Source: Tagaea sp. CACIAM 22H2 (GTDB lineage: Bacteria; Pseudomonadota; Alphaproteobacteria; CACIAM-22H2). From it: a stretch of DNA of 64,000 nt. Under the pieces are notes generated by a model that saw only the letters and a program-made list of their open reading frames with translations, did not search any database and was not told the DNA's origin. Shown here piece after piece: positions 1-64,000 of the stretch. The position numbers and the translations under genes were made by a program. How positions within the stretch are numbered: position 1 is the stretch's first letter; the number at the start of each line of letters is the position of its first letter. The stretch is from assembly GCA_014444615.1 (NCBI GenBank), contig PVXE01000006.1, positions 1 through 64,000 on the forward strand, read 5' to 3'.

Positions 1-848
1 ACATTGTCGCCCGCGTCGGGCACGGGCCCGGCGGCGCGCGACGCGTTGGAGCCGACCAGACCGCGCGCTTGCAGCACGGTCTTGGTCATCCGCACGCGGA
101 ACGTCTGCTGGAACAACAGCAGCGGCAGCGTGCGCGAATAGAGATAGCGGGCTTTCTTCGTATCGCCCTTCTCGAACGCGCGGACGATATCGACATGCAC
201 ATCGGCCATTTCGGTCGCGGGCATCGTTCCCGAAGCGCCGCGCACGAGTTCGTCGATCAGATAGCGTGCGCCTGCACCGCCGAACACGCCATCGAGCTTG
301 CCGCCCGCCGCCGCCAGGATCTTGGTCACATGCTGGCCGCAGGGCAGCGTTTCTTCCTTCACGTAGCGCACGGTCGGCACGGCCAGCGCCACCTGCACGA
401 CCGCTTCGGGCTTCAAGCCAGCACCATTCGGGGCGGGCGCGTTTTGCAACATGATCGGGATCGGACAGTTCTTGGCAACCTGCGTGTAGAACGCGATATG
501 CGCCGCGACATCCTGGCCCGCTTTGGCCGGCGCCATGATCATCGCGGCCGAAGCGCCAGCCGCCGCCCCTTCGCGCGCGCGCGCCGCAGCTTCGTCGGGA
601 TCGGCGGCGCTGGCGCCGACGACGAACTTGATGCGCCCGCGCAGCGCCTTGCCGAGTGCCGTCACCGCCGCCGCGCGTTCGGCGGGCGTCAGCGTTTCAA
701 CCTCGCTTGCCATGCCGGGATAGACGAAACCGTCGACGCCGGATTCGACGACGAATTCCAGCAAGCGCAGCAGCGACGCTTCATCGACGGCGCCCTTCGC
801 GTCGAACGGCGTGGGAAGTACGGGGAAGACGCCTTTCAGCTTACTCAT
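1..848 (-). CDS. DapA/DHDPS-family lyase (C-terminus cut by window edge)
   Basis: A class I aldolase/dehydratase of the dihydrodipicolinate synthase superfamily. About 282 residues are visible of a usual ~300, so only the last few are lost. The Schiff-base lysine is K164, in VRYVKEETLPCG, and the N-terminal strand reads KGVFPVLPTPF. Where many members have a YNxP motif supplying the proton-relay tyrosine, this protein has LQNAPAPNGAG, with Gln in the Tyr position. That argues against true DapA and for a 2-keto-3-deoxy-sugar-acid aldolase or dehydratase. It is the last visible gene of an operon with an SDR, a lactonase domain and a sugar ABC importer, which fits an oxidative sugar route. Its ATG overlaps the permease stop (ATGA, 845-848). 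Substrate unknown. Confidence 0.85.
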   Translation of the reverse strand, partial: MSKLKGVFPVLPTPFDAKGAVDEASLLRLLEFVVESGVDGFVYPGMASEVETLTPAERAAAVTALGKALRGRIKFVVGASAADPDEAAARAREGAAAGASAAMIMAPAKAGQDVAAHIAFYTQVAKNCPIPIMLQNAPAPNGAGLKPEAVVQVALAVPTVRYVKEETLPCGQHVTKILAAAGGKLDGVFGGAGARYLIDELVRGASGTMPATEMADVHVDIVRAFEKGDTKKARYLYSRTLPLLLFQQTFRVRMTKTVLQARGLVGSNASRAAGPVPDAGDN

Positions 849-1681
849 TTCACGGCTCCGGCGGTCACGCCTTGGATGAACCAACGTTGCAGGAATGCGA
901 ACGCGACGACGATGGGGGACGAGGCGACCAGCGACGCGGCCATTGCCCCGCCCCAATCCGCGTTGACTTCGTTGAGATAGGACAGCAGCAGGCCCGGCCC
1001 GATCGTGCGCTTATCCTCCGACACGATCAGTGTCAGCGAATAGAGCAGATCGTTCCACGACCACATGAAGCCGTAGAGGAATACGGTGACGAGAGCTGGC
1101 ACGGAGACCGGCAGCACGATCGTATGGAAGATGCGAAGCTCCCCCGCCCCGTCGGCACGCGCGGCTTCGATCAGTTCGCTCGGCACCTGGGTGAAGTAGC
1201 TGTAGAGCATGTAAGTCGACACCGGCAGCGCGAATACGATGTAGGACAGCGTGAGACCGAGATGCGTGTCGATGAGGCCCAGCTCCGTGACCAACGGATA
1301 AAGGCTGATCAGCAGCAGGCCGAAGGGAAAGACCTGCGCCGACAGCAGCAGCAGCATCGTCCAGCGCCGTCCGGCGTAGCGGAATTTGGCGAAGGAGTAA
1401 CCCGCATACATCGCCAGCAACGTGTTGAGTGCCGCCGCTGAGCCCGACACAATCAGGCTGTTTCGCAGCTGATCGAGCAAACGTCCGCGGCCGAACGCCG
1501 TCGCGAAGTGATCCAATGTCGGCGCGCTCGGCCACAAGGTCGGGATGATTCGATAAAGCTCGGCATTGCCCTTGAAGGCCGAGATCGTCAGCCAATAGAT
1601 CGGGAAGAACAGGAACAACGCGATCGCGCCGAGAACCAGCGTGAAAACGACCCGCGCGCTGGGCGAAGAAAGATCGAGCAT
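845..1681 (-). CDS. Carbohydrate ABC transporter permease, MalG/UgpE type
   Basis: A 278-residue inner-membrane permease of the CUT1 sugar importer class with about six membrane segments, the first near residues 11-33. The cytoplasmic EAA loop (EAARADGAG, from about residue 172) that docks on the ATPase is intact. The ATG at 1681 shares one base with the stop of the upstream permease. The longer open frame reaching 2059 runs inside that other permease and is not coding there. It acts with the permease at 1681-2634, the binding protein at 2642-3922 and the ATPase at 4727-5734. Confidence 0.93.
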   Translation of the reverse strand: MLDLSSPSARVVFTLVLGAIALFLFFPIYWLTISAFKGNAELYRIIPTLWPSAPTLDHFATAFGRGRLLDQLRNSLIVSGSAAALNTLLAMYAGYSFAKFRYAGRRWTMLLLLSAQVFPFGLLLISLYPLVTELGLIDTHLGLTLSYIVFALPVSTYMLYSYFTQVPSELIEAARADGAGELRIFHTIVLPVSVPALVTVFLYGFMWSWNDLLYSLTLIVSEDKRTIGPGLLLSYLNEVNADWGGAMAASLVASSPIVVAFAFLQRWFIQGVTAGAVK

Positions 1682-2634
1682 CACACGCCCCGCAACAGAT
1701 GACGTAGGTAATAGGCGGCCGCGGGCAGGATCGTCGCAACCCATAGCAAGCCGATGGCCGAGGCGAGGCCCGTGTCCCACTGATCGAAGGCGCGGCGATA
1801 AACCTCTATCGACAACACCGCCGTGGCGCGCACGGGGCCGCCGCCGGTCAGCGCGTAGATCGTGTCGAAATGCTGCAAATTGCCGATTACGCCCAGCACG
1901 ATCACGACCAGCAGCACGGGCCGCAGATGCGGCAAAACGTGGTCGCGCAGCACCGGCCAATTGCCGGCACCGTCGACACGCGCGGCTTCGATCTGTTCGC
2001 GGTCGAGGCTTTGCAACCCGGCCAGGAAGAAGGTCATGAACAACGGGATCGACAGCCACACTTTGGTGACGACGACCGCTGCCATCGCTCCTTGAGAGGT
2101 CGAAAGCCAGGCGGTCGGGAACTCGATCACGCCAAGCTCCAAGAGCAGCGCGTTCAATACCCCGAATCGACTATTGAAAATCCACCCCCAGACGAAGGCC
2201 GTAACCGTCGAGGGCAAAACCCAGGGGATCAGCGACATCGCGCGGACGGCACCCCGCCCCCGGAACGGCTGGTTCAAGATCATCGCCCAGGCGAAACCGA
2301 GCAGAACGGTGAAGCCCGTCGCCAAGCCGACATAAATGCCGGTCGTGATGAAGCTGCCGAGAATTTCCGGCGTGGACAGAATCATCCGAAAATTGTCGAG
2401 GCCGATGAAACGCGGCACCGGCGTTTGCAGATCGTACCGCGTGAACGCGTAACCCAGGGCCTTCAGGAAAGGCCACGCGATCACGGTCGCGAACGCGATA
2501 AGGGCGGGCGCGAGGAACAGCAATCCGACGCGCCGTTCCCCCGCTTTCAGCCCGCCCCATCGCGCGGCGGCCGAGACGCGCGGCGGCGCCGGCAACTCGC
2601 CGCCCGCCGCCGCGTTTCCCGTGACTTGCGTCAT
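1681..2634 (-). CDS. Carbohydrate ABC transporter permease, MalF/UgpA type
   Basis: A 317-residue inner-membrane subunit of the CUT1 sugar importer. A Pro/Ala/Arg-rich cytoplasmic N-terminus of about 35 residues precedes the first membrane helix (about 36-58). The EAA loop, EAARVDGAGNWPVLRDHVLP, starts near residue 216. It lies 7 bp downstream of the binding-protein gene and directly before the second permease, a classic binding protein-permease-permease order. It should form a heterodimer with the product of 845-1681. Confidence 0.93.
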   Translation of the reverse strand: MTQVTGNAAAGGELPAPPRVSAAARWGGLKAGERRVGLLFLAPALIAFATVIAWPFLKALGYAFTRYDLQTPVPRFIGLDNFRMILSTPEILGSFITTGIYVGLATGFTVLLGFAWAMILNQPFRGRGAVRAMSLIPWVLPSTVTAFVWGWIFNSRFGVLNALLLELGVIEFPTAWLSTSQGAMAAVVVTKVWLSIPLFMTFFLAGLQSLDREQIEAARVDGAGNWPVLRDHVLPHLRPVLLVVIVLGVIGNLQHFDTIYALTGGGPVRATAVLSIEVYRRAFDQWDTGLASAIGLLWVATILPAAAYYLRHLLRGV

Positions 2635-2641
2635 GCCCGCA

Positions 2642-3922
2642 TCAGCCCCGGCGCGCCATCGACTGTTCCATGCGCGATTGCATGGCGTCGACCGCGGCGC
2701 CGGCGTTCTTCTGGCCGAGCAACGCCGCTTGCGTTTCTTCCGTCAGAATCGTCGACAGCTCGGGCGAGTTCGACCAGACGCCGATCTCGTGCTTCATACC
2801 CGTGCCCGCCGACGCGACGAGATTGCGCAAATACGCGTCGCTTTGCACGGCGGGCGCGGCCCGGCCGGCTTTCGAACCGGGAAGCGCGGAGAGCTTCAGC
2901 GGGAACGAGGTCTGCACAGCGTCCGACATCAAATACTCGACCCAGCGCGCGCCCGGCGAGTCCTTCGCGACCGGACCGGTCGCGAACATCGACACGAGAT
3001 GCCCCCATTCGATCGAAGCGGGCTTGATGCCGGCATTCGCGACCGGCATCTTCATCGGCATCACGACCGGATCGAATGCCTCGCCCCGACCGGAGAAACT
3101 GCGGCCGAAGCTGCGCGCCTGCGGCGCGTCGATATAGAACGCGCAATTCCCCTGGCCGAACAGGCGGCGCGCGTCGGGGCGATCAATCTCGGGCGCCACC
3201 AGACGGTCGCGCATCAATCCCGCCATGAACTCCATCGCCGCGCGGCCGGAGTCCGATTTGACGAGCACCTTGCCGCTCTCGTCGATCATCCGGCCGCCAT
3301 GCGCCCAGACGAGCAGAAGCACGTCGAGCGGCACCGAGCCGGGATTCTTCGTTGCCATGCCGTACGGCACCGAATTCGGCACCTTGTCGCGCACCGCGAG
3401 CAGTGCCGTGCGGAACTCCGCGAGCGACGTCGGGATCGACGAAACGCCAGCCTTCGCGAGAACTTCCATATTCGCGAACATGCCGATGGAACCCGAGATG
3501 ATCGGCAATCCGATCGTCTTGCCGCCGACGCGGCCCATACCGGCGATCGCCGGATCGACCATCGCGTCGACCCCCGCCTTGCCAAAGACCGCTTCCAGAT
3601 CAACGATCTCCGGCATCGACGCCATCGCCGGCAACCAGCGATCCTGAATCTGGGCCGTGGTCGGCAGCGTGCGCGAACGCTGGCGCAGCAGGATGTTGCG
3701 TTGCGTATCACCCCAGGCCGAACCGATTACTTCGACGGAAATTCCGCTCGATGTCTTGAAACCGTCGAGGACCGCCTGGACGAACGGACGGTTCGGGTCT
3801 TCGGCGTATGTGAAGCTCATAAAGCTGGGCGCGGCACCTTGCGCGCGGCCGATCGACGGCATGGCGAGCGAGGCCGCACCGGCCGCACCCAAAGCGACGA
3901 AGTTTCTGCGATTGATCTTCAT
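2642..3922 (-). CDS. Sugar ABC transporter substrate-binding protein (family 1)
   Basis: A 426-residue periplasmic solute-binding protein. The N-terminus has a twin-arginine-like start (INRRNFVALG), a hydrophobic stretch and an Ala-x-Ala-like site before residue 30 (GRAQG), so export by Tat or Sec is expected. The body is of the family 1 extracellular solute-binding type used with CUT1 sugar importers. Its neighbours are both permeases downstream and, upstream, the SDR and ATPase genes of the same operon. The ligand is probably a sugar, sugar acid or lactone given the co-transcribed lactonase domain, but the sequence does not fix it. Confidence 0.92.
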   Translation of the reverse strand: MKINRRNFVALGAAGAASLAMPSIGRAQGAAPSFMSFTYAEDPNRPFVQAVLDGFKTSSGISVEVIGSAWGDTQRNILLRQRSRTLPTTAQIQDRWLPAMASMPEIVDLEAVFGKAGVDAMVDPAIAGMGRVGGKTIGLPIISGSIGMFANMEVLAKAGVSSIPTSLAEFRTALLAVRDKVPNSVPYGMATKNPGSVPLDVLLLVWAHGGRMIDESGKVLVKSDSGRAAMEFMAGLMRDRLVAPEIDRPDARRLFGQGNCAFYIDAPQARSFGRSFSGRGEAFDPVVMPMKMPVANAGIKPASIEWGHLVSMFATGPVAKDSPGARWVEYLMSDAVQTSFPLKLSALPGSKAGRAAPAVQSDAYLRNLVASAGTGMKHEIGVWSNSPELSTILTEETQAALLGQKNAGAAVDAMQSRMEQSMARRG

Positions 3923-3962
3923 GTTTCCTCTCCCGTGTGGGGTTTTCGTATTGGTTCGGCGG

Positions 3963-4730
3963 TTAGACGACGCCGCCGTCGATCACGTAAGTTTGGCCCG
4001 ACGCGCGGCGGGCTTCCGCCGACGCAAGCCAAAGGGCGAGCCGCGATACGTCCGCGGGCTCCAGCGGTTCCTTGATGCACTGACGTTCCAGATAACGCGC
4101 GAGTTTGGCCGGATCGTCGGCCCGGGCCCGCGCGGTTTGCTTCTCGGTCCAGATCATGCCGGGGGCGATCGAGTTGACGCGAATGCCCATCGGCCCGAAT
4201 TCGCGCGCCAGCGACTTGGTCATGCCCATCACCGCGGATTTCGCGGTCGTGTAGGCGATCAAACCGGGGGCGCCGAACATCCAGGAAATCGAGCCGAGAT
4301 TGACGATCGATCCCCCGCCCGCCTGTTGCATCCCGGGTGCAACGGCTTGCGCGGCGAAGAATTGGTGGCGGAGATTGACCGCCATGCGGTCGTCCCAATA
4401 ATCGGGCTCGACTTTATCGGCCGCCAAACGCGCATCGTCGCCCGCGTTATTGATCAATACGCGGAACACGCCAAGCGTTCCGGCAAGATCGGCAATGCCC
4501 TTGCGCAAGGCCGCCACGTCGCGCAAATCGATCTTCAACGTGGCGACGGCCGATGCACCTTCGCGCTTCGCATCGGCGGCAATCTGCGCAAGGCCCGCCT
4601 CGTTGATGTCGATCAGTCCAAGCTTCGCCTTCTGGCGCGCGAAATGCGCCGTCAACGACGCGCCGATCCCCGACGCCGCCCCCGTAATCAGCACGGGAAG
4701 GTTTTCGAGATCGGGGTAGATGGCGCTCAT
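3963..4730 (-). CDS. SDR-family NAD(P)-dependent oxidoreductase
   Basis: A 255-residue classical short-chain dehydrogenase. The cofactor motif TGAASGIG lies at 16-23, NNAG at 94-97, and the catalytic tetrad is N119, S147 or S149, Y160 and K164 (YTTAK). An acidic residue after the second strand (D41 in GLIDI) favours NAD(H) over NADP(H). The C-terminal [11 protein letters not shown] is typical. Its ATG overlaps the ATPase stop (ATGA). Beside a lactonase and a DapA-family lyase it most likely oxidises a sugar to a lactone, or a sugar acid to a keto acid. Confidence 0.92.
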
Positions 4731-5734
4731 GCCGCCACCCGCAAACCGTCGGCCGTGAAGCGATGGATGTCGTTGGCGTCGATCGTCAAGCCGACGCGCG
4801 CACCGACCGAAACGTCGCGCCGTCCGTCGAGGCGCACGATCACCGTTTCGGACGCCCCCTCGACGGCCACATGCGCGAACAGATCGCTGCCCAGATGTTC
4901 GACTAGCCGCACATCGCCCGAAAGCTTGGCATCGCGGGTATCGACCAGCTTCAAATCCTCGGGGCGTAGCCCCACTTCCGCCGCGCGGTCGCCCAGCAAA
5001 CCGCCTTGCAGCAGATTCATGCGCGGCGAGCCGATGAAGCGCGCCACGAAGCGGTTGGCGGGTTTGCGATAGAGATCGAGCGGCCGGCCGACTTGTTCGA
5101 GGCGGCCCGCATTCATCACCACGATCTTGTCGGCAAGCGTCATCGCTTCCGTCTGATCATGGGTCACGTAGATCATCGTCGTGCCGAGACGCTGCTTCAG
5201 CGCCGCGATTTCCGCGCGCATATCGACGCGCAGCGATGCGTCGAGATTGGACAGCGGCTCGTCGAACAGGAAGATGCGCGGTTCGCGCACGATGGCGCGG
5301 CCGATCGCCACGCGCTGGCGCTGACCGCCGGACAATTGGCGCGGCTTGCGGTCGAGAAGCGGTGTCAAACGAAGAATCTCGGCGGCGGCGGCCACGCGCT
5401 TGTCGATCTCGGCGCGCGGCGTATCGGCCAAGCGCAGCGCGTAGCCCATGTTCTGTGCCACGCTCATATGCGGATAAAGCGCGTAGGACTGGAACACCAT
5501 CGCGATGCCGCGCTTGGCGGGCGGCACGTCGTTGACGATCTCGCCATCGATGGCGAGCGTGCCTTCGTCGATCTCGTCCAGGCCGCAGATCAAACGCAGC
5601 AGCGTGGATTTGCCGCAACCCGACGGACCGACGAACACGGTGAACTCGCCGTCGCCGATCTCGAGATCGATGCCGTGCAGCACCTTGGCGGGGCCGAAAC
5701 TCTTCTTGATGCCGGAAAGCTGAAGACGCGCCAT
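4727..5734 (-). CDS. Sugar ABC transporter ATP-binding protein, MalK/UgpC type
   Basis: A 335-residue cytoplasmic ATPase. Walker A is at 36-44 (GPSGCGKST), the signature LSGGQRQR at 134-141, Walker B FLFDEP at 155-160, and the H-loop histidine is H192. The last ~100 residues form a MalK-type regulatory/TOBE domain with the usual GLRPED motif. It powers the importer formed by the permeases at 845-2634. It lies 8 bp downstream of the IclR-lactonase fusion, so both are probably on one transcript. Confidence 0.94.
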
Positions 5735-5741
5735 TTATGAT

Positions 5742-7466
5742 TCACCCTGCGAACGGCGTATCGGCTTGGCCGCGCACGCCGGCGCGCAACGCGAACACGC
5801 CGCCCGACAGCGGCGCCTCCGCGAGCTGGCGTTGCGACATGCGGATACGCGCCGTCGTAATGTAAAGCGTCGAAAGATCGGGCCCGCCGAAGCAGCAGCT
5901 CGTCGGGCGCGGGACCGGCAGCGTGACGACGCGGTCGACCTTGCCGTCGGGGTCGTAGCGCGTCACGCACCAGCCGTCCCAATGCGCGCTCCACACGAAG
6001 CCTTCGGCGTCGACCGTCAGCCCATCCGGGCTGCCCGCATTCTCAGGCAACTGCACGAAGACGCGACGATTGGCGATATCGCCGCTGTCGATATCGAAAT
6101 CGTAGACATAGATGCGCCGCGTGCCTGAGTCGGTGAAGTAGAAGCGCTTGTCGTCCGGGCTCCAACCCAAACCGTTCGAGATATGGAAGCCCTTTCCCAT
6201 CGTCGCGACTTTGCCGTCGGCGTCGAGACGGTACAGCGCGCCCTCGCCCGGCGCGGTGGTGATCGCCAGGGTGCCGGCCCAGAAGCGCCCGCGCCGGTCG
6301 CATTTTCCGTCGTTAAAGCGGTTGCCTGGCTTGCCCGCTTCCGGATGCGCGATCGGTGTCAGCGTTTCAGACGACCAATCGAATGTCTTGAAGCCGTTCT
6401 GAGTGGCGGCCATGAAACCGCCGCGCGCGCGCGGCACGGCCGCCCCAATCAATTCGGGCATCGGCTTCGACATGAACTGCCCGCTTTCGGGATCGGCGAG
6501 GATCACCGACGGCGCCAAGATGTCGACGAACAGCAGGCGCTTGTCGACGGCCGACCACACCGGGCCTTCGCCCAAGAAGCAGCTCGACGGAACGGCGCAA
6601 CGCAGATCGTCGCGTGCGGGCCCCAATGGGCGCGGATTGATGGAGATCGACATGGCGAGCTGGCCGACATTGCCCGAGACGCGGCGCGCGGCTTCGATCG
6701 CGTCGCGGCCCAAGGCGTGAAGCCGGTCCACGCCCATGCGATAGGACGGCCCGACGATCGCGATCGCGCCGATGGCGATCGCGCGGTGATCGAAAATGGG
6801 GGCGGCGACCGAACTGATATCGGCATGCTGCTCGCCAAACGAAACGGCGTAGCCGCGCCCCTTCGTGAGTTCTAGCTCGCGCGCGAACTCGACCGGATCG
6901 ACGATCGTGTTCGGCGTGAAGCGCTCCAGCGAGAGGCGCGTCACCAACGTCTGGCGATGCTGCGGATCGAGATGGGCGACGATCGCCTTGCCCGCCCCGC
7001 TGGCATGCGCCGCGACGCGGGCCCCCACGCCCAACCCCAAGCGCACGGCCTGGGCGCTGTCGCGCTGATCGATATAAAGGACGGAGGTGTCGTCGAGGAC
7101 CGCGAGGCGCACCGCCTCCCCCGTCAAATCCGCAAGCCGGGCGAGTTCGGGCGACGCCGCACCGCGCAAATCGAACTCGTTCCACACGCGATGGGCCATG
7201 CGGAACAGACGAAAGCCCAGCCGATAGGTCTGGTCGCGCTCGTCGATGCGCAGCAGCCCCGCTTCGACCAAAGTGGCCAGCATGCGATGCGCGGTCGGCT
7301 TGGACAGACCCGACTGCTCGGCGATTTCGACGAAGCGCAGCGGCTTGTCGCTTTCGGCGACGATGTCGAGCAGCGACAGCCCCCGGCGCAGCGCCTGCGC
7401 GCCGGGAATTTCCCGCGCGGCTTCGCCGTCACCATTCTCCACCACGCTGAGCGTACGACCGGTCAT
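5742..7466 (-). CDS. IclR transcription regulator fused to SMP-30/gluconolactonase domain
   Basis: One uninterrupted 574-residue frame with two complete domains. Residues ~22-85 are an IclR winged helix-turn-helix (FVEIAEQSGLSKPTAHRML), ~90-268 the IclR effector domain, and ~290-574 a six-bladed SMP-30/gluconolactonase propeller. The lactonase metal and substrate residues appear intact: E300 (GEGPVW), N385 (RFNDGKCD), N431 (NGLGWSPD) and D481 (SPDGLTVD). The two halves are usually separate proteins of ~260 and ~290 residues. It is the first gene of the sugar operon, so it may both control the operon and hydrolyse a lactone made by the SDR. An internal ATG at residue 272 could in principle allow a separate lactonase product, but I see no stop between the domains. 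Confidence 0.9.
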   Translation of the reverse strand: MTGRTLSVVENGDGEAAREIPGAQALRRGLSLLDIVAESDKPLRFVEIAEQSGLSKPTAHRMLATLVEAGLLRIDERDQTYRLGFRLFRMAHRVWNEFDLRGAASPELARLADLTGEAVRLAVLDDTSVLYIDQRDSAQAVRLGLGVGARVAAHASGAGKAIVAHLDPQHRQTLVTRLSLERFTPNTIVDPVEFARELELTKGRGYAVSFGEQHADISSVAAPIFDHRAIAIGAIAIVGPSYRMGVDRLHALGRDAIEAARRVSGNVGQLAMSISINPRPLGPARDDLRCAVPSSCFLGEGPVWSAVDKRLLFVDILAPSVILADPESGQFMSKPMPELIGAAVPRARGGFMAATQNGFKTFDWSSETLTPIAHPEAGKPGNRFNDGKCDRRGRFWAGTLAITTAPGEGALYRLDADGKVATMGKGFHISNGLGWSPDDKRFYFTDSGTRRIYVYDFDIDSGDIANRRVFVQLPENAGSPDGLTVDAEGFVWSAHWDGWCVTRYDPDGKVDRVVTLPVPRPTSCCFGGPDLSTLYITTARIRMSQRQLAEAPLSGGVFALRAGVRGQADTPFAG

Positions 7467-7502
7467 TTCTCTCCCTTCGCGACGTGTGCCCGCCGCCGGA
7501 GT

Positions 7503-7532
7503 TCCATATGACGGATATCAATTTCATGTCAA
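7503..7532 (-). promoter_or_regulatory. Candidate sigma-70 promoter for the IclR-lactonase operon
   Basis: On the minus strand a perfect -35 box TTGACA (7532-7527) is followed after 18 bp by TATGGA (7508-7503), a weak -10. This is about 37 bp upstream of the fusion gene's ATG. The match is good for -35 only, so the assignment is tentative. Confidence 0.35.
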
Positions 7533-7567
7533 TGAGAGAGCATTGGGAATAATCTCCAGAACTTATC

Positions 7568-7618
7568 AAAATATATATTTTTGTGTTTTATAGCATTGCT
7601 TTATATGATTTTCATGAA
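7568..7618. other. A+T-rich island with two perfect palindromes
   Basis: Within a very G+C-rich window, about 7545-7630 is strongly A+T-rich. It contains a 14-bp perfect palindrome AAAATATATATTTT (7568-7581) and an 8-bp palindrome TTCATGAA (7611-7618). It lies upstream of the candidate promoter of the IclR-lactonase operon and downstream of the TAXI gene. It may act as an UP element, a nucleoid-protein site or an operator; the sequence alone does not decide. Confidence 0.4.
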
Positions 7619-7654
7619 GTGATACTTGATTCCTCGTACGCAGCACCGAGCGCC

Positions 7655-7677
7655 TCGCCGCCTGTGACGGGCGGCGA
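7655..7677 (-). terminator. Hairpin downstream of the TAXI gene
   Basis: A perfect 8-bp G+C-rich stem (TCGCCGCC at 7655-7662 with GGCGGCGA at 7670-7677) closes a 7-nt loop, 32 bp after the TAXI stop codon. No T-run follows on either strand, so it is not a textbook intrinsic terminator. It may mark an end of transcript or protect the 3' end. Confidence 0.35.
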
Positions 7678-7708
7678 ATCCAGACGTTATGACAAAGATG
7701 GGGCGAAC

Positions 7709-8704
7709 TCAGCGCGGCTTTGCAGGGCGCTCGCGCAGATAGCGCAACAAGCCCGGATGATAATCGACGACGCGGATATCGTTTAGGAACTCGGCGCGCG
7801 TCTCGCTCGCGAAGGGATGAACTTCCTTGGCCAAATCCGGCGCATCGAGGATCGCTTTGACGATCGCCAACGCCGTTTCTTCCGGCATGTCCTTGTTGAC
7901 GACCAAGAGATTCCACGAGGCGACCGTCGCAAAGGCGCGCTTCTGACCGCGATAGGTATTCGCGGGCACGATCGCGGGCGTCAAATACGGATAGCGCTCG
8001 ATCAGCCCCGCCAAATCCCAGGCAGAAAGTCCAATGACCCGCACATCGCCTTTTTGCGTCACGTCGGCGATCGCCGGAATGGGACTGCGCGCGCCCACCC
8101 ACAACGCGTCGATCCCGCCGGACAGCAGGGAATCGCCGAGATCCGCGATCGACCCGTTGACGAATTGCGGCTTCAGAAAAAGATCCTTGGCGGCCACGGC
8201 GAACAGCAACTCGTCCGTCCCGCCCGCCGGACCGACGCCGACGCGCTTGCGATCGAGATCAAGGACGCGGTTGATATCGGAATCGCCGCGCACAGCGATT
8301 TGATATGTGCTGCGGAACGCCGGCAGCAGTGCGCGGATATTCGCGTAGTTGCGCCCTTGCGCGAAACCGGTGGAGGTCGCCGCTTCCTGAACCGTCGGCA
8401 AGAACGCGAGACCGATCGCGTTCGCTTCGCGTTGAACGGCCGTCAGATTGGCGATCGATCCGCCCGATTCGATCGCGCGCGTGCGCAATCCCGACTCACG
8501 GTTGAGAAACGCCGCCATTCCTTGCGCGTATGGCAGAAACGCGCCACCCGCCGCACCGCCATAGAAAGATAAACCGCCAGCGTCTTGCGCGGATGCTTGT
8601 TCCGGCGCTGCCATCGACAGGAAGGCTGCCATGACCATTGCGCATCGCTTGAAACGATCGAAAAGCATAGCCCCGATCATATCCGCAAAAATTTCTCCCG
8701 GCAT
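7709..8704 (-). CDS. TAXI-family TRAP solute-binding protein (orphan)
   Basis: A 331-residue periplasmic binding protein of the TAXI type. The mature part begins LSFYGGAAGGAFLPYAQGMAAFLN, the family's N-terminal ligand motif, and VGVGPAGGTDELLF is the usual mid-protein motif. The signal peptide is clearest if translation starts at M13 (8668; MLFDRFKR then a hydrophobic core to ASAQ). The first ATG (8704) is also possible, preceded by AGAAG. No TAXI-type fused permease lies beside it; the only TRAP permeases in the window (9378-11302) are separated by the opposite-strand PAS gene and have their own DctP. Ligand unknown, dicarboxylate or amino acid in known relatives. Confidence 0.85.
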   Translation of the reverse strand: MPGEIFADMIGAMLFDRFKRCAMVMAAFLSMAAPEQASAQDAGGLSFYGGAAGGAFLPYAQGMAAFLNRESGLRTRAIESGGSIANLTAVQREANAIGLAFLPTVQEAATSTGFAQGRNYANIRALLPAFRSTYQIAVRGDSDINRVLDLDRKRVGVGPAGGTDELLFAVAAKDLFLKPQFVNGSIADLGDSLLSGGIDALWVGARSPIPAIADVTQKGDVRVIGLSAWDLAGLIERYPYLTPAIVPANTYRGQKRAFATVASWNLLVVNKDMPEETALAIVKAILDAPDLAKEVHPFASETRAEFLNDIRVVDYHPGLLRYLRERPAKPR

Positions 8705-8859
8705 TACAATCTTCTATCGAACATTTCAGCGCCGCCATTTTCGTCCCGTCGCGGGCCCGATATCGGGCCTGCAACCGCATGTATTCTTGCGACTGGATAA
8801 GGCATCTCGACGCGCGCGCCGCTTGACGTCATCGACGGCGCCGACCATTTGGGCTGCCC

Positions 8860-9381
8860 ATGAACGACGTGCTTTTCGATTCAGCGACGAAGCGTTTCCT
8901 GTGGCCCGAGATCGGCAGCGAATCAGTGCGCGCGCTCGCCACGCATTGGTCAACCTTGGCGAGAGACGGCGTTGCGCCGGCGCGCGCGCGTTTCACGCCG
9001 CTCGACCTGCCCGCGCGCGTTTGGAAGAATCTGTTACTGCTGGAATTGTGCCCGCAATCGCGGGAGTTCGTCGTGCGCGTCCAAGGAACTTATTTGGTCG
9101 AAGCGACCGGCGCCGATCTCACGGGCAAGCGCGTGAACGAGACCGAGATTCCCGGCAGCACGCGCCGCGCCCTGTATGGTCTTTTGCAACGCATCGCCGA
9201 GACCGGGGCGCCGCAGTACTACAAAGGCGACACGCTGTTTCGCGTGCCGGATTGGACGCGACATGTCGAACAGGTGATGTGTCCGTTAACGGACACGGAC
9301 GGGCATGTCGCCGCGGTGATCGGCGCCGTGGAATTCGCGCCGGTACCGAGCCCCCCTAAATTGATCGACGCGGACGTCTAA
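8860..9381 (+). CDS. PAS_5-type PAS domain protein
   Basis: A 173-residue cytoplasmic protein resembling the alphaproteobacterial PAS_5 family. A conserved segment beginning WPEIG is followed by a PAS-like core (LLLELCPQSREFVVRVQGTY; GKRVNETEIP) and a closing strand ending VIGAVEF. There is no attached kinase, GGDEF or HTH domain, so it is probably a small sensory or adaptor module. No strong ribosome site precedes the ATG. It converges with dctM, the two reading frames overlapping by 4 bp at 9378-9381. Role unknown. Confidence 0.7.
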   Translation: MNDVLFDSATKRFLWPEIGSESVRALATHWSTLARDGVAPARARFTPLDLPARVWKNLLLLELCPQSREFVVRVQGTYLVEATGADLTGKRVNETEIPGSTRRALYGLLQRIAETGAPQYYKGDTLFRVPDWTRHVEQVMCPLTDTDGHVAAVIGAVEFAPVPSPPKLIDADV

Positions 9382-10688
9382 TCGGCGAACATGCGGCGCG
9401 GCAATTCGGTGGCCAGCCACGGAAAGTGGATCAGCAGCGCCGTCATCGCCAGCATCGCGCCGACGAACGGGATCGTACCGGCGAATACGTCGCGGATATT
9501 ACCTTCGCGGCGCACGGCTTGGATGACGTAAAGCGTCATCCCCACGGGCGGCGACAGCAGCGACAATTCGCACATCAGCACCATGAAAACGCCGAACCAG
9601 ATCGGGTCGATCCCCATTGCGGTGATGATCGGAAAGACGATCGGCACGGTGCCGACCATCATCGGCAGCGTTTCGAAGAAGATGCCCAGCACGAAATAGA
9701 AGACGGCGAGAATCCACATCATTTCGGTGGGGCTGCGCCCCAATCCGCCGATGAAGGTGCTGAGCGTTTGCGTCACATTCAAGCTGCCAAGCGCGAAATT
9801 GAGGAAGAACGCGGTCGCTAGGATCAGCATCGTAATCGCGGTCAAATTCGCGGTCGCGACGAAGCTCTCATGCAGCATTTTGATTGTCAGCGTGCGGTTG
9901 CTCGCCGCGACGACCAGTGCCACCAATACCGACAGCGCGGCCGATTCCGTGACCGTCGCCCAGCCGGTATAGATCGATCCCATGATGACGATGAACACGA
10001 CGACCGGCCCGGTCAGGTCGGTGAACATCCGGACGCGCTGCAGGATCGGCATGCGCGGTTCCTTCGGGCCCGTCAGTTGCGGCCGGATCAGCGCGATGGC
10101 GATGATCGTCAGCATGAACAGCACGGTCATCAGAACGCTGGGCAGGATGGCGCCCGCATAAAGCTGGCCGACGGACTCGTTGGTCAATGCCGCGTAAACG
10201 ACGAAGGCGATGCCCGGCGGGATGAGATTGCCAAGCGAAGCGCCAGCCGCGATCGAGCCGAGAACCAGACGATCGTCGTAACCGCGCTGGCGGAAGGATG
10301 GCAGCGCCACGGTGGCGATCGTCGCGGCGGTCGAGACCGACGATCCCGACACCGCCGAGAACAGCGCCGACGCGCCCACATTCGTGTGCAGCAAGCCGCC
10401 CGGCAAGCGGCCGAGCCAGGGTGACAGCGCCCCGTACATCTTGTCGGTCGCCCCGCAGCGCACCAGAATTTCGCCGAGCAAGATGTAAAGCGGGATCGAC
10501 AGGAGGATGTAGTCCTCCATCGCACTCCACAATTGCGTGCCATAGACGCTCATCAGCGCCCCGCCGAAATAGATCTCGATGGCGAGGGCGGCGGTGAGGA
10601 ACAGCACCGTCGCGACATGAATGCCCATGAACAGCATCGCCATCATGATGGCGAAGCCGATGGCGACGGCGGTGATTCCGATGGTCAT
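9378..10688 (-). CDS. dctM: TRAP transporter large permease (DctM)
   Basis: A 436-residue, roughly 12-helix inner-membrane subunit that carries the ion-coupled transport step of a TRAP system. The start MTIGITAVAIGF at 10688 overlaps the DctQ stop (ATGA, 10685-10688). The open frame continuing to 11222 is non-coding read-through of the small-permease gene. DctM signatures include PLYILLGEILVRCG, GLLHTNVGASALFSAVSGSS and the C-terminal SLLSPPVGMTLYVIQAV. It works with DctQ and DctP encoded just upstream. Confidence 0.93.
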   Translation of the reverse strand: MTIGITAVAIGFAIMMAMLFMGIHVATVLFLTAALAIEIYFGGALMSVYGTQLWSAMEDYILLSIPLYILLGEILVRCGATDKMYGALSPWLGRLPGGLLHTNVGASALFSAVSGSSVSTAATIATVALPSFRQRGYDDRLVLGSIAAGASLGNLIPPGIAFVVYAALTNESVGQLYAGAILPSVLMTVLFMLTIIAIALIRPQLTGPKEPRMPILQRVRMFTDLTGPVVVFIVIMGSIYTGWATVTESAALSVLVALVVAASNRTLTIKMLHESFVATANLTAITMLILATAFFLNFALGSLNVTQTLSTFIGGLGRSPTEMMWILAVFYFVLGIFFETLPMMVGTVPIVFPIITAMGIDPIWFGVFMVLMCELSLLSPPVGMTLYVIQAVRREGNIRDVFAGTIPFVGAMLAMTALLIHFPWLATELPRRMFAD

Positions 10689-11302
10689 GATTTCGTTTCG
10701 ACGTTCGGGGGCAGCGTGCCCTGTGTTTCGACCGCGATCTGCCCTTCGACGGTCAGCGGGCCATACAGCTTGTCGAGGCGCGGCCGATCCTTGAAATAGA
10801 GATAGGTCGCGTGCACCGCGCAGGCGAAGGTAACGCCGGCGAACAGCGCGAGCCCGCCGATCCACAGGCCCTGCGGGATCCACATCGGCGTTTGCAGCGG
10901 CGTCGCGGCCTGGCTTTCGAACAGCAGGCTTTCGTCGAGAACGTTGTAGCCTTCGTAGACCGAGATTGCCGCGAGCACGAACAACAGCAACGCCGCGAGC
11001 AGATTCAGGAACGAGATCGCCGGCTTCGGCAGATAGGCGTAAAGGAAATCGACCCGCGAATGCGCTTTCTGCAACAGCGCCGACGCGAAGCCGAAGGCCG
11101 AGACGATCGCCAGAAGATAGGCGCCGATTTCGTTGACGCCCTGAACCGAGTGGCCGAACAGCCTTCGCGCGACGATGTCGTAGAGCGTCGCGACGCAGAT
11201 CGCCAGCAGCGCCCAGCCGCAAGCGATCTGGAAAAGGGCGACGACCGGCCCCAGAACCCGCGCAACGGGATTGTCGTCGTCATAGGGTCCGGGGCCGGCC
11301 AT
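10685..11302 (-). CDS. dctQ: TRAP transporter small permease (DctQ)
   Basis: A 205-residue membrane protein with four predicted helices, the first at about 18-38, then GCSVQ-type motifs (RRLFGHSVQGVNEIGAYLL) typical of DctQ. The C-terminal ~40 residues are hydrophilic. It lies between the DctP gene (36 bp upstream) and dctM (4-bp overlap), the standard order. Confidence 0.9.
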   Translation of the reverse strand: MAGPGPYDDDNPVARVLGPVVALFQIACGWALLAICVATLYDIVARRLFGHSVQGVNEIGAYLLAIVSAFGFASALLQKAHSRVDFLYAYLPKPAISFLNLLAALLLFVLAAISVYEGYNVLDESLLFESQAATPLQTPMWIPQGLWIGGLALFAGVTFACAVHATYLYFKDRPRLDKLYGPLTVEGQIAVETQGTLPPNVETKS

Positions 11303-11338
11303 CGTGTCGTCTTTCTTCGAAATTCGCCGTCGGCGCGA

Positions 11339-12376
11339 TTAGCGGATCGCGATGCCTTGCGCCTTGCCGATCGAACCGTTCCAGGCCGCCTTGCAGCCCT
11401 TATAGGTGCGCTCGCAACGGTCGGCCCATTCCGGCAAAACTTGTTCGGCCGAGATTTTCTTGACCTTCGCGAGATCGGCCGGCGCGACTTCGACCAGTGT
11501 CATTTTGTACGACGCGTGCGGCGGCGCGCACTCGCCCTTCCCGATGCTGCAATCGGTCGCCAGCGCGTTGGTGTGGCGGGCCAGATTCCACAGTTCGGAT
11601 TCCATACGCTTCAGCTCGACCGTCACGGCGTCGCGCTGGGCGGGCTTCAGCTTGGCGAACCACGCGGCGTTGACCAGATGCGCCTGCACCGAGCCGGAGA
11701 CCGACAGCGGCAGCAGATGGGAAGTCACTTCCGGCCAGCGGCCGGTATTGGCCGAAGTCGGCGAGGTCACGCCGCAATTGGCGACACCGCGCTGAAGCGA
11801 AGGATAGACTTCCGGAAACGAGATCGTCACCGGCGTGGCGCCCAGCGTTTCAAGCAGCTTCGACATCGACGGCGTGAAGGAACGCACGCGCTGGCCCTTC
11901 AGATCATCGACCGTCTTGATCGCCTGATTGCAGAAAAAGACCTGCGGGCCGAACGGCCAGATCGCCAAAGGCCGCGCGCCGAAGCGCTCTTCCAAGCGCT
12001 TGGCGAAAAGCGGACGATAGGCGTTCACCGAAGCTTCGAGCGAGTCCATGTCGGTCGACACGCCGATGACGTCGATCCCCTCAAGGAACGCATCGTCGCG
12101 CGAGGCGAGGCCAACTTGCGTCGATACGATGTCGTATGTGCCGCTGCGCACCAAACGCAGCGCATCGCCGAGATTGAGGCCCAGCGCCATGAACTCCTGG
12201 CGGTCGACGCGCAAATCGACGCCGGCGGCGGTGATGCGCGCCATCGCGGCGGATTCGATCGGATACTGGGTTTGCACCGTCGGCGTTTGGCTCAGCCAAC
12301 GCACGGTCGTCGTCTGGGCGGAAGCGGCTGTCGCAAAAACGGCCGCCGCGACGGCGCCGATGATCAATGTACGCAT
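11339..12376 (-). CDS. dctP: TRAP transporter periplasmic binding protein (DctP family)
   Basis: A 345-residue protein with a clear Sec signal peptide (MRTLIIGAVAAAVFATAASA, cut before QTTTVRW). The family's ligand-binding stretch is present: LKGQRVRSFTPSMSKLLETLG followed by PEVYPSLQRGVANCG. Family members bind C4-dicarboxylates, sialate or aromatic acids; this ligand is unknown. The start at 12376 was chosen because the signal peptide begins there; the frame running on to 12841 overlaps the deacetylase gene. It is co-transcribed with a GntR regulator and a CE4-like deacetylase, which suggests an amide- or ureide-related acid as ligand. Confidence 0.88.
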   Translation of the reverse strand: MRTLIIGAVAAAVFATAASAQTTTVRWLSQTPTVQTQYPIESAAMARITAAGVDLRVDRQEFMALGLNLGDALRLVRSGTYDIVSTQVGLASRDDAFLEGIDVIGVSTDMDSLEASVNAYRPLFAKRLEERFGARPLAIWPFGPQVFFCNQAIKTVDDLKGQRVRSFTPSMSKLLETLGATPVTISFPEVYPSLQRGVANCGVTSPTSANTGRWPEVTSHLLPLSVSGSVQAHLVNAAWFAKLKPAQRDAVTVELKRMESELWNLARHTNALATDCSIGKGECAPPHASYKMTLVEVAPADLAKVKKISAEQVLPEWADRCERTYKGCKAAWNGSIGKAQGIAIR

Positions 12377-12414
12377 GTTTCCGGTTTCCTTTATGTCGTT
12401 TCGACGAGCAAGTC

Positions 12415-13296
12415 CTATGCCATTGAAGCGGCGCGCCAATGCGCCGCGATCTGATCGGTCGTCGCGAGCCACACATCGGGATGCGGGGCCGCGATATGGC
12501 GCAACGCCTTGCGCAACGCGCGCAGCCGGAACGGCTGGCCGGCGACATATGCATGCAGGGCCACACCCATTACCAACGGCACGCCCTGCCCCGCCTGTTC
12601 GCGCATTTCGTCGAACTGGTCGACGATCATGTCGGCGAACTCGGCGGCACCATGGCGGCGCGCGACGATGGCGTTCGAATCGTTCAGCTCCTGCGGATAC
12701 GGCACGCTCAGCAACTTGCCGCCATCGACGCGAAGCCAAATCGGCTGATCGTCCATGCACCAGTCGAGCGCGTAGCCGAAACCCGCCGCGTGCAGAAGAT
12801 CCGGCGTGCGTTCCGTTTCGGCGATCCAAGGCCCGAGCCAACCTTGCGGGGCCGCGCCGGTATGCGCGGCGATGCCATCGCGCGCACCCTCGATCAACGC
12901 CCGTTCGGCGGCTTCATCGAGCCCCGCCTGACTTTCTGAATTGGTGCGGCCATGCGCGACGATTGCCGCGCCCGCCTTTCGATAGGCCTCGACTAGCGCG
13001 CCGTGGCGTTCGAAGATCGCCGAATTGACGAGCAGTGATGCCGGAAGCTGGGCGGCCTTAAACTCGTCGTGCAACCGCCACGCGCCGATACGGTTGCCGT
13101 ACTCCCGCCAAGACCAGTTCAGAACGTCGGGCTGGCCGCTGCCGGGCACGATATCCTCCGACAGGCCTTCGCCGAACGCGTAGGATTCGAGATTCAGCGC
13201 GACATAGACCGCGAGTTTGCGGCCGCCGGGCCACGCACCCTTCGTGCGGTGGACGATCGGCGTATCGTCGAAACGGCCAGGATGCCGGAGTGCCAT
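12415..13296 (-). CDS. Polysaccharide-deacetylase (CE4/PuuE-like) family hydrolase
   Basis: A 293-residue cytoplasmic protein with no signal peptide, belonging to the NodB/CE4-like fold group that includes the cofactor-independent allantoinase PuuE. Its frame contains WPGGRKLAVYVALNLESYAFG at the N-terminus, as in PuuE-like proteins. GVALHAYVAGQPFRLRALRKAL near the C-terminus is also typical. The canonical CE4 metal HxxxH motif is not obvious, which fits the PuuE-like branch rather than chitin deacetylases. ATG at 13296 is 11 bp after the GntR stop. It may hydrolyse a cyclic amide or ureide. A relative lies at 25151-26044. Confidence 0.82.
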   Translation of the reverse strand: MALRHPGRFDDTPIVHRTKGAWPGGRKLAVYVALNLESYAFGEGLSEDIVPGSGQPDVLNWSWREYGNRIGAWRLHDEFKAAQLPASLLVNSAIFERHGALVEAYRKAGAAIVAHGRTNSESQAGLDEAAERALIEGARDGIAAHTGAAPQGWLGPWIAETERTPDLLHAAGFGYALDWCMDDQPIWLRVDGGKLLSVPYPQELNDSNAIVARRHGAAEFADMIVDQFDEMREQAGQGVPLVMGVALHAYVAGQPFRLRALRKALRHIAAPHPDVWLATTDQIAAHWRAASMA

Positions 13297-13306
13297 CGGC
13301 GCGCCC

Positions 13307-14086
13307 TCAATGACCGCGACGGCGGCGCGGCGCCGCCGGGCGCGGCGACAAAGCCGCCTCCAACGGATCGGCGTCGCGCGGGGCCGCGTCGAGATCGAGA
13401 CCCGCGAGAACATGATCGAGATGGCGGCGCATCAACGCCGCCGCGGCGCGCGGATCGCGCGCTTCGATCGCGTCGACGATCGACGCGTGTTCGTCGGGCG
13501 GACAAGCGGACTCGCCGGTCCGATCGTGCGCGAGAATGGCAAGGCACGTGACCGTCTCGTACTCGGCCAGCGTGCGCGCGAGAATGCCGTTTCCGGCCAT
13601 TGCGGCCAGCTTCAGATGGAACTCGCCGGTCAGGCGAACCAGGCCGACACGGTCGCCGCGCTTGCGCGCCGCGTCTTCGGTGCGCAGATGCATGCGCAGC
13701 TTGGCGACATCGGCCGGCGACGCATTGGTCGCGACGCGCGCGACCAACTCGATTTCGATCAAACGACGCGCGTCGAACACGTCGGCCGTGCGTTTGGCGT
13801 CGGGCCAGGCGATCCGAGCACCTTGGTTCGGCGACAACTCGACCAGCCCGGCCTGGGCAAGCTTCGCCAAACCCTGGCGCACGATCGTGCGGCTGACGCC
13901 GAAATAAGCACCCAGCTTTTCCTCGACCAGCCGCGTGCCGGGCGCCAAACGATGCGATTGGATCGCTTCGACCACGCGATCGAACACGTTCTCCGCCGTG
14001 GCACCGGCCCGGCGCCCGCGCGGCGCCGTCGCTTTTTTCCGCCGAGTGCCCGCCGGGCGGGCGGCGATCGCCTTCGAATTCGGCAT
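13307..14086 (-). CDS. GntR-family (FCD) transcription regulator 1
   Basis: A 259-residue regulator. After a basic N-terminus (1-28) comes a GntR winged helix (~30-95; LGAYFGVSRTIVRQGLAKLAQAGLVEL). An all-helical FCD effector domain follows, with metal/ligand residues in GEFHLKLAAMAGN, DEHASIVDAI and RRHLDHV. The C-terminal tail ...LEAALSPRP is shared with the second GntR at 28660-29379, so the two are paralogues. It is the first gene of the deacetylase-TRAP operon and diverges from the ABC operon at 14356. A strong palindrome between the genes is its likely operator. Confidence 0.92.
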   Translation of the reverse strand: MPNSKAIAARPAGTRRKKATAPRGRRAGATAENVFDRVVEAIQSHRLAPGTRLVEEKLGAYFGVSRTIVRQGLAKLAQAGLVELSPNQGARIAWPDAKRTADVFDARRLIEIELVARVATNASPADVAKLRMHLRTEDAARKRGDRVGLVRLTGEFHLKLAAMAGNGILARTLAEYETVTCLAILAHDRTGESACPPDEHASIVDAIEARDPRAAAALMRRHLDHVLAGLDLDAAPRDADPLEAALSPRPAAPRRRRGH

Positions 14087-14187
14087 TGTGTTCTTATTCC
14101 GTCGTTTCGCGTTTCCGGACGGCGCCGAGTTCGCGCCCTTCGTCCGGCCCTTTGCACGTTCGGCGCCAGTCGCGATTCATCGCGAGA

Positions 14188-14211
14188 ATTGGACACATAA
14201 TTGTATCCAAT
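14188..14211. promoter_or_regulatory. 24-bp near-perfect palindromic operator between GntR 1 and the ABC operon
   Basis: The arms are ATTGGACACA (14188-14197) and TGTATCCAAT (14202-14211) around a 4-bp spacer; 9 of 10 arm positions are complementary. The ACA...TGT core fits FCD-type GntR sites. It contains CATAAT reading right (14196-14201) and TACAAT reading left (14205-14200), both 5/6 matches to a -10 box. Repressor binding would therefore cover both divergent promoters, although I see no strong -35 boxes. Confidence 0.7.
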
Positions 14212-14272
14212 CGGTCGTCGCGGCGGCGAAGACACCCGGAAATCCGCCTATGCCGCGCTGTGGCACGCGCAT

Positions 14273-14296
14273 TGCTGATCCAATCCGATATCAGCA
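14273..14296 (+). repeat. Inverted repeat in the leader of the ABC operon
   Basis: Seven-base arms TGCTGAT (14273-14279) and ATCAGCA (14290-14296) flank a 10-nt loop, 59 bp before the binding-protein ATG. It could be an mRNA hairpin or a second protein site; there is no T-run after it. Confidence 0.35.
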
Positions 14297-14355
14297 CGCA
14301 TCGCCCCATCCCGCGCCGCCCAAAATCGGACGCCCATCCAGATCAGGAGAGATTC

Positions 14356-15399
14356 ATGACCGAACCGACCCGCCTCGCCTTGCGCCGCCGCAGTTTTCTC
14401 GCCGGGTCGCTCGCCGGCGCCGGCATTCTCGCCGCGCCCGCGATCGTTCGCGCCCAGCCGAAGGAAATGGTCGTCGGCGGCGCGTCCAGCCAACAGACCT
14501 GGACCAACGAGATCATGATCCCGGCCTTCGAGAAGAAGTACAATATCAAGGTCGTCTACGAGGGCACGCGTTCGCTCGTGAACCTCGAGAAGATGCAAAA
14601 GAACAAGGGCAGCCAGTATCTGTCGCTCGTCCAGATGGACGATCCGGTGATGATCACCGCCGTCGCCGAGGGCCTGCTGACGCCGTTGACCAAGGTCGTG
14701 CCGAACGCCGCGTCGCTGAAGCCCGGTGTCACGCATATGGAAGGCATGTGGGTCAACTACCTGCAGCCCTGGGTCGGCATCGCCTACAACACGAACCGCA
14801 TGGCCGCCCCGACGTCGTGGGCCGAAGCCTACGACCCCAAGTACAAGGGCCGCGTCATCCTGCCGGGCCTGCAGAACACCGAAGGCGTGATGAACCTGTT
14901 CCTCGCCTCGTTCCTCAAGACCGGCAAGCCGATGGCCGAGGCGCAGAAGGATATGGACGCGGCCTTCGCCAAGCTGAAGGAAATGAAGCCGAACCTGCTG
15001 ATGGCCTATACGCAGGAAGGCCAAGCCTACAATCTGCTCGAGCAGGGCGAAGCCTTCATGGTCTACGGCTCGATCTCGACGCTGGCGCTGGCGCGCAAGG
15101 CGCGCGGCGCACCGATCGAATTGGCCGCCCCCAAGGAAGGCACCTTCTCGATGCCGTCGGGCGTGGCGCTGGTCAAAGACGGCCCGATGCCCGAAATGGC
15201 GGCCGCGTATATCGATCTGATGCTGAGCCCGGAAATTCAGGCGCAGCTAGCCGCCGCGACCTACGCTTTGCCGACCAACGGCAAGGTGCCCGCCCCCGCA
15301 GGCCTCGACAAGCTGGTCATCCATCCGATCGATTGGGCGAACGTGTCGGCCAACCGCGCCAGCTGGGTAACCCGCTGGGACAAGGAAATGTCGCTCTGA
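14356..15399 (+). CDS. ABC transporter substrate-binding protein 1 (spermidine/putrescine-like family)
   Basis: A 347-residue periplasmic binding protein with a twin-arginine leader (RRRSFLAGS, then a hydrophobic run and AxA site near residue 36). The mature N-terminus EMVVGGASSQQTWTNE and the motif VQMDDPVMITAV are shared with the paralogue at 23972-25030. ATG 14356 is preceded by CAGGAGAG. It is the first gene of a complete importer operon (binding protein, ATPase, two permeases) ending with an AMDase-like enzyme. The fold group binds polyamines, iron or small organic acids; the ligand here is unknown. Confidence 0.9.
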   Translation: MTEPTRLALRRRSFLAGSLAGAGILAAPAIVRAQPKEMVVGGASSQQTWTNEIMIPAFEKKYNIKVVYEGTRSLVNLEKMQKNKGSQYLSLVQMDDPVMITAVAEGLLTPLTKVVPNAASLKPGVTHMEGMWVNYLQPWVGIAYNTNRMAAPTSWAEAYDPKYKGRVILPGLQNTEGVMNLFLASFLKTGKPMAEAQKDMDAAFAKLKEMKPNLLMAYTQEGQAYNLLEQGEAFMVYGSISTLALARKARGAPIELAAPKEGTFSMPSGVALVKDGPMPEMAAAYIDLMLSPEIQAQLAAATYALPTNGKVPAPAGLDKLVIHPIDWANVSANRASWVTRWDKEMSL

Positions 15400-15425
15400 T
15401 CGAACCCACGACGAAGAAGCATCAG

Positions 15426-16514
15426 ATGGCCGGAAACGAAGGATTTCTCGATGTCGGCGGCGCGGAGAAATCCTTCGCCGGCCATCGCGTGCTCAATGGC
15501 GTGGATATCAAGATCGCCCGAGGGGAGTTCGTCTCTCTCCTCGGGCCTTCGGGCTGCGGCAAAACCACATTGCTGCGCATCGTCTCGGGATTGATGAGCC
15601 CCGATCAGGGGCGCGTCACGCTCGACGGCAAGGACATCACGAACACGCCGCCGCATCTGCGCGACGTCGGCGTCGTGTTCCAGAACTATGCTTTGTTCCC
15701 GCATCTCTCGGTCGCCGAGAATGTGCGCTTCGGCTTGCGCGCGCGCAAAGTGCCAAAGGACCAGCACCAGGCGACGATCGATAAATTTCTTGGCCTCGTC
15801 CATATGTCGGCCTTCGCCGACCGGCCGGTGCGCGGCCTGTCCGGCGGCCAGCAGCAGCGCGTGGCGGTCGCCCGCGCCCTCGCCGTCGCCCCCAAACTCA
15901 TGCTGCTCGACGAACCGTTCTCGGCCCTCGATCGCAAATTGCGCGAGAACATGCAGATCGAGCTGAAGGGCCTGTTGCGCTCGCTCGGCATCACGACCGT
16001 TCTGGTTACACACGACCAGGAAGAAGCGCTCGTGATGTCGGACCGCGTCGCCGTGATGAGCCGCGGCACGATCGAACAATTCGCGGCGCCGTCGGACGTC
16101 TATCTTAAGCCCAAGACCGGGTTCGTGCTGGAGTTCGTCGGTCATTCGACGCGCATCGCCGGCACGGCCGGTCCCGCCGAAGGCGACATTCTGGCGGTCG
16201 ACACAGCGTTCGGCCGGATCTTCGTCCAAGCCGGCTATACACGCGGCTCCGCCGTCACCCTCGCCGTGCGGCCCGAGCGCATCGCGCTGGGCGCCCCGCC
16301 CGTGAAGGACGCGGTCAACTATATCGACGCCGAAGTGAAAGAGATCATCTTCCAAGGCTCGCGCATCCATGTGCTGCTCGCTGGTCCGAACGGGGCCAGC
16401 GCCATGGTCGAGACGAGCGCGCTGCCGCCGGGCCTTGCCATCGGCACGCAAACGACGCTCTGGTGGCGCCTGGAAGACACGCTGATCTATCCGGCCGAGG
16501 CGCAAGCCGCATGA
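15426..16514 (+). CDS. ABC transporter ATP-binding protein 1 (PotA-like)
   Basis: A 362-residue ATPase. Walker A is at 40-48 (GPSGCGKTT), the signature LSGGQQQR at 138-145, Walker B LMLLDEP at 158-164, and H196 in the H-loop. The C-terminal TOBE domain carries the family motif AVRPERI. ATG 15426 lies 26 bp after the binding-protein stop; the frame reaching back to 13935 is read-through and not coding. It is paralogous to the ATPase at 22831-23910. Confidence 0.93.
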   Translation: MAGNEGFLDVGGAEKSFAGHRVLNGVDIKIARGEFVSLLGPSGCGKTTLLRIVSGLMSPDQGRVTLDGKDITNTPPHLRDVGVVFQNYALFPHLSVAENVRFGLRARKVPKDQHQATIDKFLGLVHMSAFADRPVRGLSGGQQQRVAVARALAVAPKLMLLDEPFSALDRKLRENMQIELKGLLRSLGITTVLVTHDQEEALVMSDRVAVMSRGTIEQFAAPSDVYLKPKTGFVLEFVGHSTRIAGTAGPAEGDILAVDTAFGRIFVQAGYTRGSAVTLAVRPERIALGAPPVKDAVNYIDAEVKEIIFQGSRIHVLLAGPNGASAMVETSALPPGLAIGTQTTLWWRLEDTLIYPAEAQAA

Positions 16515-17347
16515 CGACGAAGCTCCGCTTCGATCCGGTGCTGCTGCTGGCTGTGCCGGCGGCGATCTACATGGTGATCGTGTTCGCGATTCCGGTCCTA
16601 TGGCTGGTCGCGCGCGGCTTTATGGATGCCGACGGGTTCACGCTGTCGAACTACATCAAGTTTCTGTCTGAGCCGTTCAACTGGGTCGTTATCGGCAATA
16701 CGTTGCGCGTCGCCTTCTGGACGACTGTGGTTTGTCTCGCGCTCGGCTATCCCACGGCGGTCGCCCTCGCGCGTTCAAAGGGCGCCGTCCAAGTCGCGAT
16801 GCTGATCGCGATCATCTTGCCGCTGTCGGTCGGCGTGGTCGTCAAGACCTTCGCCTGGCAGATCGTGTTGCGCCGCGACGGCATCGTCGCAGCGCTCCTC
16901 GTCGCGACCGGCGTATGGGATGAACCTAAGCTGCTGCTGTTCACCGAACACGGTCTCGTCATGGGTGCCGCGAACGTGTTCCTGCCCTTCATGATCCTGC
17001 CGATCTACTCGGTGCTGAAACTCGCCGACCCCAATTTGCAGGACGCGGCCGCCACGCTCGGCGCCCCGCCCGTGTTCCGCTTCTTCAACGTGGCGCTGCC
17101 GCTGGCCATGCCCGGTATCATTGGCGGCGTGTCGATCGTGTTCTCGCTGGCCACATCGATGTATGTCATTCCCAGCCTGCTGATCGGCGACCGGTTCCAA
17201 ACGCTGGCAACGCTGACGGGCCGCGCCTTCTTGCTGATGCGCAACGAAGCCTTGGGCGCCACGACCGCAACCATCCTGCTGTTCCTGGCCGTCGCCATCG
17301 TCGCGTGCAGCGCATTGCTGTCCCGCGGCAAGGGAGATTCGCGATGA
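16511..17347 (+). CDS. ABC transporter permease 1a (PotB-like)
   Basis: A 278-residue inner-membrane permease with about six helices, starting with a helix at ~10-32. The EAA loop is DAAATLGAPPVFRFFNVALP. The start MTTKLRF at 16511 overlaps the ATPase stop (ATGA). It matches the permease at 21995-22834 along its length, for example ILPLSVGVVVKTFAWQIVLR against ILPLSIGAVVKAFSWQIVLR, so the two importers are duplicates. Confidence 0.93.
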   Translation: MTTKLRFDPVLLLAVPAAIYMVIVFAIPVLWLVARGFMDADGFTLSNYIKFLSEPFNWVVIGNTLRVAFWTTVVCLALGYPTAVALARSKGAVQVAMLIAIILPLSVGVVVKTFAWQIVLRRDGIVAALLVATGVWDEPKLLLFTEHGLVMGAANVFLPFMILPIYSVLKLADPNLQDAAATLGAPPVFRFFNVALPLAMPGIIGGVSIVFSLATSMYVIPSLLIGDRFQTLATLTGRAFLLMRNEALGATTATILLFLAVAIVACSALLSRGKGDSR

Positions 17348-18144
17348 CGCTCACCGAACGCAGCGCCAACATCGCCGTTTGGGTGATCGCCGCCGCGACG
17401 GTGGTTTTCCTGCTGACGCCGCTGGTCGTCGCCGTCGTCGTATCGTTCGGGTCGAGCAATCTGTTCACCTTGCCCCCGCCCGGCTGGTCGATGCGCTGGT
17501 ATCAGCGCCTGATGAATGTGCGCGGCTTGTCCAGCTCGCTGCTCGTCTCGGTCCAGATCGCGGCGGTCGCAACATTCGTCTCCATGTTGATCGGCGGCAT
17601 GGCGGCGACGGCGCTGGCGCGCGGGCGCTTCGCGGGCCGCGAAGCGATCGCCGCCTTCCTCACGTCGCCCTTGATGCTGCCGGGCCTCGTGCTCGGCATC
17701 GCCTTCCTGCAGGCCTTCCGCTTTGCCGGCTTGCGCGACGTGTGGCTGAGCCTTGCCCTCGCCCATGTCGTCATCACCATCCCCTATATCGCGCGCACGC
17801 TCTATTCGGCGCTGACGCTGTTCGATTTCTCGCTGATCGATGCGGCTCGCACACTGGGCTGTTCGGCACCGCAAGCCGTGACGCGCGTGCTGATCCCGAA
17901 CCTGGCACCCGCCTTCCTGACATCGGGGATCTTCGCCTTCCTGGCGTCGATGGATAATTACGCGGTGTCGATCTTCTTCACCAACGCGTGGACGAAGACG
18001 TTGCCGATCCAGATGCTGAATCTGGTCGAAGAACAGCCCGATCCGACGATCGCGGCGATTTCCAGTCTGTTGATCGGCTTGGTCCTGTTGCTGCTGCTGC
18101 TGTGCGAACGTATGGTCGGCTTGCGCAAAATCGCGGAGATGTGA
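17344..18144 (+). CDS. ABC transporter permease 1b (PotC-like)
   Basis: A 266-residue permease with six helices and the EAA loop DAARTLGCSAPQAVTRVLIP. Start and stop overlap its neighbours (ATGA at 17344-17347; the stop TGA at 18142-18144 shares a base with the next ATG). The segment LASMDNYAVSIFFTNAWTKT closely parallels the permease at 21198-21998. It completes importer 1. Confidence 0.93.
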   Translation: MTLTERSANIAVWVIAAATVVFLLTPLVVAVVVSFGSSNLFTLPPPGWSMRWYQRLMNVRGLSSSLLVSVQIAAVATFVSMLIGGMAATALARGRFAGREAIAAFLTSPLMLPGLVLGIAFLQAFRFAGLRDVWLSLALAHVVITIPYIARTLYSALTLFDFSLIDAARTLGCSAPQAVTRVLIPNLAPAFLTSGIFAFLASMDNYAVSIFFTNAWTKTLPIQMLNLVEEQPDPTIAAISSLLIGLVLLLLLLCERMVGLRKIAEM

Positions 18145-18887
18145 TGCCCACGCCGACTGAACGTTTTCTCGCCCAGAACAAGTATCTGGCGGTGGTCACG
18201 CCGTCCGGCAACAACGTCGTCGAACGCGTGACCGCCGGCGTGTTGTCGCATTTTCCTGCGGTCGTGCCGCTGCATTCGCGCACGCCCGTTTTCGGCACCA
18301 GCGATCCATTCCCCGGCAGCTACGATTGGCAATCGATGACGCGCGCCGCCGAGCTGCTCGGCCATGCCAAGCCGGGCGTGATCGTGTGGAACGGCAGCAA
18401 GGGCGGCTCGGTCGGCCATAAAATCGAAGAAGAACTCGTCCAGCGCCTGTCCGAAACGGCCGGCTGTCCGGCGACCACGTCGCTGTTCGCGCAGATCGAT
18501 GCGCTGAACGCGTTGGGTGCGAAGCGCATCGGCTTCGTAACACCCTATCTCGACCCGTATCAGGCGAAGGTCGAAGCGAATTTCGCGGCGCTGGGTTTCG
18601 AGACCGTGTCGCGCTCCAATCTGCGCCTGACCGACAATCTCAGCTACGCCTTCGTGCCGCTCGACACGATCCGCGAACAGGCGCGCGACGCCGCCAAAGC
18701 AAAGCCCGACGTGCTGATTGGCTGGTGCACGAATTATCCCGCCGCGATCGTGGCGGCGGAGATTGAGGCCGAGACCGGCATTCCCTTCCACGACGCGACG
18801 TCAATCGTGATCTGGAAGGCGTTGAAGATGCTGGGCGCCGATCCTGCGCCCGCCGCCGCCGCGTGGGGCGGCGTGTTCAAGCTCTAG
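18144..18887 (+). CDS. Maleate isomerase / arylmalonate decarboxylase-like protein 1
   Basis: A 247-residue cytoplasmic enzyme of the Asp/Glu racemase superfamily, in the branch holding maleate cis-trans isomerase and arylmalonate decarboxylase (AMDase). VTPSGNNVVE near the N-terminus is the typical first motif. The second catalytic cysteine is present (C195 in GWCTN). The first cysteine, which racemases and isomerases need, is replaced by N83 in WNGSKGGS. A single catalytic cysteine is the AMDase arrangement, so decarboxylation of a substituted malonate is plausible. It is the last gene of importer 1's operon and converges with the amidohydrolase (stops overlap at 18884-18887). The exact reaction is inferred. 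Confidence 0.85.
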   Translation: MPTPTERFLAQNKYLAVVTPSGNNVVERVTAGVLSHFPAVVPLHSRTPVFGTSDPFPGSYDWQSMTRAAELLGHAKPGVIVWNGSKGGSVGHKIEEELVQRLSETAGCPATTSLFAQIDALNALGAKRIGFVTPYLDPYQAKVEANFAALGFETVSRSNLRLTDNLSYAFVPLDTIREQARDAAKAKPDVLIGWCTNYPAAIVAAEIEAETGIPFHDATSIVIWKALKMLGADPAPAAAAWGGVFKL

Positions 18888-20389
18888 CCCTGCCCGCCGC
18901 GTCGCTGCAGGCCCACGTCGCGCGCCATCGCGCGCTGGTACATCTGCCGATAGACAGGCTCGAGTTTGGCAGCCTCAACGCGCAGCGCAGCCATATCGGC
19001 GGCGAGCTTGGGCGTGAGTTCGGCGATCTCCGCGTAAATCGCTTTCTCGTCGAGCGTCAGCAGGCGGCCGTTATGCACGACGAGTTCGCCGTCGACGACC
19101 ACGTCGCGCACCGACGATCCGGTTTCGCAGAACACGAGCTGGCGTTCGATATCGTTGAGCGGCACGAAAGCCGGCGTTTCAAGATCGACGAGGATCACGT
19201 CGCCCGCCGCCCCGACTTCCAGCTTTCCGAGCTTTTCCCTCCGACGTGCGGCACGCGCCCCGCCATCGAACAACGCGTCGAGAACTTCGGGCGCAGACGG
19301 CCATTCGCGCCAATCCTCGCGCGCGATATTGTGGACAAGGCCGGCGGCCTTGGCCGCAAGCCACAGATTATGCGTGTCATCGACGGTCGCTTCGTCCGTG
19401 CCGATGGCGATGGGCACACCGGCGTTGCGCAAGCGCCGCCACGGCATGATGCCGCTGCCCAGGCGCAGATTGCAGATCGGGTTATGCGCAACCGTACAGC
19501 CCGATTTCGCCAACACGGCGATGTCTTCGTCATCGATCCAGATCGCATGGATGACGAGCATACGTTCGTCGAGGAAGCCGAGATCATCGACGTATTTGAC
19601 GAGGGACTTTCCGAGCTTCTCCTCGCCGAATACGCGCTGCGTCTTGGTCTCCAGAATATGAACGAAAAACGGGAGATCGCGCGCGCGCGACAACGCGGAC
19701 AGGCGCGCGAAGTAGTCCTTGGTCACGCGATGCGGCGCCGAGCACGACACGGCCGCGCCCAACCGCCCGCGCGCCGCCCCATGCCATTTTCCGACGAGAT
19801 GCGCGTAGCATTTCATCAATTCCTCGGCCGATTGACGCGGAGCCGCGTCCATCGCCTGGCGCGTGGCATCGTCGATCAACTCGGCGAGAAACGGCTGTTT
19901 CTCGTACTCGACGATATTGGGCTGATCGAGGGCGACGGTCGCGCGCATGCCGGAATCGCGATAGGCGGTCATCACCGCATCGATCGCGTCCGGCGAAACG
20001 GTCGGCACGAAAAACGCGTCGTCAAGCACCGTGGTGATGCCGAGTTTCAGCATTTCGATGGCGCCCAAGGCCGTGCGCAAATAGGCGAGCCGCCCGGCCG
20101 TGGCGCCGTCGGCCAGCGGCGGCACCTCGTAGAGCATGAAGACTTCAAGCGGATAGGAATCGAGACAGCCGCGCATCAAATTGCCCGGCGAATGGATATG
20201 CGCGTTGATCAAGCCCGGCAGCGCCAGCTTTCCGTCGGCCTGCACGACCTCAACGCCCGGCGGCGGATCGACGACCTTGCCGATTGCCGCGATCTTGCCG
20301 TCGCGGATCAAAATGTCGGCAGCGCCAAGCGAGCGCGGCCGCGCGGGCGATGCAATTCGGGCGTTGCGGATCAGCAAATCGTGGGTCAT
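18884..20389 (-). CDS. Amidohydrolase (chlorohydrolase/deaminase superfamily) 1
   Basis: A 501-residue metal-dependent hydrolase of the AtzA/TrzN/cytosine-deaminase group. Metal and catalytic motifs in order are HIHSPGNLMRG, FVHILET, VIHAIWIDDEDI, VAHNPICNLRLGSG and GTDEATVDD. The N-terminal IRNARIAS strand and the C-terminal VVVDGELVVHNGRLL are typical of the composite beta domain. Family reactions are deamination or dechlorination of N-heterocycles. ATG 20389 was chosen because the rest of the long frame (to 20797) lies in the opposite-strand enzyme gene. It is transcribed alone, between the two AMDase-like genes. Confidence 0.9.
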   Translation of the reverse strand: MTHDLLIRNARIASPARPRSLGAADILIRDGKIAAIGKVVDPPPGVEVVQADGKLALPGLINAHIHSPGNLMRGCLDSYPLEVFMLYEVPPLADGATAGRLAYLRTALGAIEMLKLGITTVLDDAFFVPTVSPDAIDAVMTAYRDSGMRATVALDQPNIVEYEKQPFLAELIDDATRQAMDAAPRQSAEELMKCYAHLVGKWHGAARGRLGAAVSCSAPHRVTKDYFARLSALSRARDLPFFVHILETKTQRVFGEEKLGKSLVKYVDDLGFLDERMLVIHAIWIDDEDIAVLAKSGCTVAHNPICNLRLGSGIMPWRRLRNAGVPIAIGTDEATVDDTHNLWLAAKAAGLVHNIAREDWREWPSAPEVLDALFDGGARAARRREKLGKLEVGAAGDVILVDLETPAFVPLNDIERQLVFCETGSSVRDVVVDGELVVHNGRLLTLDEKAIYAEIAELTPKLAADMAALRVEAAKLEPVYRQMYQRAMARDVGLQRRGGQG

Positions 20390-20423
20390 GGTCGCCAAAA
20401 CTCTAGCACGGAACCGCGACGCA

Positions 20424-21161
20424 ATGACTCCCGAAGCGACGAAACGCAAGCATATCGGCATGCTCACGCCGTCCTCCAACACGGTCCTGGAGCCGGTCAC
20501 CGCCGCGATGCTGGCCGACCTGCCGGACGTGACCGCCCATTTCGGCCGTTTCCGCGTGACGGAGATTTCGCTGGGCGAAAAGGCGCTGGCGCAGTTCGAC
20601 GATACGCCGATCCTGGCCGCCGCCGAGTTGCTGGCCGATGCGCGCGCGGGCGCCATTGTGTGGAACGGCACGTCGGCAAGCTGGCTCGGCCTCGACGCCG
20701 ACCGCCGGCTTTGCGCGCGGATCGAGGAGCGCACTGGCGCCAGGGCCGGTACCTCGGTCCTCGCGTTGATGGAATTGTTCCGGGCGATGAACGTCAAGCG
20801 CTACGGCCTCGTCTCGCCCTATCTCGACGATGTGCAGGCGAAGATCGTCGCCAATTTCGAACGCGAAGGCCTGACCTGCGCCGCCGAACGGCACACGGGT
20901 GAGCGGGTCAACTACGCCTTCGCCGAAATCGAGGAAGCGACCATCGCCCGGTTGATCCGCGAGGTGGCGGCCGCCAAGCCCGACGCGATCGTCATTCTGT
21001 GCACGAACATGCGCGGCGGAAAGATCGCGGCGGAGCTGGAACGCGAACTCGGGATTCCGGTTCTCGACACGGTCGCGACTGCCGTGTGGACCGGCCTGCG
21101 CCTGATCGGCGAGAAGCCCGCGCGTGTGCAAGGCTGGGGACGTTTGTTCGAGATTCCGTGA
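20424..21161 (+). CDS. Maleate isomerase / arylmalonate decarboxylase-like protein 2
   Basis: A 245-residue paralogue of the protein at 18144-18887. LTPSSNTVLEP is the first motif, the catalytic cysteine is C193 (LCTNMRGG), and the other cysteine position is again Asn (N81 in WNGTSAS). It diverges from amidohydrolase 1. An in-frame ATG at 20388 shares its bases with that gene's ATG (CATG, 20387-20390) and would add 12 residues. I prefer 20424, since the extra residues are not family-like and translation from 20388 would need its ribosome site inside the divergent gene. It converges with importer 2, 36 bp away. Confidence 0.85.
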   Translation: MTPEATKRKHIGMLTPSSNTVLEPVTAAMLADLPDVTAHFGRFRVTEISLGEKALAQFDDTPILAAAELLADARAGAIVWNGTSASWLGLDADRRLCARIEERTGARAGTSVLALMELFRAMNVKRYGLVSPYLDDVQAKIVANFEREGLTCAAERHTGERVNYAFAEIEEATIARLIREVAAAKPDAIVILCTNMRGGKIAAELERELGIPVLDTVATAVWTGLRLIGEKPARVQGWGRLFEIP

Positions 21162-21197
21162 GCGCGGCAAGGCTTTCGCAGCGATATTCGGCGAAGC

Positions 21198-21998
21198 TTA
21201 GAAATCGGCCAAACGCCGCAGCCCGACCAGCCTGTCGCCGACGAACAGCACCACGATCGTCAGCAGGATGAGGCACGCCGACATCGCCGCGATCGACGGA
21301 TCGGGCTGCTCCTCCAGGAATTGCAACATCTGGATCGGCAGCGTCTTGGTGCGCGGATCGGTGAAGAAGATTGAGATCGGATAATTGTCGAGCGAGGCAA
21401 GAAACGCGAACAGCCCAGAAGTCAGGAAGGCCGGCGCCAGCACCGGCACCATCACCTTGCGCAGCGCGCGCGGATAGGAGCAGCCCAGCGTGCGCGCCGC
21501 GTCGATCAGCGAAAAATCGAACAGCGACAGGCTCGCCATCACCGTGCGCATGACATAGGGCATCGTGATGACGATATGCGCGATCAGCAGGCTGGTATAG
21601 GCGTCGCGCAAGCCGAGTTCACGCAGGAACTGCAGCATCGCCACGCCGACCACGAGGCCCGGCATCATCAACGGCGAGACGACGAAGGTCGCGATCGCGT
21701 CGCGGCCGGGGAAGCGCCCGCGTACCGTGGCGATGGCGCAGAGCGTGCCGGCGATCAACGATATCGCAGTCGAGATCGCCGCGATCTGCAACGACAGCAG
21801 CAGCGACGGGATCAAGCCCGCGCGCGCCGCCATGCGCTCGTACCAGCGGAACGACCAATCGGGCGGCGGCAGGGTGAACACCGTCGAGTTGGCGAAGGAC
21901 ACGATCACCGTGACGACCAGCGGCGTCATCAGGAAAACGACCGACAGCGCCGTCACGAAAGCGACATAGAATATGGCAATACGGCGCGTCCGGATCAT
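21198..21998 (-). CDS. ABC transporter permease 2b (PotC-like)
   Basis: A 266-residue inner-membrane permease with about six helices and the EAA loop DAARTLGCSYPRALRKVMVP. It parallels the permease at 17344-18144, including LASLDNYPISIFFTDPRTKTLP. Its ATG overlaps the stop of permease 2a (ATGA, 21995-21998). It is the last gene of an operon that begins with the ring-opening enzyme at 28466. Confidence 0.93.
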   Translation of the reverse strand: MIRTRRIAIFYVAFVTALSVVFLMTPLVVTVIVSFANSTVFTLPPPDWSFRWYERMAARAGLIPSLLLSLQIAAISTAISLIAGTLCAIATVRGRFPGRDAIATFVVSPLMMPGLVVGVAMLQFLRELGLRDAYTSLLIAHIVITMPYVMRTVMASLSLFDFSLIDAARTLGCSYPRALRKVMVPVLAPAFLTSGLFAFLASLDNYPISIFFTDPRTKTLPIQMLQFLEEQPDPSIAAMSACLILLTIVVLFVGDRLVGLRRLADF

Positions 21999-22834
21999 CG
22001 AGCGGACCGCAAGCGGTTGGAGAGATACGAGCTGACCATCACGACCGCGATGGCGATGATCAGCAGGATCACCGCGACGGTCGAGCCGAGCGTCTCATTG
22101 CGTAGAAACAGAAACGACCGGCCGGTCAGCGTGGCGAGCAATTGATAGCGATCGCCGATCAGCAGCGATGGGATCACGTACATCGAGATCGACAGTGAAA
22201 ATACGAAAGCGATACCCGCGACCACGCCGGGCAAGCTGAGGATCGCGGTGATGCGCAGGAAGCCATAGACCGGCCCCGCCCCCAGCGTCGCCGCCGCCTC
22301 GCTCAAACGCGGATCGATCAAGCGCACGACCGAATAGATCGGCAGCACCATGAAGGGTAAAAAGATATTCGCGGCCCCCAAGACGAGCCCGGTTTCGGTG
22401 AACAGGAAGCGCACCGGCTCGTCGATCAGGCCGGTCCATTCGAGGAATCGGTTCACCACGCCGTCGCGGCGAAGCACGATCTGCCACGAAAACGCCTTCA
22501 CGACTGCGCCGATCGATAGCGGCAGGATCATCGCGACCAGCAGCATCACCTGAAGCCAGCCACGCGACATGGCCAGCGCGAACGCGACGGGATAGCCGAG
22601 CAGCAGCGTGACCAGCGTGACAAGGAACGCGATCTTCAGCGTATTGGTCAGCACGCGCCAACTGAACGGATCGGCAAAAAACTTGACGTAGCTGGCGAGC
22701 GTGAACCCATCCGCCGTCCACACGCTCTTGACGAGCAGCAACCCGAGCGGCAGCGCGAAGGCGAAAGCGAGATAGGCGGTCGCCGGCACGGCCAGCCAGG
22801 CGAGCGGATCGATGCGGCGCATCGCCGCGATCAT
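21995..22834 (-). CDS. ABC transporter permease 2a (PotB-like)
   Basis: A 279-residue permease; the first helix spans ~12-34 and the EAA loop is EAAATLGAGPVYGFLRITAIL. ATG 22834 overlaps the ATPase stop; M5 is an alternative start. It pairs with the product of 21198-21998 as the membrane part of importer 2. Confidence 0.92.
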   Translation of the reverse strand: MIAAMRRIDPLAWLAVPATAYLAFAFALPLGLLLVKSVWTADGFTLASYVKFFADPFSWRVLTNTLKIAFLVTLVTLLLGYPVAFALAMSRGWLQVMLLVAMILPLSIGAVVKAFSWQIVLRRDGVVNRFLEWTGLIDEPVRFLFTETGLVLGAANIFLPFMVLPIYSVVRLIDPRLSEAAATLGAGPVYGFLRITAILSLPGVVAGIAFVFSLSISMYVIPSLLIGDRYQLLATLTGRSFLFLRNETLGSTVAVILLIIAIAVVMVSSYLSNRLRSAR

Positions 22835-23910
22835 GCCGGCGCCTCGGCAGGGAAAACGAGCGTATCCGCGATCTGCCAGGAGAATTCGACCACGCCATCC
22901 GCCGGCAATTCGGGCATGTCGGCCGCGTTGAGTTCGGCGACACCTTGGCCGCCCGGCCCCGCGTCGAAAATCACCATCAGCTTGGAACCGAGGAAGACGC
23001 GATCGACGACGCGCGCCGCGACCGAGTTACGATCGGGCGACGGCGGACGGTTGACGGCGATCTTTTCCGGGCGCACGCCCGCGAGCACATCCACGCCGCG
23101 CAGGAAATGCCCCTTGCCGGTGATTTGCCCCAGCTTCGTGTCGAGTTGCACGTAATCGCCATCGACCGACGCGACGGTCGCGCGCAGACGCGTCGAACCG
23201 CCGAGAAACTCGAGCGCGAAAGCCGTCGCGGGCTTGTCGTAGATCGTCTTGGGTGCCGCGAGCTGCTCGATGGCGCCGCGATTCATCACGGCGATGCGAT
23301 CGGACATCACCATCGCCTCTTCCTGGTCGTGCGTGACGAACACGGCAGTGATTCCAAGCTCGCGCAGCAAACGCCGCAGATCGATCTGCATCGACTCGCG
23401 CAGCTTGCGATCGAGCGCCGAGAACGGCTCGTCGAGCAGCAGCAGGCTCGGCCGGATGGCAAGCGCACGTGCGACGGCGACGCGCTGCTGCTGGCCACCC
23501 GACAATGCGAAGATCGTGCGCGGCGCCATCTCCGCCAGCTTCACGAGCGCCAGCGTGCGTTTGACGATCTCCGCGACCTCGCCCTTCGGCGTGCCTTTGG
23601 CTTCGAGGCCGAAGGCGACGTTCTCCGCGACCGTCAGATGCGGAAACAGCGCGTAGTTCTGAAACACAACACCGATATTGCGCTTGTGCGCGGGCAGGGC
23701 GGTCAGATCCTTGCCGTCGACCGCGATCGTGCCGCTGTCGGCGTTCAGCAGCCCGGCGACCAGACGCAGAAGCGTGGTCTTGCCGCAACCCGAAGGCCCC
23801 AGCAGCGAAATGAACTCGCCGCGCCCGACCGCGAGGTCGAGGCGGTCGAGAACGGTCGTTTCGCCGTACGCCTTGGAGACGCCGCGAATATCGAGATGAG
23901 CCTGTGTCAT
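22831..23910 (-). CDS. ABC transporter ATP-binding protein 2 (PotA-like)
   Basis: A 359-residue ATPase with Walker A at 38-46, LSGGQQQR at 136-143, Walker B LLLLDEP just after, and VTHDQEEAMVMSDRIAVM as H-loop region. The C-terminal TOBE domain has the GVRPEKI motif. It is closely similar to the ATPase at 15426-16514. It lies 61 bp downstream of binding protein 2. Confidence 0.93.
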   Translation of the reverse strand: MTQAHLDIRGVSKAYGETTVLDRLDLAVGRGEFISLLGPSGCGKTTLLRLVAGLLNADSGTIAVDGKDLTALPAHKRNIGVVFQNYALFPHLTVAENVAFGLEAKGTPKGEVAEIVKRTLALVKLAEMAPRTIFALSGGQQQRVAVARALAIRPSLLLLDEPFSALDRKLRESMQIDLRRLLRELGITAVFVTHDQEEAMVMSDRIAVMNRGAIEQLAAPKTIYDKPATAFALEFLGGSTRLRATVASVDGDYVQLDTKLGQITGKGHFLRGVDVLAGVRPEKIAVNRPPSPDRNSVAARVVDRVFLGSKLMVIFDAGPGGQGVAELNAADMPELPADGVVEFSWQIADTLVFPAEAPA

Positions 23911-23971
23911 TTGCAGAAGTGCCGCCGCTCGCGCACGAGGTCGCGGGCGGCGACGCCCTTTCGTCGTTTCG

Positions 23972-25030
23972 TCAGATCGCCATCTCGCGGTCCCAACGCT
24001 CGACCAGCATGGTGCGGTTTTTTGTGAACCAGCCCCAATCGGGTGCGAAAACCTCGACGCCCGCCGGCAGCGTGACGGTCGAAGGCGCGTCGAGATTCGT
24101 CGGCAGCGAGTAGGTCAGCGGAGTCAACTCCGCCTGGAGCTGCGCGCTGAGCATCTCGTTGATATAGGCGGTGGCAAGATCCTTGTTCGGCGCATTCGCG
24201 ACGAGGCAGATACCCGACGGCATCGCGAAGATGCCTTCTTTCGGGGCGGAGAGATCGACCGGCGCGCCCGCCTGCTTGCGCAGCAACGCGTAGGACGAGA
24301 ACGTGCCGTGGATCCAAGCTTCGCCCTGCTCCAGCAGATTGAACGACTGCGGCAGGTTCGTGTAGATCGTCAGCAGGCTCGACTTCAGCGTTCGCAGCTT
24401 CTTGAAGCCCGCTTCGAAATCGTATTGCGCATCCTTCAGCGGCTTGCCGGTTTCCAGATGCGCCGCCATGTACAGCGCCCAGGGACCGTCGGTGTTTTGC
24501 AGCGACGGCAGCGCCACCTTGCCCTTCATCCGGGGCTCCCACATCGTCGTCCAACTCGGCACGCCCGACGCCAGCGACTTCGTGTTGTAGGCGAGACCCG
24601 ACCAGGGCGCCTGATAGTTCGCCCACATGCCGTCCATATGGATCGCGGAGGCGCGCAATTTCGACAGATTGGGAATTTGCGCAGCCGGCAACTTTTCGAT
24701 GAGCTTTTCCTCGACCGCCTGGATCATCACCGGATCGTCCATCTGGATGACGGACATCATCGGCTTGTCCTTCGCGGCGCGCATCTTCTCGAGATTGATC
24801 GTCGAGCGCGTGCCTTCGTACAGGATCTTGCAGCTATACTTTTTCTCGAACATCGGAATCACGTGTGAGTCCATCCACGGCTTGTGGCTGGCCGCCCCGC
24901 CGATCACGAGTTCTTTTGTCTGCGCGCGCAGAATCGCCGGGAATCCGGCGACACCGGCGGCGAGTGCGCCGAACCGCAGCATGGAACGGCGGTTCATCGA
25001 TGCGCGTTCGGATTTCTCGATCTGCTCCAT
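23972..25030 (-). CDS. ABC transporter substrate-binding protein 2 (spermidine/putrescine-like family)
   Basis: A 352-residue exported binding protein. A twin-arginine leader (MNRRSMLRFG) starts at residue 12, and cleavage is expected after ILRAQ. ATG 25030 has a long purine-rich ribosome site (AGGAGAGGAGAGGG). Its body matches binding protein 1: KELVIGGAASHKPW, YEGTRSTINLEKM and VIQMDDPVMIQAV. Ligand unknown; upstream operon genes encode cyclic-amide hydrolases, so a nitrogen heterocycle or its opened acid is likely. Confidence 0.9.
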   Translation of the reverse strand: MEQIEKSERASMNRRSMLRFGALAAGVAGFPAILRAQTKELVIGGAASHKPWMDSHVIPMFEKKYSCKILYEGTRSTINLEKMRAAKDKPMMSVIQMDDPVMIQAVEEKLIEKLPAAQIPNLSKLRASAIHMDGMWANYQAPWSGLAYNTKSLASGVPSWTTMWEPRMKGKVALPSLQNTDGPWALYMAAHLETGKPLKDAQYDFEAGFKKLRTLKSSLLTIYTNLPQSFNLLEQGEAWIHGTFSSYALLRKQAGAPVDLSAPKEGIFAMPSGICLVANAPNKDLATAYINEMLSAQLQAELTPLTYSLPTNLDAPSTVTLPAGVEVFAPDWGWFTKNRTMLVERWDREMAI

Positions 25031-25150
25031 CGCCCTCTCCTCTCCTGTTCAGATGGGCGATTCTCCGCAAGTTCCATGCCAGCTGCGCTGCGATACACCC
25101 TTCGCGCGAGAAAATCGCCATCTAAACCGATGGCTATAAGACCGTGCGAT

Positions 25151-26044
25151 CTATCCGCCGAAACGCGCGATCCAATGCCGCGCCACATCGGCGCGCGTAG
25201 CGCACCACGCCTGCGCTTCCGGCCGCGTCACGTGATCCAAGATACGCCGCAACCCCGCCATGCGCCCCGGCCGTCCGACCATGCGTAGATGCAGGCCGAT
25301 CGGCAGAATACGAGGGATCTTCGCCCCCTCCTCGTGCAGCCAATCGAAGGCATCGATCGCATAGGTCGAGAAATCAGAGGCGAGCGCAAAACGCTGGAAG
25401 CCTTGGTGAAAATGCATGTCGTTGGTGTCGAACGCATAGGGCAGCACCAAATGGCGTTTGCCGTCGACTTCCACGAAATACGGCAGCTCGTCGCCATAGG
25501 CGTCGCTATCGTAAAGGAACCCGCCCGCCTCAATCAGCAACTTGCGCGTGTTCGAGGACGGCGCCGAACGCGTATGCCAGCCAACGGGCCGCGTGCCGGT
25601 CGTGCGCTCGATCACGGCGATCGTCTTGGCGATCGCTTCGCGCTCTCGCTCGATCGGCATGGTCGCGTGGGTTTCCCAGCGCCAGCCGTGGCAGGCGATC
25701 TCGTGACCGCGCTTGGCCGCGTCGATCGCGATTTCCGGCGAACGTTCGATCGCGCGCCCGCAGGACGACAGCGTGAATTTCACGCCATAGCGATCGAACA
25801 ACTCGGCAATGCGCCAATAGGCGACGCGCGTACCATAGTCGAAATGGGATTCGAGGCACGGATCGGGCCGGCCGACGACTTCGTCGGCGACTTCGTAGAC
25901 CTTCTCGTTGCGCTCGTCGCCGTCGGCGATGGAAAGCTCCGCCCCTTCTTCGAAATTCACGACGAAGGTGACCGCAACGCGCGCCTTATTCGGCCAATCG
26001 GCGAAAGGCGGGTTGGGACCGTAGCCGCGTAGATCGCGCGCCAT
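25151..26044 (-). CDS. PuuE-like polysaccharide-deacetylase-family hydrolase (allantoinase-like)
   Basis: A 297-residue protein opening with RDLRGYGPNPPFADWP and VAVTFVVNFEEGAELS, a pattern close to PuuE, the cofactor-independent allantoinase of urate breakdown. Other family segments are CHGWRWE and LPYAFDTNDMHF. PuuE hydrolyses the cyclic amide of allantoin. Here the neighbours are a ring-opening amidohydrolase and an AtzA-type amidohydrolase rather than urate genes, so another cyclic amide or ureide is likely. ATG 26044 lies 2 bp after the amidohydrolase stop. Confidence 0.87.
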   Translation of the reverse strand: MARDLRGYGPNPPFADWPNKARVAVTFVVNFEEGAELSIADGDERNEKVYEVADEVVGRPDPCLESHFDYGTRVAYWRIAELFDRYGVKFTLSSCGRAIERSPEIAIDAAKRGHEIACHGWRWETHATMPIEREREAIAKTIAVIERTTGTRPVGWHTRSAPSSNTRKLLIEAGGFLYDSDAYGDELPYFVEVDGKRHLVLPYAFDTNDMHFHQGFQRFALASDFSTYAIDAFDWLHEEGAKIPRILPIGLHLRMVGRPGRMAGLRRILDHVTRPEAQAWCATRADVARHWIARFGG

Positions 26045-26046
26045 CT

Positions 26047-27417
26047 TCAAACCGCCTCCATCATCACGCCGGAGCGGCCCGCGCGCGCCCACAAGCGGTC
26101 GGCCGCTTTCTGCGCGGCGGCGATCACGTCATCCGCATCGAACATCGTCGGCTTGCCGTTTTCCATAACCACTTTCCCGTCGATCACCGACGTCGAAACA
26201 TTGGGTCCCACGCCGCTATGGACGACGATACCAATTCCGTCGACGATCGGACGCAGATTCGGCGCCGTGGCATCCAACAAAATGAAATCGGCTTTGGCGC
26301 CGGGTTTCAAAACGCCGATCTCGCCGTCCATCGCCAGCGCCTTCGCCCCGCCTTTGGTCGCCCAGCCGAACACCGTGCGCGCGTCGCAAGTGTAACCGGC
26401 CCCCCGCACGCGCGCGACGGCCAAAGCCGTGCGCATCGATTCGAACATGTCGCCGGTCTTGGTATCGGTGCAGATGGCGATGGTTGCCCCCGCCTTCTCC
26501 AGCGCCACGATCGGGGCGATCATCCCCGCCGATACATTGCCGACGGGCGCATGCGCCACATTGACGCCGGCCTTGCCGACCAATTCGATCTCGGCATCGT
26601 CCAGGAAAATGCAATGCGCCGCCACCAGATCGCCGTTCAGCAAGCCCACTTTGTCGAGCAGTTGCGCGGGCCCCTTGCCTTCGCGCGCGGTCACGCGTTC
26701 GACCTCCATCGGCGACTGGGCGAGATGTGTATGCACTTGGCGCCCGTCCTTCGCCGCAATGTCGGCGACGATGCGCAAGAGATCGCGCGAACACGTATCG
26801 GGCGCGTGCGGCGCGTGAAAACAGCGAATGCGCCCTTCCGCTTTGCCGTCCCAGGCGGCGATCATGTCCTGGCTCTCGGCAAGCGTCGCTTCGCCCAGCT
26901 TGCGATCATGCGTCCAGGCGCCGTCGGCAAGAGCGGCCGTGTCCGCGTCGTGAATACGCCCGCCGACGAAGCCGCGTAAGCCCGTCTCCGCCAGGGCCGC
27001 CGCGCAAGCTTGCGGCTTGCGGTAGTAGTCGACGGCCGTCGTCGTGCCCATGCGCAGCAGTTCCCACGCGCCCAGCCGTGCGAACAGATAGGTCTCCTCG
27101 TCCGACAGCCAATGCCCTTGCGGAATGCCGGGCGTATAGGCAGGTGCGAACCCCAAATCCTCGACCATGCCGCGCACGATCATCAGCGGCGTGTGATTGT
27201 GTACATTGACGAGACCCGGCATCAGGATCTTGCCTTTGGCGTCGATCCGGCGCGCGGCGGTATAGGCGGCGTCGATTTTCTTCGTTTCGCCGAGGGCGAC
27301 GATACGTTTGCCGGTCACCGCAACGGCGCCGTCGCCGATCGCCTTGCCTTCGCCGGTGACGACCACGGCGCCCAAGACGATCAGATCGCAGGCTTGAGGG
27401 ACCATTTCGCTCGTCAT
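26047..27417 (-). CDS. Amidohydrolase (chlorohydrolase/deaminase superfamily) 2
   Basis: A 456-residue cytoplasmic metal-dependent hydrolase. Motifs in order are NVHNHTPLMIVRGM, HTHLAQSPMEVE, AAHCIFLDDAEIEL, VAHAPVGN and CTDTKTGDM. This is the subtype III amidohydrolase pattern seen in AtzA, AtzB, TrzN and guanine or cytosine deaminases. ATG 27417 overlaps the stop of the ring-opening enzyme gene (ATGA). An AtzB/C-like amidohydrolase beside an AtzD-like enzyme recalls s-triazine and pyrimidine breakdown. It is a distant relative of the enzyme at 18884-20389. Confidence 0.9.
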   Translation of the reverse strand: MTSEMVPQACDLIVLGAVVVTGEGKAIGDGAVAVTGKRIVALGETKKIDAAYTAARRIDAKGKILMPGLVNVHNHTPLMIVRGMVEDLGFAPAYTPGIPQGHWLSDEETYLFARLGAWELLRMGTTTAVDYYRKPQACAAALAETGLRGFVGGRIHDADTAALADGAWTHDRKLGEATLAESQDMIAAWDGKAEGRIRCFHAPHAPDTCSRDLLRIVADIAAKDGRQVHTHLAQSPMEVERVTAREGKGPAQLLDKVGLLNGDLVAAHCIFLDDAEIELVGKAGVNVAHAPVGNVSAGMIAPIVALEKAGATIAICTDTKTGDMFESMRTALAVARVRGAGYTCDARTVFGWATKGGAKALAMDGEIGVLKPGAKADFILLDATAPNLRPIVDGIGIVVHSGVGPNVSTSVIDGKVVMENGKPTMFDADDVIAAAQKAADRLWARAGRSGVMMEAV

Positions 27418-28466
27418 GCGGGGCTCCCATCGGCGCGCGCGATCAATGCGACTAAACCGCCGTTCTCGGGGCCATGATGCTCCGCCCCGCCCGAGACGAA
27501 GCAATATGAATGGCCGATCACCGACGCGATCATCGCACCATAGGCCGAACGCCCGTGACGATGCGAGTGGATATCGCTATCGCTATTCATCGTGTGGCGC
27601 GCGCCGCGGATTTTTCCATTGCCTGGCGGATCGCCCTTGGAGAGCGAAGCGACGATTCGCGCACTCGCCGCCGGCGATGCCTGGGGCGCGGCATCGATGC
27701 CGAGCTTGGCGAGAACCGCCGCCACGCCCGGCGAGTCCAGCGGATCGCGCAACGGACCCGCCGCGATACGCAAAGTTTTCGTGCCGCCCGGCGCGTTGGC
27801 GAGCACGATCACCTGCTGTGTCGTCGTGTCGTCGCGCGCCACCACGAAAACGCGGCGGCAGAATTTCGAGAAATCCTTGAGGAACGCGGCTTCGTCGATA
27901 TCGCCGGCGATCTCGCCCAGCGCTTGCGCCACACCGAGCGACACGGCGGCGCGCACGCGCGGCGACGTCACCCCTTGCGCCGCATCGGCAGGAGCGCGCA
28001 CGACAACGAGACCGACCTGCGATTCATCCTTGGCGCCCGCCGCCTTCATCGCGGCGCGGACCATTTCGGCCGTCGCGATCGAGTGATTGCGCCGCGCGAA
28101 ATCGCCGGGGGCGAATTCGCGGATTTCCATACCCAGCGCCAAGCCCAGCTCCGTTCCGGCGGCCGGCGCGGCGGCGAAGACCAGCATATGGGGCGAGACC
28201 ACGCCCTCGCTGCCGCCCGAAATCAGCACAAGAACCTTGCGGCGCAATGTCTCCGCATCGCCGCCGCCATGCGCGGCGATCGTCGCGCGGACCGATCGGT
28301 CGACAAAATGCCGCGTCCAATCGTTGTTAAGACCGTTGCCTTCAGTCTTGCAGAACACCGCCTTGATGTCGGATGCGGCGATCTTCCCTTGATCCAATAG
28401 ATCAGCGAGACCGGACATGTCGTCGGGATCGCGCATCGGAAAGCGATAGACGTGGCAAGCGCTCAT
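27414..28466 (-). CDS. Ring-opening amidohydrolase (cyanuric acid hydrolase / barbiturase family)
   Basis: A 350-residue member of the small AtzD/TrzD-barbiturase family, which opens cyanuric acid to carboxybiuret or barbiturate to ureidomalonate. The three-repeat family motifs are visible: FCKTEGNGLNND (K40), ISGGSEGVVSPH (S83), RRNHSIATAEMV, and the C-terminal GGAEHHGPENGGLVALIAR that forms the third unit and metal loop. I cannot tell cyanurate from barbiturate specificity by eye. ATG 28466 was chosen at the family N-terminus. It leads an operon with an amidohydrolase, a PuuE-like protein and importer 2, and diverges from GntR 2. Confidence 0.9.
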   Translation of the reverse strand: MSACHVYRFPMRDPDDMSGLADLLDQGKIAASDIKAVFCKTEGNGLNNDWTRHFVDRSVRATIAAHGGGDAETLRRKVLVLISGGSEGVVSPHMLVFAAAPAAGTELGLALGMEIREFAPGDFARRNHSIATAEMVRAAMKAAGAKDESQVGLVVVRAPADAAQGVTSPRVRAAVSLGVAQALGEIAGDIDEAAFLKDFSKFCRRVFVVARDDTTTQQVIVLANAPGGTKTLRIAAGPLRDPLDSPGVAAVLAKLGIDAAPQASPAASARIVASLSKGDPPGNGKIRGARHTMNSDSDIHSHRHGRSAYGAMIASVIGHSYCFVSGGAEHHGPENGGLVALIARADGSPA

Positions 28467-28541
28467 GAGGGTCCGAACAGCAGGTTCCATGCCAGGGAAA
28501 AGCCATCGCCGGCGCATAATTTGGCGCACAAGAGGCCGCTC

Positions 28542-28571
28542 TGTATACATACTGCAATATTTGTGTGCAAT
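28542..28571 (-). promoter_or_regulatory. Candidate promoter and operator of the ring-opening-enzyme operon
   Basis: On the minus strand TTGCAC (28570-28565) and TATACA (28547-28542) are spaced by exactly 17 bp, a reasonable sigma-70 pair with a weak -35. The -10 sits in an 8-bp palindrome TGTATACA (28542-28549). The -35 lies in TTGTGTGCAAT (28561-28571 on the plus strand), which matches 9 of 11 bases of the right half of the GntR 1 operator (TTGTATCCAAT). GntR 2, a paralogue of GntR 1, is the obvious candidate to bind here. Confidence 0.45.
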
Positions 28572-28659
28572 GACCTCTCTGCGACGCCAGCGCGGCTTGA
28601 CGGGACCGGCCGCCAGGGGGCAATAACGCGTATCGAATTTGGGGAGCGTTAGAGTCGCA

Positions 28660-29379
28660 ATGGCCGTCGTCAACATGCCGGGTGTCGGAAGCGGCGAAAA
28701 CCGCCGCGAAGCGATCGTCGCCGCGGTGTGGGACGCGATCTGCGATGGCCGCCTGCCGCCGGGCGCGAAGCTTGGCGAGGACGAGCTTGCCCGTATCTTC
28801 GAGGTGAGCCGCACCATCGTGCGCGACGCGCTGAAGGAACTCGCCTTTCGCGGCATCGCCGAAATCCTGCCCCAGCGCGGCGCTTTCGTCGCACGGCCGA
28901 CGGTGAAGGACGCCGACGACGTCTACGCCGCGCGCCGGGTTATCGAAGCCGCGATCATCGAAGACGTGGCGAAGAACTGCACCGCCAACGATATCCGGGC
29001 ACTCCGCGCGCATATCGAATTGCAGGCGGCCGCGCGCAAGCGCCGCGACAAGCGCGAATTCGTCCATCTGTCGGGCGATTTTCATCTGCAGATCGCGCGC
29101 TTGGGCGGCAACCGCATGCTGGCGGAGTTGCTCGAAGGCCTGGTCGCGCGCGCGGCGATCATCACTACGCTGTATTTGCCCGACGGCCATTCCTGCGTGG
29201 TGGACGAGCATACACGCATGGTCGATCTGCTCGCCGCCGGCAAGGCGAAAGAATGCATCGCGCTGATGAAGGCGCATCTGCAAACCAATATGCACGCGCA
29301 TCATTTCGTCGAGGAAGCGCCGCAGCGCGTCGATCTGACGGCCGCGCTGTCGCCGAAATCGGCCAAGACCCGCGCTTAG
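28660..29379 (+). CDS. GntR-family (FCD) transcription regulator 2
   Basis: A 239-residue regulator. The winged helix (~10-75) contains DELARIFEVSRTIVRDALKEL. The FCD domain has GDFHLQIARLGGN, DEHTRMVDLL and KAHLQTNMH as metal/ligand motifs. The tail DLTAALSPK matches the other GntR in this window. GGGGAG precedes ATG 28660 at 13 bp; a TTG at 28639 is a less likely start. It diverges from the ring-opening-enzyme operon and converges with the FGGY kinase (4-bp overlap). Probably a repressor relieved by a pathway acid. Confidence 0.92.
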   Translation: MAVVNMPGVGSGENRREAIVAAVWDAICDGRLPPGAKLGEDELARIFEVSRTIVRDALKELAFRGIAEILPQRGAFVARPTVKDADDVYAARRVIEAAIIEDVAKNCTANDIRALRAHIELQAAARKRRDKREFVHLSGDFHLQIARLGGNRMLAELLEGLVARAAIITTLYLPDGHSCVVDEHTRMVDLLAAGKAKECIALMKAHLQTNMHAHHFVEEAPQRVDLTAALSPKSAKTRA

Positions 29380-30932
29380 AGTCGATCCCGCGCTTCCAGC
29401 GCCGCGCGGAAGCGGCGATAGCCTTTGTCGTGAATGGCGCGCGCTTTCGCTTCGGACCGCACGCGCGCCCCTTCCCGGCACATCGCCGCACCCGCCGCCG
29501 AAAGATCGGGATAAAGCTTCGCGGCGGACGCGGCGGCGATCGCCGAGCCGAGCGTCACCGCATCCGGCTCGCCCGCCAGGATCACGTCGCAGCCCGTCGC
29601 GTCGGCGTAAAGCTTCGTCAGGTAATCCGCCTTCGAATGGCCGCCGGTCAAATGCAAGCGGTCGATCGCGTAGCCCTTCGCGTTCATCGCGTCGACGATA
29701 TGACGCGTGCCATAGGCGATGCCGACGGCCGTCGCGTGATAGAGCCGCGCCAAGCTCTCGAACGATGAATCGAGTTCGAGGCCGAAAATGGCGCCCTTCA
29801 ATTCCGGCCGGGCAAGCGGCGAGCGATTGCCGCGGAAATCGGGAATGACCAGCATGTCTGCCGCATAATCGGGGTCTTGCGCCGCGATATGCTTGGCCAT
29901 GATCGCATGGCGATCGGGGCCGAGATGGCGGCCCTCAGCGTGCCAATCGAGAACATGATCGAGCAAGGCGCCGGTCGCCGATTGGCCGCCCTCGTTGAGC
30001 CACAGCCCCGGCATCATCGCGCCGAAATATGGACCCCACACGCCGGGTATGGCGCGGGGTTGCGGCGACAGCGCCATATGGCAGCTCGACGTGCCCGCGA
30101 TCAATCCGATCGCGCGGTCGAACTCGGCCGGCGCGGTTCCGGCCAGAAGCCCAAGCCCGCCCGCATGCGCGTCGATCAACCCGACCGCGACGGCGATACC
30201 GGGATCGAGACCAAGCTCGGCGGCCGCCACGGCCGACAGGCTTCCCGCGCGATCGCCAAGCTGCGCGGCCTTCGCGGGGATTCGAAGTTTCTCCCACGCC
30301 CCGTCGAGCCCGATCGTAGCGAGGAAATCCGCCTGCCAACCCGGGGTCTCGTGATTGAGATAGGTCCATTTGCTGGTCAGCGTGCAGGCCGATCCGGTCA
30401 CTTCCCCCGTTGCGCGCCAGACGAGGAAATCCGCGAGATCGAGCGCAAGGCCGTAGCGCTTCCACTTCGCGGGCAGGTTCCGCTTCAGCCACAGCAGCTT
30501 CGGCGTCTCCATCTCTGGCGACATCACGCCGCCGACATAATCGAGCACGCGATGCTGCGTGGCGGTGATCTCCGCCGCCTCGCCGATCGCGCGATGATCG
30601 GCCCACATGATCACGTTCCAGCGATCCTCGTCGTCCGACACGCCGACCGGCGCGCCGGACGCGTCGAACATCGCAAGCGAACATGTCGCGTCGAAGCCGA
30701 TGGCGGCGACGGCACCTGGTTCGGCCCCCGACGCCGCCAGTGCCGCTTTGACCGAGGTCGCGACCGCGCGCCAAATCCCGCCGGAATCGTGTTCCGCGAA
30801 ATCCGGCGCGGGACGCCGGATGGCGAAGGCGGTTTGCGAACCGCCCAACGCCTTTCCGTCGCGCGAATAGACGACGGCCCGCGCGCTCGTCGAGCCGACA
30901 TCCACCCCGATCGCAAGATCGCGCTTGCTCAT
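29376..30932 (-). CDS. FGGY-family carbohydrate kinase (ribulokinase-like)
   Basis: A 518-residue sugar kinase. The N-terminal phosphate loop is GVDVGSTSAR (9-18) and the likely catalytic base is D254 in GLIDAHAGG. The motif PDFRGNRSPLARPELKGAIFG marks the ribulokinase/ribitol-kinase branch also found in eukaryotic FGGY. The adenosine motif GGHSKADYLTKLYADATG is intact. The length is normal. It is the last gene of the operon with a sugar-type ABC importer and a TauD-family enzyme, so a pentulose or polyol-derived ketose is the likely substrate. Confidence 0.9.
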   Translation of the reverse strand: MSKRDLAIGVDVGSTSARAVVYSRDGKALGGSQTAFAIRRPAPDFAEHDSGGIWRAVATSVKAALAASGAEPGAVAAIGFDATCSLAMFDASGAPVGVSDDEDRWNVIMWADHRAIGEAAEITATQHRVLDYVGGVMSPEMETPKLLWLKRNLPAKWKRYGLALDLADFLVWRATGEVTGSACTLTSKWTYLNHETPGWQADFLATIGLDGAWEKLRIPAKAAQLGDRAGSLSAVAAAELGLDPGIAVAVGLIDAHAGGLGLLAGTAPAEFDRAIGLIAGTSSCHMALSPQPRAIPGVWGPYFGAMMPGLWLNEGGQSATGALLDHVLDWHAEGRHLGPDRHAIMAKHIAAQDPDYAADMLVIPDFRGNRSPLARPELKGAIFGLELDSSFESLARLYHATAVGIAYGTRHIVDAMNAKGYAIDRLHLTGGHSKADYLTKLYADATGCDVILAGEPDAVTLGSAIAAASAAKLYPDLSAAGAAMCREGARVRSEAKARAIHDKGYRRFRAALEARDRL

Positions 30933-30941
30933 CCGCCGATC

Positions 30942-32234
30942 TTACGCCGGCAGCAGCGGCTTCACGCGTTCGATGATCGCCCCGACCGCCTCGCTGGGGT
31001 TCTTGCGGCCGAGCACGGCGAGTTGCACCTCCTCGAGGAAGATCGTCTGCGCGCGCGCGGCTTCCGGGAAGGCCGGCAGCGGCACGCGCGCGCCCGCCAA
31101 TGCCTTCGATTCCACGGCCGCCAGCGGCTGGTCGGCCGCGAAGCCCGGATCCTGGTAGGTCGAGACGCGCACCGGGCCGTTGCCGTTGCGCGCCGCACCG
31201 GTCGTGACCGCCTTCGACGACATCGTGCGGATGAAGTTCCAGGCGAGGTCCTTGTCGCGGGCGTTGCCCAGGATGCTCATCGCCCAGAATTCGACGACCG
31301 AGGCGAAGGGCACCTTGCCGCGCAAAGCTTCGGAGATCGGGAACTCGATCGCCTTGATCTTGCCCGGGAACTTCGACTGCTGCGGATTGTTGAGCTGCGC
31401 GAAGCGCGCGAAGGGCAGCACGGTGAACGCCGCACGGCCCTGCTGAATCCACGTTACCTGATCGTCGTTCGTCGTCGTCGCGAATGTGCGCGGCAGCGCG
31501 CCCGCCTTGAACAGGTCCTGCATCGTGGCGAGACCCTTTTCCAGCGCGCCACGATCGGGCACCAGCTTCAGATCGCCCGAGATGAAGTCGCCGCCGAAGG
31601 CGCGCGCGAAGGTCACGGGGAACACCGACAAGTCGCTCGCCAGCACCATGCCGGTGACCGGCGTGCCCGCCGCCGAGGTGAAGGTCAGGCGCTTGGCCTG
31701 ATCGACGAGTTCCTCCAGCGTTTGCGGCGGCGCCTTGATGCCGCGCTCCTCCAGCAGCGCTTCGTTGTAGAACAGGCCGATCGTGGCGTGGCGGAACGGC
31801 ACGGAGACGAGCTTGCCGTCGAAGCGCATCGCGGCGACCAGGCCGGGTGCGATATCCGCAAAGTCCTCGATCGGATTCGCGCGCTGGAAGTCATCGAGCG
31901 GCGCCATCAGCTTGGCGGCGTCGCGCGTGGCGCGGCTATTGACCAGAAAGCCGACGCCGAAATCGGTGCTGGACAGGCTCGCCTCGCGGAACAGGCGATC
32001 CTGCAACGGGTTGGAATCGAACGTCGCCCAATTGACTTCGGTCGCATTGGCGTCGCGCCACGCCTTGGTCAAGTCGCCGGCGGGACCTTGCGTTAAGCTC
32101 GCCTGATGCACGCGATGGGCGAGCACGTTGAGCGTCTTGCCTTGGGCGCGCGCGCGGCCGATGCCCGTCGCGAGGGCCGCAGCCCCCACGCCCATGCCCA
32201 AAGCTGTGCGGCGATTCATTTTGAAGGTCGTCAT
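30942..32234 (-). CDS. Sugar ABC transporter substrate-binding protein (family 1)
   Basis: A 430-residue exported binding protein. A twin-arginine leader (MNRRTALGMG) precedes a hydrophobic stretch and a cleavage site at about residue 31 (ARAQG). The fold is family 1 extracellular binding protein (FRHATIGLFYNEALLEE). Unusually it is encoded after both permeases. It lies 9 bp upstream of the kinase gene, which favours a carbohydrate ligand. Confidence 0.9.
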   Translation of the reverse strand: MTTFKMNRRTALGMGVGAAALATGIGRARAQGKTLNVLAHRVHQASLTQGPAGDLTKAWRDANATEVNWATFDSNPLQDRLFREASLSSTDFGVGFLVNSRATRDAAKLMAPLDDFQRANPIEDFADIAPGLVAAMRFDGKLVSVPFRHATIGLFYNEALLEERGIKAPPQTLEELVDQAKRLTFTSAAGTPVTGMVLASDLSVFPVTFARAFGGDFISGDLKLVPDRGALEKGLATMQDLFKAGALPRTFATTTNDDQVTWIQQGRAAFTVLPFARFAQLNNPQQSKFPGKIKAIEFPISEALRGKVPFASVVEFWAMSILGNARDKDLAWNFIRTMSSKAVTTGAARNGNGPVRVSTYQDPGFAADQPLAAVESKALAGARVPLPAFPEAARAQTIFLEEVQLAVLGRKNPSEAVGAIIERVKPLLPA

Positions 32235-32268
32235 CGTTGGGTTCCTCCCGGGGGTTGTTATTGAAGTC

Positions 32269-33102
32269 TCAGCCTTTCGTGGCGCCCGATGTCAGCCCCG
32301 CCACAAGATGGCGTTGCATGGCGCAAACGAAGATCAGGATCGGCAGCAACTGGATCGTCGCGGCGGCGAACAACACGCCCCAATCGACCCCGTCGAATGA
32401 GCCGAGCATTTCGGACACGATCAACGGCGCGGTCTTGGCGCGCGTCGAGGTGAAGACGAACGCGAACAGGAACTCGTTCCACGCGAACACGATCACGAAA
32501 ACCGACAAAGCCAGCATGCCCGGCAACGCCAAGGGGGCGATGATCTTGGCGATCAATGTGCCCCGCCCCGCCCCGTCGACCAAAGCGGCTTCGTCCAGCT
32601 CGACGGGGATCTTGTCGATGAAGGCGCGCATCAACAGCGTGCCCAGCGACACGAAAAACGTGGCGTAAAGGACGATCAGCGTGAAATGCGTGTCGCTAAG
32701 CCCCAGCCAATTGATCAGCGGAAATAGCGGCAGGGTCAGCACGATCGGCGGCAGCAGGCGCACCGCAACGAGGAACGAGGCCGAGCGCGTCAACGCGGGC
32801 GAACGGAAGCGCGAATAAGCATAGCCGGCCATCGTCGCGACGATCGCCGTCAACACCGTGGCACCGACGGTGACGATCAAGCTGTTCCACAAGCCTCGGA
32901 AGAAGTCAGGCCAGCGGACCAGCAGCGCCGTGTAATGCTCCAGCGTCGGCGCGAAGACGAAAGTGGGCGGGACGGCGAAAATCTCGCGCGCTGGTTTCAG
33001 CGACGACATCGCCATGAAGGCGATCGGGAACAGCGACCACAGCAGGATCACCGCCACGGCGGCGGTCTTGCCCAGCACGATCCCGATCCGGTCAGCGCGC
33101 AT
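32269..33102 (-). CDS. Sugar ABC transporter permease, MalG type
   Basis: A 277-residue six-helix permease. The EAA loop is DEAALVDGAGRGTLIAKIIAP. Its start overlaps the end of the upstream permease by 11 bp (33092-33102), indicating translational coupling. It forms the importer with the products of 33092-33979 and 30942-32234. No ATP-binding subunit is encoded in this operon, so it must share one, for example a promiscuous MalK/UgpC-type ATPase such as that at 4727-5734. Confidence 0.92.
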   Translation of the reverse strand: MRADRIGIVLGKTAAVAVILLWSLFPIAFMAMSSLKPAREIFAVPPTFVFAPTLEHYTALLVRWPDFFRGLWNSLIVTVGATVLTAIVATMAGYAYSRFRSPALTRSASFLVAVRLLPPIVLTLPLFPLINWLGLSDTHFTLIVLYATFFVSLGTLLMRAFIDKIPVELDEAALVDGAGRGTLIAKIIAPLALPGMLALSVFVIVFAWNEFLFAFVFTSTRAKTAPLIVSEMLGSFDGVDWGVLFAAATIQLLPILIFVCAMQRHLVAGLTSGATKG

Positions 33103-33979
33103 CGGAGGTCATGTCCTTGCGCAGCGCGAACAGATATCCCGCGCCGAGGACGAGCGAGATCGCCAGCATGATCCAGCCTGTCGCCGCCGCCTCGCCGAAG
33201 GCGTTGAAGCGGAAGGCTTCGAGATAGAGATAGACCGCGAGCACCTCCGTCTGGCGCGCCGGGCCGCCCTGGGTCATCAGCCAGACTTCGGAGAACATGC
33301 GGAAGACGAAGATGTAGCGGAACAGCGCCGCGACGACGAGAGCCGGTACCAGCAGCGGCAGCGTCACCTTGCGGAACATCTGCAACGGCGTGGCTTGGTC
33401 GATCAACGCGGCCTCGTAAAGCTCGCGCGGGATCGACAGGCGGGCGGCGTAAAGGATCAGGAAGGTGAACGGCAGGTGCAGCCAGATCGACAACAGCGAG
33501 ATCAGCGCAAGCCCATGCGACGGCTCGATCGACCATTCCAGGATCGGCAGGCCGATCGCCTTCATCGCCACGCTGACCGGGCCCACGTCCGGATCGAACA
33601 GATAGCGCCAGATGACGGCGGCCGATACTTCCGACACCGCATAGGGGGCCAGCACGGCCGCCAGCAGCACGCCCCGGAACGGCAAGCCCGACGCGAAGAG
33701 CAAGGCCATGCCCAGGCCGAGCAGCAATTCCAGATGCACGACCAGCGCCACGATGAAGATCGTGTTGAACAACGCGCGCCAGAAATACGTGTCGTTCAGC
33801 ACCTTCACGTAGTTGACGAGACCGACGAAGCTCGGCGCGCGGCCGAAGGTCGAGTTCGTGACGCTGAGCCAGATCACGTAGACGGCCGGAATCACGATCA
33901 CCGTCAGCAGCAACCCGTGCGCCGGCGTGATCCACGGCAACGCCGCGGCGAATTGCCGTTTCGTGATTGTCGAGCCCAT
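33092..33979 (-). CDS. Sugar ABC transporter permease, MalF type
   Basis: A 295-residue permease; the start MGSTITKRQ at 33979 is chosen because the longer frame (to 34120) runs into the dioxygenase gene. The first helix follows at ~14-36, and the EAA loop is YEAALIDQATPLQMFRKVTLP. It lies 14 bp downstream of the TauD-family gene. Confidence 0.92.
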   Translation of the reverse strand: MGSTITKRQFAAALPWITPAHGLLLTVIVIPAVYVIWLSVTNSTFGRAPSFVGLVNYVKVLNDTYFWRALFNTIFIVALVVHLELLLGLGMALLFASGLPFRGVLLAAVLAPYAVSEVSAAVIWRYLFDPDVGPVSVAMKAIGLPILEWSIEPSHGLALISLLSIWLHLPFTFLILYAARLSIPRELYEAALIDQATPLQMFRKVTLPLLVPALVVAALFRYIFVFRMFSEVWLMTQGGPARQTEVLAVYLYLEAFRFNAFGEAAATGWIMLAISLVLGAGYLFALRKDMTSDAR

Positions 33980-33993
33980 GTCGTCTTCGCCTA

Positions 33994-34866
33994 TCAGGCT
34001 GCCGCGCGCTTGCCGCTCGCCGCGATCGGCGTCCATCCCTCGATCGTCGACCGATACATCGTGCGCCGATAGCCCGGATAATCGTTGATCGCCGTGTGCA
34101 TAACGCACGGGTTCAGCCACATGCCCAGCGTGCCCGGCGCCCAGCGCAGACGGCAGTTAAATTCGGGGCGCGTCGCCACCTTGAACAGATAGTCGATGAT
34201 CGGGCGCGTCTCGGCTTGCGTGAAGCCCTTGATGCGGTCGATGACCGAGCTGATGAACAAATAGCGCTCGCCCGTCACCGGGTCCTTGCAGACCAGCGGA
34301 TGCTCGACCTCGAAGCTCGCGATCTTATGCACGTCGGCGCGCATCTTCACGCTGCCGTATTGCTGACCGAGAACGCCCTTGCCGGAATGGACGACGACGA
34401 AATCCTCGATCATCGCCTTCATCGCGGGCGACAGCGAACGATACGCCCATTCGAGGCTGGTGAAACACGTGTCCCCGCCCACGGGCGGCACTTCATGACC
34501 GTAGAGCATAGTGATGCCCGGCGGCTTGGCGAGCCAGGCGAGATCCATGTGCCAATCCTCGCCGATCACCTTGCCGGTTTCGTCCGGCTCGCGATTGAGG
34601 ACCATCAGATCGTCGTAACCGTCGATCGGCTCGTGCACCGGGTTGCCGCTGAACGGCCCCAACGCCGCGCGCACCTGATGCACGTCTTCGAGCGCCATCT
34701 TCTGATCGCGGATCGCGAGCACGTGGTAGCGATGGATCGCGCGTTTGAGATCGGCCATCGTTTCCGGGCTGCGGTCGCGGGCGAGGTCGAGGCCCGTAAT
34801 CTCCGCGCCGATCGTTCCCGTCATCTGACGGATTTCGAACCGCTCGAACTTCGTTTCTCGCGCCAT
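33994..34866 (-). CDS. TauD/TfdA-family Fe(II)/2-oxoglutarate dioxygenase
   Basis: A 290-residue oxygenase with the facial triad H106-x-D108 (WHMD) and H257 (VMHTAINDY), and a 2-oxoglutarate-binding arginine near 268 (GYRRTMYRS). The family hydroxylates taurine, sulfonates, aryloxyacetates, gamma-butyrobetaine and others. The neighbours here are a sugar importer and a kinase, so none of these is favoured. ATG 34866 follows a GGGGAG ribosome site; an upstream in-frame ATG at 34896 would add ten basic residues and sits near the transcription start. First gene of the TetR-controlled operon. Confidence 0.9.
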   Translation of the reverse strand: MARETKFERFEIRQMTGTIGAEITGLDLARDRSPETMADLKRAIHRYHVLAIRDQKMALEDVHQVRAALGPFSGNPVHEPIDGYDDLMVLNREPDETGKVIGEDWHMDLAWLAKPPGITMLYGHEVPPVGGDTCFTSLEWAYRSLSPAMKAMIEDFVVVHSGKGVLGQQYGSVKMRADVHKIASFEVEHPLVCKDPVTGERYLFISSVIDRIKGFTQAETRPIIDYLFKVATRPEFNCRLRWAPGTLGMWLNPCVMHTAINDYPGYRRTMYRSTIEGWTPIAASGKRAAA

Positions 34867-34904
34867 GCGTTTTCTCCCCGATCGCCGCCGCGTCATCGCA
34901 GCTG

Positions 34905-34922
34905 ACTTACGTGCAAGTAAGT
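34905..34922. promoter_or_regulatory. Palindromic operator, probably for the TetR at 34984-35658
   Basis: ACTTAC (34905-34910) and GTAAGT (34917-34922) are perfect inverted arms around GTGCAA; 16 of 18 positions are symmetric. It overlaps the -10 box and probable start site of the dioxygenase operon promoter, 39 bp before the dioxygenase ATG. This is the placement expected for TetR-type repression. Confidence 0.7.
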
Positions 34923-34948
34923 ATCGAGGAATGGACAGCGCGAGTCAA
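34920..34948 (-). promoter_or_regulatory. Sigma-70 promoter of the dioxygenase-ABC-kinase operon
   Basis: On the minus strand TTGACT (34948-34943, 5/6) is followed after exactly 17 bp by GATACT (34925-34920, 4/6). The -10 box runs into the palindromic operator. It lies in the 117-bp gap between the tetR stop and the dioxygenase ATG, so the operon can be transcribed separately from tetR. Confidence 0.6.
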
Positions 34949-34983
34949 TCCCGCGCCATCGTGCCGCATTGCAAATGCAGATA

Positions 34984-35658
34984 TCAGCGCCGCCAGGCGG
35001 CGGCGATCGCCCTTTCGAGCGCGCGGAAGGTGGCTTCGACGCTTTCGAATCCGCCGGTATCCTGGGTCGTCGGCGGGCAAGCCTGGACGACGAACCGAAC
35101 CAGCCGCGCCACGTCTGCAACCGGTGTTGCGGGTGCGAACTCGCCCGATTCGACGGCCTCGCGCACCGCTTTGGTCAACGCCTTCTCGTAGACTTTATCG
35201 ACGCGTTCCAGCGCTTGCGCCGCCAGCGGCCCCAGCACGGGCAAATCCAAGCGCAAGCGCGCCAGCGGACTCCACACGTTGCGCTCGCCGCGCTTGGGAT
35301 TGTAGCGGTCGTAGAAGGCGCGAAGATCGGCGAGCTGTCGGCGCAAGCGCACGGCGAAGCTTTCCCCCGGCCGCGCCCAATGCGACAGGATGCGCGCTTC
35401 CGCATCCGCCGCGAATTGCGCGACGAGCTCGGCCATCAGCTTGTGCTTGCCGCCGAAATGGTGATGCACATTGGCGCGCGTCGTGCCCGTCACCGCGACG
35501 ATGTCGGCGAAGCTGAACCCCGCATAGCCGTTGCGCACATATAGGTCGCGCGCCACGCCGCGGATCAATTCGCGCGACTGATCGGCGCTCAACCGCGCAC
35601 GGGGTTTCGTGACTTTCTTCGTTTTCGTTTGGCCGCGCGACAACGCCGACTCCCTCAT
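34984..35658 (-). CDS. TetR/AcrR-family transcription regulator
   Basis: A 224-residue regulator. A basic N-terminal tail (to ~24) precedes the TetR HTH (GYAGFSFADIVAVTGTTRANVHHHFGGKHKLMAELV, ~45-80), then an all-helical ligand domain. The C-terminal region VVQACPPTTQDTGGFESVEATF resembles TetR_C domains of the YxaF/LmrA-like group. It is encoded upstream of, and in the same direction as, the dioxygenase operon, with a palindrome and promoter in between. It probably represses that operon. Inducer unknown. Confidence 0.9.
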   Translation of the reverse strand: MRESALSRGQTKTKKVTKPRARLSADQSRELIRGVARDLYVRNGYAGFSFADIVAVTGTTRANVHHHFGGKHKLMAELVAQFAADAEARILSHWARPGESFAVRLRRQLADLRAFYDRYNPKRGERNVWSPLARLRLDLPVLGPLAAQALERVDKVYEKALTKAVREAVESGEFAPATPVADVARLVRFVVQACPPTTQDTGGFESVEATFRALERAIAAAWRR

Positions 35659-35699
35659 TCACGAGCGGCCGTCACGATAGTGGACGAAGTCGCGCGACG

Positions 35700-38600
35700 C
35701 TACTGGCGCCAGCTGAGCGGGAAATTGCCGGAGATGCCGGGGGTGCCCGTCGCGGTCGCGGTCGGGATGGCGGGCGGCGTCAGGTTCAGCAAGCCCGGCA
35801 GAATCGTGACAGGCGCGCCGCCGCCGACCGGCGTCACGGTGATCGACTGAACGGCACCGCCCGAGGTGTTGATCGTGATCGTGGTGCCCGCCGCGAACGT
35901 GCCCGCCCCAGCCGCCGGGGTGGGCGTGCTGGATTGCGCGCCGCCGGTCTGCGGCGTGCTACCGGCCGTTTGGGGATTATTGCCTTCGCCGCTGCCTTGT
36001 TGCCCCCCGCCCGTGCTGCCGGCGGGCGACGCGGCCTCGGTCAGGATCGCGATCAGCATCGCCTGCACCGCCGCCGGGCTGACCGGGTTGACGTTCGCCG
36101 CGTCGGTCGTCGCGGTCGAGGACGACGCCGTCGTGGTGGTCGAGGTCAGGATCTGGGTGATGATCTGCGCCAGCGTCTCGGTCGTGACGGTCGTCAGCGT
36201 CGTGCCTTCATTGCCGCCCGGCGATGTCGTCGCGGAATTGGCGATCGAAGTACCGCCGAAAGTGAAGCCATTGCCGACTGCCGTCACCGCCGGCGCGGCT
36301 GCCGCGCCCAAGTTGCCGTTGACCGTGCCATCAAGCGCGCCGCCCACGCCGGTCAGCGCCAGCGTGCTGCCGAAGCTATTGAGGCTGTTCGACAACGTCA
36401 TCGTGCCTGTGGCGGCAAGACTGGTTGTGCCCGAGCCCACTTGGATGGCGCCGGATTGCGTGATCGCCCCGCCGGCGGTGATTGCCAGCGAGTTGGCCAC
36501 GTCGATGGCTGCGATCGACAAAGCGCCCGCCGTCGTCACTGACGCGGAACCCGACGCGGCATAAAGCGTCAACGGGCCGCCGAACGCATTGGAGGCGTTC
36601 GTCAGTGTGATGTTGCCGGTATCGGCGCTGATATCGGCAGCGCCCGCAGTCGTAATCGCCCCGACTTGAGTGATCGCGCCGCCGGTAACGCTGACGTTCA
36701 GCGTGCCGCTCGACGAAATGCTACCCACCGACAGCGGCCCGGATTGGCCCCACGCGATATTCGATCCGCCGGACGTCGCCAGCGAGACTGACCCCGCGAC
36801 AACATTGTTGTGGGTCGAAAGCCCGAGCGACCCACCCGCCGCCGACGCGTTCAAATTGCCGCTAACGGTAAGCAGCCCGCTTTGGGTAATCCCACCGGAC
36901 GTCGCGCTCAAAATCAGATCGCCGTCCGATACCGTGGTTCCAAGAAAAAGCGAATCTCCGGTCAGATGGATGGCACCGCCAGCGCCGCTCGTCGACGACA
37001 CGGGGCCCGTGAACATATTGCCGCTCGCGTTGTCGAACAAAATGCTGCCGCTTTGCGCGGTAAGGGTCGTGGCACCGCCGACATTCACCGCGGCGCCGGC
37101 GGCTTGCGTCAATCCGCCCGAAGCGACCCATGTCAGATTGCCCGGCGTGGTTATGCCGCTGACCGTGCCAGTCGTGTCGGTTTCTGAGTCGACCCGCGAA
37201 ATACTGGAAGCGAATGTCGTGCGCAGATCGATATTTCCGGAGCCGGACCCGGCGGTCACGTTCGCGGCGACGTGCTCGATCACGTTGTAGCCGGAGTTCC
37301 CGTGATTCAGCAGGAAATCGCCGGCGCCGCGCAGGATCAAATTCTGCGCCGTGATCGTGTTGCCGCCCGCTTGGTTCACGCCGGCACTGTTGGCGTGGAA
37401 GGTCAACGTCTTGGTCGTATCCAGCGTTACGTCGCCGAAAAGCGCGATCGAAGTACCCCGAAGCATTAGGTTGGAATTGGCGTTCGTGCTCAGCCCCGAT
37501 GCGCCGATCTCGATCGCGCCCGCGGTGGAGCCGCCGATCAAAAGATTGCCAGCGTTGACGAAGCTCAAATCGTCGACAATCTGCAGGGTGCCTGTGCCGC
37601 CGCCGATGCCGATCGTCGTACTCGCGGTCACCGGATTGATGGTTACGTTGCCGGTGGTCTGGATCGAGGCGCCGGTCGTGGTGAAGTTAACCGTATCGGC
37701 GACGATCGAGATGTTTCCGGTCGTCGTGCCGCCGCCGATCGTCCAATTCGACCCGCCGGTCGCGAAGCCATAGCCGTTCGTCGAATCGCCGGTGATCGAT
37801 ATCGCGCCCGAAGTCGACGTCACGGCACCGCCCAACGCCACGTATACGCCGTGGGGGTCTGTCCCCGAGGAAGTGGCCGTACCGTCGAGCGTCAGCGTGC
37901 CGCTATTGGTCGAAATCACCGAGTTCGTATCCTGGACCGCGATACCGACATTGCTGGCGGAATTGGCGATGCCGCCCGTGCCGGTGACGGAGACGTTGCC
38001 CGTGCCGGTCGCGCGGATCACGCCGTAGTCGGAGCCGAAAACATAGACGCCGACATTGTTGCCGGCCGTGGTCCCGCCGGTCCCGGTCAGCGTGATGTTG
38101 CCGGAACCCGTCGTTTCGATCAGGCCATAGGCCCCCGAGGCGCCGGTCACGGCGATGCCGCGCGAGGCGTTGCCGTCGCCGCCGGCCGCCGTCGCGGTGA
38201 TCGAACCTGCGCCGTCGGTGCGGATCGCGCCGCCGCCGATATAAAGACCCGCATTGCCGCCCGAAGCGCCCGTTCCGCCGGTCGCGTTGATCGTGATCGC
38301 CCCGTCGCGCGACGAAACCACGCTCGCTGCGCCGAGGATGGTCACGCCGCCATTGTTCCCGCCCGCGTAGGAACCGCCCGCGCCGGTCAGCGTGATGGTG
38401 CCGGTCGTGCCATCGCCGGCGGACGTATAGCTACGCACGATACCGGTGTTCAGAAAGATGCCGTGCTGGCCGTACGTGGTCGTGCCCGAAGCGCTGCCTT
38501 TGCCTGTGAGGTCGATATTGCCGCCGCGCGATTCGATCGTGCCGCCGTTCACGAAGAGGCCCGCGAAATCGAGACCGCCATTCGCACCCGTCGCATTCGC

Positions 38601-41600
38601 GGACATCGTGATGTCGCCGCCACCCGAATTAATCGTGACGCTACCGACATAGATGCTCCGCGCCGACGTCGCGGTGAACGTTCCGCCCGCGAGCGTCAGA
38701 TTGGCGTTCAGATACATCAGAGCGCTGGCCGCTCCGCTCGCGGTCACGGTGACGTTTTTCCCGGACGCCATGGTGATCGCGCTGCCCAAGGTAAGCGTGC
38801 CCGGCGCGGTTGCGGTCAGATCGCCCGTGATCACGACGGAGCCCAAGGTCAACCCGGCGCCAGTGGCGACCGACGCATCCATGTTGGCGCCGGTCGTCGT
38901 CAGCGCGACCGCGCCGCCGAACGCGTTGCTCGCATTGGTGAGGGTGATCGAGCCGCCATTGGCCGTGAACGACGACGCGCCGCCGGCCGAGATCTGCCCG
39001 GATTGCGTGATATTGCCGCCCGAAACGACGGTGAGACCGGCCCCGATGGTGGAGTACCCGAGATTGGTCGCGATGGAATTGGTGAGCTGCGCCGTTCCGC
39101 CGCCGGAGTTGTAAAGCGACAAAGGACCGACGAACGCATTCGACGCGTTCGTCAGGACGATATTACCGGCGTTGGCGTTGAACTCGGCGCCCGCGCTGCC
39201 GGCGTCCTGGACGAAAGCGCCCGATTGCGTCAACCCGACGGATGTCCAGGACAGCGAGCCGGTCCCCATCGTCGACGCACCCAGGTTCATCGCGCCGGAA
39301 GTCCAAATGGTGACGTTCGCCGCCGTCCCGGACTTGGCGAGCGTCAGCGTACCGCTGAAGCTGTTGGCGCCGCTGGCCAAGGTGACGTCGCCCGCGCCCT
39401 CGAAATTGAGCGTCCCCGAGCCGCTTATCGTGCCCGACTGCGTTGCCGTGGCCGCCGAGTTCAAAGTCAGGATGTTCCCGCCGAGCGCCGTCGAACCGAG
39501 CGAGATCGTGCCGCCCGTCGTCGAGATCAGATCGGTGTTGCGCGCGAGCGTCCAGCCCCCGCCCGTCGTGATCGCGCCGGTCTGACTGGCCGAGCCAATC
39601 TCCTGGATCGAAAAGCCGGAGACGGCGCTCAGAATCCCGCTTGTGATGGCGAGCGTGCCCGCCCCGCCATTGACGCCGATGGTCGTCGCGTCCGTATCGG
39701 TACGGAAGATGATCGTGCCGCCGCCCGCTTGGCGCGACAGTGTCAAGGTTGTGGCCGAGTTGACCAAGTCGTCCGCGCGCAATGTCGTATTGCCGGTATG
39801 CGAGGCGCCACCCACCGTCGCCGCCGTTCCTCGGAAGACCAAGCCGTTGCCCGCCGAACCCGCGATGCCGCGCAAGGTGATGTTCCCCGCGCCGGTCGAC
39901 GACACGCTCGCGCCGTCGACGATGTCGATCCCGCGGCTGACGAAGCCGTAGGCGGCGACGACCTCGCTTCCGCCGCCCGTACCGGTAACGGAGACCGCGC
40001 CGCCAGCCGACGAAACCTCCGTCGTCGTGCCGAAGAGCGTGACACCGCGGCTGGCGCCGAAACTGGCCGTACCGGTCAGCGTCACTGCCCCCGTGCCGGT
40101 GGCACGCGCTTTGGCGTACAGCAAAGCCATCCCGTCGTTGTTGTTGGATGTGGCCGCCGTGCCGGCGCCCGTGCCGGTGAGGGTGATCGAGCCGTTCTGG
40201 GACGAGATATCGGCAAAGGTGCCCGCTGCGTTGCCGTTGAAATAAAGACCGATATGCGCGCCGCCGGTGCCACCGCCGTTGGACGCGGACGCGCCGCCCT
40301 CGCCGACGATGTTGATCGTCCCCGCGCCCGTCGTCGAGACGACCGAACTCGCCGCCATCGACACGCCGTACTGGTTGATGCCGGAATCGCCGCCCTTGCC
40401 GGCGATCGCGATGTTGCCGCCCGCCGCGTTGACCGTCACGCCCGAGGCGATGGCGACACCGGTGAACGTACCCGACGCCGAACCGAAGGTTGGCGCCGTG
40501 TTGGTGTTGGGGGTCGTCCACGACGAAACATTGCCCTTGATCAGGATATCGCCGCCGCCGGTCGTCAGATTGGCATTGATCGCAACCCCCGCATCGCCCG
40601 ACACCGTCAAACTGCCGGTCCCTTGCGTGGTCAACGCGTAGCCGACCGTGGCGGTGCCGCTGCCCGTGCCGATCAGCGACAAATTCGTGTTGTTCGGTGC
40701 CGTATAGGCCGCACCGACGGAGACGTTGCCGGTGGCGGAGGCGCTGCCGATCTGGATCGTGCCGAAATTGGATATCCCACTCAGGATATCGGACGTCACG
40801 CCGAGACCGGAGCCCGTGCCGTTGAGGATAACGTCGCCCCCGGACAAGGTAAGGAAAGTGACCGTCCCGCCGCCCGCTTGCCGGGTCAGCGACAAACTCG
40901 TCGCCGAATTGGTTATCGAATCGACCTGCAATATCAGATTGTTTTGAAACGAAGCGCCGCCAAGCGTGACACTGGCCCCCTTAAGGGACAGGCCGGCATT
41001 GCCGCCACCGGGGTTTGGCCCCATGAAAGCGATACTGCCGGTGGCGCTGGTCGACGTCACCGAGGAGTTTTCGACCACGATCGAATGACCGCCGCCGGCG
41101 CTGGTGCCCAAGCCTTCGATCGAGATGTAGCCTGTTCCCGACGTCCGCACCTGAGCGTCCAGGATCGATACGCCGACATTGTTGGAGGAGTTTCCGCCGC
41201 GCCCGACGATCGTGATATTGCCGCCGCCCGCATTGAGGTCGGCACCGGACAGGGTCGACACGCCATTGCGGTTGCCGGTCCCCGTGCCGGAGCCGGTAAT
41301 ACCGCCCGGCGCATCGGCGTAGAGCTGAATGTTGCCGCCAAGCGTCGTGATCTGCGCGCCGATCGCGACTTGCGTGTCGGAAGTGGCCACGACAGCGACC
41401 GAACCGGACGTCGCGAGGATATTGCCGGTGATCGACACCACCCCCGCGCCGGTCTGGACGAAATTCGCACTTTTCGAAACGGTGTTCGTGAACGTCTGCG
41501 CGCCGGAGACGGTGATATTGGCGCCACCGACGCTGAGATCGCCCGACCAGCTATTCGCTTGCGAGAGCGTGACGGTGCCCGAGCCGCCGTTGATCGACAC

Positions 41601-43727
41601 GATACCGGTGGCGCCGGCGTCCTGTGTGATGGCACCCGACTGCGTGAAACCCGCCGTGGCGCTCGTATACGCGAAGCCGCCCGTACCGAGCGTCGAGGTT
41701 TGGATATTGCCGGTGATGTTGTTGTAGAGCGTGACGCTGTTCGACGTGCCGGTGCGATTGAGCGTGATATTGAGGAAGTTGTTGCCTGCCTGGGCAAGCG
41801 TCACCGCCCCCGTGCCGCCGATAACGAGATCGCCGCCCGCATTGAACGCGCCGGCGGATTGCGTGACTGCACCATCGGCGTTCAACGTCACGACGCCCGT
41901 ACCGCCGCCGACCGTGACGTTCGCGCCGAAGTCGACGCTGCCGGTCTGATTCACGTTCAGCAAACCGCCGCCGGTATTGATATTGGCGGTCGTCGTCAGA
42001 TTGCCCGCCGCCTTGCCCGTGCCGGAATACCCGGTCGTCGTGATGTTGCCGCCCGACGTGCTGATGGCGCCGCCGATCGAGATGTTGCTCGCCGCCTGAA
42101 ACACGACATTCAGCAGATAACCGCCGCTGTTGATCGAGCCCGCCCCGGTGATGGTGATCGCGCCGTCGGCCTGCAGGACAAGCGTGGAGTTGGCGGCACT
42201 GTTGGTGATGCCGGTCGTGATGTCGATATAACCCGTTCCGCCGGCCGCCGAATTGGTCGACACGATCACCGTGCCGCCATTCAGCGCGGCGTTCAGCGTC
42301 GCGACATAAAGGTTCGACGACGCGTTCGAGCCCGAGAACGGCGAACTGCCCGACATATCGCCGGAGCTGGCACTGCCCGAAATCGTGATGTCCGTCGGGT
42401 CGAGCAGCAGCGTGCCGGCGGCCCCGTTCACACCTTGCAAACCGACCGTGCCGCGGAAGTCGAGGAAGCCCTTCGACGAGACCTCGATGAAGCCGCCATT
42501 GACCGCACCCGACACATCGATATGGCCGGCGTTGCGCGTGGCTTCGTCGGACCACAGGATCACCCGCCCGCCATCGGCCAGCGCCGACGACGCGTCGATG
42601 ACCGCGCGCGCGTCCATATAGACCATCTTGGCGTTGGCTTCGGGGCCCTTGCCCTGGTAGTTGCCGCCGACCAGAACCGTGCCGCCGCCCGCGTCGCCCG
42701 AAGCGTCCAGGCGCGCGTTCTCGAACAAACCGACTTTCTCGCCCAGGACCTTGATCGTGCCGCCCTTCGCGTCGGCCGTTTGGCCCGACACGTCGAGGCT
42801 CGCATTGACCGAGACGATCCCGTTCTCGCCGCCGTCGATGACGATCTCGCCGTTCTCGATGCGCGCCGAGCGCGCTTCGACGATGCCCGTCACGTTGATC
42901 ACGTTGTTGATCACGTCGCGCGCCGCGCGCGCGGTCATCAGCACGCGCCCGCCATTCGCCTGGACCGTGCCGCTGTTCTCGACCAGCGCGTTGGCGCCGG
43001 CGGGTGCTTGATTGACCGTGCCGGTCGACGCGAACTTGAGCAGCCCGTCGCCGAAGAAATCCAGCGTAAACGTCGGCGTGCCCGCCAGCACCACCGTGCC
43101 GCCTTGCGCGACGATCGTGCCCTTGTTCTCCACGGCCGCCGCCGACAGCACCGCGAAGCCGCCTTGCGCCACGTTGACGAAGCCTTCGTTGATCACGCGC
43201 GCGTTGACGTCGCCCGCGATCGAGAAATTGAGATTGCCGGCCAGGAAATCCGCCTGGTTCATCCGCGACGTGGTCGCGACCAGGCCGTTCACATCGACCA
43301 TCGCCGACGGCCCGAAATAGATCCCCGCCGGGTTCATGATCACGACCCGGCCATTGGCTTGGATCGAGCCGAAGATCATCGACGGGTCGGGGCCGATCAC
43401 CCGATTGAGGGCGAGCGAACTGCTATCGGGCTGGATGAAGCGGACGATGTTCCCGGCACCCACCGAGAAGCTTTGCCAGTCGATCGACAGCGTCGCGCTG
43501 TTCTGATTGATGGTGAGCTGGTTGGCGCTGGTTTGCGAGATCGTGCCCGCGCCGCCGACCACATTGCCGCCGGTCGGCAGCGCCTGCGACTTGGCTTGAT
43601 CGGCGGGCAGCACCGCAAACGGCAAACCCAGCGCCGCAGCCCCCAAACCCCAGCGGCGAAAACGCCCCCAGCGCGCGCGACGGCGATATGCCGCGCGCCT
43701 CAAATCGCTGGATTGGGTTTCCGTCAT
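35700..43727 (-). CDS. Giant filamentous-haemagglutinin-type exoprotein (TpsA-like, beta-strand repeats)
   Basis: A 2675-residue secreted protein. An extended signal peptide has a basic n-region (~9-27, many Arg) and a hydrophobic core (GLGAAALGLPFAVLPA), with cleavage expected near AKSQA. Residues ~50-250 form the two-partner-secretion haemagglutination-activity domain, with LTINQNSATLSIDWQSFSVG and the hallmark NPAGIYFGPSA. The rest is Gly/Ser/Thr/Ala-rich beta-helix repeat. A short unit of the form ITLTNASNAFGGPLTL recurs at least six times, and a ~90-residue unit with RQAGGGT and SGILS/SDILS motifs recurs. I see no C-terminal barrel or known toxin domain, and no TpsB/FhaC pore gene in the window. 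A role in adhesion or biofilm is inferred. Confidence 0.85.
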   Translation of the reverse strand: MTETQSSDLRRAAYRRRARWGRFRRWGLGAAALGLPFAVLPADQAKSQALPTGGNVVGGAGTISQTSANQLTINQNSATLSIDWQSFSVGAGNIVRFIQPDSSSLALNRVIGPDPSMIFGSIQANGRVVIMNPAGIYFGPSAMVDVNGLVATTSRMNQADFLAGNLNFSIAGDVNARVINEGFVNVAQGGFAVLSAAAVENKGTIVAQGGTVVLAGTPTFTLDFFGDGLLKFASTGTVNQAPAGANALVENSGTVQANGGRVLMTARAARDVINNVINVTGIVEARSARIENGEIVIDGGENGIVSVNASLDVSGQTADAKGGTIKVLGEKVGLFENARLDASGDAGGGTVLVGGNYQGKGPEANAKMVYMDARAVIDASSALADGGRVILWSDEATRNAGHIDVSGAVNGGFIEVSSKGFLDFRGTVGLQGVNGAAGTLLLDPTDITISGSASSGDMSGSSPFSGSNASSNLYVATLNAALNGGTVIVSTNSAAGGTGYIDITTGITNSAANSTLVLQADGAITITGAGSINSGGYLLNVVFQAASNISIGGAISTSGGNITTTGYSGTGKAAGNLTTTANINTGGGLLNVNQTGSVDFGANVTVGGGTGVVTLNADGAVTQSAGAFNAGGDLVIGGTGAVTLAQAGNNFLNITLNRTGTSNSVTLYNNITGNIQTSTLGTGGFAYTSATAGFTQSGAITQDAGATGIVSINGGSGTVTLSQANSWSGDLSVGGANITVSGAQTFTNTVSKSANFVQTGAGVVSITGNILATSGSVAVVATSDTQVAIGAQITTLGGNIQLYADAPGGITGSGTGTGNRNGVSTLSGADLNAGGGNITIVGRGGNSSNNVGVSILDAQVRTSGTGYISIEGLGTSAGGGHSIVVENSSVTSTSATGSIAFMGPNPGGGNAGLSLKGASVTLGGASFQNNLILQVDSITNSATSLSLTRQAGGGTVTFLTLSGGDVILNGTGSGLGVTSDILSGISNFGTIQIGSASATGNVSVGAAYTAPNNTNLSLIGTGSGTATVGYALTTQGTGSLTVSGDAGVAINANLTTGGGDILIKGNVSSWTTPNTNTAPTFGSASGTFTGVAIASGVTVNAAGGNIAIAGKGGDSGINQYGVSMAASSVVSTTGAGTINIVGEGGASASNGGGTGGAHIGLYFNGNAAGTFADISSQNGSITLTGTGAGTAATSNNNDGMALLYAKARATGTGAVTLTGTASFGASRGVTLFGTTTEVSSAGGAVSVTGTGGGSEVVAAYGFVSRGIDIVDGASVSSTGAGNITLRGIAGSAGNGLVFRGTAATVGGASHTGNTTLRADDLVNSATTLTLSRQAGGGTIIFRTDTDATTIGVNGGAGTLAITSGILSAVSGFSIQEIGSASQTGAITTGGGWTLARNTDLISTTGGTISLGSTALGGNILTLNSAATATQSGTISGSGTLNFEGAGDVTLASGANSFSGTLTLAKSGTAANVTIWTSGAMNLGASTMGTGSLSWTSVGLTQSGAFVQDAGSAGAEFNANAGNIVLTNASNAFVGPLSLYNSGGGTAQLTNSIATNLGYSTIGAGLTVVSGGNITQSGQISAGGASSFTANGGSITLTNASNAFGGAVALTTTGANMDASVATGAGLTLGSVVITGDLTATAPGTLTLGSAITMASGKNVTVTASGAASALMYLNANLTLAGGTFTATSARSIYVGSVTINSGGGDITMSANATGANGGLDFAGLFVNGGTIESRGGNIDLTGKGSASGTTTYGQHGIFLNTGIVRSYTSAGDGTTGTITLTGAGGSYAGGNNGGVTILGAASVVSSRDGAITINATGGTGASGGNAGLYIGGGAIRTDGAGSITATAAGGDGNASRGIAVTGASGAYGLIETTGSGNITLTGTGGTTAGNNVGVYVFGSDYGVIRATGTGNVSVTGTGGIANSASNVGIAVQDTNSVISTNSGTLTLDGTATSSGTDPHGVYVALGGAVTSTSGAISITGDSTNGYGFATGGSNWTIGGGTTTGNISIVADTVNFTTTGASIQTTGNVTINPVTASTTIGIGGGTGTLQIVDDLSFVNAGNLLIGGSTAGAIEIGASGLSTNANSNLMLRGTSIALFGDVTLDTTKTLTFHANSAGVNQAGGNTITAQNLILRGAGDFLLNHGNSGYNVIEHVAANVTAGSGSGNIDLRTTFASSISRVDSETDTTGTVSGITTPGNLTWVASGGLTQAAGAAVNVGGATTLTAQSGSILFDNASGNMFTGPVSSTSGAGGAIHLTGDSLFLGTTVSDGDLILSATSGGITQSGLLTVSGNLNASAAGGSLGLSTHNNVVAGSVSLATSGGSNIAWGQSGPLSVGSISSSGTLNVSVTGGAITQVGAITTAGAADISADTGNITLTNASNAFGGPLTLYAASGSASVTTAGALSIAAIDVANSLAITAGGAITQSGAIQVGSGTTSLAATGTMTLSNSLNSFGSTLALTGVGGALDGTVNGNLGAAAAPAVTAVGNGFTFGGTSIANSATTSPGGNEGTTLTTVTTETLAQIITQILTSTTTTASSSTATTDAANVNPVSPAAVQAMLIAILTEAASPAGSTGGGQQGSGEGNNPQTAGSTPQTGGAQSSTPTPAAGAGTFAAGTTITINTSGGAVQSITVTPVGGGAPVTILPGLLNLTPPAIPTATATGTPGISGNFPLSWRQ

Positions 43728-43739
43728 CGTCCGGCAAAG

Positions 43740-43886
43740 CCCCTGTTCATTGGACGATCCACAGATTTTCTCGATCTCTGCGGCGTCCGGAATAAGATTT
43801 ACCTATATGTAAGGATTTGTATAGGACTTTAACGAACTCGATACGGATAAGTTTTTATACGACAAGTCAACAAGTTATAGGTGTTT
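43740..43886 (-). promoter_or_regulatory. A+T-rich upstream region of the haemagglutinin gene
   Basis: About 43790-43890 is far richer in A+T than the surroundings and holds several -10-like hexamers on the minus strand, plus a 12/14 near-palindrome TTACCTATATGTAA (43799-43812). It separates the acetyltransferase stop from the exoprotein ATG and is the likely promoter and control region. No single promoter stands out. Confidence 0.4.
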
Positions 43887-44579
43887 TTACGCGCCCGGTA
43901 GCGTCGAATCCCCGGCCCCCAAAGCGCGTTGCATCAGGACGGAATCCACCCAACGTCCGAACTTAAAGCCGGCGGAGTGGAAGACCCCGGCAGGACGGAA
44001 CCCCACGCGCCGATGCAACCCGATCGAGCCGGCATTCGCACTGTCGCCGATAACCGCGATCATCTGGCGCCAGGGGCCCGCCTCGCAACGTGCGATCAGG
44101 GCCGCCAGCAGCGCCGATCCGATCCCCTGCCCGCCGAGGCCCGGCGCCACATAGACCGAGTCTTCGATCGTGTGACGATAGGCCGGGCGCGGTCGATATG
44201 CGGACGCGTAGCAATAGCCCACGACGCGCCCGCTGCGGACCGCCACGAGATAAGGCAAGCCCAGCGCCAGCACATTCGCGCGCCGCTGGGCGAGCTCGTC
44301 GATCGAGGGCGGTACTTCCTCGAACGACGCCACGCCGTTCAAAACGTGATGCGCGTAGATCGCCGCGATCGCCGAAAGATCGTCTGTGCCTGCGTCGCGT
44401 ATTTCCAAGCTTGTCATTGTCGCGTGCTCCGCGAAATCGGCCCCGGCACCGATATCGGCGCGTAAACGCCCGTCCAGCTCGGCCAGGGCCGCCCGTTGCC
44501 GCAAATAGGAATGCGGCGACGCGGCGAAATAGAGTCCAGCTTCGATCAGCCAGCCGAAGGGCGTCTGGGGCTTCGTCAT
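43887..44579 (-). CDS. DUF1127-like segment fused to GNAT acetyltransferase (Pat/YncA type)
   Basis: A 230-residue frame. Residues ~24-50 (RQRAALAELDGRLRADIGAG) match the DUF1127 pattern of an Arg-rich helix followed by LxxLDxxLLRDIG. Residues 55-230 are a phosphinothricin-acetyltransferase-like GNAT domain with FEEVPPS, the acetyl-CoA loop GGQGIGSALL (149-158) and HRRVGFRPAGVF. It may be a true fusion, or the GNAT may start at M55 (44417), which has GGAG about 9 bp upstream. GNATs of this type acetylate methionine-sulfone-like or phosphinothricin-like amines. It diverges from a LysR gene with an LTTR box between. Confidence 0.8.
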   Translation of the reverse strand: MTKPQTPFGWLIEAGLYFAASPHSYLRQRAALAELDGRLRADIGAGADFAEHATMTSLEIRDAGTDDLSAIAAIYAHHVLNGVASFEEVPPSIDELAQRRANVLALGLPYLVAVRSGRVVGYCYASAYRPRPAYRHTIEDSVYVAPGLGGQGIGSALLAALIARCEAGPWRQMIAVIGDSANAGSIGLHRRVGFRPAGVFHSAGFKFGRWVDSVLMQRALGAGDSTLPGA

Positions 44580-44599
44580 GCCGCCAATCTGGCGATCCG

Positions 44600-44620
44600 C
44601 AAATCATAAAAGAAGATTTG
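44600..44620. promoter_or_regulatory. LysR-type (LTTR) box, ATC-N9-GAT
   Basis: CAAATC (44600-44605) and GATTTG (44615-44620) are perfect 6-bp inverted arms separated by 9 bp. This meets both the T-N11-A rule and the ATC-N9-GAT form of LysR-type sites. It lies in the 74-bp gap between the divergent acetyltransferase and lysR genes, 34 bp upstream of the lysR ATG. Confidence 0.65.
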
Positions 44621-44653
44621 TTTCGTTATACGGATCATGAGAATTTCTTTGAT

Positions 44654-45559
44654 ATGAAACGCCTCGATCTCGACCTTTTGAGGACCTTCGCGACCGTCGT
44701 GGAGCGCGGCAGCTTCACCGCTGCCGCCGAACGCATGGGGCTGACCCAGCCCGCGATCAGTTTGCAGATCCGCCAACTCGAGAAACGCCTGGGCACGGCG
44801 TTGATCGAGCGTGTGGGCCGCAGAGCGCGGCCGACGACGGCGGGAGCCGAACTGCTCGCGCATGCGCCGCGCATCGAAACCGCGGTCGACGACGCGCTCG
44901 ACGCGGTCGCGCGCCACGGACAGGGCACGATGGGCCGCGTGCGCATCGGTACGGGCGCCACGGCGTGCATCTTTCTGCTGCCGCCCTTGCTGGGCGCGTT
45001 GCGGCGCAAATTCCCGTCGCTGGAGATCACCGTCGCCACCGGCAACGCCGCCGATATCGTGAAAGCCGTGGAGGACAATCTTCTCGACATCGCGCTGACG
45101 ACACTGCCGGTCGCGGGCCGCATGCTCGATATCGTGCCGGTGCTGAAGGACGAGATCGTCGCGGCGGCGCCCAAGGGCTTCCCCTTGCCCGCGCGCGCCA
45201 GCGCATCGGCCCTCGCCAAGCTGCCCATGTTGCTTTACGAGCCCGGCGGAAATACGCGCCGCCTGATCGACACTTGGTTCGCGCGCGAGAAGGTGAAGTT
45301 CGAGCCGGTGCTGTCGCTGGGCAGCACCGAAGCGATCAAGGCGATGGCACTGGAAGGCCTTGGCTGCGCGGTGCTGCCCGCAATGTCGCTACGCGTGTCG
45401 CGGGCGGGAGAATTCGTGACTCGACCTTTGTCGCCGCGCCTTTCACGCACCCTCGCGGTCGTCATGCGGCGCGACAAACGATTGTCGCGCGGGCTGAAAG
45501 CCGTGCGCGACGCGCTGCTGGACTTGCGCATGAATCCGGGCAAGTCCGCCCCGAAATGA
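44654..45559 (+). CDS. LysR-family transcription regulator 1
   Basis: A 301-residue LTTR. The N-terminal HTH reads LRTFATVVERGSFTAAAERMGLTQPAISLQIRQLEKRLG, followed by a periplasmic-binding-like effector domain (RVRIGTGATACIFLLPPLLGALRRKFP). ATG 44654 sits at the family N-terminus; the frame running back to 44090 is antisense to the acetyltransferase. It could control the divergent acetyltransferase or the downstream aminotransferase operon, 44 bp away on the same strand. Confidence 0.93.
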   Translation: MKRLDLDLLRTFATVVERGSFTAAAERMGLTQPAISLQIRQLEKRLGTALIERVGRRARPTTAGAELLAHAPRIETAVDDALDAVARHGQGTMGRVRIGTGATACIFLLPPLLGALRRKFPSLEITVATGNAADIVKAVEDNLLDIALTTLPVAGRMLDIVPVLKDEIVAAAPKGFPLPARASASALAKLPMLLYEPGGNTRRLIDTWFAREKVKFEPVLSLGSTEAIKAMALEGLGCAVLPAMSLRVSRAGEFVTRPLSPRLSRTLAVVMRRDKRLSRGLKAVRDALLDLRMNPGKSAPK

Positions 45560-45603
45560 TCTAATTCGACAGGCCGGAACGCCTCGACTACCGTCGATGC
45601 GAC

Positions 45604-46722
45604 ATGACCGACGCATCCGACGCTTTGAGCTGGTCCACCGCCGCGATCCGCGCGCTGCCCGCTTATCGCCAGCCGCAAACCTTCCACGATTTCGAGAATC
45701 CCGGCACGCGGCCGCGCCTGCTGCATCTCAACGAGAACCCCTACCCGCCCTCGCCCATGGCGATGGCGGCGGCGATCGAGGCGATGCACGACGTCAACCG
45801 CTATCCCGATATCGGCGGACGTAAACTCGCCCAAGCGGTGGCCGCGCATTACGGCGTCGATCCGTCGCTGGTCATTTTGGGCTGTGGCAGCGACGAGTTG
45901 ATCCATTTCACCACCGTCATCGCGCTGGAGGCCGGCGACGAAGCGGTCGTGCCAGCACCGAGCTTTCCGCGCTACGCACTGTCGACGAAACTCGCCGCCG
46001 CCAAACCGGTGCGCGCGCGCATCAACAAGAACGGCGCTTGCGACGTCGACGCCACACTGCGTTCGATCGGCAACCGCACGAAGCTGGTCGTCGCTTGCAC
46101 GCCCAACCCGCCGTCGGGCGGCATGATGGACGAAGCCGCGTTGAAGGCGCTGATCGATGGCGTGCCCGAGAACGTGCTGCTGCTGCTCGACGAAGCCTAT
46201 GCCGAATTTGGCCACCACGCGGGCGGGCCCGATGCGCTGAAGCTGCTGCGCAAGCGCAAAGGCCCGTGGATTTCGACGCGCACCTTCTCCAAGGCCTATG
46301 GCCTGGCGGCGATGCGCGTGGGCTATGCGATTTGCGGCGATGCGACCGTGGCCGAAGCCTTGCGCCGCTGCCGTCTGCAATACAACGTGCCCACGCCCAG
46401 CCAAGCGGCGGCGGTCGCGGCGCTGGCCGATCAAGCGCATCTCAAAGCCTCGCTCGATAAGATCGCGGTCGAACGCAAGCGGCTGACCGAAGGCCTGGTG
46501 GCGTTGGGTTTGAAGACCTGGCCGTCCACCGGCAACTTCGTCTCCGTCTCGCTGAACGGCCCCGCCGCGCCGATGATGACCGCGTTGGCGAAGGAAGGAA
46601 TCCTGGTCCGCGATTGGCGCGACCCGGATTACCTGAACGAATTGCGCATCGGTGTCGGTACCGCCGAGGACACCGACGCGGTGCTCGCCGCCCTCGCCCG
46701 CTTGCTTAAAGGTGCGACATGA
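45604..46722 (+). CDS. PLP-dependent aminotransferase, HisC-like class I/II
   Basis: A 372-residue fold-type I aminotransferase resembling histidinol-phosphate aminotransferase. The Schiff-base lysine is K230 in TFSKAYGLAAMRVGY, D196 (DEAYAEF) holds the pyridine nitrogen, and N168 lies in TPNPPSG. HLNENPYPPSP at the N-terminus is the substrate-site motif. No histidine-biosynthesis genes are nearby. It is followed with a 4-bp overlap by a two-subunit TPP decarboxylase of the sulfopyruvate/phosphonopyruvate type. Conversion of an amino acid such as cysteate or phosphonoalanine to its 2-oxo acid is therefore a good guess. Confidence 0.9.
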   Translation: MTDASDALSWSTAAIRALPAYRQPQTFHDFENPGTRPRLLHLNENPYPPSPMAMAAAIEAMHDVNRYPDIGGRKLAQAVAAHYGVDPSLVILGCGSDELIHFTTVIALEAGDEAVVPAPSFPRYALSTKLAAAKPVRARINKNGACDVDATLRSIGNRTKLVVACTPNPPSGGMMDEAALKALIDGVPENVLLLLDEAYAEFGHHAGGPDALKLLRKRKGPWISTRTFSKAYGLAAMRVGYAICGDATVAEALRRCRLQYNVPTPSQAAAVAALADQAHLKASLDKIAVERKRLTEGLVALGLKTWPSTGNFVSVSLNGPAAPMMTALAKEGILVRDWRDPDYLNELRIGVGTAEDTDAVLAALARLLKGAT

Positions 46723-47240
46723 GCGCGCCGCGCGGTTCCGCGATCCTCGCCGCCCTCAAAACGGCCGGTATCGAGTTCGTCGTCGCCTTGCCTGATATCG
46801 TGACGAGCGACGGGCTGTTGTGGCCGCTCGCCCGCCAGAACGACATTCGCTTGGTGCGCATCTGCAAGGAAGATGAAGGCATCGGCATCTGCGCGGGGCT
46901 TGGCTTCGCGGGGCGCCGATCGATCCTGATGATGCAGCAGACCGGCTTGATGGACTCCGTCAACGCGCTGCGCGCCGTCGGCGTGGAATACGAACAGCCG
47001 ATCGCGATGCTGGTCGGGCTTCAGGGCAAGGAACCGGGCGTGTTGCCGTCGAAATCGGCCAAGGTTTCGGTCAGCGCGATCGAGCCCATTCTCGATGCGC
47101 TCGGCGTCGATCACGTGCTGATCGAAACGCAAGACGACGAAGCCAAGATCGCGCCCGCCTTCGAACGCGCCTTCAAGAATTCGCGGCCCGTTTGCGTGCT
47201 GATCGGCACGCCGCCGCTCGCCGACGGAGCCGCGCCATGA
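46719..47240 (+). CDS. TPP-dependent decarboxylase alpha subunit (ComD/sulfopyruvate-decarboxylase-like)
   Basis: A 173-residue protein equal to the N-terminal PYR domain of TPP enzymes. It carries the cofactor-activating glutamate in the KEDEGIGICAGL stretch (E51/E53) and QQTGLMDSVNALRAVG, as in sulfopyruvate decarboxylase ComD and phosphonopyruvate decarboxylase. It lacks the PP domain, which the next gene supplies. It overlaps both neighbours by 4 bp (ATGA), consistent with stoichiometric subunits. Confidence 0.85.
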   Translation: MSAPRGSAILAALKTAGIEFVVALPDIVTSDGLLWPLARQNDIRLVRICKEDEGIGICAGLGFAGRRSILMMQQTGLMDSVNALRAVGVEYEQPIAMLVGLQGKEPGVLPSKSAKVSVSAIEPILDALGVDHVLIETQDDEAKIAPAFERAFKNSRPVCVLIGTPPLADGAAP

Positions 47241-47800
47241 TGCGCCGCGACGAATGTCTGGCCCTTCTCGCCAAGCGCGTGCGCGACGAAGCGATCGTCG
47301 CGACCTATCAGGCCGCGTTCGATTGGATGCGCCTCGCGCCGCGCGATCTGAACTACGTCTCGATCGGCGCGATGGGCATTGCCTCGTCGCATGGGCTCGG
47401 CCTCGCCTTGGGACGGCCCGACAAGCGCGTGGTCGTGCTCGACGGCGACGGCAGCTTGATGATGAATCTGGGTTCCCTCGCCACCGTGGCGGACGCGAAC
47501 CCGAAGAATTTCGTGCATCTGGTTTGCGTCAACGGCGTCTACGAGGCCAATGGCAGCCATCCGTTGCCATCGGCCGCGAAGGTCGATTTCGCCGCGATTG
47601 CCAAAGGGGCCGGGATCGCCAATACCGGCACAATATCGACGCTGGCGGAATTCGAAGCCGAGCTCGACACGATCCTTGGCGGCGAAGGACCGATTTTCCG
47701 CGCGCTGAAGGTTACCGCCGGTGCCCCCAGCAAGCAGGATTACGCCTTCATCCACGGCGCCGAAACGCGCCAACGCTTCAAGGCGGCGTTCACGCGCTAG
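47237..47800 (+). CDS. TPP-dependent decarboxylase beta subunit (ComE/sulfopyruvate-decarboxylase-like)
   Basis: A 187-residue protein equal to the PP domain of TPP enzymes. The cofactor motif starts GDGSLMMNLG (70-79) and continues to NFVHLVCVNGVYE. MGIASSHGLGLALG is the usual upstream segment. The two adjacent ATGs at 47237 and 47240 are equivalent; the first overlaps the alpha-subunit stop. It ends 10 bp inside the convergent lysR 2. It would decarboxylate a 2-oxo acid (3-sulfopyruvate, phosphonopyruvate or an arylpyruvate) to an aldehyde. Confidence 0.86.
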   Translation: MMRRDECLALLAKRVRDEAIVATYQAAFDWMRLAPRDLNYVSIGAMGIASSHGLGLALGRPDKRVVVLDGDGSLMMNLGSLATVADANPKNFVHLVCVNGVYEANGSHPLPSAAKVDFAAIAKGAGIANTGTISTLAEFEAELDTILGGEGPIFRALKVTAGAPSKQDYAFIHGAETRQRFKAAFTR

Positions 47801-48725
47801 CGGTCGCCTTCGCTTCGTCCAGCAGCCATTTGCGGAACGCCGCAATCTTCGGCTTGTCCAGCATGCGCGCGGGACACACGAAATAATAGTCGTAACCGCT
47901 GGGCACGCTGACTTCGAAGGGCTTCACCAAGCGTCCGGCCTTAAGATCGTCGATCACCAACGGCCCGCGCCCCAGCGCCACGCCCAGGCCCTCGATGGCA
48001 CCCTGGATCGACATGTTCGACTGGCCGAAGCGGCGGCCCTTCGCAAGGTCGATGCCGGTCACGCCCGCCGCGTCCAGCCACATCCCCCAGCCCGGCTCGC
48101 GCCCGCCCAAGCGCTGAATATCGTCGTGCAGCAACGGTACGCGCGCGAGATCGGCGGGTTTGCGCAGCGCCTTGGGCCCTTGCATCAGCTTGGGTGCGCA
48201 GACGGGGAACATCTCCTCGCCCAGGATCTTCTCGACATGCAGGCCGGGATAATGGCCAAGGCCGTAGCGGATCGCGACATCGGCCTCGTTCGCCGAGAAA
48301 TCCGCCATCTGGCCGGAGGTTGCAATCTCAAGCTCGATCTGCGGATGAAGCTCGTCGAAGCGGATCAGCCTCGGGAACAGCCACTTGACCGCGAAACCCG
48401 CCAGCGTCGACACGACCAGACGCGGCCCCGTGTCGGCGCGCGTCAATTCGCGGATCGTGCGCGCGACGATGCCGAGGCCCTCGCGGACCGAAACGGCCAG
48501 CGCCTCGCCTTTCACGGTCAGGACAATTCGCCGCGGTTCGCGATGGAACAGCTCGAAGCCGAGATGATCTTCGAGCCCGTGCACCTGGTGGCTGATGGCG
48601 CTTTGGGTCAAGCCAAGCTCTTCCGCCGCCAGCGTAAAGCTTTTGAGCCGGGCCGCCGCTTCGAACGCGCGCAACGCGGCGATGGGCGGCAAATGAAGCA
48701 AGGGGGAGCCGGACATGAATAACAC
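47790..48725 (-). CDS. LysR-family transcription regulator 2 (GcvA-like)
   Basis: A 311-residue LTTR of the GcvA/AmpR-like branch. The HTH reads LRAFEAAARLKSFTLAAEELGLTQSAISHQV, and the effector domain carries ADVAIRYGLGHYPGL, typical of GcvA-like proteins. M4 is an alternative start. It diverges from the oxygenase gene at 48818 with a strong inverted repeat between them. It overlaps the end of the decarboxylase operon by 11 bp. Confidence 0.92.
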   Translation of the reverse strand: MLFMSGSPLLHLPPIAALRAFEAAARLKSFTLAAEELGLTQSAISHQVHGLEDHLGFELFHREPRRIVLTVKGEALAVSVREGLGIVARTIRELTRADTGPRLVVSTLAGFAVKWLFPRLIRFDELHPQIELEIATSGQMADFSANEADVAIRYGLGHYPGLHVEKILGEEMFPVCAPKLMQGPKALRKPADLARVPLLHDDIQRLGGREPGWGMWLDAAGVTGIDLAKGRRFGQSNMSIQGAIEGLGVALGRGPLVIDDLKAGRLVKPFEVSVPSGYDYYFVCPARMLDKPKIAAFRKWLLDEAKATASA

Positions 48726-48743
48726 TCAATTGTAGCCAGGGGG

Positions 48744-48768
48744 AATCCGCGAGATAGTCTTGCGGATT
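48744..48768. promoter_or_regulatory. Perfect inverted repeat between lysR 2 and the oxygenase gene
   Basis: AATCCGC (48744-48750) and GCGGATT (48762-48768) are perfect 7-bp arms with an 11-bp spacer, 25 bp in all. The size and spacing suit a LysR-type regulator site, although the arm bases are not the usual T...A pair. It starts 18 bp upstream of the lysR ATG. Confidence 0.6.
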
Positions 48769-48817
48769 GGGTATGCAAGAAGCATCCCACATGAACGATT
48801 TCGATGGAAGAGCCCCG

Positions 48818-49801
48818 ATGGCCTACGCGAAAGTCAACACGATCTCCCGCGACGACATCCCCGTAATCGACGTCGGCGCGCTTGCCAGCGACGATCCGGC
48901 GGTCATCGCCGAAACCGGCAAGGCGATGCGCGAAGCGGCCGAGCGGATCGGCTTTTTCTACGTGTCCAACCACGGCGTACCGCAAGAAACGGTCGACGGC
49001 GCGTTTGCGGCCAGCAAGGCGTTCTTCGCGCAGGACGAGGCGACCAAACGCGCGGCACAGATCAACGACCACCATCGCGGCTTTCTGGCCGTCGGCCAGG
49101 CGAAGATGTATGCCGGCGCCAAGATCGACCTGAAGGAGAGCTTCCTCTGGGGCCTCGAGCTCGACGAGAAGGACCCCGACGTCGCCGCGGGCAAGCCGCT
49201 GATGGGCCCGAATAACTGGCCGGCGGCCCCCGCACATCTGCGCCAAGCCTTCTACGAATATTATCTCGGCATCTGCGCCTGCGGGCAGCGTTTGCTGAAG
49301 GGCCTGGCGTCGAGCCTCGGCCGCGATCCCAAATTCTTCGAAAGCGCCTTCGCCAAGCCCTTGGCACGGGGCTCGGCGATCTACTACCCACCCCAGCCGC
49401 CGGATATGGGCGAGTTGCAGTTCGGCGTGGCGCCGCACACCGATTACGGCGGATTGACGCTGCTGGCCCAGGACATGGTCGGCGGGTTGCAGGTGCTGGC
49501 CGCCGACGGGCGCTGGGTGACCGCGCATCCGATCCCCGGCACGCTGGTCATCAACGTCGGCGATCTTATGCATCGCTGGACGAATGGGCGCTTCTCGTCG
49601 AACCCGCATCGCGTGGTGAACGCGTCGGGCCGCGAGCGTTATTCGATCGCCGTGTTCTTCGACCCGCATCCCGACACGGTGGTCGATCCGCGCGATCTGC
49701 TCGACGACAAGGATCAGGCGAAATACCCGGCGATCACTTGCGGCGAGTACATCGTCCAGCGCTTCGACAAAGCGTTCAAATACCGCCAGGGCGCGTCCTG
49801 A
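48818..49801 (+). CDS. Isopenicillin-N-synthase-like Fe(II)/2-oxoglutarate oxygenase
   Basis: A 327-residue oxygenase of the IPNS/2-oxoglutarate family. Iron ligands are H207 and D209 (APHTDYGG) and H264 (SNPHRVVN); the co-substrate RxS motif is R274-S276 (RYSIAVF). The N-terminal DIPVIDVGAL and FFYVSNHGVP are diagnostic. ATG 48818 is chosen because GGAAGAG ends 5 bp upstream; 48767 and 48791 are in-frame alternatives. It diverges from lysR 2 and converges with soxG (26-bp overlap), so it is probably a single LysR-controlled gene. Substrate unknown. Confidence 0.92.
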   Translation: MAYAKVNTISRDDIPVIDVGALASDDPAVIAETGKAMREAAERIGFFYVSNHGVPQETVDGAFAASKAFFAQDEATKRAAQINDHHRGFLAVGQAKMYAGAKIDLKESFLWGLELDEKDPDVAAGKPLMGPNNWPAAPAHLRQAFYEYYLGICACGQRLLKGLASSLGRDPKFFESAFAKPLARGSAIYYPPQPPDMGELQFGVAPHTDYGGLTLLAQDMVGGLQVLAADGRWVTAHPIPGTLVINVGDLMHRWTNGRFSSNPHRVVNASGRERYSIAVFFDPHPDTVVDPRDLLDDKDQAKYPAITCGEYIVQRFDKAFKYRQGAS

Positions 49802-50135
49802 GCCAAGTTTCGACCCATTCGGCGTAGGAGCGTTCGCAGCGCAGGATCCACGTGTCGCCGTCGCGCGACAGCAGCACGCCGATTTCGCCAAGGCGCGTCC
49901 GTCCGGCGAAATCGGCGGGCAGCTTGGCGAAGTCCAACGCGATTCCTTGCGTTAATATATTTTCTTTAACTTCAAAAGCTTGATAGGCGTCACTCACGTC
50001 GATTGAGAGCGTTCCATCGGGCGCTTTTCCGGCGATCAGCCACTGATCCGGCGCCACCGGAATGGCGCCGGCACCGGGCTTGGCGCCCAGCACGAGGGTC
50101 AAGACCTCAGACACGCTGGCGCCCTCCGCTGACAT
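49776..50135 (-). CDS. soxG: Sarcosine oxidase gamma subunit
   Basis: A 119-residue protein at the end of the soxBDAG cluster. The C-terminal WILRCERSYAEWVETWL is a SoxG feature and resembles the folate-binding fold of GcvT. The gene overlaps soxA. ATG 50135 is one possible start; GTG 50114 would give an 8-bp overlap and is equally reasonable. Codons for about 15 residues around 49940-49980 are unusually A+T-rich (e.g. AAT ATA TTA). It is shorter than typical SoxG proteins, in line with the compact A and D subunits here. Confidence 0.72.
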   Translation of the reverse strand: MSAEGASVSEVLTLVLGAKPGAGAIPVAPDQWLIAGKAPDGTLSIDVSDAYQAFEVKENILTQGIALDFAKLPADFAGRTRLGEIGVLLSRDGDTWILRCERSYAEWVETWLRTRPGGI

Positions 50136-52740
50136 CGTAGAAAGCCGGTTTGACGACGATCGCCCCCGCATCGCCGCCCGGCAGCGAGACGGAAACGGTT
50201 TGGCCCATCAGCGCGCGGCCGTCTTCCAGCAAGCCCATCGCCAGCGACCGGCCCAGCGCGCCGCTCCGGCACGACGCGGTGACATAGCCCCGCCCCCGCG
50301 CCGCGTCCGCCCGCAAGATCGCCGCCCCTTCGGGCAGCACGAAATCCGGGTCGCGCGCCAGCAACCCGACGAGTTGCGGGCGCGGGCTAGTATCCGTGCG
50401 ATCGCGCAGCAACGCAGCCTTGCCGACGAAGTCGGGCTTGGCGGCATGGACCGCAAAGCCGAGGCCCAGATCGTCCGGCCCCGCAATCCCATCGCCCTCG
50501 TGCCCGACCGAGATGAAGCCCTTTTCGATGCGCAGCACGTGATTGGCTTCCGACCCCACCGGCACGGCGCCCGCCGCGATCATCCGATCCCACAAGGCGG
50601 GTGCGGCCGAATTCGGCAGCAAGATCTCGAACGACAATTCGCCGGTGAAGCCCGCGCGCGCGATCAGGCAGCGACGGCGGAAAAGCTCGATTTCCGCCAT
50701 CCCCATAAAGCCGAGGTCGCGCGGCGGCGCGATCCCCGCCTTCGCCAGCGCGTCGCGCGCCTGCGGACCGCAGACGACGATATCGGCCCATTGCTCGGTC
50801 ACCGGCACGATATGCACGCGCAGATCGGGGCGCAGGACTTGGCGGCAATACTCGAAGCGCTGCAAACACGCATCGGCGTTGCCGGTCGTGGTTGTCACGA
50901 AGTAACGCTCGGGCGACAGGCGGAACACGATCCCGTCGTCGAACAAGCGCCCGTCCTCGTGAAGCTGGAGCGCGTAGCGCCCGCGGCCCGGCGCCAAATC
51001 CGATAGCCGCGTCGCATAGACGAAATCGAGGAAAGCGCCGGCGTCTTGTCCGATTACCTCGAACTTGCCCAAGGGCGAGGAATCGTAGACGCCGACGGCA
51101 TTGCGCACGGCGAAGCATTCGCGCGCGCACGCGGCGTCGAGGTTCTCACCGTTCTGCGGGTAGTAGCCGGGCCGGCGCCAATTGGCGCCGCTTTCGTACA
51201 TCACCGCACCCGCCCGCTCGTGCCACGCGGTCAGCGTGGTCGTGCGCGACGGCTTCAGCAGCTTGCCCGTCGGCTCGGCCAAGGCCGCGAACTCGGTCGG
51301 CACGAAAGGCGGGCGGAAGGTCGTGGTGCCGACGAGATCGGGGGTCACGCCTTTCTCACGCGCCAAAATATCGAGCGCGTTCATGTTGGAAAGGCGCCCT
51401 TGGTCGGGCGCCATGCCGAGCGTCGTGTAGCGTTTCAAAAGCTCGACGCCGTCATAGCCTTCGCGCGCGGCGAGTCGCACATCGGCGGCGGTGACGTCGG
51501 CGCCGAAATCGACGAAGGCTTTACCGCCCGTATCGGGCGCTTCCCAGCGCGCCAGCAGATGATCCTGCGGCAGATCGATGCGCGTCTCAGCCCCGTCATG
51601 TGATCCGTCGGGCAGGAACGCCGCGAAGTCGCGCGCATAGCGCAGCTTGCCGCCCGCATGCGAATGTAGATGAACGAGCGGCGTGAACCCGCCCGCCATC
51701 GCGATCACATCGCAAGCGATGTCGCGCGTGCCCGACCCGTCGAGCTTGGCGATGCGCGCCCCGCGCACGGGGCACCCCAGCGCGGCGACGACCGCTTCGC
51801 CGTCGCGCAGATCGATCACGGCGGGAACGGCGATGCCCATCTCGGTCAATTCGCGCGCGTGGCGATGACCGCTGTCGTTGTTGGTAAACACGACGACGGA
51901 CTTGCCCGCTGCGACGCCATGGTCGCGCGCATAGCGCCGAACGGCGGAGAGCAGCATCACGCCCGGCCGATCATTGTCGCGGAAGATCATCGGCCGTTCG
52001 ACAGTACCCGTCGCGAGGATCGCGCGCGCGGCGCGGATCTTCCAGGTCCGCGCTTCGAACGCGGCATTCGGATTGCGCTCGACCGCCACGAACAACCCGC
52101 CCTCGTGCCGCGCGATCACCAGCGTATCACGCAGCACAGTGACGCCCGAAATTTCGGGCACGTCGCCGTCGTCGATCAACCACACGCGCCCGCCCGCCTT
52201 CGCGGCGTCGCGCGCGGCTTGCTGACCCGCGATCCCGCCGCCGACGATCAGTGTTTCGCAATGGGCGTAGCGCTTCTCGACGCGCAGCGGCGCTGGATCG
52301 GTCGGCAGCTTGCCGATCCCGGCCATGCGCTGGATCATCGGCTCGAAAATCGGCCAGAACCGCCCGCCCGGCCCCATAAAGGTCTTGTAGTAGAACCCTG
52401 CCGGCAGCAGCGCGCCGAAGCGATCGGCCAATGCGCCAAAATCGAAATCGACCGACGGCCAGCAATTCAGCGGCCAGGCCTTCAAACCGTCCTCGACGCG
52501 CAAGATCGTCGCCAGGGCGTTACCCTTCGCCGTGCCGACATGGGCGTTGGGCTCGTGGCGACCATAGCCGACGATGCCGCGCGGCCTGTGATACTTGAAA
52601 CTCCGCGCGACGACGCGAATACCGGACGCGAGCAACGCGGCCGCCAGCGGCTCACCGCGATGCCCGGTTAACGTGCGGCCGCCGAATTCGAACTCGACGT
52701 CGTCGCCCGGCGGAATCGGTTTGAGGCGATACCCGCTCAT
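50107..52740 (-). CDS. soxA: Sarcosine oxidase alpha subunit (compact)
   Basis: An 877-residue subunit. Residues ~10-95 form a ferredoxin-like cap with RSFKYHRPRGIVGYG. Then comes an NAD/FAD-type domain (TLIVGGGIAGQQAARDAAKAGG), and a C-terminal GcvT-like folate domain (~500-877; CFAVRNAVGVYDSSPLGKFEV). Characterised alpha subunits are about 960-1000 residues. The shortfall seems to fall between GGFTPLVHLHSHAGGKLRY and KAFVDFGADVTAADV, where the second part of the disulfide-oxidoreductase-like domain is largely missing. ATG 52740 overlaps the soxD stop. The complex demethylates sarcosine or a related N-methyl amino acid, passing formaldehyde to tetrahydrofolate. Confidence 0.88.
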   Translation of the reverse strand: MSGYRLKPIPPGDDVEFEFGGRTLTGHRGEPLAAALLASGIRVVARSFKYHRPRGIVGYGRHEPNAHVGTAKGNALATILRVEDGLKAWPLNCWPSVDFDFGALADRFGALLPAGFYYKTFMGPGGRFWPIFEPMIQRMAGIGKLPTDPAPLRVEKRYAHCETLIVGGGIAGQQAARDAAKAGGRVWLIDDGDVPEISGVTVLRDTLVIARHEGGLFVAVERNPNAAFEARTWKIRAARAILATGTVERPMIFRDNDRPGVMLLSAVRRYARDHGVAAGKSVVVFTNNDSGHRHARELTEMGIAVPAVIDLRDGEAVVAALGCPVRGARIAKLDGSGTRDIACDVIAMAGGFTPLVHLHSHAGGKLRYARDFAAFLPDGSHDGAETRIDLPQDHLLARWEAPDTGGKAFVDFGADVTAADVRLAAREGYDGVELLKRYTTLGMAPDQGRLSNMNALDILAREKGVTPDLVGTTTFRPPFVPTEFAALAEPTGKLLKPSRTTTLTAWHERAGAVMYESGANWRRPGYYPQNGENLDAACARECFAVRNAVGVYDSSPLGKFEVIGQDAGAFLDFVYATRLSDLAPGRGRYALQLHEDGRLFDDGIVFRLSPERYFVTTTTGNADACLQRFEYCRQVLRPDLRVHIVPVTEQWADIVVCGPQARDALAKAGIAPPRDLGFMGMAEIELFRRRCLIARAGFTGELSFEILLPNSAAPALWDRMIAAGAVPVGSEANHVLRIEKGFISVGHEGDGIAGPDDLGLGFAVHAAKPDFVGKAALLRDRTDTSPRPQLVGLLARDPDFVLPEGAAILRADAARGRGYVTASCRSGALGRSLAMGLLEDGRALMGQTVSVSLPGGDAGAIVVKPAFYDVSGGRQRV

Positions 52741-52934
52741 GCGCCGAACTCGTTCGACGCGGTGTTGCGCGCCAGCTTCAGCCACTGGCGGCAGCCATGC
52801 TTGTGCCACCAGAGCTCTTCGACCGGGCCCTTGGCATTGTCGCGGAAATAGATCTCGCGCGGCGTGGTTTCGCCCAGGCACACGAACTCGGCCTGTTCGC
52901 GCGGACCGCAATGGGGGCAAGGGACAAGGCGCAT
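52737..52934 (-). CDS. soxD: Sarcosine oxidase delta subunit (short)
   Basis: A 65-residue zinc-binding subunit. The N-terminal CPHCGPREQAEF and the later HKHGCRQWLKLARNT carry the metal-binding Cys and His residues of SoxD. Family members usually have 85-110 residues. The acidic middle loop between the first motif and the FRDNxKG segment is missing here, and the C-terminal tail is short. It lies between soxB (5 bp upstream) and soxA (4-bp overlap). Confidence 0.85.
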   Translation of the reverse strand: MRLVPCPHCGPREQAEFVCLGETTPREIYFRDNAKGPVEELWWHKHGCRQWLKLARNTASNEFGA

Positions 52935-52939
52935 GATCG

Positions 52940-54187
52940 TCAGTCCCTGTTCGAGGCGCCGGCGGTTTCGTAAAGCGGCCGGCCGCGCTCGAACCGCGAT
53001 AAGGCGAAACCGCCGATCAGATCGCCCGGCATATCCTTGGCGATCAAATCGGCGAATTCGCGGCCCGCCGTTGGGATCGCCTTGAACCCGCCCGAGCCCC
53101 AGCCGACATCGAGATAAAGCCCCTCGACCGGCGTTTTCGAGACGATGGGTGACGTGTCGTGGCACAGATCGATCGCGCCCGCCCATTGGCGCAGCATGCG
53201 CACGCGGCCCAGGATCGGAAACAACTCGACCAAATGGGCCGCGACGCGTTCGATGGTCGTGAAGTCACCGCGCTGCACGTAAGACGGCACGGGGTCCGAC
53301 CCGCCGCCGATCACAAGTTCGCCCTTGTCGCTTTGGCAGAGATAGACTTGGGCTGGCGAGTTGACGATGCAGGACAGGATCGGCTTCAGCGGCTCGGACA
53401 CGAAAGCCTGTAGTGGCACGGTTTCGATCGGCAAACGCAGCCCGGCGGTGGCGGCCAGCACGCTTGCATGGCCCGACACGGCCAGCGCCACTTTGTCGGC
53501 GGCGATGAAGCCGCGTGCGGTTTCCACGCCCGCGACCTTGCCGCCCGCACGCGCGATCGAGCGCACTTCGCAATTCTGCACGATATTGACGCCCAGCGCG
53601 CTAGCCGCGCGCGCGTAGCCCCAGGCGACGGCATCGTGGCGCGCGATCCCGGCGGTCGGGTGCCAGGTCGCGGCGAGGACCGGCAGGCGTTTGTCGCCTT
53701 CGAGATCGAGGATCGGCACGCGGCGCTTGGCTTCCACGGGCGACACGATATCGAATGGCACGCCTGCGAGGCGCAGCGTCGATTGGCGGCGCTTCACATC
53801 GCGCAACTTCGCCCAGGTCTGGATCAGGTCAAGCTGTCCGCGCTCGGAAAACATCACGTTGTAGCCGAGCACGCCCGAAAGCTCGCGCCACAGCTTCAAG
53901 CCTTCGGCATGAAAGCGGATCGATTCTTCGCGCAGATAGTTGGCGCGGATCGTGACGGTGTTGCGCCCCGTATTGCCGCCGCCAAGCCAGCCTTTGTCCA
54001 GGACCAGCACATCGCGCAGGCCGTGGCGCGCGGCGAGGTTGTACGCGGTCGCGAGCCCGTGCCCGCCCGCGCCCACGATGATCGCGTCGTAACGGTCCTT
54101 CAGCGGCCGTTCCCGCCAAGCGCGCTCGGCGGAGCCCGGCCCCCGGAACGCGTGTCGCAATAGATCGGCGAAGGAATAGGCGCCCAT
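52940..54187 (-). CDS. soxB: Sarcosine oxidase beta subunit
   Basis: A 415-residue flavoprotein of the DAO family. The FAD-binding motif is IIVGAGGHGLATAYNLA and the family segment KGWLGGGNTGRNTVTIRANYL follows. The C-terminal DVGWGSGGFKAIPTAGREFADLI is conserved. The length is normal, in contrast to the short D and A subunits. It is the first gene of soxBDAG. The promoter must lie in the 159-bp gap shared with the divergent binding-protein gene at 54347. The first part of the longer frame (to 54874) is antisense to that gene. Confidence 0.92.
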   Translation of the reverse strand: MGAYSFADLLRHAFRGPGSAERAWRERPLKDRYDAIIVGAGGHGLATAYNLAARHGLRDVLVLDKGWLGGGNTGRNTVTIRANYLREESIRFHAEGLKLWRELSGVLGYNVMFSERGQLDLIQTWAKLRDVKRRQSTLRLAGVPFDIVSPVEAKRRVPILDLEGDKRLPVLAATWHPTAGIARHDAVAWGYARAASALGVNIVQNCEVRSIARAGGKVAGVETARGFIAADKVALAVSGHASVLAATAGLRLPIETVPLQAFVSEPLKPILSCIVNSPAQVYLCQSDKGELVIGGGSDPVPSYVQRGDFTTIERVAAHLVELFPILGRVRMLRQWAGAIDLCHDTSPIVSKTPVEGLYLDVGWGSGGFKAIPTAGREFADLIAKDMPGDLIGGFALSRFERGRPLYETAGASNRD

Positions 54188-54276
54188 GCGGGTCAGTGTG
54201 CACAAGCGAGCGGCGTATCGCCATACGGCCGTTCTCATCGCGCGATGACCGCGACTCATGACACGCACCGAATACC

Positions 54277-54304
54277 TTGACGCGCCGCGTATGCCGTCTA
54301 CTCT
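54277..54304 (+). promoter_or_regulatory. Candidate promoter for the amino-acid binding-protein gene
   Basis: TTGACG (54277-54282) is followed after 16 bp by TACTCT (54299-54304). A good AGGAGA ribosome site then precedes ATG 54347. The -10 match is weak. Confidence 0.3.
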
Positions 54305-54346
54305 CGCCTCGAGGTTTCCGTCGCCAATCAAAAGAGGAGAAAAACG

Positions 54347-55171
54347 ATGAATCGCCGCGATCTCGCCCGCGTGCTCGGCACAGGCGTCGTCGGTGCCGCC
54401 GCCTTGACCGCCGCCGGTCAGCAGGCCCAGGCCCAGGCCCCCGCCGCCGCGGGCGGCCGTTCCCGCCTGCACCAGATCCTGGAGCGCGGCACGATGCGCG
54501 TCGGTACGACCGGCGACTTCAATCCGATGAGCTTCCGCGACACATCGACGAACTCCTATCAAGGCTTCGACGTCGAAGCGATGACCCAGCTCGCGGCCGA
54601 TAGCGGCGTGCGCGTCGAATGGGTGCAGACCGAGTGGGCGCAGATCGTCGCCGGCATCGGCGCCAACCGCTTCGACATTTTCTCGGGCGCTTCGGTCACC
54701 ATGCCGCGCGCGCGGGGTGCTGCCTTCACCCTGCCCTATTTCGAGTTCAGCTCCGTCCCCGTCGCGGCGAAGACGGCCGCCGGCCGCTTCGGCTCCTGGG
54801 ACGCGATCAATGCCGACGGCGTGCGCGTCGCCGTATCGATGGGCACGGTGTTCGAGGATCAGGCCAAGGCGCATTTCCCGAAAGCGCGCCTCGTCTCGGT
54901 TCAGGCCCCGGCGACCGGCTTCCAGGAAGTTCTGGCCGGCCGCGCGGACCTCACGCTCACTAGCAACGTCGAAGCCTCGTCGCTCGTGCGTCGTTTCGAT
55001 GCGCTGACGCTGCTCTCGTCCAGCGTGACGCCGCGCAACCGCCGCCCCGCCGCCTTCATGATGGCGCAGGACGATCCCATTTGGCTGAACTACGTCAACA
55101 CGTGGGTCACGCTGAAGACGCGCGAAGGCTTCTTCGAAGCGCTGGAAAACAAGTGGCTTCCGAAGTCCTAA
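54347..55171 (+). CDS. Amino-acid-type ABC transporter substrate-binding protein (family 3)
   Basis: A 274-residue exported protein. A twin-arginine leader (MNRRDLARVLG) and an Ala-rich core end near QAQAQ (~30). The family 3 pattern follows: MRVGTTGDFNPMSF, YQGFDVEAMTQLA and GASVTMPRARGAAF. It may alternatively resemble a cyclohexadienyl-dehydratase-like binding protein. It diverges from soxB and overlaps the permease gene by 19 bp. With soxBDAG next door it may feed N-methylated amino acids to the oxidase. Confidence 0.9.
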   Translation: MNRRDLARVLGTGVVGAAALTAAGQQAQAQAPAAAGGRSRLHQILERGTMRVGTTGDFNPMSFRDTSTNSYQGFDVEAMTQLAADSGVRVEWVQTEWAQIVAGIGANRFDIFSGASVTMPRARGAAFTLPYFEFSSVPVAAKTAAGRFGSWDAINADGVRVAVSMGTVFEDQAKAHFPKARLVSVQAPATGFQEVLAGRADLTLTSNVEASSLVRRFDALTLLSSSVTPRNRRPAAFMMAQDDPIWLNYVNTWVTLKTREGFFEALENKWLPKS

Positions 55172-55938
55172 GCGAAAAGCAAAGTCCGAAATGGGGGAAA
55201 GCGCTGGCGGTTTCGGCCGCGGCGCTTTCTCTTTCGGGCTGCGGTACGCATTCCTACAATTGGGGCTGGTACGTCGTCTCGCCGTTCGATCCGCGCGGCG
55301 TGAAGAACCTCGCCTTCCTCGCCGAAGGTCTGATCGCGACGATCGGCATTTCCGTGCTGGCGATCGTCATTTCGGTCGTGCTGGGGGCGGCACTGGCCAT
55401 CGCCGGCATGTCGCGGCATAAGCCGCTGCGCCTGCTCAACCGCGCCTATGTCGAAACGTTCCGCGCGGTGCCGATCCTTGTGCTGCTGCTTTGGGTCTAT
55501 TACGGCCTGCCCGTCGTAGCGGGCATCCAATTCTCGGTGATCGTCGCGGGCATCGCCACGCTGGCGATTTCGGACTCGGCTTTCGAAGCCGAAATCTTCC
55601 GCGCGGGCATCCAGTCGGTGCCGAAGGGCCAGTCGGAGGCCGCGTTCAGCGTGGGCCTGACGCGCTGGCAGACGATGCGGCTTGTGGTGCTGCCGCAGGC
55701 GATCCGCAAAATCCTGCCCGCGCTCGGCAACCAATTCGTCTATGTGCTGAAGATGAGCTCGCTCGTCTCCGTCGTCGGGTTCCAGGAACTGACCCGGCGC
55801 GCGCAGGAATTGGTGTTGATCGAGTACCGGCCGCTCGAGATCTACACGATGCTGGTACTCGAATATCTCGCGCTGATCCTGGTCGTGTCCTGGCTGGTGC
55901 GGCGCCTGGAAGCGCGTATGGCCGCCGAAACGCGCTAA
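55153..55938 (+). CDS. Amino-acid ABC transporter permease with lipobox-like N-terminus
   Basis: A 261-residue HisM/GlnP-type permease. GTG 55153, inside the end of the binding-protein gene, is the best start; the frame before it (from 55081) is out-of-frame coding. Residues 17-31 contain ALSLSGCGTHSYNWG, whose LSGC fits a lipoprotein lipobox, yet five membrane helices follow. Permease signatures are ETFRAVPILVLLLWVYYGLP and FEAEIFRAGIQSVPKGQSEAA. It converges with the creatininase-family gene (4-bp overlap). No ATPase gene is linked. Confidence 0.88.
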   Translation: MASEVLSEKQSPKWGKALAVSAAALSLSGCGTHSYNWGWYVVSPFDPRGVKNLAFLAEGLIATIGISVLAIVISVVLGAALAIAGMSRHKPLRLLNRAYVETFRAVPILVLLLWVYYGLPVVAGIQFSVIVAGIATLAISDSAFEAEIFRAGIQSVPKGQSEAAFSVGLTRWQTMRLVVLPQAIRKILPALGNQFVYVLKMSSLVSVVGFQELTRRAQELVLIEYRPLEIYTMLVLEYLALILVVSWLVRRLEARMAAETR

Positions 55939-56708
55939 TCGGAAACGCGGAAGCGCTCGTATTCCTCGAACAGATCCTCGGCCCCCAGGGCGATGAACTC
56001 CTCGCCCGCCGCGCGCGTGGCCAGCGCAGAATCCGAAATCACGCGCCCATCGGGGAAGCGGCGGCGATAATCGGCCGCTTCGTAGTAATTGTCGCCCGCA
56101 TGCTCCAGCAGGTCGTTGCGCCCATGCGAGGGCGGCGGCGGCAATTGGAATTCTTTGATCGCCTCGGGCCACGCCGCCTGGGTGATCGCGATCTCAGACG
56201 GCGTGCCGTGGAAGCCTTCGCTGGCCCCGTAGAGCGCCTTGCGGCGCGCATCGACGCGCGGCAACTCCCACCAGCTTTTCAGCTTGCAGCGCACCCGCAC
56301 ATCCTTGTCGCGGCCGGTCATCGACAATTCGGCGAAGAATTCCTGAAACGCGGCGCGCACCGGCGCCACGTTGCCGCCATGGCCGTTCAGGAAATAGATG
56401 CGCTCGAACCCCGTGCGCGACAGCGAGGCGATGTAGTCGCGTACCACGGCCATCAAGGTCGAAGGGCGCAGCGACATCGATCCCGGAAAGTCGAGATGGA
56501 ATTGCGACATTCCCACCTGGATCGTCGGCGCCACCAGCACGCCCTTATCGGCACCCATCTTGCGCGCGATCGCTTCGGGGCAAAGATGGTCCGTGCCGAT
56601 CAACCCTTCGGGCCCGTGCTGCTCGGTCGAGCCGATCGGCACCACGATGCCCTTCGAGCGGGACAGATAGTCCCGCACCTTGTGCCATGTCTGGAGTTCG
56701 AGGCGCAT
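55935..56708 (-). CDS. Creatininase-family amidohydrolase
   Basis: A 257-residue metalloenzyme. The metal motifs are PIGSTEQHGPEG (E29, H31), GTDH (D40, H41), NGHGGNVAPV and a later SEGFHGTPSE. The family includes creatininase, MftE-like peptidases and FAPy deformylase. Creatinine breakdown yields sarcosine via creatinase, and sarcosine oxidase genes lie next door. That supports but does not prove a creatinine-like substrate, and no creatinase is seen. It is the last gene of a six-gene minus-strand operon beginning at 61170. Confidence 0.88.
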   Translation of the reverse strand: MRLELQTWHKVRDYLSRSKGIVVPIGSTEQHGPEGLIGTDHLCPEAIARKMGADKGVLVAPTIQVGMSQFHLDFPGSMSLRPSTLMAVVRDYIASLSRTGFERIYFLNGHGGNVAPVRAAFQEFFAELSMTGRDKDVRVRCKLKSWWELPRVDARRKALYGASEGFHGTPSEIAITQAAWPEAIKEFQLPPPPSHGRNDLLEHAGDNYYEAADYRRRFPDGRVISDSALATRAAGEEFIALGAEDLFEEYERFRVSD

Positions 56709-56722
56709 TCCGTCAGTCTACC

Positions 56723-57331
56723 TCAAACATGCTCCCAATCGTCGAGCTTGTCGGTATTGGGCGGCGAGAAACCCAGCACGTCGCCCTGGGTGGTGACGCC
56801 CAAGCCGTTCAGCAGGCGGTTGGAATAGTTGAAATAGGCGCAGACCTGATTGGCTTCGAAAATCTCGGCATCGCTCGCCCCGGCATTCCGCGCCGCAACG
56901 ATATCGCTCTCGGCCATGTTCTGCGGTTCGAGCGTCAGCTTGCGGACATAGCGCAGCAGCGCCAATTCCTTGCCCTCGAACATCTTCTCCGGCTGCACGG
57001 CGACGAAGGCTTTATAGATCTTCTGGGCCTTCGCCTCGTCCTTAAGCAGGCGCGTGAGGCCCGCGAAGTGATGCGCGACCGAATAATCGCATTTATTGGC
57101 GAGGCTGGTGTAGACGCCGAGGCACTCGAGGAACCAAACCGGCAGCGTGTTGCCGGTATGGTGCAGCACGCTTTTGTAAAGCGCGCTGTGCCCTTCCATC
57201 GTGTGCGGGCGCAGCGAGTGGACCTTCATCACGTTGTCGATCTTGCCGCCCGGGCCCTTCACGCGATCGTAAAGCTCGCGCAGATAGCCGGTCGACTCGT
57301 CGTATTGAAGCATTTGGATCCACGCTGTCAT
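56723..57331 (-). CDS. Carboxymuconolactone-decarboxylase/AhpD-like protein
   Basis: A 202-residue all-helical protein of the CMD/AhpD-like, peroxidase-related group. In the active-site helix it has NKCDYSVAHHF (C81, H87, H88), where peroxidase members have CxxC. It therefore keeps only one of the two cysteines, and a thiol-peroxidase role is doubtful. It lies between a DadA-like oxidase, which could make hydrogen peroxide, and the creatininase-family gene. Function unproven. Confidence 0.8.
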   Translation of the reverse strand: MTAWIQMLQYDESTGYLRELYDRVKGPGGKIDNVMKVHSLRPHTMEGHSALYKSVLHHTGNTLPVWFLECLGVYTSLANKCDYSVAHHFAGLTRLLKDEAKAQKIYKAFVAVQPEKMFEGKELALLRYVRKLTLEPQNMAESDIVAARNAGASDAEIFEANQVCAYFNYSNRLLNGLGVTTQGDVLGFSPPNTDKLDDWEHV

Positions 57332-57346
57332 CGTCCACTCCGTTGT

Positions 57347-58594
57347 TTAAAACCAGTGCCGGAATCGCAGCGGATCATAGGGCCGCAGATCGATTCCGGG
57401 GTCGCGATCTTCGATCAAAGCCGCCACGATCTTCGCGGTGATCGCGGCAAGCGTCGTGCCCAAATGCGCATGCCCGAAAGCGAGGATCGCCTTGGGGCTT
57501 GCGGGCGACCGGCCAAGCACGGGCAAGCCGTCGGGCAAAGACGGGCGGAAACCCATCCAGAAGCTGGCGTCGCCGGCGTTCAAGCCCGGCAGCAGCGCTT
57601 TGGCATGGCCGATCAGCATCTCCGCGCGGCGCATATCGGGCGGCGCGTCGAGCCCCGCGAATTCGACCGTGCCCGCCAAGCGCAGGCCGGTGTTCATCGA
57701 CGTGACGGCGTATTTGCCCTCTCCGTCGATCATCTGGGCGGGCAGTTCGACGCCGGGTGCGGGCAAATGCGCGTGATAGCCGCGCTCCACATCCAACGGC
57801 ACGCGCGCCCCCAGCTTGGTCGCAAGGGTTTGCGAGTTTGCTCCCAGCGCCAGCACGAACTGCCTGGCGTGGAACAGGCCGTTCTCCGTCACCAGCGCGA
57901 TGCCGTCGCTGATCGGCGCCACATCGACGATCTTCGCCCGCTCGATCCGCCCGCCTTTCGCCAGAAACGCGGCGGCGAGCCCATCGCACAGCGCGCCGGG
58001 ATCGGCAAAATGCCCCGCACCCGGCGCATAGACCGCGTGGCGATAATTCTCCGACAGCATCGGCGCGAAACGGCGCAAGGCCGGCGCGTCGAATTCTTCC
58101 AGCGCTACGCCGCGCCGGCGGCGGAAGGCGTGCGCGGCTTCGGCCCCGTCCCGGCTCGCTTGGCTTGCATAGACGTATAGCAAGCCTTGCGCACGGATTA
58201 GATGGTCCACGCCGGCCTCACAGGCGAATTCACGCCAATCCTCCATCGAATTCAGCGTCAGGGCGGCCAGCGCCTTCGACATATCCTCCGCGCGTCGTGC
58301 CGACAGCGCGAAGCGCAGCAGCCAAGGCAGCAAGGCGGGCAAATAGACGGGCCGGATCGCCAAGGGCGACAACGGATCGGCCAGCATCGACGGTACGGCG
58401 CGCAAGGTCGAATACGTCGCCAAGGGCGCCACCCAGCCCGGCGTGATGCCGCCCGCATTGCCCCAGGACGTGCCCCGCCCCGGCGCCGGGTCGAACAACG
58501 CAACCTCGTGCCCGCGCGCGGCCAGCGCGAAGGCGCAGGAAAGGCCGACCACGCCGCCGCCGGCGATCGCGATCGCCGCCCGACCGGCGCTCAT
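57347..58594 (-). CDS. FAD-dependent D-amino-acid dehydrogenase/oxidase (DadA-like)
   Basis: A 415-residue flavoprotein of the DAO family. The nucleotide motif is AGGGVVGLSCAFALAARGHEV (from residue 11), followed by GRGTSWGNAGGITPG, characteristic of DadA. The C-terminal LAFGHAHLGTTLAAITAKIVA is also family-typical. ATG 58594 overlaps the permease stop (ATGA); the frame beyond belongs to antisense read-through. It probably deaminates the amino acid imported by the adjacent ABC components. Confidence 0.9.
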   Translation of the reverse strand: MSAGRAAIAIAGGGVVGLSCAFALAARGHEVALFDPAPGRGTSWGNAGGITPGWVAPLATYSTLRAVPSMLADPLSPLAIRPVYLPALLPWLLRFALSARRAEDMSKALAALTLNSMEDWREFACEAGVDHLIRAQGLLYVYASQASRDGAEAAHAFRRRRGVALEEFDAPALRRFAPMLSENYRHAVYAPGAGHFADPGALCDGLAAAFLAKGGRIERAKIVDVAPISDGIALVTENGLFHARQFVLALGANSQTLATKLGARVPLDVERGYHAHLPAPGVELPAQMIDGEGKYAVTSMNTGLRLAGTVEFAGLDAPPDMRRAEMLIGHAKALLPGLNAGDASFWMGFRPSLPDGLPVLGRSPASPKAILAFGHAHLGTTLAAITAKIVAALIEDRDPGIDLRPYDPLRFRHWF

Positions 58595-59502
58595 CGGTGT
58601 TTGCCCATCCGCGATTCCAGCCGTGCGAAGGCCAGCGACAGCGACCAGCACAGCAGGAAATAAAGCACGGCGATGATGATCCAGGTTTCGAACAGGCGCG
58701 TTGTCGTCGCCGCGACCTCGTTGCCCAGGAACGTGAGATCCTGGATCGAGATCAGCGACACAATCGACGTGTCCTTGACCAGCGAAATGAACTGCCCCGC
58801 GAGCGGCGGCAACGTGCGTTGGATCGCCTGGGGCAGCACGACAAGGCGCAATGTCTGCACGCGCGTCAACGCCATCGCCTTCGACGCGTCCCACTGGCCG
58901 CGCTCGATCGACTGGACGCCCGCGCGCACGATCTCGGTCACGTAGGCGCCTTCGAACAGCGCCATGCAAAGAATCGCCGACAGGATCGCGGGCAGCAATC
59001 GCGCGGGCCCGAAAAGCATTTCGATCGTCGCGATCGTGGCGGGCGACGCATTGCGCAACGTCACGTCGATGCCGATCAGGGGAACGATCTGGCTGGTCAG
59101 AAAGAAATAGACGATGAAGACGAAAACGAGGGGCGGCATGTTGCGTACCAGCTCGACATAGGATCCCGCGACCAGCCGGAAGAACAGCGATTGCGAGATG
59201 CGCGCGAGGCCCATCACCGCGCCGATGATCGCCGCGCCGATCGCCGACCAGATGGCGATGCGGATCGTCGTCCACAGGCCGATCAGGATCAGATTGGGAA
59301 CCCAGGCTTCCTTCGCTTCGTCGTAGCGCAGGATGAAGGGCCAGACCCGCGACCAATTCCAATTGTAATGAAGCACGGTGTTCGCGCGCCAAACCAGATA
59401 GGCGCACGCGGCCGCTACGACGGCCAGGATGACCGCGTCGAGCAGACGAAAGCGCCGCCGGTTTTCGACCGGCGGCGCCATTGCGGTGTCGTTCGAACTC
59501 AC
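58591..59502 (-). CDS. Amino-acid ABC transporter permease (HisM/GlnP type)
   Basis: A 303-residue permease with a long N-terminal periplasmic insertion (YNWNWSRVWPFILRYDEAKEAW) between helices 1 and 2, as in AapM/BztC-type subunits. The motif EGAYVTEIVRAGVQSIERGQWDASKAM is intact. GTG 59502 gives a GTGA overlap with the binding-protein stop; ATG 59481 is an alternative that would lose seven residues. It should pair with the permease at 60367-61170. Confidence 0.9.
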   Translation of the reverse strand: MSSNDTAMAPPVENRRRFRLLDAVILAVVAAACAYLVWRANTVLHYNWNWSRVWPFILRYDEAKEAWVPNLILIGLWTTIRIAIWSAIGAAIIGAVMGLARISQSLFFRLVAGSYVELVRNMPPLVFVFIVYFFLTSQIVPLIGIDVTLRNASPATIATIEMLFGPARLLPAILSAILCMALFEGAYVTEIVRAGVQSIERGQWDASKAMALTRVQTLRLVVLPQAIQRTLPPLAGQFISLVKDTSIVSLISIQDLTFLGNEVAATTTRLFETWIIIAVLYFLLCWSLSLAFARLESRMGKHR

Positions 59503-60332
59503 TGGGCCTGCTGGTCGCGCCACGTACGCCCTTTGAACCAATAGGCTTGGCGTTCCTCCAGCCAGCCGTCGAGCTGGCGGGCCTGGATCCAGTTGTTGAG
59601 GAAGTTGAGCGAGTCCGGATCGCCCTTGCGCACGGCCATCGCATCGGCCTGCTTGACCAGCGGATTTTCGAAGGGCTGGAACAGCGTCGCCTCGTTGTCG
59701 AGCACGGCGAACAAGGGGCGCGGCACCGTGCCGACCATCGCGTGCGCGCGGCCGTTGGTGACTTCGAGCAGCGCTTGGGCGTCGTCGTCGAACAGACGCA
59801 ACGTCGCATTCGGGAACAGGCGCTGCGCGGCGGATGCGGCCGACGAGCCGCGGCGCGTGACCAGCGTGACATTCGGCTTGTTGAAATCCGCGACGGTCTT
59901 GAAGTTGCCGGCGAGCGCCTTGTTGGCCGCGACGTCCACACCCGTCGCCGAATAGGGCGACGTGAAGTTGACGGTCAGATTGCGCGCCGGGGTAATCGTC
60001 ATGCCGCCGATGATGAAGTCGAACTGGCCGGCGATGAGGGCCGGAATGATTCCGTCCCAAGCGGTCGGGACGAGCTCGACCTTCACGCCCATATCCTCGG
60101 CCAGCTTTTTGGCGACGTCGACTTCGTAGCCGATCAAATCGCCCGATTTCGAGCGGAACGCCCACGGCACGAAGGTCGACAGGCCGACGCGCAAAGCGCC
60201 GCGCTTCTTGATCTCCTCGATGGCACTGGTTGCGGACAACGCCGCGCGCGCGTCCTGCGCCTTGGACGCCATCGGCGCCATCACCGCCGCGACGGCGATC
60301 GCCGTCAGGGCCAATTTCCTCAATCCGAACAT
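59499..60332 (-). CDS. Amino-acid ABC transporter substrate-binding protein (family 3)
   Basis: A 277-residue exported protein with a Sec signal peptide (MFGLRKLALTAIAVAAVMAP, cut near ASKAQ). The family 3 pattern is RGALRVGLSTFVPWAF, IGYEVDVAKKLAEDMG and GGMTITPARNLTVNFT. It lies between its two permease genes. Ligand not determinable, probably a polar amino acid. Confidence 0.92.
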   Translation of the reverse strand: MFGLRKLALTAIAVAAVMAPMASKAQDARAALSATSAIEEIKKRGALRVGLSTFVPWAFRSKSGDLIGYEVDVAKKLAEDMGVKVELVPTAWDGIIPALIAGQFDFIIGGMTITPARNLTVNFTSPYSATGVDVAANKALAGNFKTVADFNKPNVTLVTRRGSSAASAAQRLFPNATLRLFDDDAQALLEVTNGRAHAMVGTVPRPLFAVLDNEATLFQPFENPLVKQADAMAVRKGDPDSLNFLNNWIQARQLDGWLEERQAYWFKGRTWRDQQAQ

Positions 60333-60366
60333 GCTCCCCTCCTTTTGTGGGACATGGCTTCCCGCC

Positions 60367-61170
60367 TCAACCTCTGAGGCGGGCTTCGAGAAGCCGCACC
60401 GCCTGCGACATCGCGACGGTGACGGCGAGATAAAGGCCGGCGACGACCAGCCAGATTTCGAACGTCATGAACGTATCGGCGATGACGTTGCGCCCTTCAT
60501 TGGTCAAATCGAACACGGCGATGACCGACACGATCGCCGAATGCTTGACGAGCGACACGCCAAGCCCCGTCAGCGGCGGCAACACCACGCGCAAAGCTTG
60601 GGGCAGCACGACGAAGCGATAGATCTGGCCGGGACGCAACGCCATCGCGCGCGCCGCTTCCCACTGGCCTTTCGGCACGGCTTCGATGCCCGCGCGGAAA
60701 ATCTCCGCCGCGAAAGCGCCCTCGAACACGGCCAAGCACAGCACGCCGGTCCAATAGCGATCGATGCCAAGGATCGGCGACAGGATGAAATAGAAGATAT
60801 AAAGCTGCACGAGCAGCGGCGTGTTGCGGATCGCTTCGATATAGACCCGCGACAAGCCTTCGCCTGCGATCGAGTTCGACCGGCGCAGCACCGCGACGAC
60901 CAAGCCGATGACGACGGTCAACAACAGCGCCAGCGCGCTGATCTGCAGCGTAACGATCAACCCCTTCAGCAAGGGGCCAAGCCAGATCTCGCCGTCGATC
61001 TCGCGATAGAGATAGCGGGGAACGCGCGACCACTGCCAATTATATCCCATGCCTTGGGCGCCGCGCACCGCGACCCACAGCACGAAAGCGGCGAACAACA
61101 GGAACTGCGCCGTCTCGCCCACGCGCCGCCACGGGAACGCGTCGCGCGGCTTGGCGATGGCCCCGCTCAT
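60367..61170 (-). CDS. Amino-acid ABC transporter permease (HisQ/GlnP type)
   Basis: A 267-residue permease, first gene of the operon. A periplasmic stretch GYNWQWSRVPRYLYREIDGEIW between helices 1 and 2 parallels its partner at 58591-59502. The motif EGAFAAEIFRAGIEAVPKGQWEAARAM is intact. A matching ATPase (GlnQ type) is absent from the operon and from the window. Confidence 0.92.
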   Translation of the reverse strand: MSGAIAKPRDAFPWRRVGETAQFLLFAAFVLWVAVRGAQGMGYNWQWSRVPRYLYREIDGEIWLGPLLKGLIVTLQISALALLLTVVIGLVVAVLRRSNSIAGEGLSRVYIEAIRNTPLLVQLYIFYFILSPILGIDRYWTGVLCLAVFEGAFAAEIFRAGIEAVPKGQWEAARAMALRPGQIYRFVVLPQALRVVLPPLTGLGVSLVKHSAIVSVIAVFDLTNEGRNVIADTFMTFEIWLVVAGLYLAVTVAMSQAVRLLEARLRG

Positions 61171-61443
61171 CGCGCCGCCTCGCTGTTCCGTCCGGCCGTT
61201 TGTTCCGTGCCGCTCAAATCGCGCCCCCCGACAGCCATCACAGTGAAACTAAAACGCCTTTCCGGCAACCGCTTCGCGCGGGTTTTCCCAGCAATTCTCT
61301 CGCCACAAAACCGGCTCATGCTGTCATCGCCGCCCCTCATGGCGCGCCGTATCGCGCTTGCCCGTGTGACGGCAACGGCACATGCTGTGCAAGCCAAATA
61401 AACTCCCGCGGCGCATAAAAGCATTTGAACGGAGGCGATGGCG
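61171..61443. other. Intergenic region between two divergent transport genes
   Basis: This 273-bp gap holds the start regions of the permease operon (minus) and the peptide-binding-protein gene (plus). I find no convincing small gene, palindrome or promoter pair; the open frames across it lack family features and ribosome sites. Confidence 0.5.
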
Positions 61444-62991
61444 ATGAGGGCGAGATTTCTCTCGGCGGTAATCCTGGCAGCGGGTTTGTATGCGCCGGCC
61501 ACCGACGCGGCGGAACTGCGCATCGGCGTGGCGGCGGAAGCGACCTATGTCGATCCGCACGCGCAAGCCATCGGACCGAATTTCGAGTTGATGCTTCACA
61601 TCTTCGACACGCTGGCGCGCGTCGGACCGAACGAGGAAATCCTGCCCGGCATCGCTCAATCCTGGCGCATCGTCGAGCCGCCGAATCTATGGGAGTTCAA
61701 GCTCCGTCCGGGATTAAAGTTCCACGACGGTGCGCCGTTGACCGCACACGACGTGAAATTCTCGATCGAGCGCGCGCCCAACGTGCCCGGCGCCCCGTCG
61801 ACCTATAGCCGCAATCTGCGCAATGTCGATGCGGTCGAAGTCGTCGACGACTTGACCTTGCGGGTGCGCACCAAGCGGCCCGGCCTGCTGCTGCCCGCCA
61901 ATCTCGCGCAGATCGCCGTCGTCGACCGGCGTATCGGCATGGACGCGGCGCCGCAGAGCTTCGCCGTTGGCAGATCCGCGAACGGCTCCGGCCCCTATCG
62001 CTTCGTCGAGTTTGTGCCGGGCGAGCGTGTGGTCCTCGAAGCCAATTCCGCCTGGGCGGACGGCAAGCCACGCTGGGATCGCGTGACGTTGCGCCTGTTG
62101 CGCAGCCCCGCGGCGCGCCTCGCCGCGATGCTGACCGGCGCCGTCGACGTCATCAACGATGTTCCGCCCGGCGATATCGAAAAGCTGCAACGCGAGGAAC
62201 GCGTGGCGTTGTCCAGCGGCCTGTCCAACCGGGTTATATTCTGGGCAATGGACGTGGCGCGCGAAACCTCGCCCTTCGTGACGGCCAAGGACGGCAGCGC
62301 CATCACCAATCCGATGCGCGACCCGCGCGTGCGCGAAGCGATGTCGCTGGCCGTCGATCGTCCGGCGATCGTTTCGCGGCTGATGGAGGGTGCGGCCGTC
62401 GAGGCAAGCCAGATCCCGCTCGAAGGTCATCCGGGCTTCCTCGCCGATCTGCGCAACCCCGCCGCCGACCTCAACAAGGCGCGCGCGTTGATGGCGGCAG
62501 CGGGTGTGGCGAACGGCTTTCGCCTCGCGATCCACACGACCAACGGCCGCTATCTCAACGACACCCGCCAGGCGCAGACGATCGCGCAGATGCTGGCGCG
62601 GATCGGGATCGAAGCGAGCGTGCAGCCAACGCATATCGGCACATATTTCACCCAAGCGCGGAACAAGGAATTCTCGTTCATGATCGTCGGCTGGGGCCAC
62701 ACCTCGACCGATCCGCTGCTGGTGATGCGCGAGACATTCCATTCGACCGCCGCCAACAACTACGGCAGCTGGGTCGATCCGGTCTCCGACAAGCTGCTCG
62801 ACGACGCCGATGTGGAACTCGACCAGGCCAAGCGCGGACAGATGCTCGCCGAGGTCAGCAAACGCGCAGCTGCGGCGAACGTGATCCTGCCCTCGCATTA
62901 CCAAGTGAACTATTGGGCGACGCGCAAGGATCTGCGCTACATCCCGCGGCGCGACGAAGCGACCGTGGCCGAAAGCGTGGTGCCGCGTTAG
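61444..62991 (+). CDS. Peptide/nickel-type ABC substrate-binding protein (family 5)
   Basis: A 515-residue exported binding protein of the DppA/OppA class. A short Sec signal (RARFLSAVILAAGLYA) is cut near TDAAE. Family features are LRIGVAAEATYVDPH, HIFDTLARVGPNEEILPGIAQSW and FKLRPGLKFHDGAPLTAHDV. ATG 61444 is preferred because GGAGG lies 8 bp upstream; ATG 61438 is only 2 bp from it. No permease or ATPase follows; the next gene is convergent (4-bp overlap at the stops). The ligand could be a peptide or acylated amino acid. Confidence 0.9.
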   Translation: MRARFLSAVILAAGLYAPATDAAELRIGVAAEATYVDPHAQAIGPNFELMLHIFDTLARVGPNEEILPGIAQSWRIVEPPNLWEFKLRPGLKFHDGAPLTAHDVKFSIERAPNVPGAPSTYSRNLRNVDAVEVVDDLTLRVRTKRPGLLLPANLAQIAVVDRRIGMDAAPQSFAVGRSANGSGPYRFVEFVPGERVVLEANSAWADGKPRWDRVTLRLLRSPAARLAAMLTGAVDVINDVPPGDIEKLQREERVALSSGLSNRVIFWAMDVARETSPFVTAKDGSAITNPMRDPRVREAMSLAVDRPAIVSRLMEGAAVEASQIPLEGHPGFLADLRNPAADLNKARALMAAAGVANGFRLAIHTTNGRYLNDTRQAQTIAQMLARIGIEASVQPTHIGTYFTQARNKEFSFMIVGWGHTSTDPLLVMRETFHSTAANNYGSWVDPVSDKLLDDADVELDQAKRGQMLAEVSKRAAAANVILPSHYQVNYWATRKDLRYIPRRDEATVAESVVPR

Positions 62992-63992
62992 GCCAAATAC
63001 TCCGCCTCGCTGAAGTCGCGCGCCAGCCGATAGACGTAATCGCCGCGCGTGACGAGCGTGTTGGCGCGGCGGACCATGATCAGACCGTCATGGGGGGCAG
63101 CCAGCTCCGTCGAGGCGCGCTCGATCTCGCCGATCGGATGGATACGCGCGACCGGTTGGCCCTTGGTGACGCGGGCACCCAAGCCCACCAGCGGCTCGAA
63201 CAAGCCGTCGAGCGGGGCCATGACCAGCGAGCCCGCGCCCGTCGGCGTGATCAGCTTCGTATCGTGAAAGCGCTCGCGCGGCGGCGCTTCCGGCAGCACG
63301 CCGAAGTGATGCAGCAGGCGCATTAGGCCTTCGCGGCCGATGGCGAGGGCGTCGATATCGATCGACGCCGCGCCCGGGAATTCGGTTGCGACCATCGGAA
63401 TGCCCATCCGGTCGCATTGCGCGGACATCGACCGGCTATCCGACGTCGCCATCGCGCAGACCGTATAAGGCAGGCCGAAAGCGCGCGCGCCGTCGAGCTT
63501 GCGCTTGCGCAGCGCCGCATCACCGCCGCCGTGCAGATAGACGCTGGGCACATACATGCCCGTCGTGCCGCCCGAATGCAGATCGGCGGCGGCATTCGTC
63601 ATCGGCAGGACGACGCTGGTCAGGTAATGCGCGATCGCCGAAGTTGGGCTGCCGTCGGCATCGCCTGGAAAGGCGCGGTTGAGATTGCCCTGATCGAGCG
63701 GCGACACGCGCGAGGCCACCATCACCGCCGGGAAGTTCAGTGCGGGCAGCACGATCAAGCGGCCGGTGATGCGCGCGGGGTCGAGATTGCGGATCAGATC
63801 GTGCAGCAGGATCTGGCCTTCGTACTCGTCGCCATGCGTGCCCGCGGTCAGCAGCATCGTCGGGCCGTCACCGTTGGCGATAACCGCCAAAGGTATCGGA
63901 AGAATGCCAAAAGCGTAGCGATCGTCCGAATGCACGAGGCGCAAGAAACCCAACTGCTTGCCCTGGCGGGCATAGTCGATATCGGTCGTCAA
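62988..63992 (-). CDS. Succinylglutamate desuccinylase/aspartoacylase-family deacylase (DoeB-like)
   Basis: A 334-residue zinc amidohydrolase of the M14-like AstE/ASPA family. Zinc ligands are H53 and E56 (GTHGDEYEG) and H139 (ADLHSGG). The N-terminal YARQGKQLGFLRL and GNLNRAFPG motifs resemble DoeB, the N-acetyl-2,4-diaminobutyrate deacetylase of ectoine breakdown. The C-terminal ~90 residues form a biotinyl-lipoyl-like beta domain (RVTKGQPVARIHPIG). The visible start would be TTG at 63992; the frame remains open to the window edge, so the true start may lie beyond 64000. It converges with the peptide-binding-protein gene. Confidence 0.87.
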   Translation of the reverse strand: MTTDIDYARQGKQLGFLRLVHSDDRYAFGILPIPLAVIANGDGPTMLLTAGTHGDEYEGQILLHDLIRNLDPARITGRLIVLPALNFPAVMVASRVSPLDQGNLNRAFPGDADGSPTSAIAHYLTSVVLPMTNAAADLHSGGTTGMYVPSVYLHGGGDAALRKRKLDGARAFGLPYTVCAMATSDSRSMSAQCDRMGIPMVATEFPGAASIDIDALAIGREGLMRLLHHFGVLPEAPPRERFHDTKLITPTGAGSLVMAPLDGLFEPLVGLGARVTKGQPVARIHPIGEIERASTELAAPHDGLIMVRRANTLVTRGDYVYRLARDFSEAEYLA

Positions 63993-64000
63993 TCGCGTGC

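Follow-up and report, generated by a model that had tools for sequence, protein, structure and literature searches.

The 64,000-nt stretch of Tagaea sp. CACIAM 22H2 DNA analysed here (the window) carries two genes of the Amdase family, AMD-A and AMD-B, and raises the question of which reaction their products catalyze and on which substrate. The initial annotation had placed two paralogues of the arylmalonate decarboxylase (AMDase)/maleate isomerase type at 18144-21161 and suggested that they decarboxylate substituted malonates downstream of a barbiturase. Two same-strand open reading frames are indeed present there, and their products are true paralogues with ~35% identity. The genes and the two active-site motifs of each are as follows:

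18144-18887, + strand: AMD-A, 247 aa, Amdase-family paralogue 1 (open reading frame, PF17645 and AF2 model)
18387-18401, + strand: AMD-A site 1, W82-N83-G84-S85-K86 (G84 corresponds to AMDase G74 and K86 to S76)
18726-18734, + strand: AMD-A site 2, C195-T-N (C195 corresponds to AMDase C188)
20424-21161, + strand: AMD-B, 245 aa, Amdase-family paralogue 2, the widespread type (open reading frame, PF17645 and AF2 model)
20661-20675, + strand: AMD-B site 1, W80-N81-G82-T83-S84 (G82-T83-S84 correspond to AMDase G74-T75-S76)
21000-21008, + strand: AMD-B site 2, C193-T-N (from profile alignment)

Both proteins pass the cut-off of 25.9 bits for the broad Pfam family Amdase, PF17645 (AMD-A 54.2, AMD-B 73.3); with the Asp/Glu/hydantoin racemase family PF01177 (cut-off 31), AMD-B scores over at 40.1 bits and AMD-A under at 23.2. 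The AF2 models have pLDDT values of 95.4 (AMD-A) and 95.5 (AMD-B), and their structural comparison with AMDase consisted of fold scores and profile alignments.

Each AMD protein has one conserved active-site Cys facing a Gly, as in AMDase, and a polar pocket like that of maleate isomerase. The C-terminal catalytic Cys originally assigned, C195 in AMD-A and C193 in AMD-B, lies within CTN in both and is invariant (8/8 A-type and 94/94 B-type sequences, respectively). The WNG(S/T) motif was likewise confirmed in both proteins, neither of which has a Cys at the partner position. That position had been read as Asn instead of Gly, a register that is off by one: three independent alignments put Gly there and rule out Asn as the first catalytic residue. 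When AMD-B was aligned with AMDase by HMMER, V-W-N-G-T-S paired with S-L-M-G74-T75-S76, and the AMDase G74C mutant chains 3ixm and 3ixl scored below wild type. Two-Cys relatives have F-G-C-T-S where AMD-B has W-N-G-T-S, and when 94 B-type sequences were aligned, profile to profile, with each of five other groups, the Gly fell on the Cys/Gly column in all five cases. For AMD-A, three of the four readable profile comparisons placed Gly on that column, the fourth was gapped, and none placed Asn there. The WNG(T/S) Gly aligns with AMDase G74 and with the first Cys of two-Cys relatives, and therefore both proteins have the AMDase Gly/Cys pair. The Asn precedes the site-1 Gly and is replaced by Ser in some clade members.

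Another Cys occupying the first site, an outcome fixed beforehand as counting against the single-Cys view, was looked for in the alignments and none qualified. C97 of AMD-B is conserved in 93/94 sequences; it was rejected because it lies 15 residues further on, in the middle of helix 90-104, and is missing from AMD-A. C152 of AMD-B is conserved in only 74/94 sequences, and C108 of AMD-A is confined to A. The first Cys had also been described as lost. Its absence holds, but loss is not established, since the tree is unrooted and the Cys is missing clade-wide. The site-1 Gly, the site-2 Cys, the retained Tyr126 and, in AMD-B, the retained Thr75-Ser76 argue for the single-Cys, AMDase-like catalytic logic originally suggested.

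The fold of AMDase (EC 4.1.1.76, B. bronchiseptica, PDB 3dg9/3dtv) is also similar, with TM 0.84 for AMD-B (3dg9) and 0.80 for AMD-A. Judged by the 12 criteria of PMC4996985, Table 4, both proteins share with AMDase Gly74 at the first-Cys site and the single catalytic Cys188, but differ from it in other respects. In the dioxyanion hole (T75, S76, Y126, G189), Y126 is kept in both and T75-S76 is kept in AMD-B and is Ser-Lys in AMD-A, whereas G189 is Thr in both; the Lys at the S76 position (K86) is invariant in the A type (8/8). In the hydrophobic pocket (L40, V43, Y48, V156, M159, P14-P15), P14 and V43 are kept, whereas L40 is replaced by Arg, V156 by Asn, P15 by Ser, M159 by Phe/Tyr and Y48 by Ala (AMD-B) or Phe (AMD-A; Tyr in some A-type orthologues); A17 is replaced by Asn. 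The AMDase motifs LMGTSLSF and ILLSCGGL appear as VWNGTSASW and VILCTNM, with CTN in place of CGG at site 2, and the two proteins score 71.7 and 49 bits against NF052327, whose cut-off is 225. A survey of AMDases considered proteins with such pocket changes very unlikely to be arylmalonate decarboxylases, and verified this for one homologue (PMC4996985). The AMD-A/B type forms a separate clade outside the AMDase clade (52 rows in the tree, support 100/100), which bears out the initial suggestion of a new subfamily in the sense of a distinct one. Gene context differs too, AMDase being accompanied by TTT and mandelate racemase genes and the AMD proteins by hydantoinase and ureide genes. Judged from their sequences, AMD-A and AMD-B are not AMDases.

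Within the window, AMD-A closes the gene run of ABC transporter 1, its ATG sharing 1 nt with the TGA of the upstream permease gene. The neighbouring genes are:

9378-12376, - strand: TRAP transporter (DctM, DctQ-like, DctP), with homologues flanking AMD-B in other taxa
12415-13296, - strand: PuuE1, PuuE (allantoinase)-like, under the TIGR03212 cut-off, with an orthologue linked to AMD genes in relatives
13307-14086, - strand: GntR/FCD regulator
14356-18144, + strand: ABC transporter 1 (substrate-binding protein 14356-15399, ATPase 15426-16514, permeases 16511-17347 and 17344-18144)
18884-20389, - strand: AH1, TRZ/ATZ-type amidohydrolase between AMD-A and AMD-B, with homologues in other AMD loci
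21198-25030, - strand: ABC transporter 2, paralogous to transporter 1
25151-26044, - strand: PuuE2, PuuE (allantoinase)-like, 317 bits against the TIGR03212 cut-off of 424.6
26047-27417, - strand: AH2, TRZ/ATZ-type amidohydrolase, with homologues close to AMD-B in other loci
27414-28436, - strand: divergent AtzD/TrzD-family protein, the 'barbiturase' of the initial annotation, with Lys156/Ser226/Glu230 as R/V/D

The last of these genes bears on whether the AMD proteins decarboxylate ureidomalonate, or alkyl- or arylmalonates, as a natural next step after barbiturase. An AtzD-family gene 6 kb away and the AMDase-like Gly/Cys arrangement would fit such a role. However, the AtzD-family protein matches cyanuric acid hydrolases better than barbiturase (177 vs. 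138 bits), and in a HMMER alignment with the Azorhizobium enzyme (4nq3) its Lys156, Ser226 and Glu230 are Arg, Val and Asp. Ser226/Lys156 is reported to be the only dyad conserved throughout the AtzD family (PMC4051656); neither the Lys nor the Ser of this catalytic pair is present in the window's protein. It clusters with no protein of other AMD loci, where a single weak fragment match (34% identity, locus L094) was found. Ureidomalonate after barbiturase was rejected on these residues and on the poor conservation of the gene near AMD genes. With the malonate-decarboxylase pocket absent (L40, V156, P15, A17, Y48 and G189 all changed in both proteins), NF052327 scores far under the cut-off and a position outside the AMDase clade, we consider malonate decarboxylation of any of these kinds very unlikely.

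Maleate cis-trans isomerases (NfMI, 2xec; Iso/MaiA, 4fq7) are the closest in fold, with TM 0.87 to 2xec for AMD-B and 0.81-0.83 to 4fq5, 2xed and 2xec, the top PDB matches of AMD-A. They share the PSSN motif, the Asn163-type polar pocket and the second Cys. Despite these fold matches, it is highly improbable that the AMD proteins are maleate isomerases or classical two-base racemases of the PF01177 kind, as the first Cys, which is the nucleophile in maleate isomerase (NfMI pair C76 and C194) and the second base in racemases, is Gly in all aligned clade members. Similarity to EutA of ectoine utilisation (TIGR02990) is weak (66.3 and 75.8 bits against the curated cut-off of 318), and no ectoine genes were recognised near AMD-A or AMD-B.

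The clade, comprising at least 100 sequences, is a widespread, uncharacterised group located near genes that break open cyclic ureides. A hydantoinase gene (NF009941, over cut-off) is present in 61/75 gene-called AMD-B loci of other bacteria, and in 43 of the 75 it directly follows AMD-B in the same orientation, no more than 200 bp downstream. PuuE, ureidoglycine aminohydrolase and AllA are also encoded in the Halomonas locus, along with genes resembling Gcl, Hyi and GlxR. No relevant description of an AMDase-like/hydantoinase module turned up in the literature searched. An allantoin-racemase-like protein that is Cys-less often occurs as a neighbour.

Based on the active site, these neighbours and the distribution of UraD described below, we tentatively propose that AMD enzymes are cofactor-free, one-acid decarboxylases acting on a carboxylated cyclic ureide; for AMD-B, the leading candidate reaction is OHCU to (S)-allantoin. 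The enzyme would bind a small polar carboxylate, CO2 would leave without a cofactor, and the enol(ate) would be held by oxyanion contacts of Thr83-Ser84 and Tyr133. C193 would then deliver a proton to one face of it, making the decarboxylation stereospecific and one-acid. A hydantoinase or PuuE-type enzyme would probably open the ring of the product. AMD-B would thus convert OHCU to (S)-allantoin and CO2 in place of UraD, and AMD-A, with Lys in an oxyanion position, may be a specialised paralogue for a related substrate. AMDase performs chemistry of the same kind as the decarboxylation of OHCU with subsequent stereospecific protonation. As a fallback only, alloxanate or 5-hydroxyhydantoin-5-carboxylate was considered, because the decarboxylated product, once hydrolysed, would give ureidoglycolate; a literature search for either as substrate found nothing.

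Counting against a decarboxylase is the absence from both proteins of AMDase's CO2-expelling hydrophobic pocket. Ureides of the same class might instead be handled by a non-decarboxylating single-Cys enzyme, such as a one-base tautomerase, a racemase-like enzyme or a beta-eliminating one, in which water or a different residue (in AMD-A, Lys86) acts at site 1. The polar pocket (N19, N163, R42), the separation from AMDase in the tree, the invariant Lys of AMD-A and the allantoin-racemase-like neighbour are consistent with this. Nevertheless, the site-1 Gly is the AMDase state, AMD-B has no obvious second acid/base, and the UraD pattern described below would be left unexplained; we regard this alternative as somewhat unlikely.

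OHCU decarboxylase UraD (PF09349/TIGR03164) belongs to a different family with no detected sequence relationship to the AMD proteins, and resembles them only in the proposed reaction and in a complementary genome distribution. Among 96 genomes, the 12 with AMD-B, all from the window's own family, have HIU hydrolase (HIUase; 12/12) and lack UraD (0/12), whereas those with UraD have HIUase (16/16) and lack AMD-B (0/16). AMD-B never occurs without HIUase in this sample. The Fisher p value for the exclusion is 1.6e-5 among HIUase-positive genomes and 0.015 within the family alone, without correction for phylogeny. Seven AMD-B-positive congeners examined keep the urease/AllC/HIUase/PuuD cluster, with UraD the sole recognised pathway gene missing; in G007 and G009, UraD is present a short way upstream of HIUase and a PuuD-like gene. 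In UreC and PuuD trees, this UraD-positive pair is nested among AMD-B-positive genomes, and therefore at least two changes are needed for the swap.

The exclusion could also reflect shared ancestry only, with AMD-B serving in an unrelated pathway of N-heterocycle uptake while urate catabolism relies on the spontaneous decarboxylation that OHCU also undergoes. In keeping with this, AMD-B-positive genomes were sampled from a single family, AMD-A and AMD-B lie outside the PuuD-HIUase cluster, four HIUase-positive genomes (G013, G034 and G057 among them) have neither UraD nor AMD-B, and 2/80 AMD-B loci of other taxa contain Rieske and molybdenum-hydroxylase-like genes. Neither UraD nor HIUase was found in the flanks (up to 10 kb) of these 80 loci. 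The single family, the missing linkage, the 80 loci, the four genomes and spontaneous decay also count against OHCU as substrate, as do the transporters that are common neighbours of AMD-B and suggest an import of its substrate. Yet shared ancestry alone is unlikely, given the nesting within one genus and the constant company of HIUase. Of similarly low probability is the broader reading in which AMD-B, with its racemase fold and single Cys, is an OHCU decarboxylase not homologous to UraD, replacing it in the urate catabolism of the window's family and perhaps of other bacteria, where the hydantoinase paired with AMD-B would act as allantoinase.

Little is known of what AMDase-like enzymes do in nature. 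In this clade, a single-Cys catalyst of AMDase type is linked both to hydantoinase as a conserved partner and to a specific pathway gap, UraD, which provides a directly testable substrate. If OHCU proves right, a missing step of purine catabolism would be filled and a natural use of this fold's decarboxylase chemistry revealed.

The initial annotation had read two open reading frames of the window as Amdase-family paralogues, and both were confirmed in position and as real paralogues:

18144-18887: AMD-A, open reading frame
20424-21161: AMD-B, open reading frame

Both proteins exceed the Pfam Amdase cut-off of 25.9 bits (54.2 for AMD-A and 73.3 for AMD-B) and score far under the NCBIfam equivalogs for arylmalonate decarboxylase (AMDase) and EutA. 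Confident AlphaFold2 models (pLDDT 95.4 and 95.5, respectively) matched maleate isomerases first (4fq5/2xed/2xec, TM 0.81-0.83, for AMD-A; 2xec, TM 0.87, for AMD-B) and then AMDase 3dg9 (0.80 and 0.84). Since the last base of the upstream permease's stop codon is the first base of the AMD-A start, the gene run of ABC transporter 1 ends with AMD-A. The genes around the pair encode two ABC transporters paralogous to each other, along with two TRZ/ATZ amidohydrolases and two PuuE-like proteins; the locus also includes a TRAP system and an AtzD-family protein.

Alignments bore out the earlier reading of a single catalytic Cys in each protein, with the site-2 Cys (CTN motif) present and the partner site, WNG(S/T), free of Cys. 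The site-2 residue is invariant, as C193 in 94 of 94 B-type and C195 in 8 of 8 A-type sequences. Asn, previously assigned to the lost-Cys position, proved to be off by one; HMMER, two-Cys relatives and profile-profile alignments all put Gly in that column. HMMER aligned V-W-N-G-T-S of AMD-B on S-L-M-G74-T75-S76 of AMDase, with lower scores for G74C mutant chains than for the wild type, and W-N-G-T-S occupies the exact position of F-G-C-T-S in the two-Cys relatives. When profiles were compared, each of the five comparisons of 94 B-type sequences with other groups placed Gly on the Cys/Gly column, as did three of the four readable ones for AMD-A, the fourth being gapped with Asn not there either. 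On this register, both proteins have the AMDase arrangement of Gly at site 1 and Cys at site 2. C97, the other conserved Cys of AMD-B, was rejected as a first-site Cys: it lies 15 residues past G82, inside helix 90-104, and is missing from AMD-A.

Judged by sequence, AMD-A and AMD-B are not AMDases. When published AMDase criteria (PMC4996985) were mapped on the alignment, both retained G74, C188, Y126, P14 and V43, while T75-S76 was kept in AMD-B only (Ser-Lys in AMD-A). P15, L40, Y48, V156, M159 and G189 are replaced by S, R, A/F, N, F/Y and T, and A17 by Asn; several replacements are maleate isomerase's own residues. A maximum-likelihood tree upholds the proposed new subfamily: A and B share one 52-row clade (support 100/100), and AMDase, with a clade of its own (100/100), and maleate isomerase fall outside it. 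The tree is unrooted and thus fits either a first Cys lost in the A/B clade or one never there. Gly/Cys proteins form three separate supported groups: AMDase, the A/B clade and a GGTS/CTN group. Elsewhere, an Amdase-like clade (L017, L018, L023, L030, L031) lacks Cys at either site (GISA/GTN type), and in the L015, L021 group Gly occupies site 2 and a Cys lies one residue ahead of site 1.

The A/B clade is widespread, single-Cys and apparently without a characterised member; the function proposed for it is specific and open to direct assay. A genome-collection scan confirmed at least 584 coding stretches. The best 80 loci have 55-92% identity with AMD-B and are mostly from Pseudomonadota, with single matches labelled Acidobacteria, a cyanobacterium and Desulfocapsaceae. 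The AMD-A type was found in the window's genus only, and in three relatives (G002-G004) it follows AMD-B in tandem. Hydantoinase (NF009941 over cut-off in both copies tested) is present in 61 of 75 gene-called AMD loci, and in 43 it directly follows the AMD gene in the same orientation, within 200 bp. Other recurring neighbours are GntR regulators and transporters of the TRAP, ABC and MFS types. A Halomonas locus (L140) also has family matches to PuuE, ureidoglycine aminohydrolase and ureidoglycolate lyase, and proteins resembling, by eye, glyoxylate carboligase, hydroxypyruvate isomerase and tartronate semialdehyde reductase. Rieske-like and molybdenum-hydroxylase-like genes, likewise named by eye, adjoin AMD-B and hydantoinase in L108 and L119. 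Common next to AMD-B and hydantoinase are PF01177 allantoin/hydantoin-racemase-like proteins that apparently have neither catalytic Cys (L140:6093-6878 (-), L138:6628-7383 (-), L063:7207-7947 (-) and ~30 more AMD loci); AAFGDPG replaces A-C-FGDPG in most, and many have GGAP/AGAP where the second Cys would be.

While weighing carboxylated ureides as possible substrates, we found HIU hydrolase and no OHCU decarboxylase (UraD) in the window genome. Among 96 relatives, AMD-B orthologues (at least 59% identity) occur in 12 genomes, with HIU hydrolase in 12/12 and UraD in 0/12, and the 16 UraD-positive genomes have HIU hydrolase in every case and AMD-B in none. Fisher tests of AMD-B against UraD, shared ancestry ignored, gave 1.6e-5 among HIU hydrolase-positive genomes and 0.015 inside the window's family. 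Four HIU hydrolase-positive genomes, one only 75% complete, have neither. In gene terms, the neighbourhoods account for the AMD-B/UraD pattern. HIU hydrolase (TIGR02962) and a PuuD-like gene, the latter named by eye and matched by no NCBIfam model, have UraD immediately upstream in both G007 and G009 (TIGR03164 over cut-off in the G009 copy), with urease and AllC-like genes adjoining. Seven AMD-B-positive congeners examined have the same urease/AllC/HIU hydrolase/PuuD cluster with UraD missing (G007 and G009 compared with G000, G002-G006 and G010; loci L209-L214, L221-L223). In PuuD and UreC trees, G007 and G009 fall among AMD-B-positive genomes, so at least two changes are required.

AMDase removes CO2 to give an enediolate that Cys188 protonates on one face; OHCU likewise loses CO2 to an enol-type intermediate, and (S)-allantoin requires one-face protonation. 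A polar pocket and a single Cys set opposite Gly would seem to suit OHCU-type decarboxylation better than an arylmalonate, and AMD-B is repeatedly paired with a hydantoin-ring-opening type of enzyme (hydantoinase, or PuuE-like in the window). AMD-A and AMD-B may therefore be one-acid decarboxylases in cyclic-ureide catabolism, and AMD-B might act on OHCU, with CO2 loss followed by one-face protonation by the site-2 Cys. The weak links are that both genes lie outside the PuuD-HIU hydrolase cluster, that neither UraD nor HIU hydrolase was found in 80 loci from other taxa (the best 80 of at least 584, flanks up to 10 kb), and that adjoining transporters point to an imported substrate. For these reasons we hold the general role only tentatively, and consider OHCU as the specific substrate rather unlikely.

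The two proteins had also been linked to a barbiturase:

27414-28436, (-): AtzD/TrzD-family protein with a deletion that makes it shorter than the PDB members

This protein scores 177 bits against cyanuric acid hydrolase vs. 138 against barbiturase, and alignment on the Azorhizobium enzyme shows Lys156 replaced by Arg, Ser226 by Val and Glu230 by Asp; Ser226/Lys156 is reportedly the sole dyad kept throughout the AtzD-type family (PMC4051656). It does not look like a convincing barbiturase, and this link fails along with the residue call, while the single Cys, paralogy and subfamily of the initial annotation stand. A close relative, G006, has kept the gene (87% identity), and there a beta-lactamase-fold protein (PF00144; L062:10282-11088 (+)), not in the window, lies between amidohydrolase and AMD-A. 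A hydantoinase orthologue (58% identity) is on a different contig of the window genome. The very large protein (~2650 aa) at 35700-43646 (-) is probably a filamentous-haemagglutinin-type adhesin that is secreted, judged by a similarly placed protein of a relative (L194).
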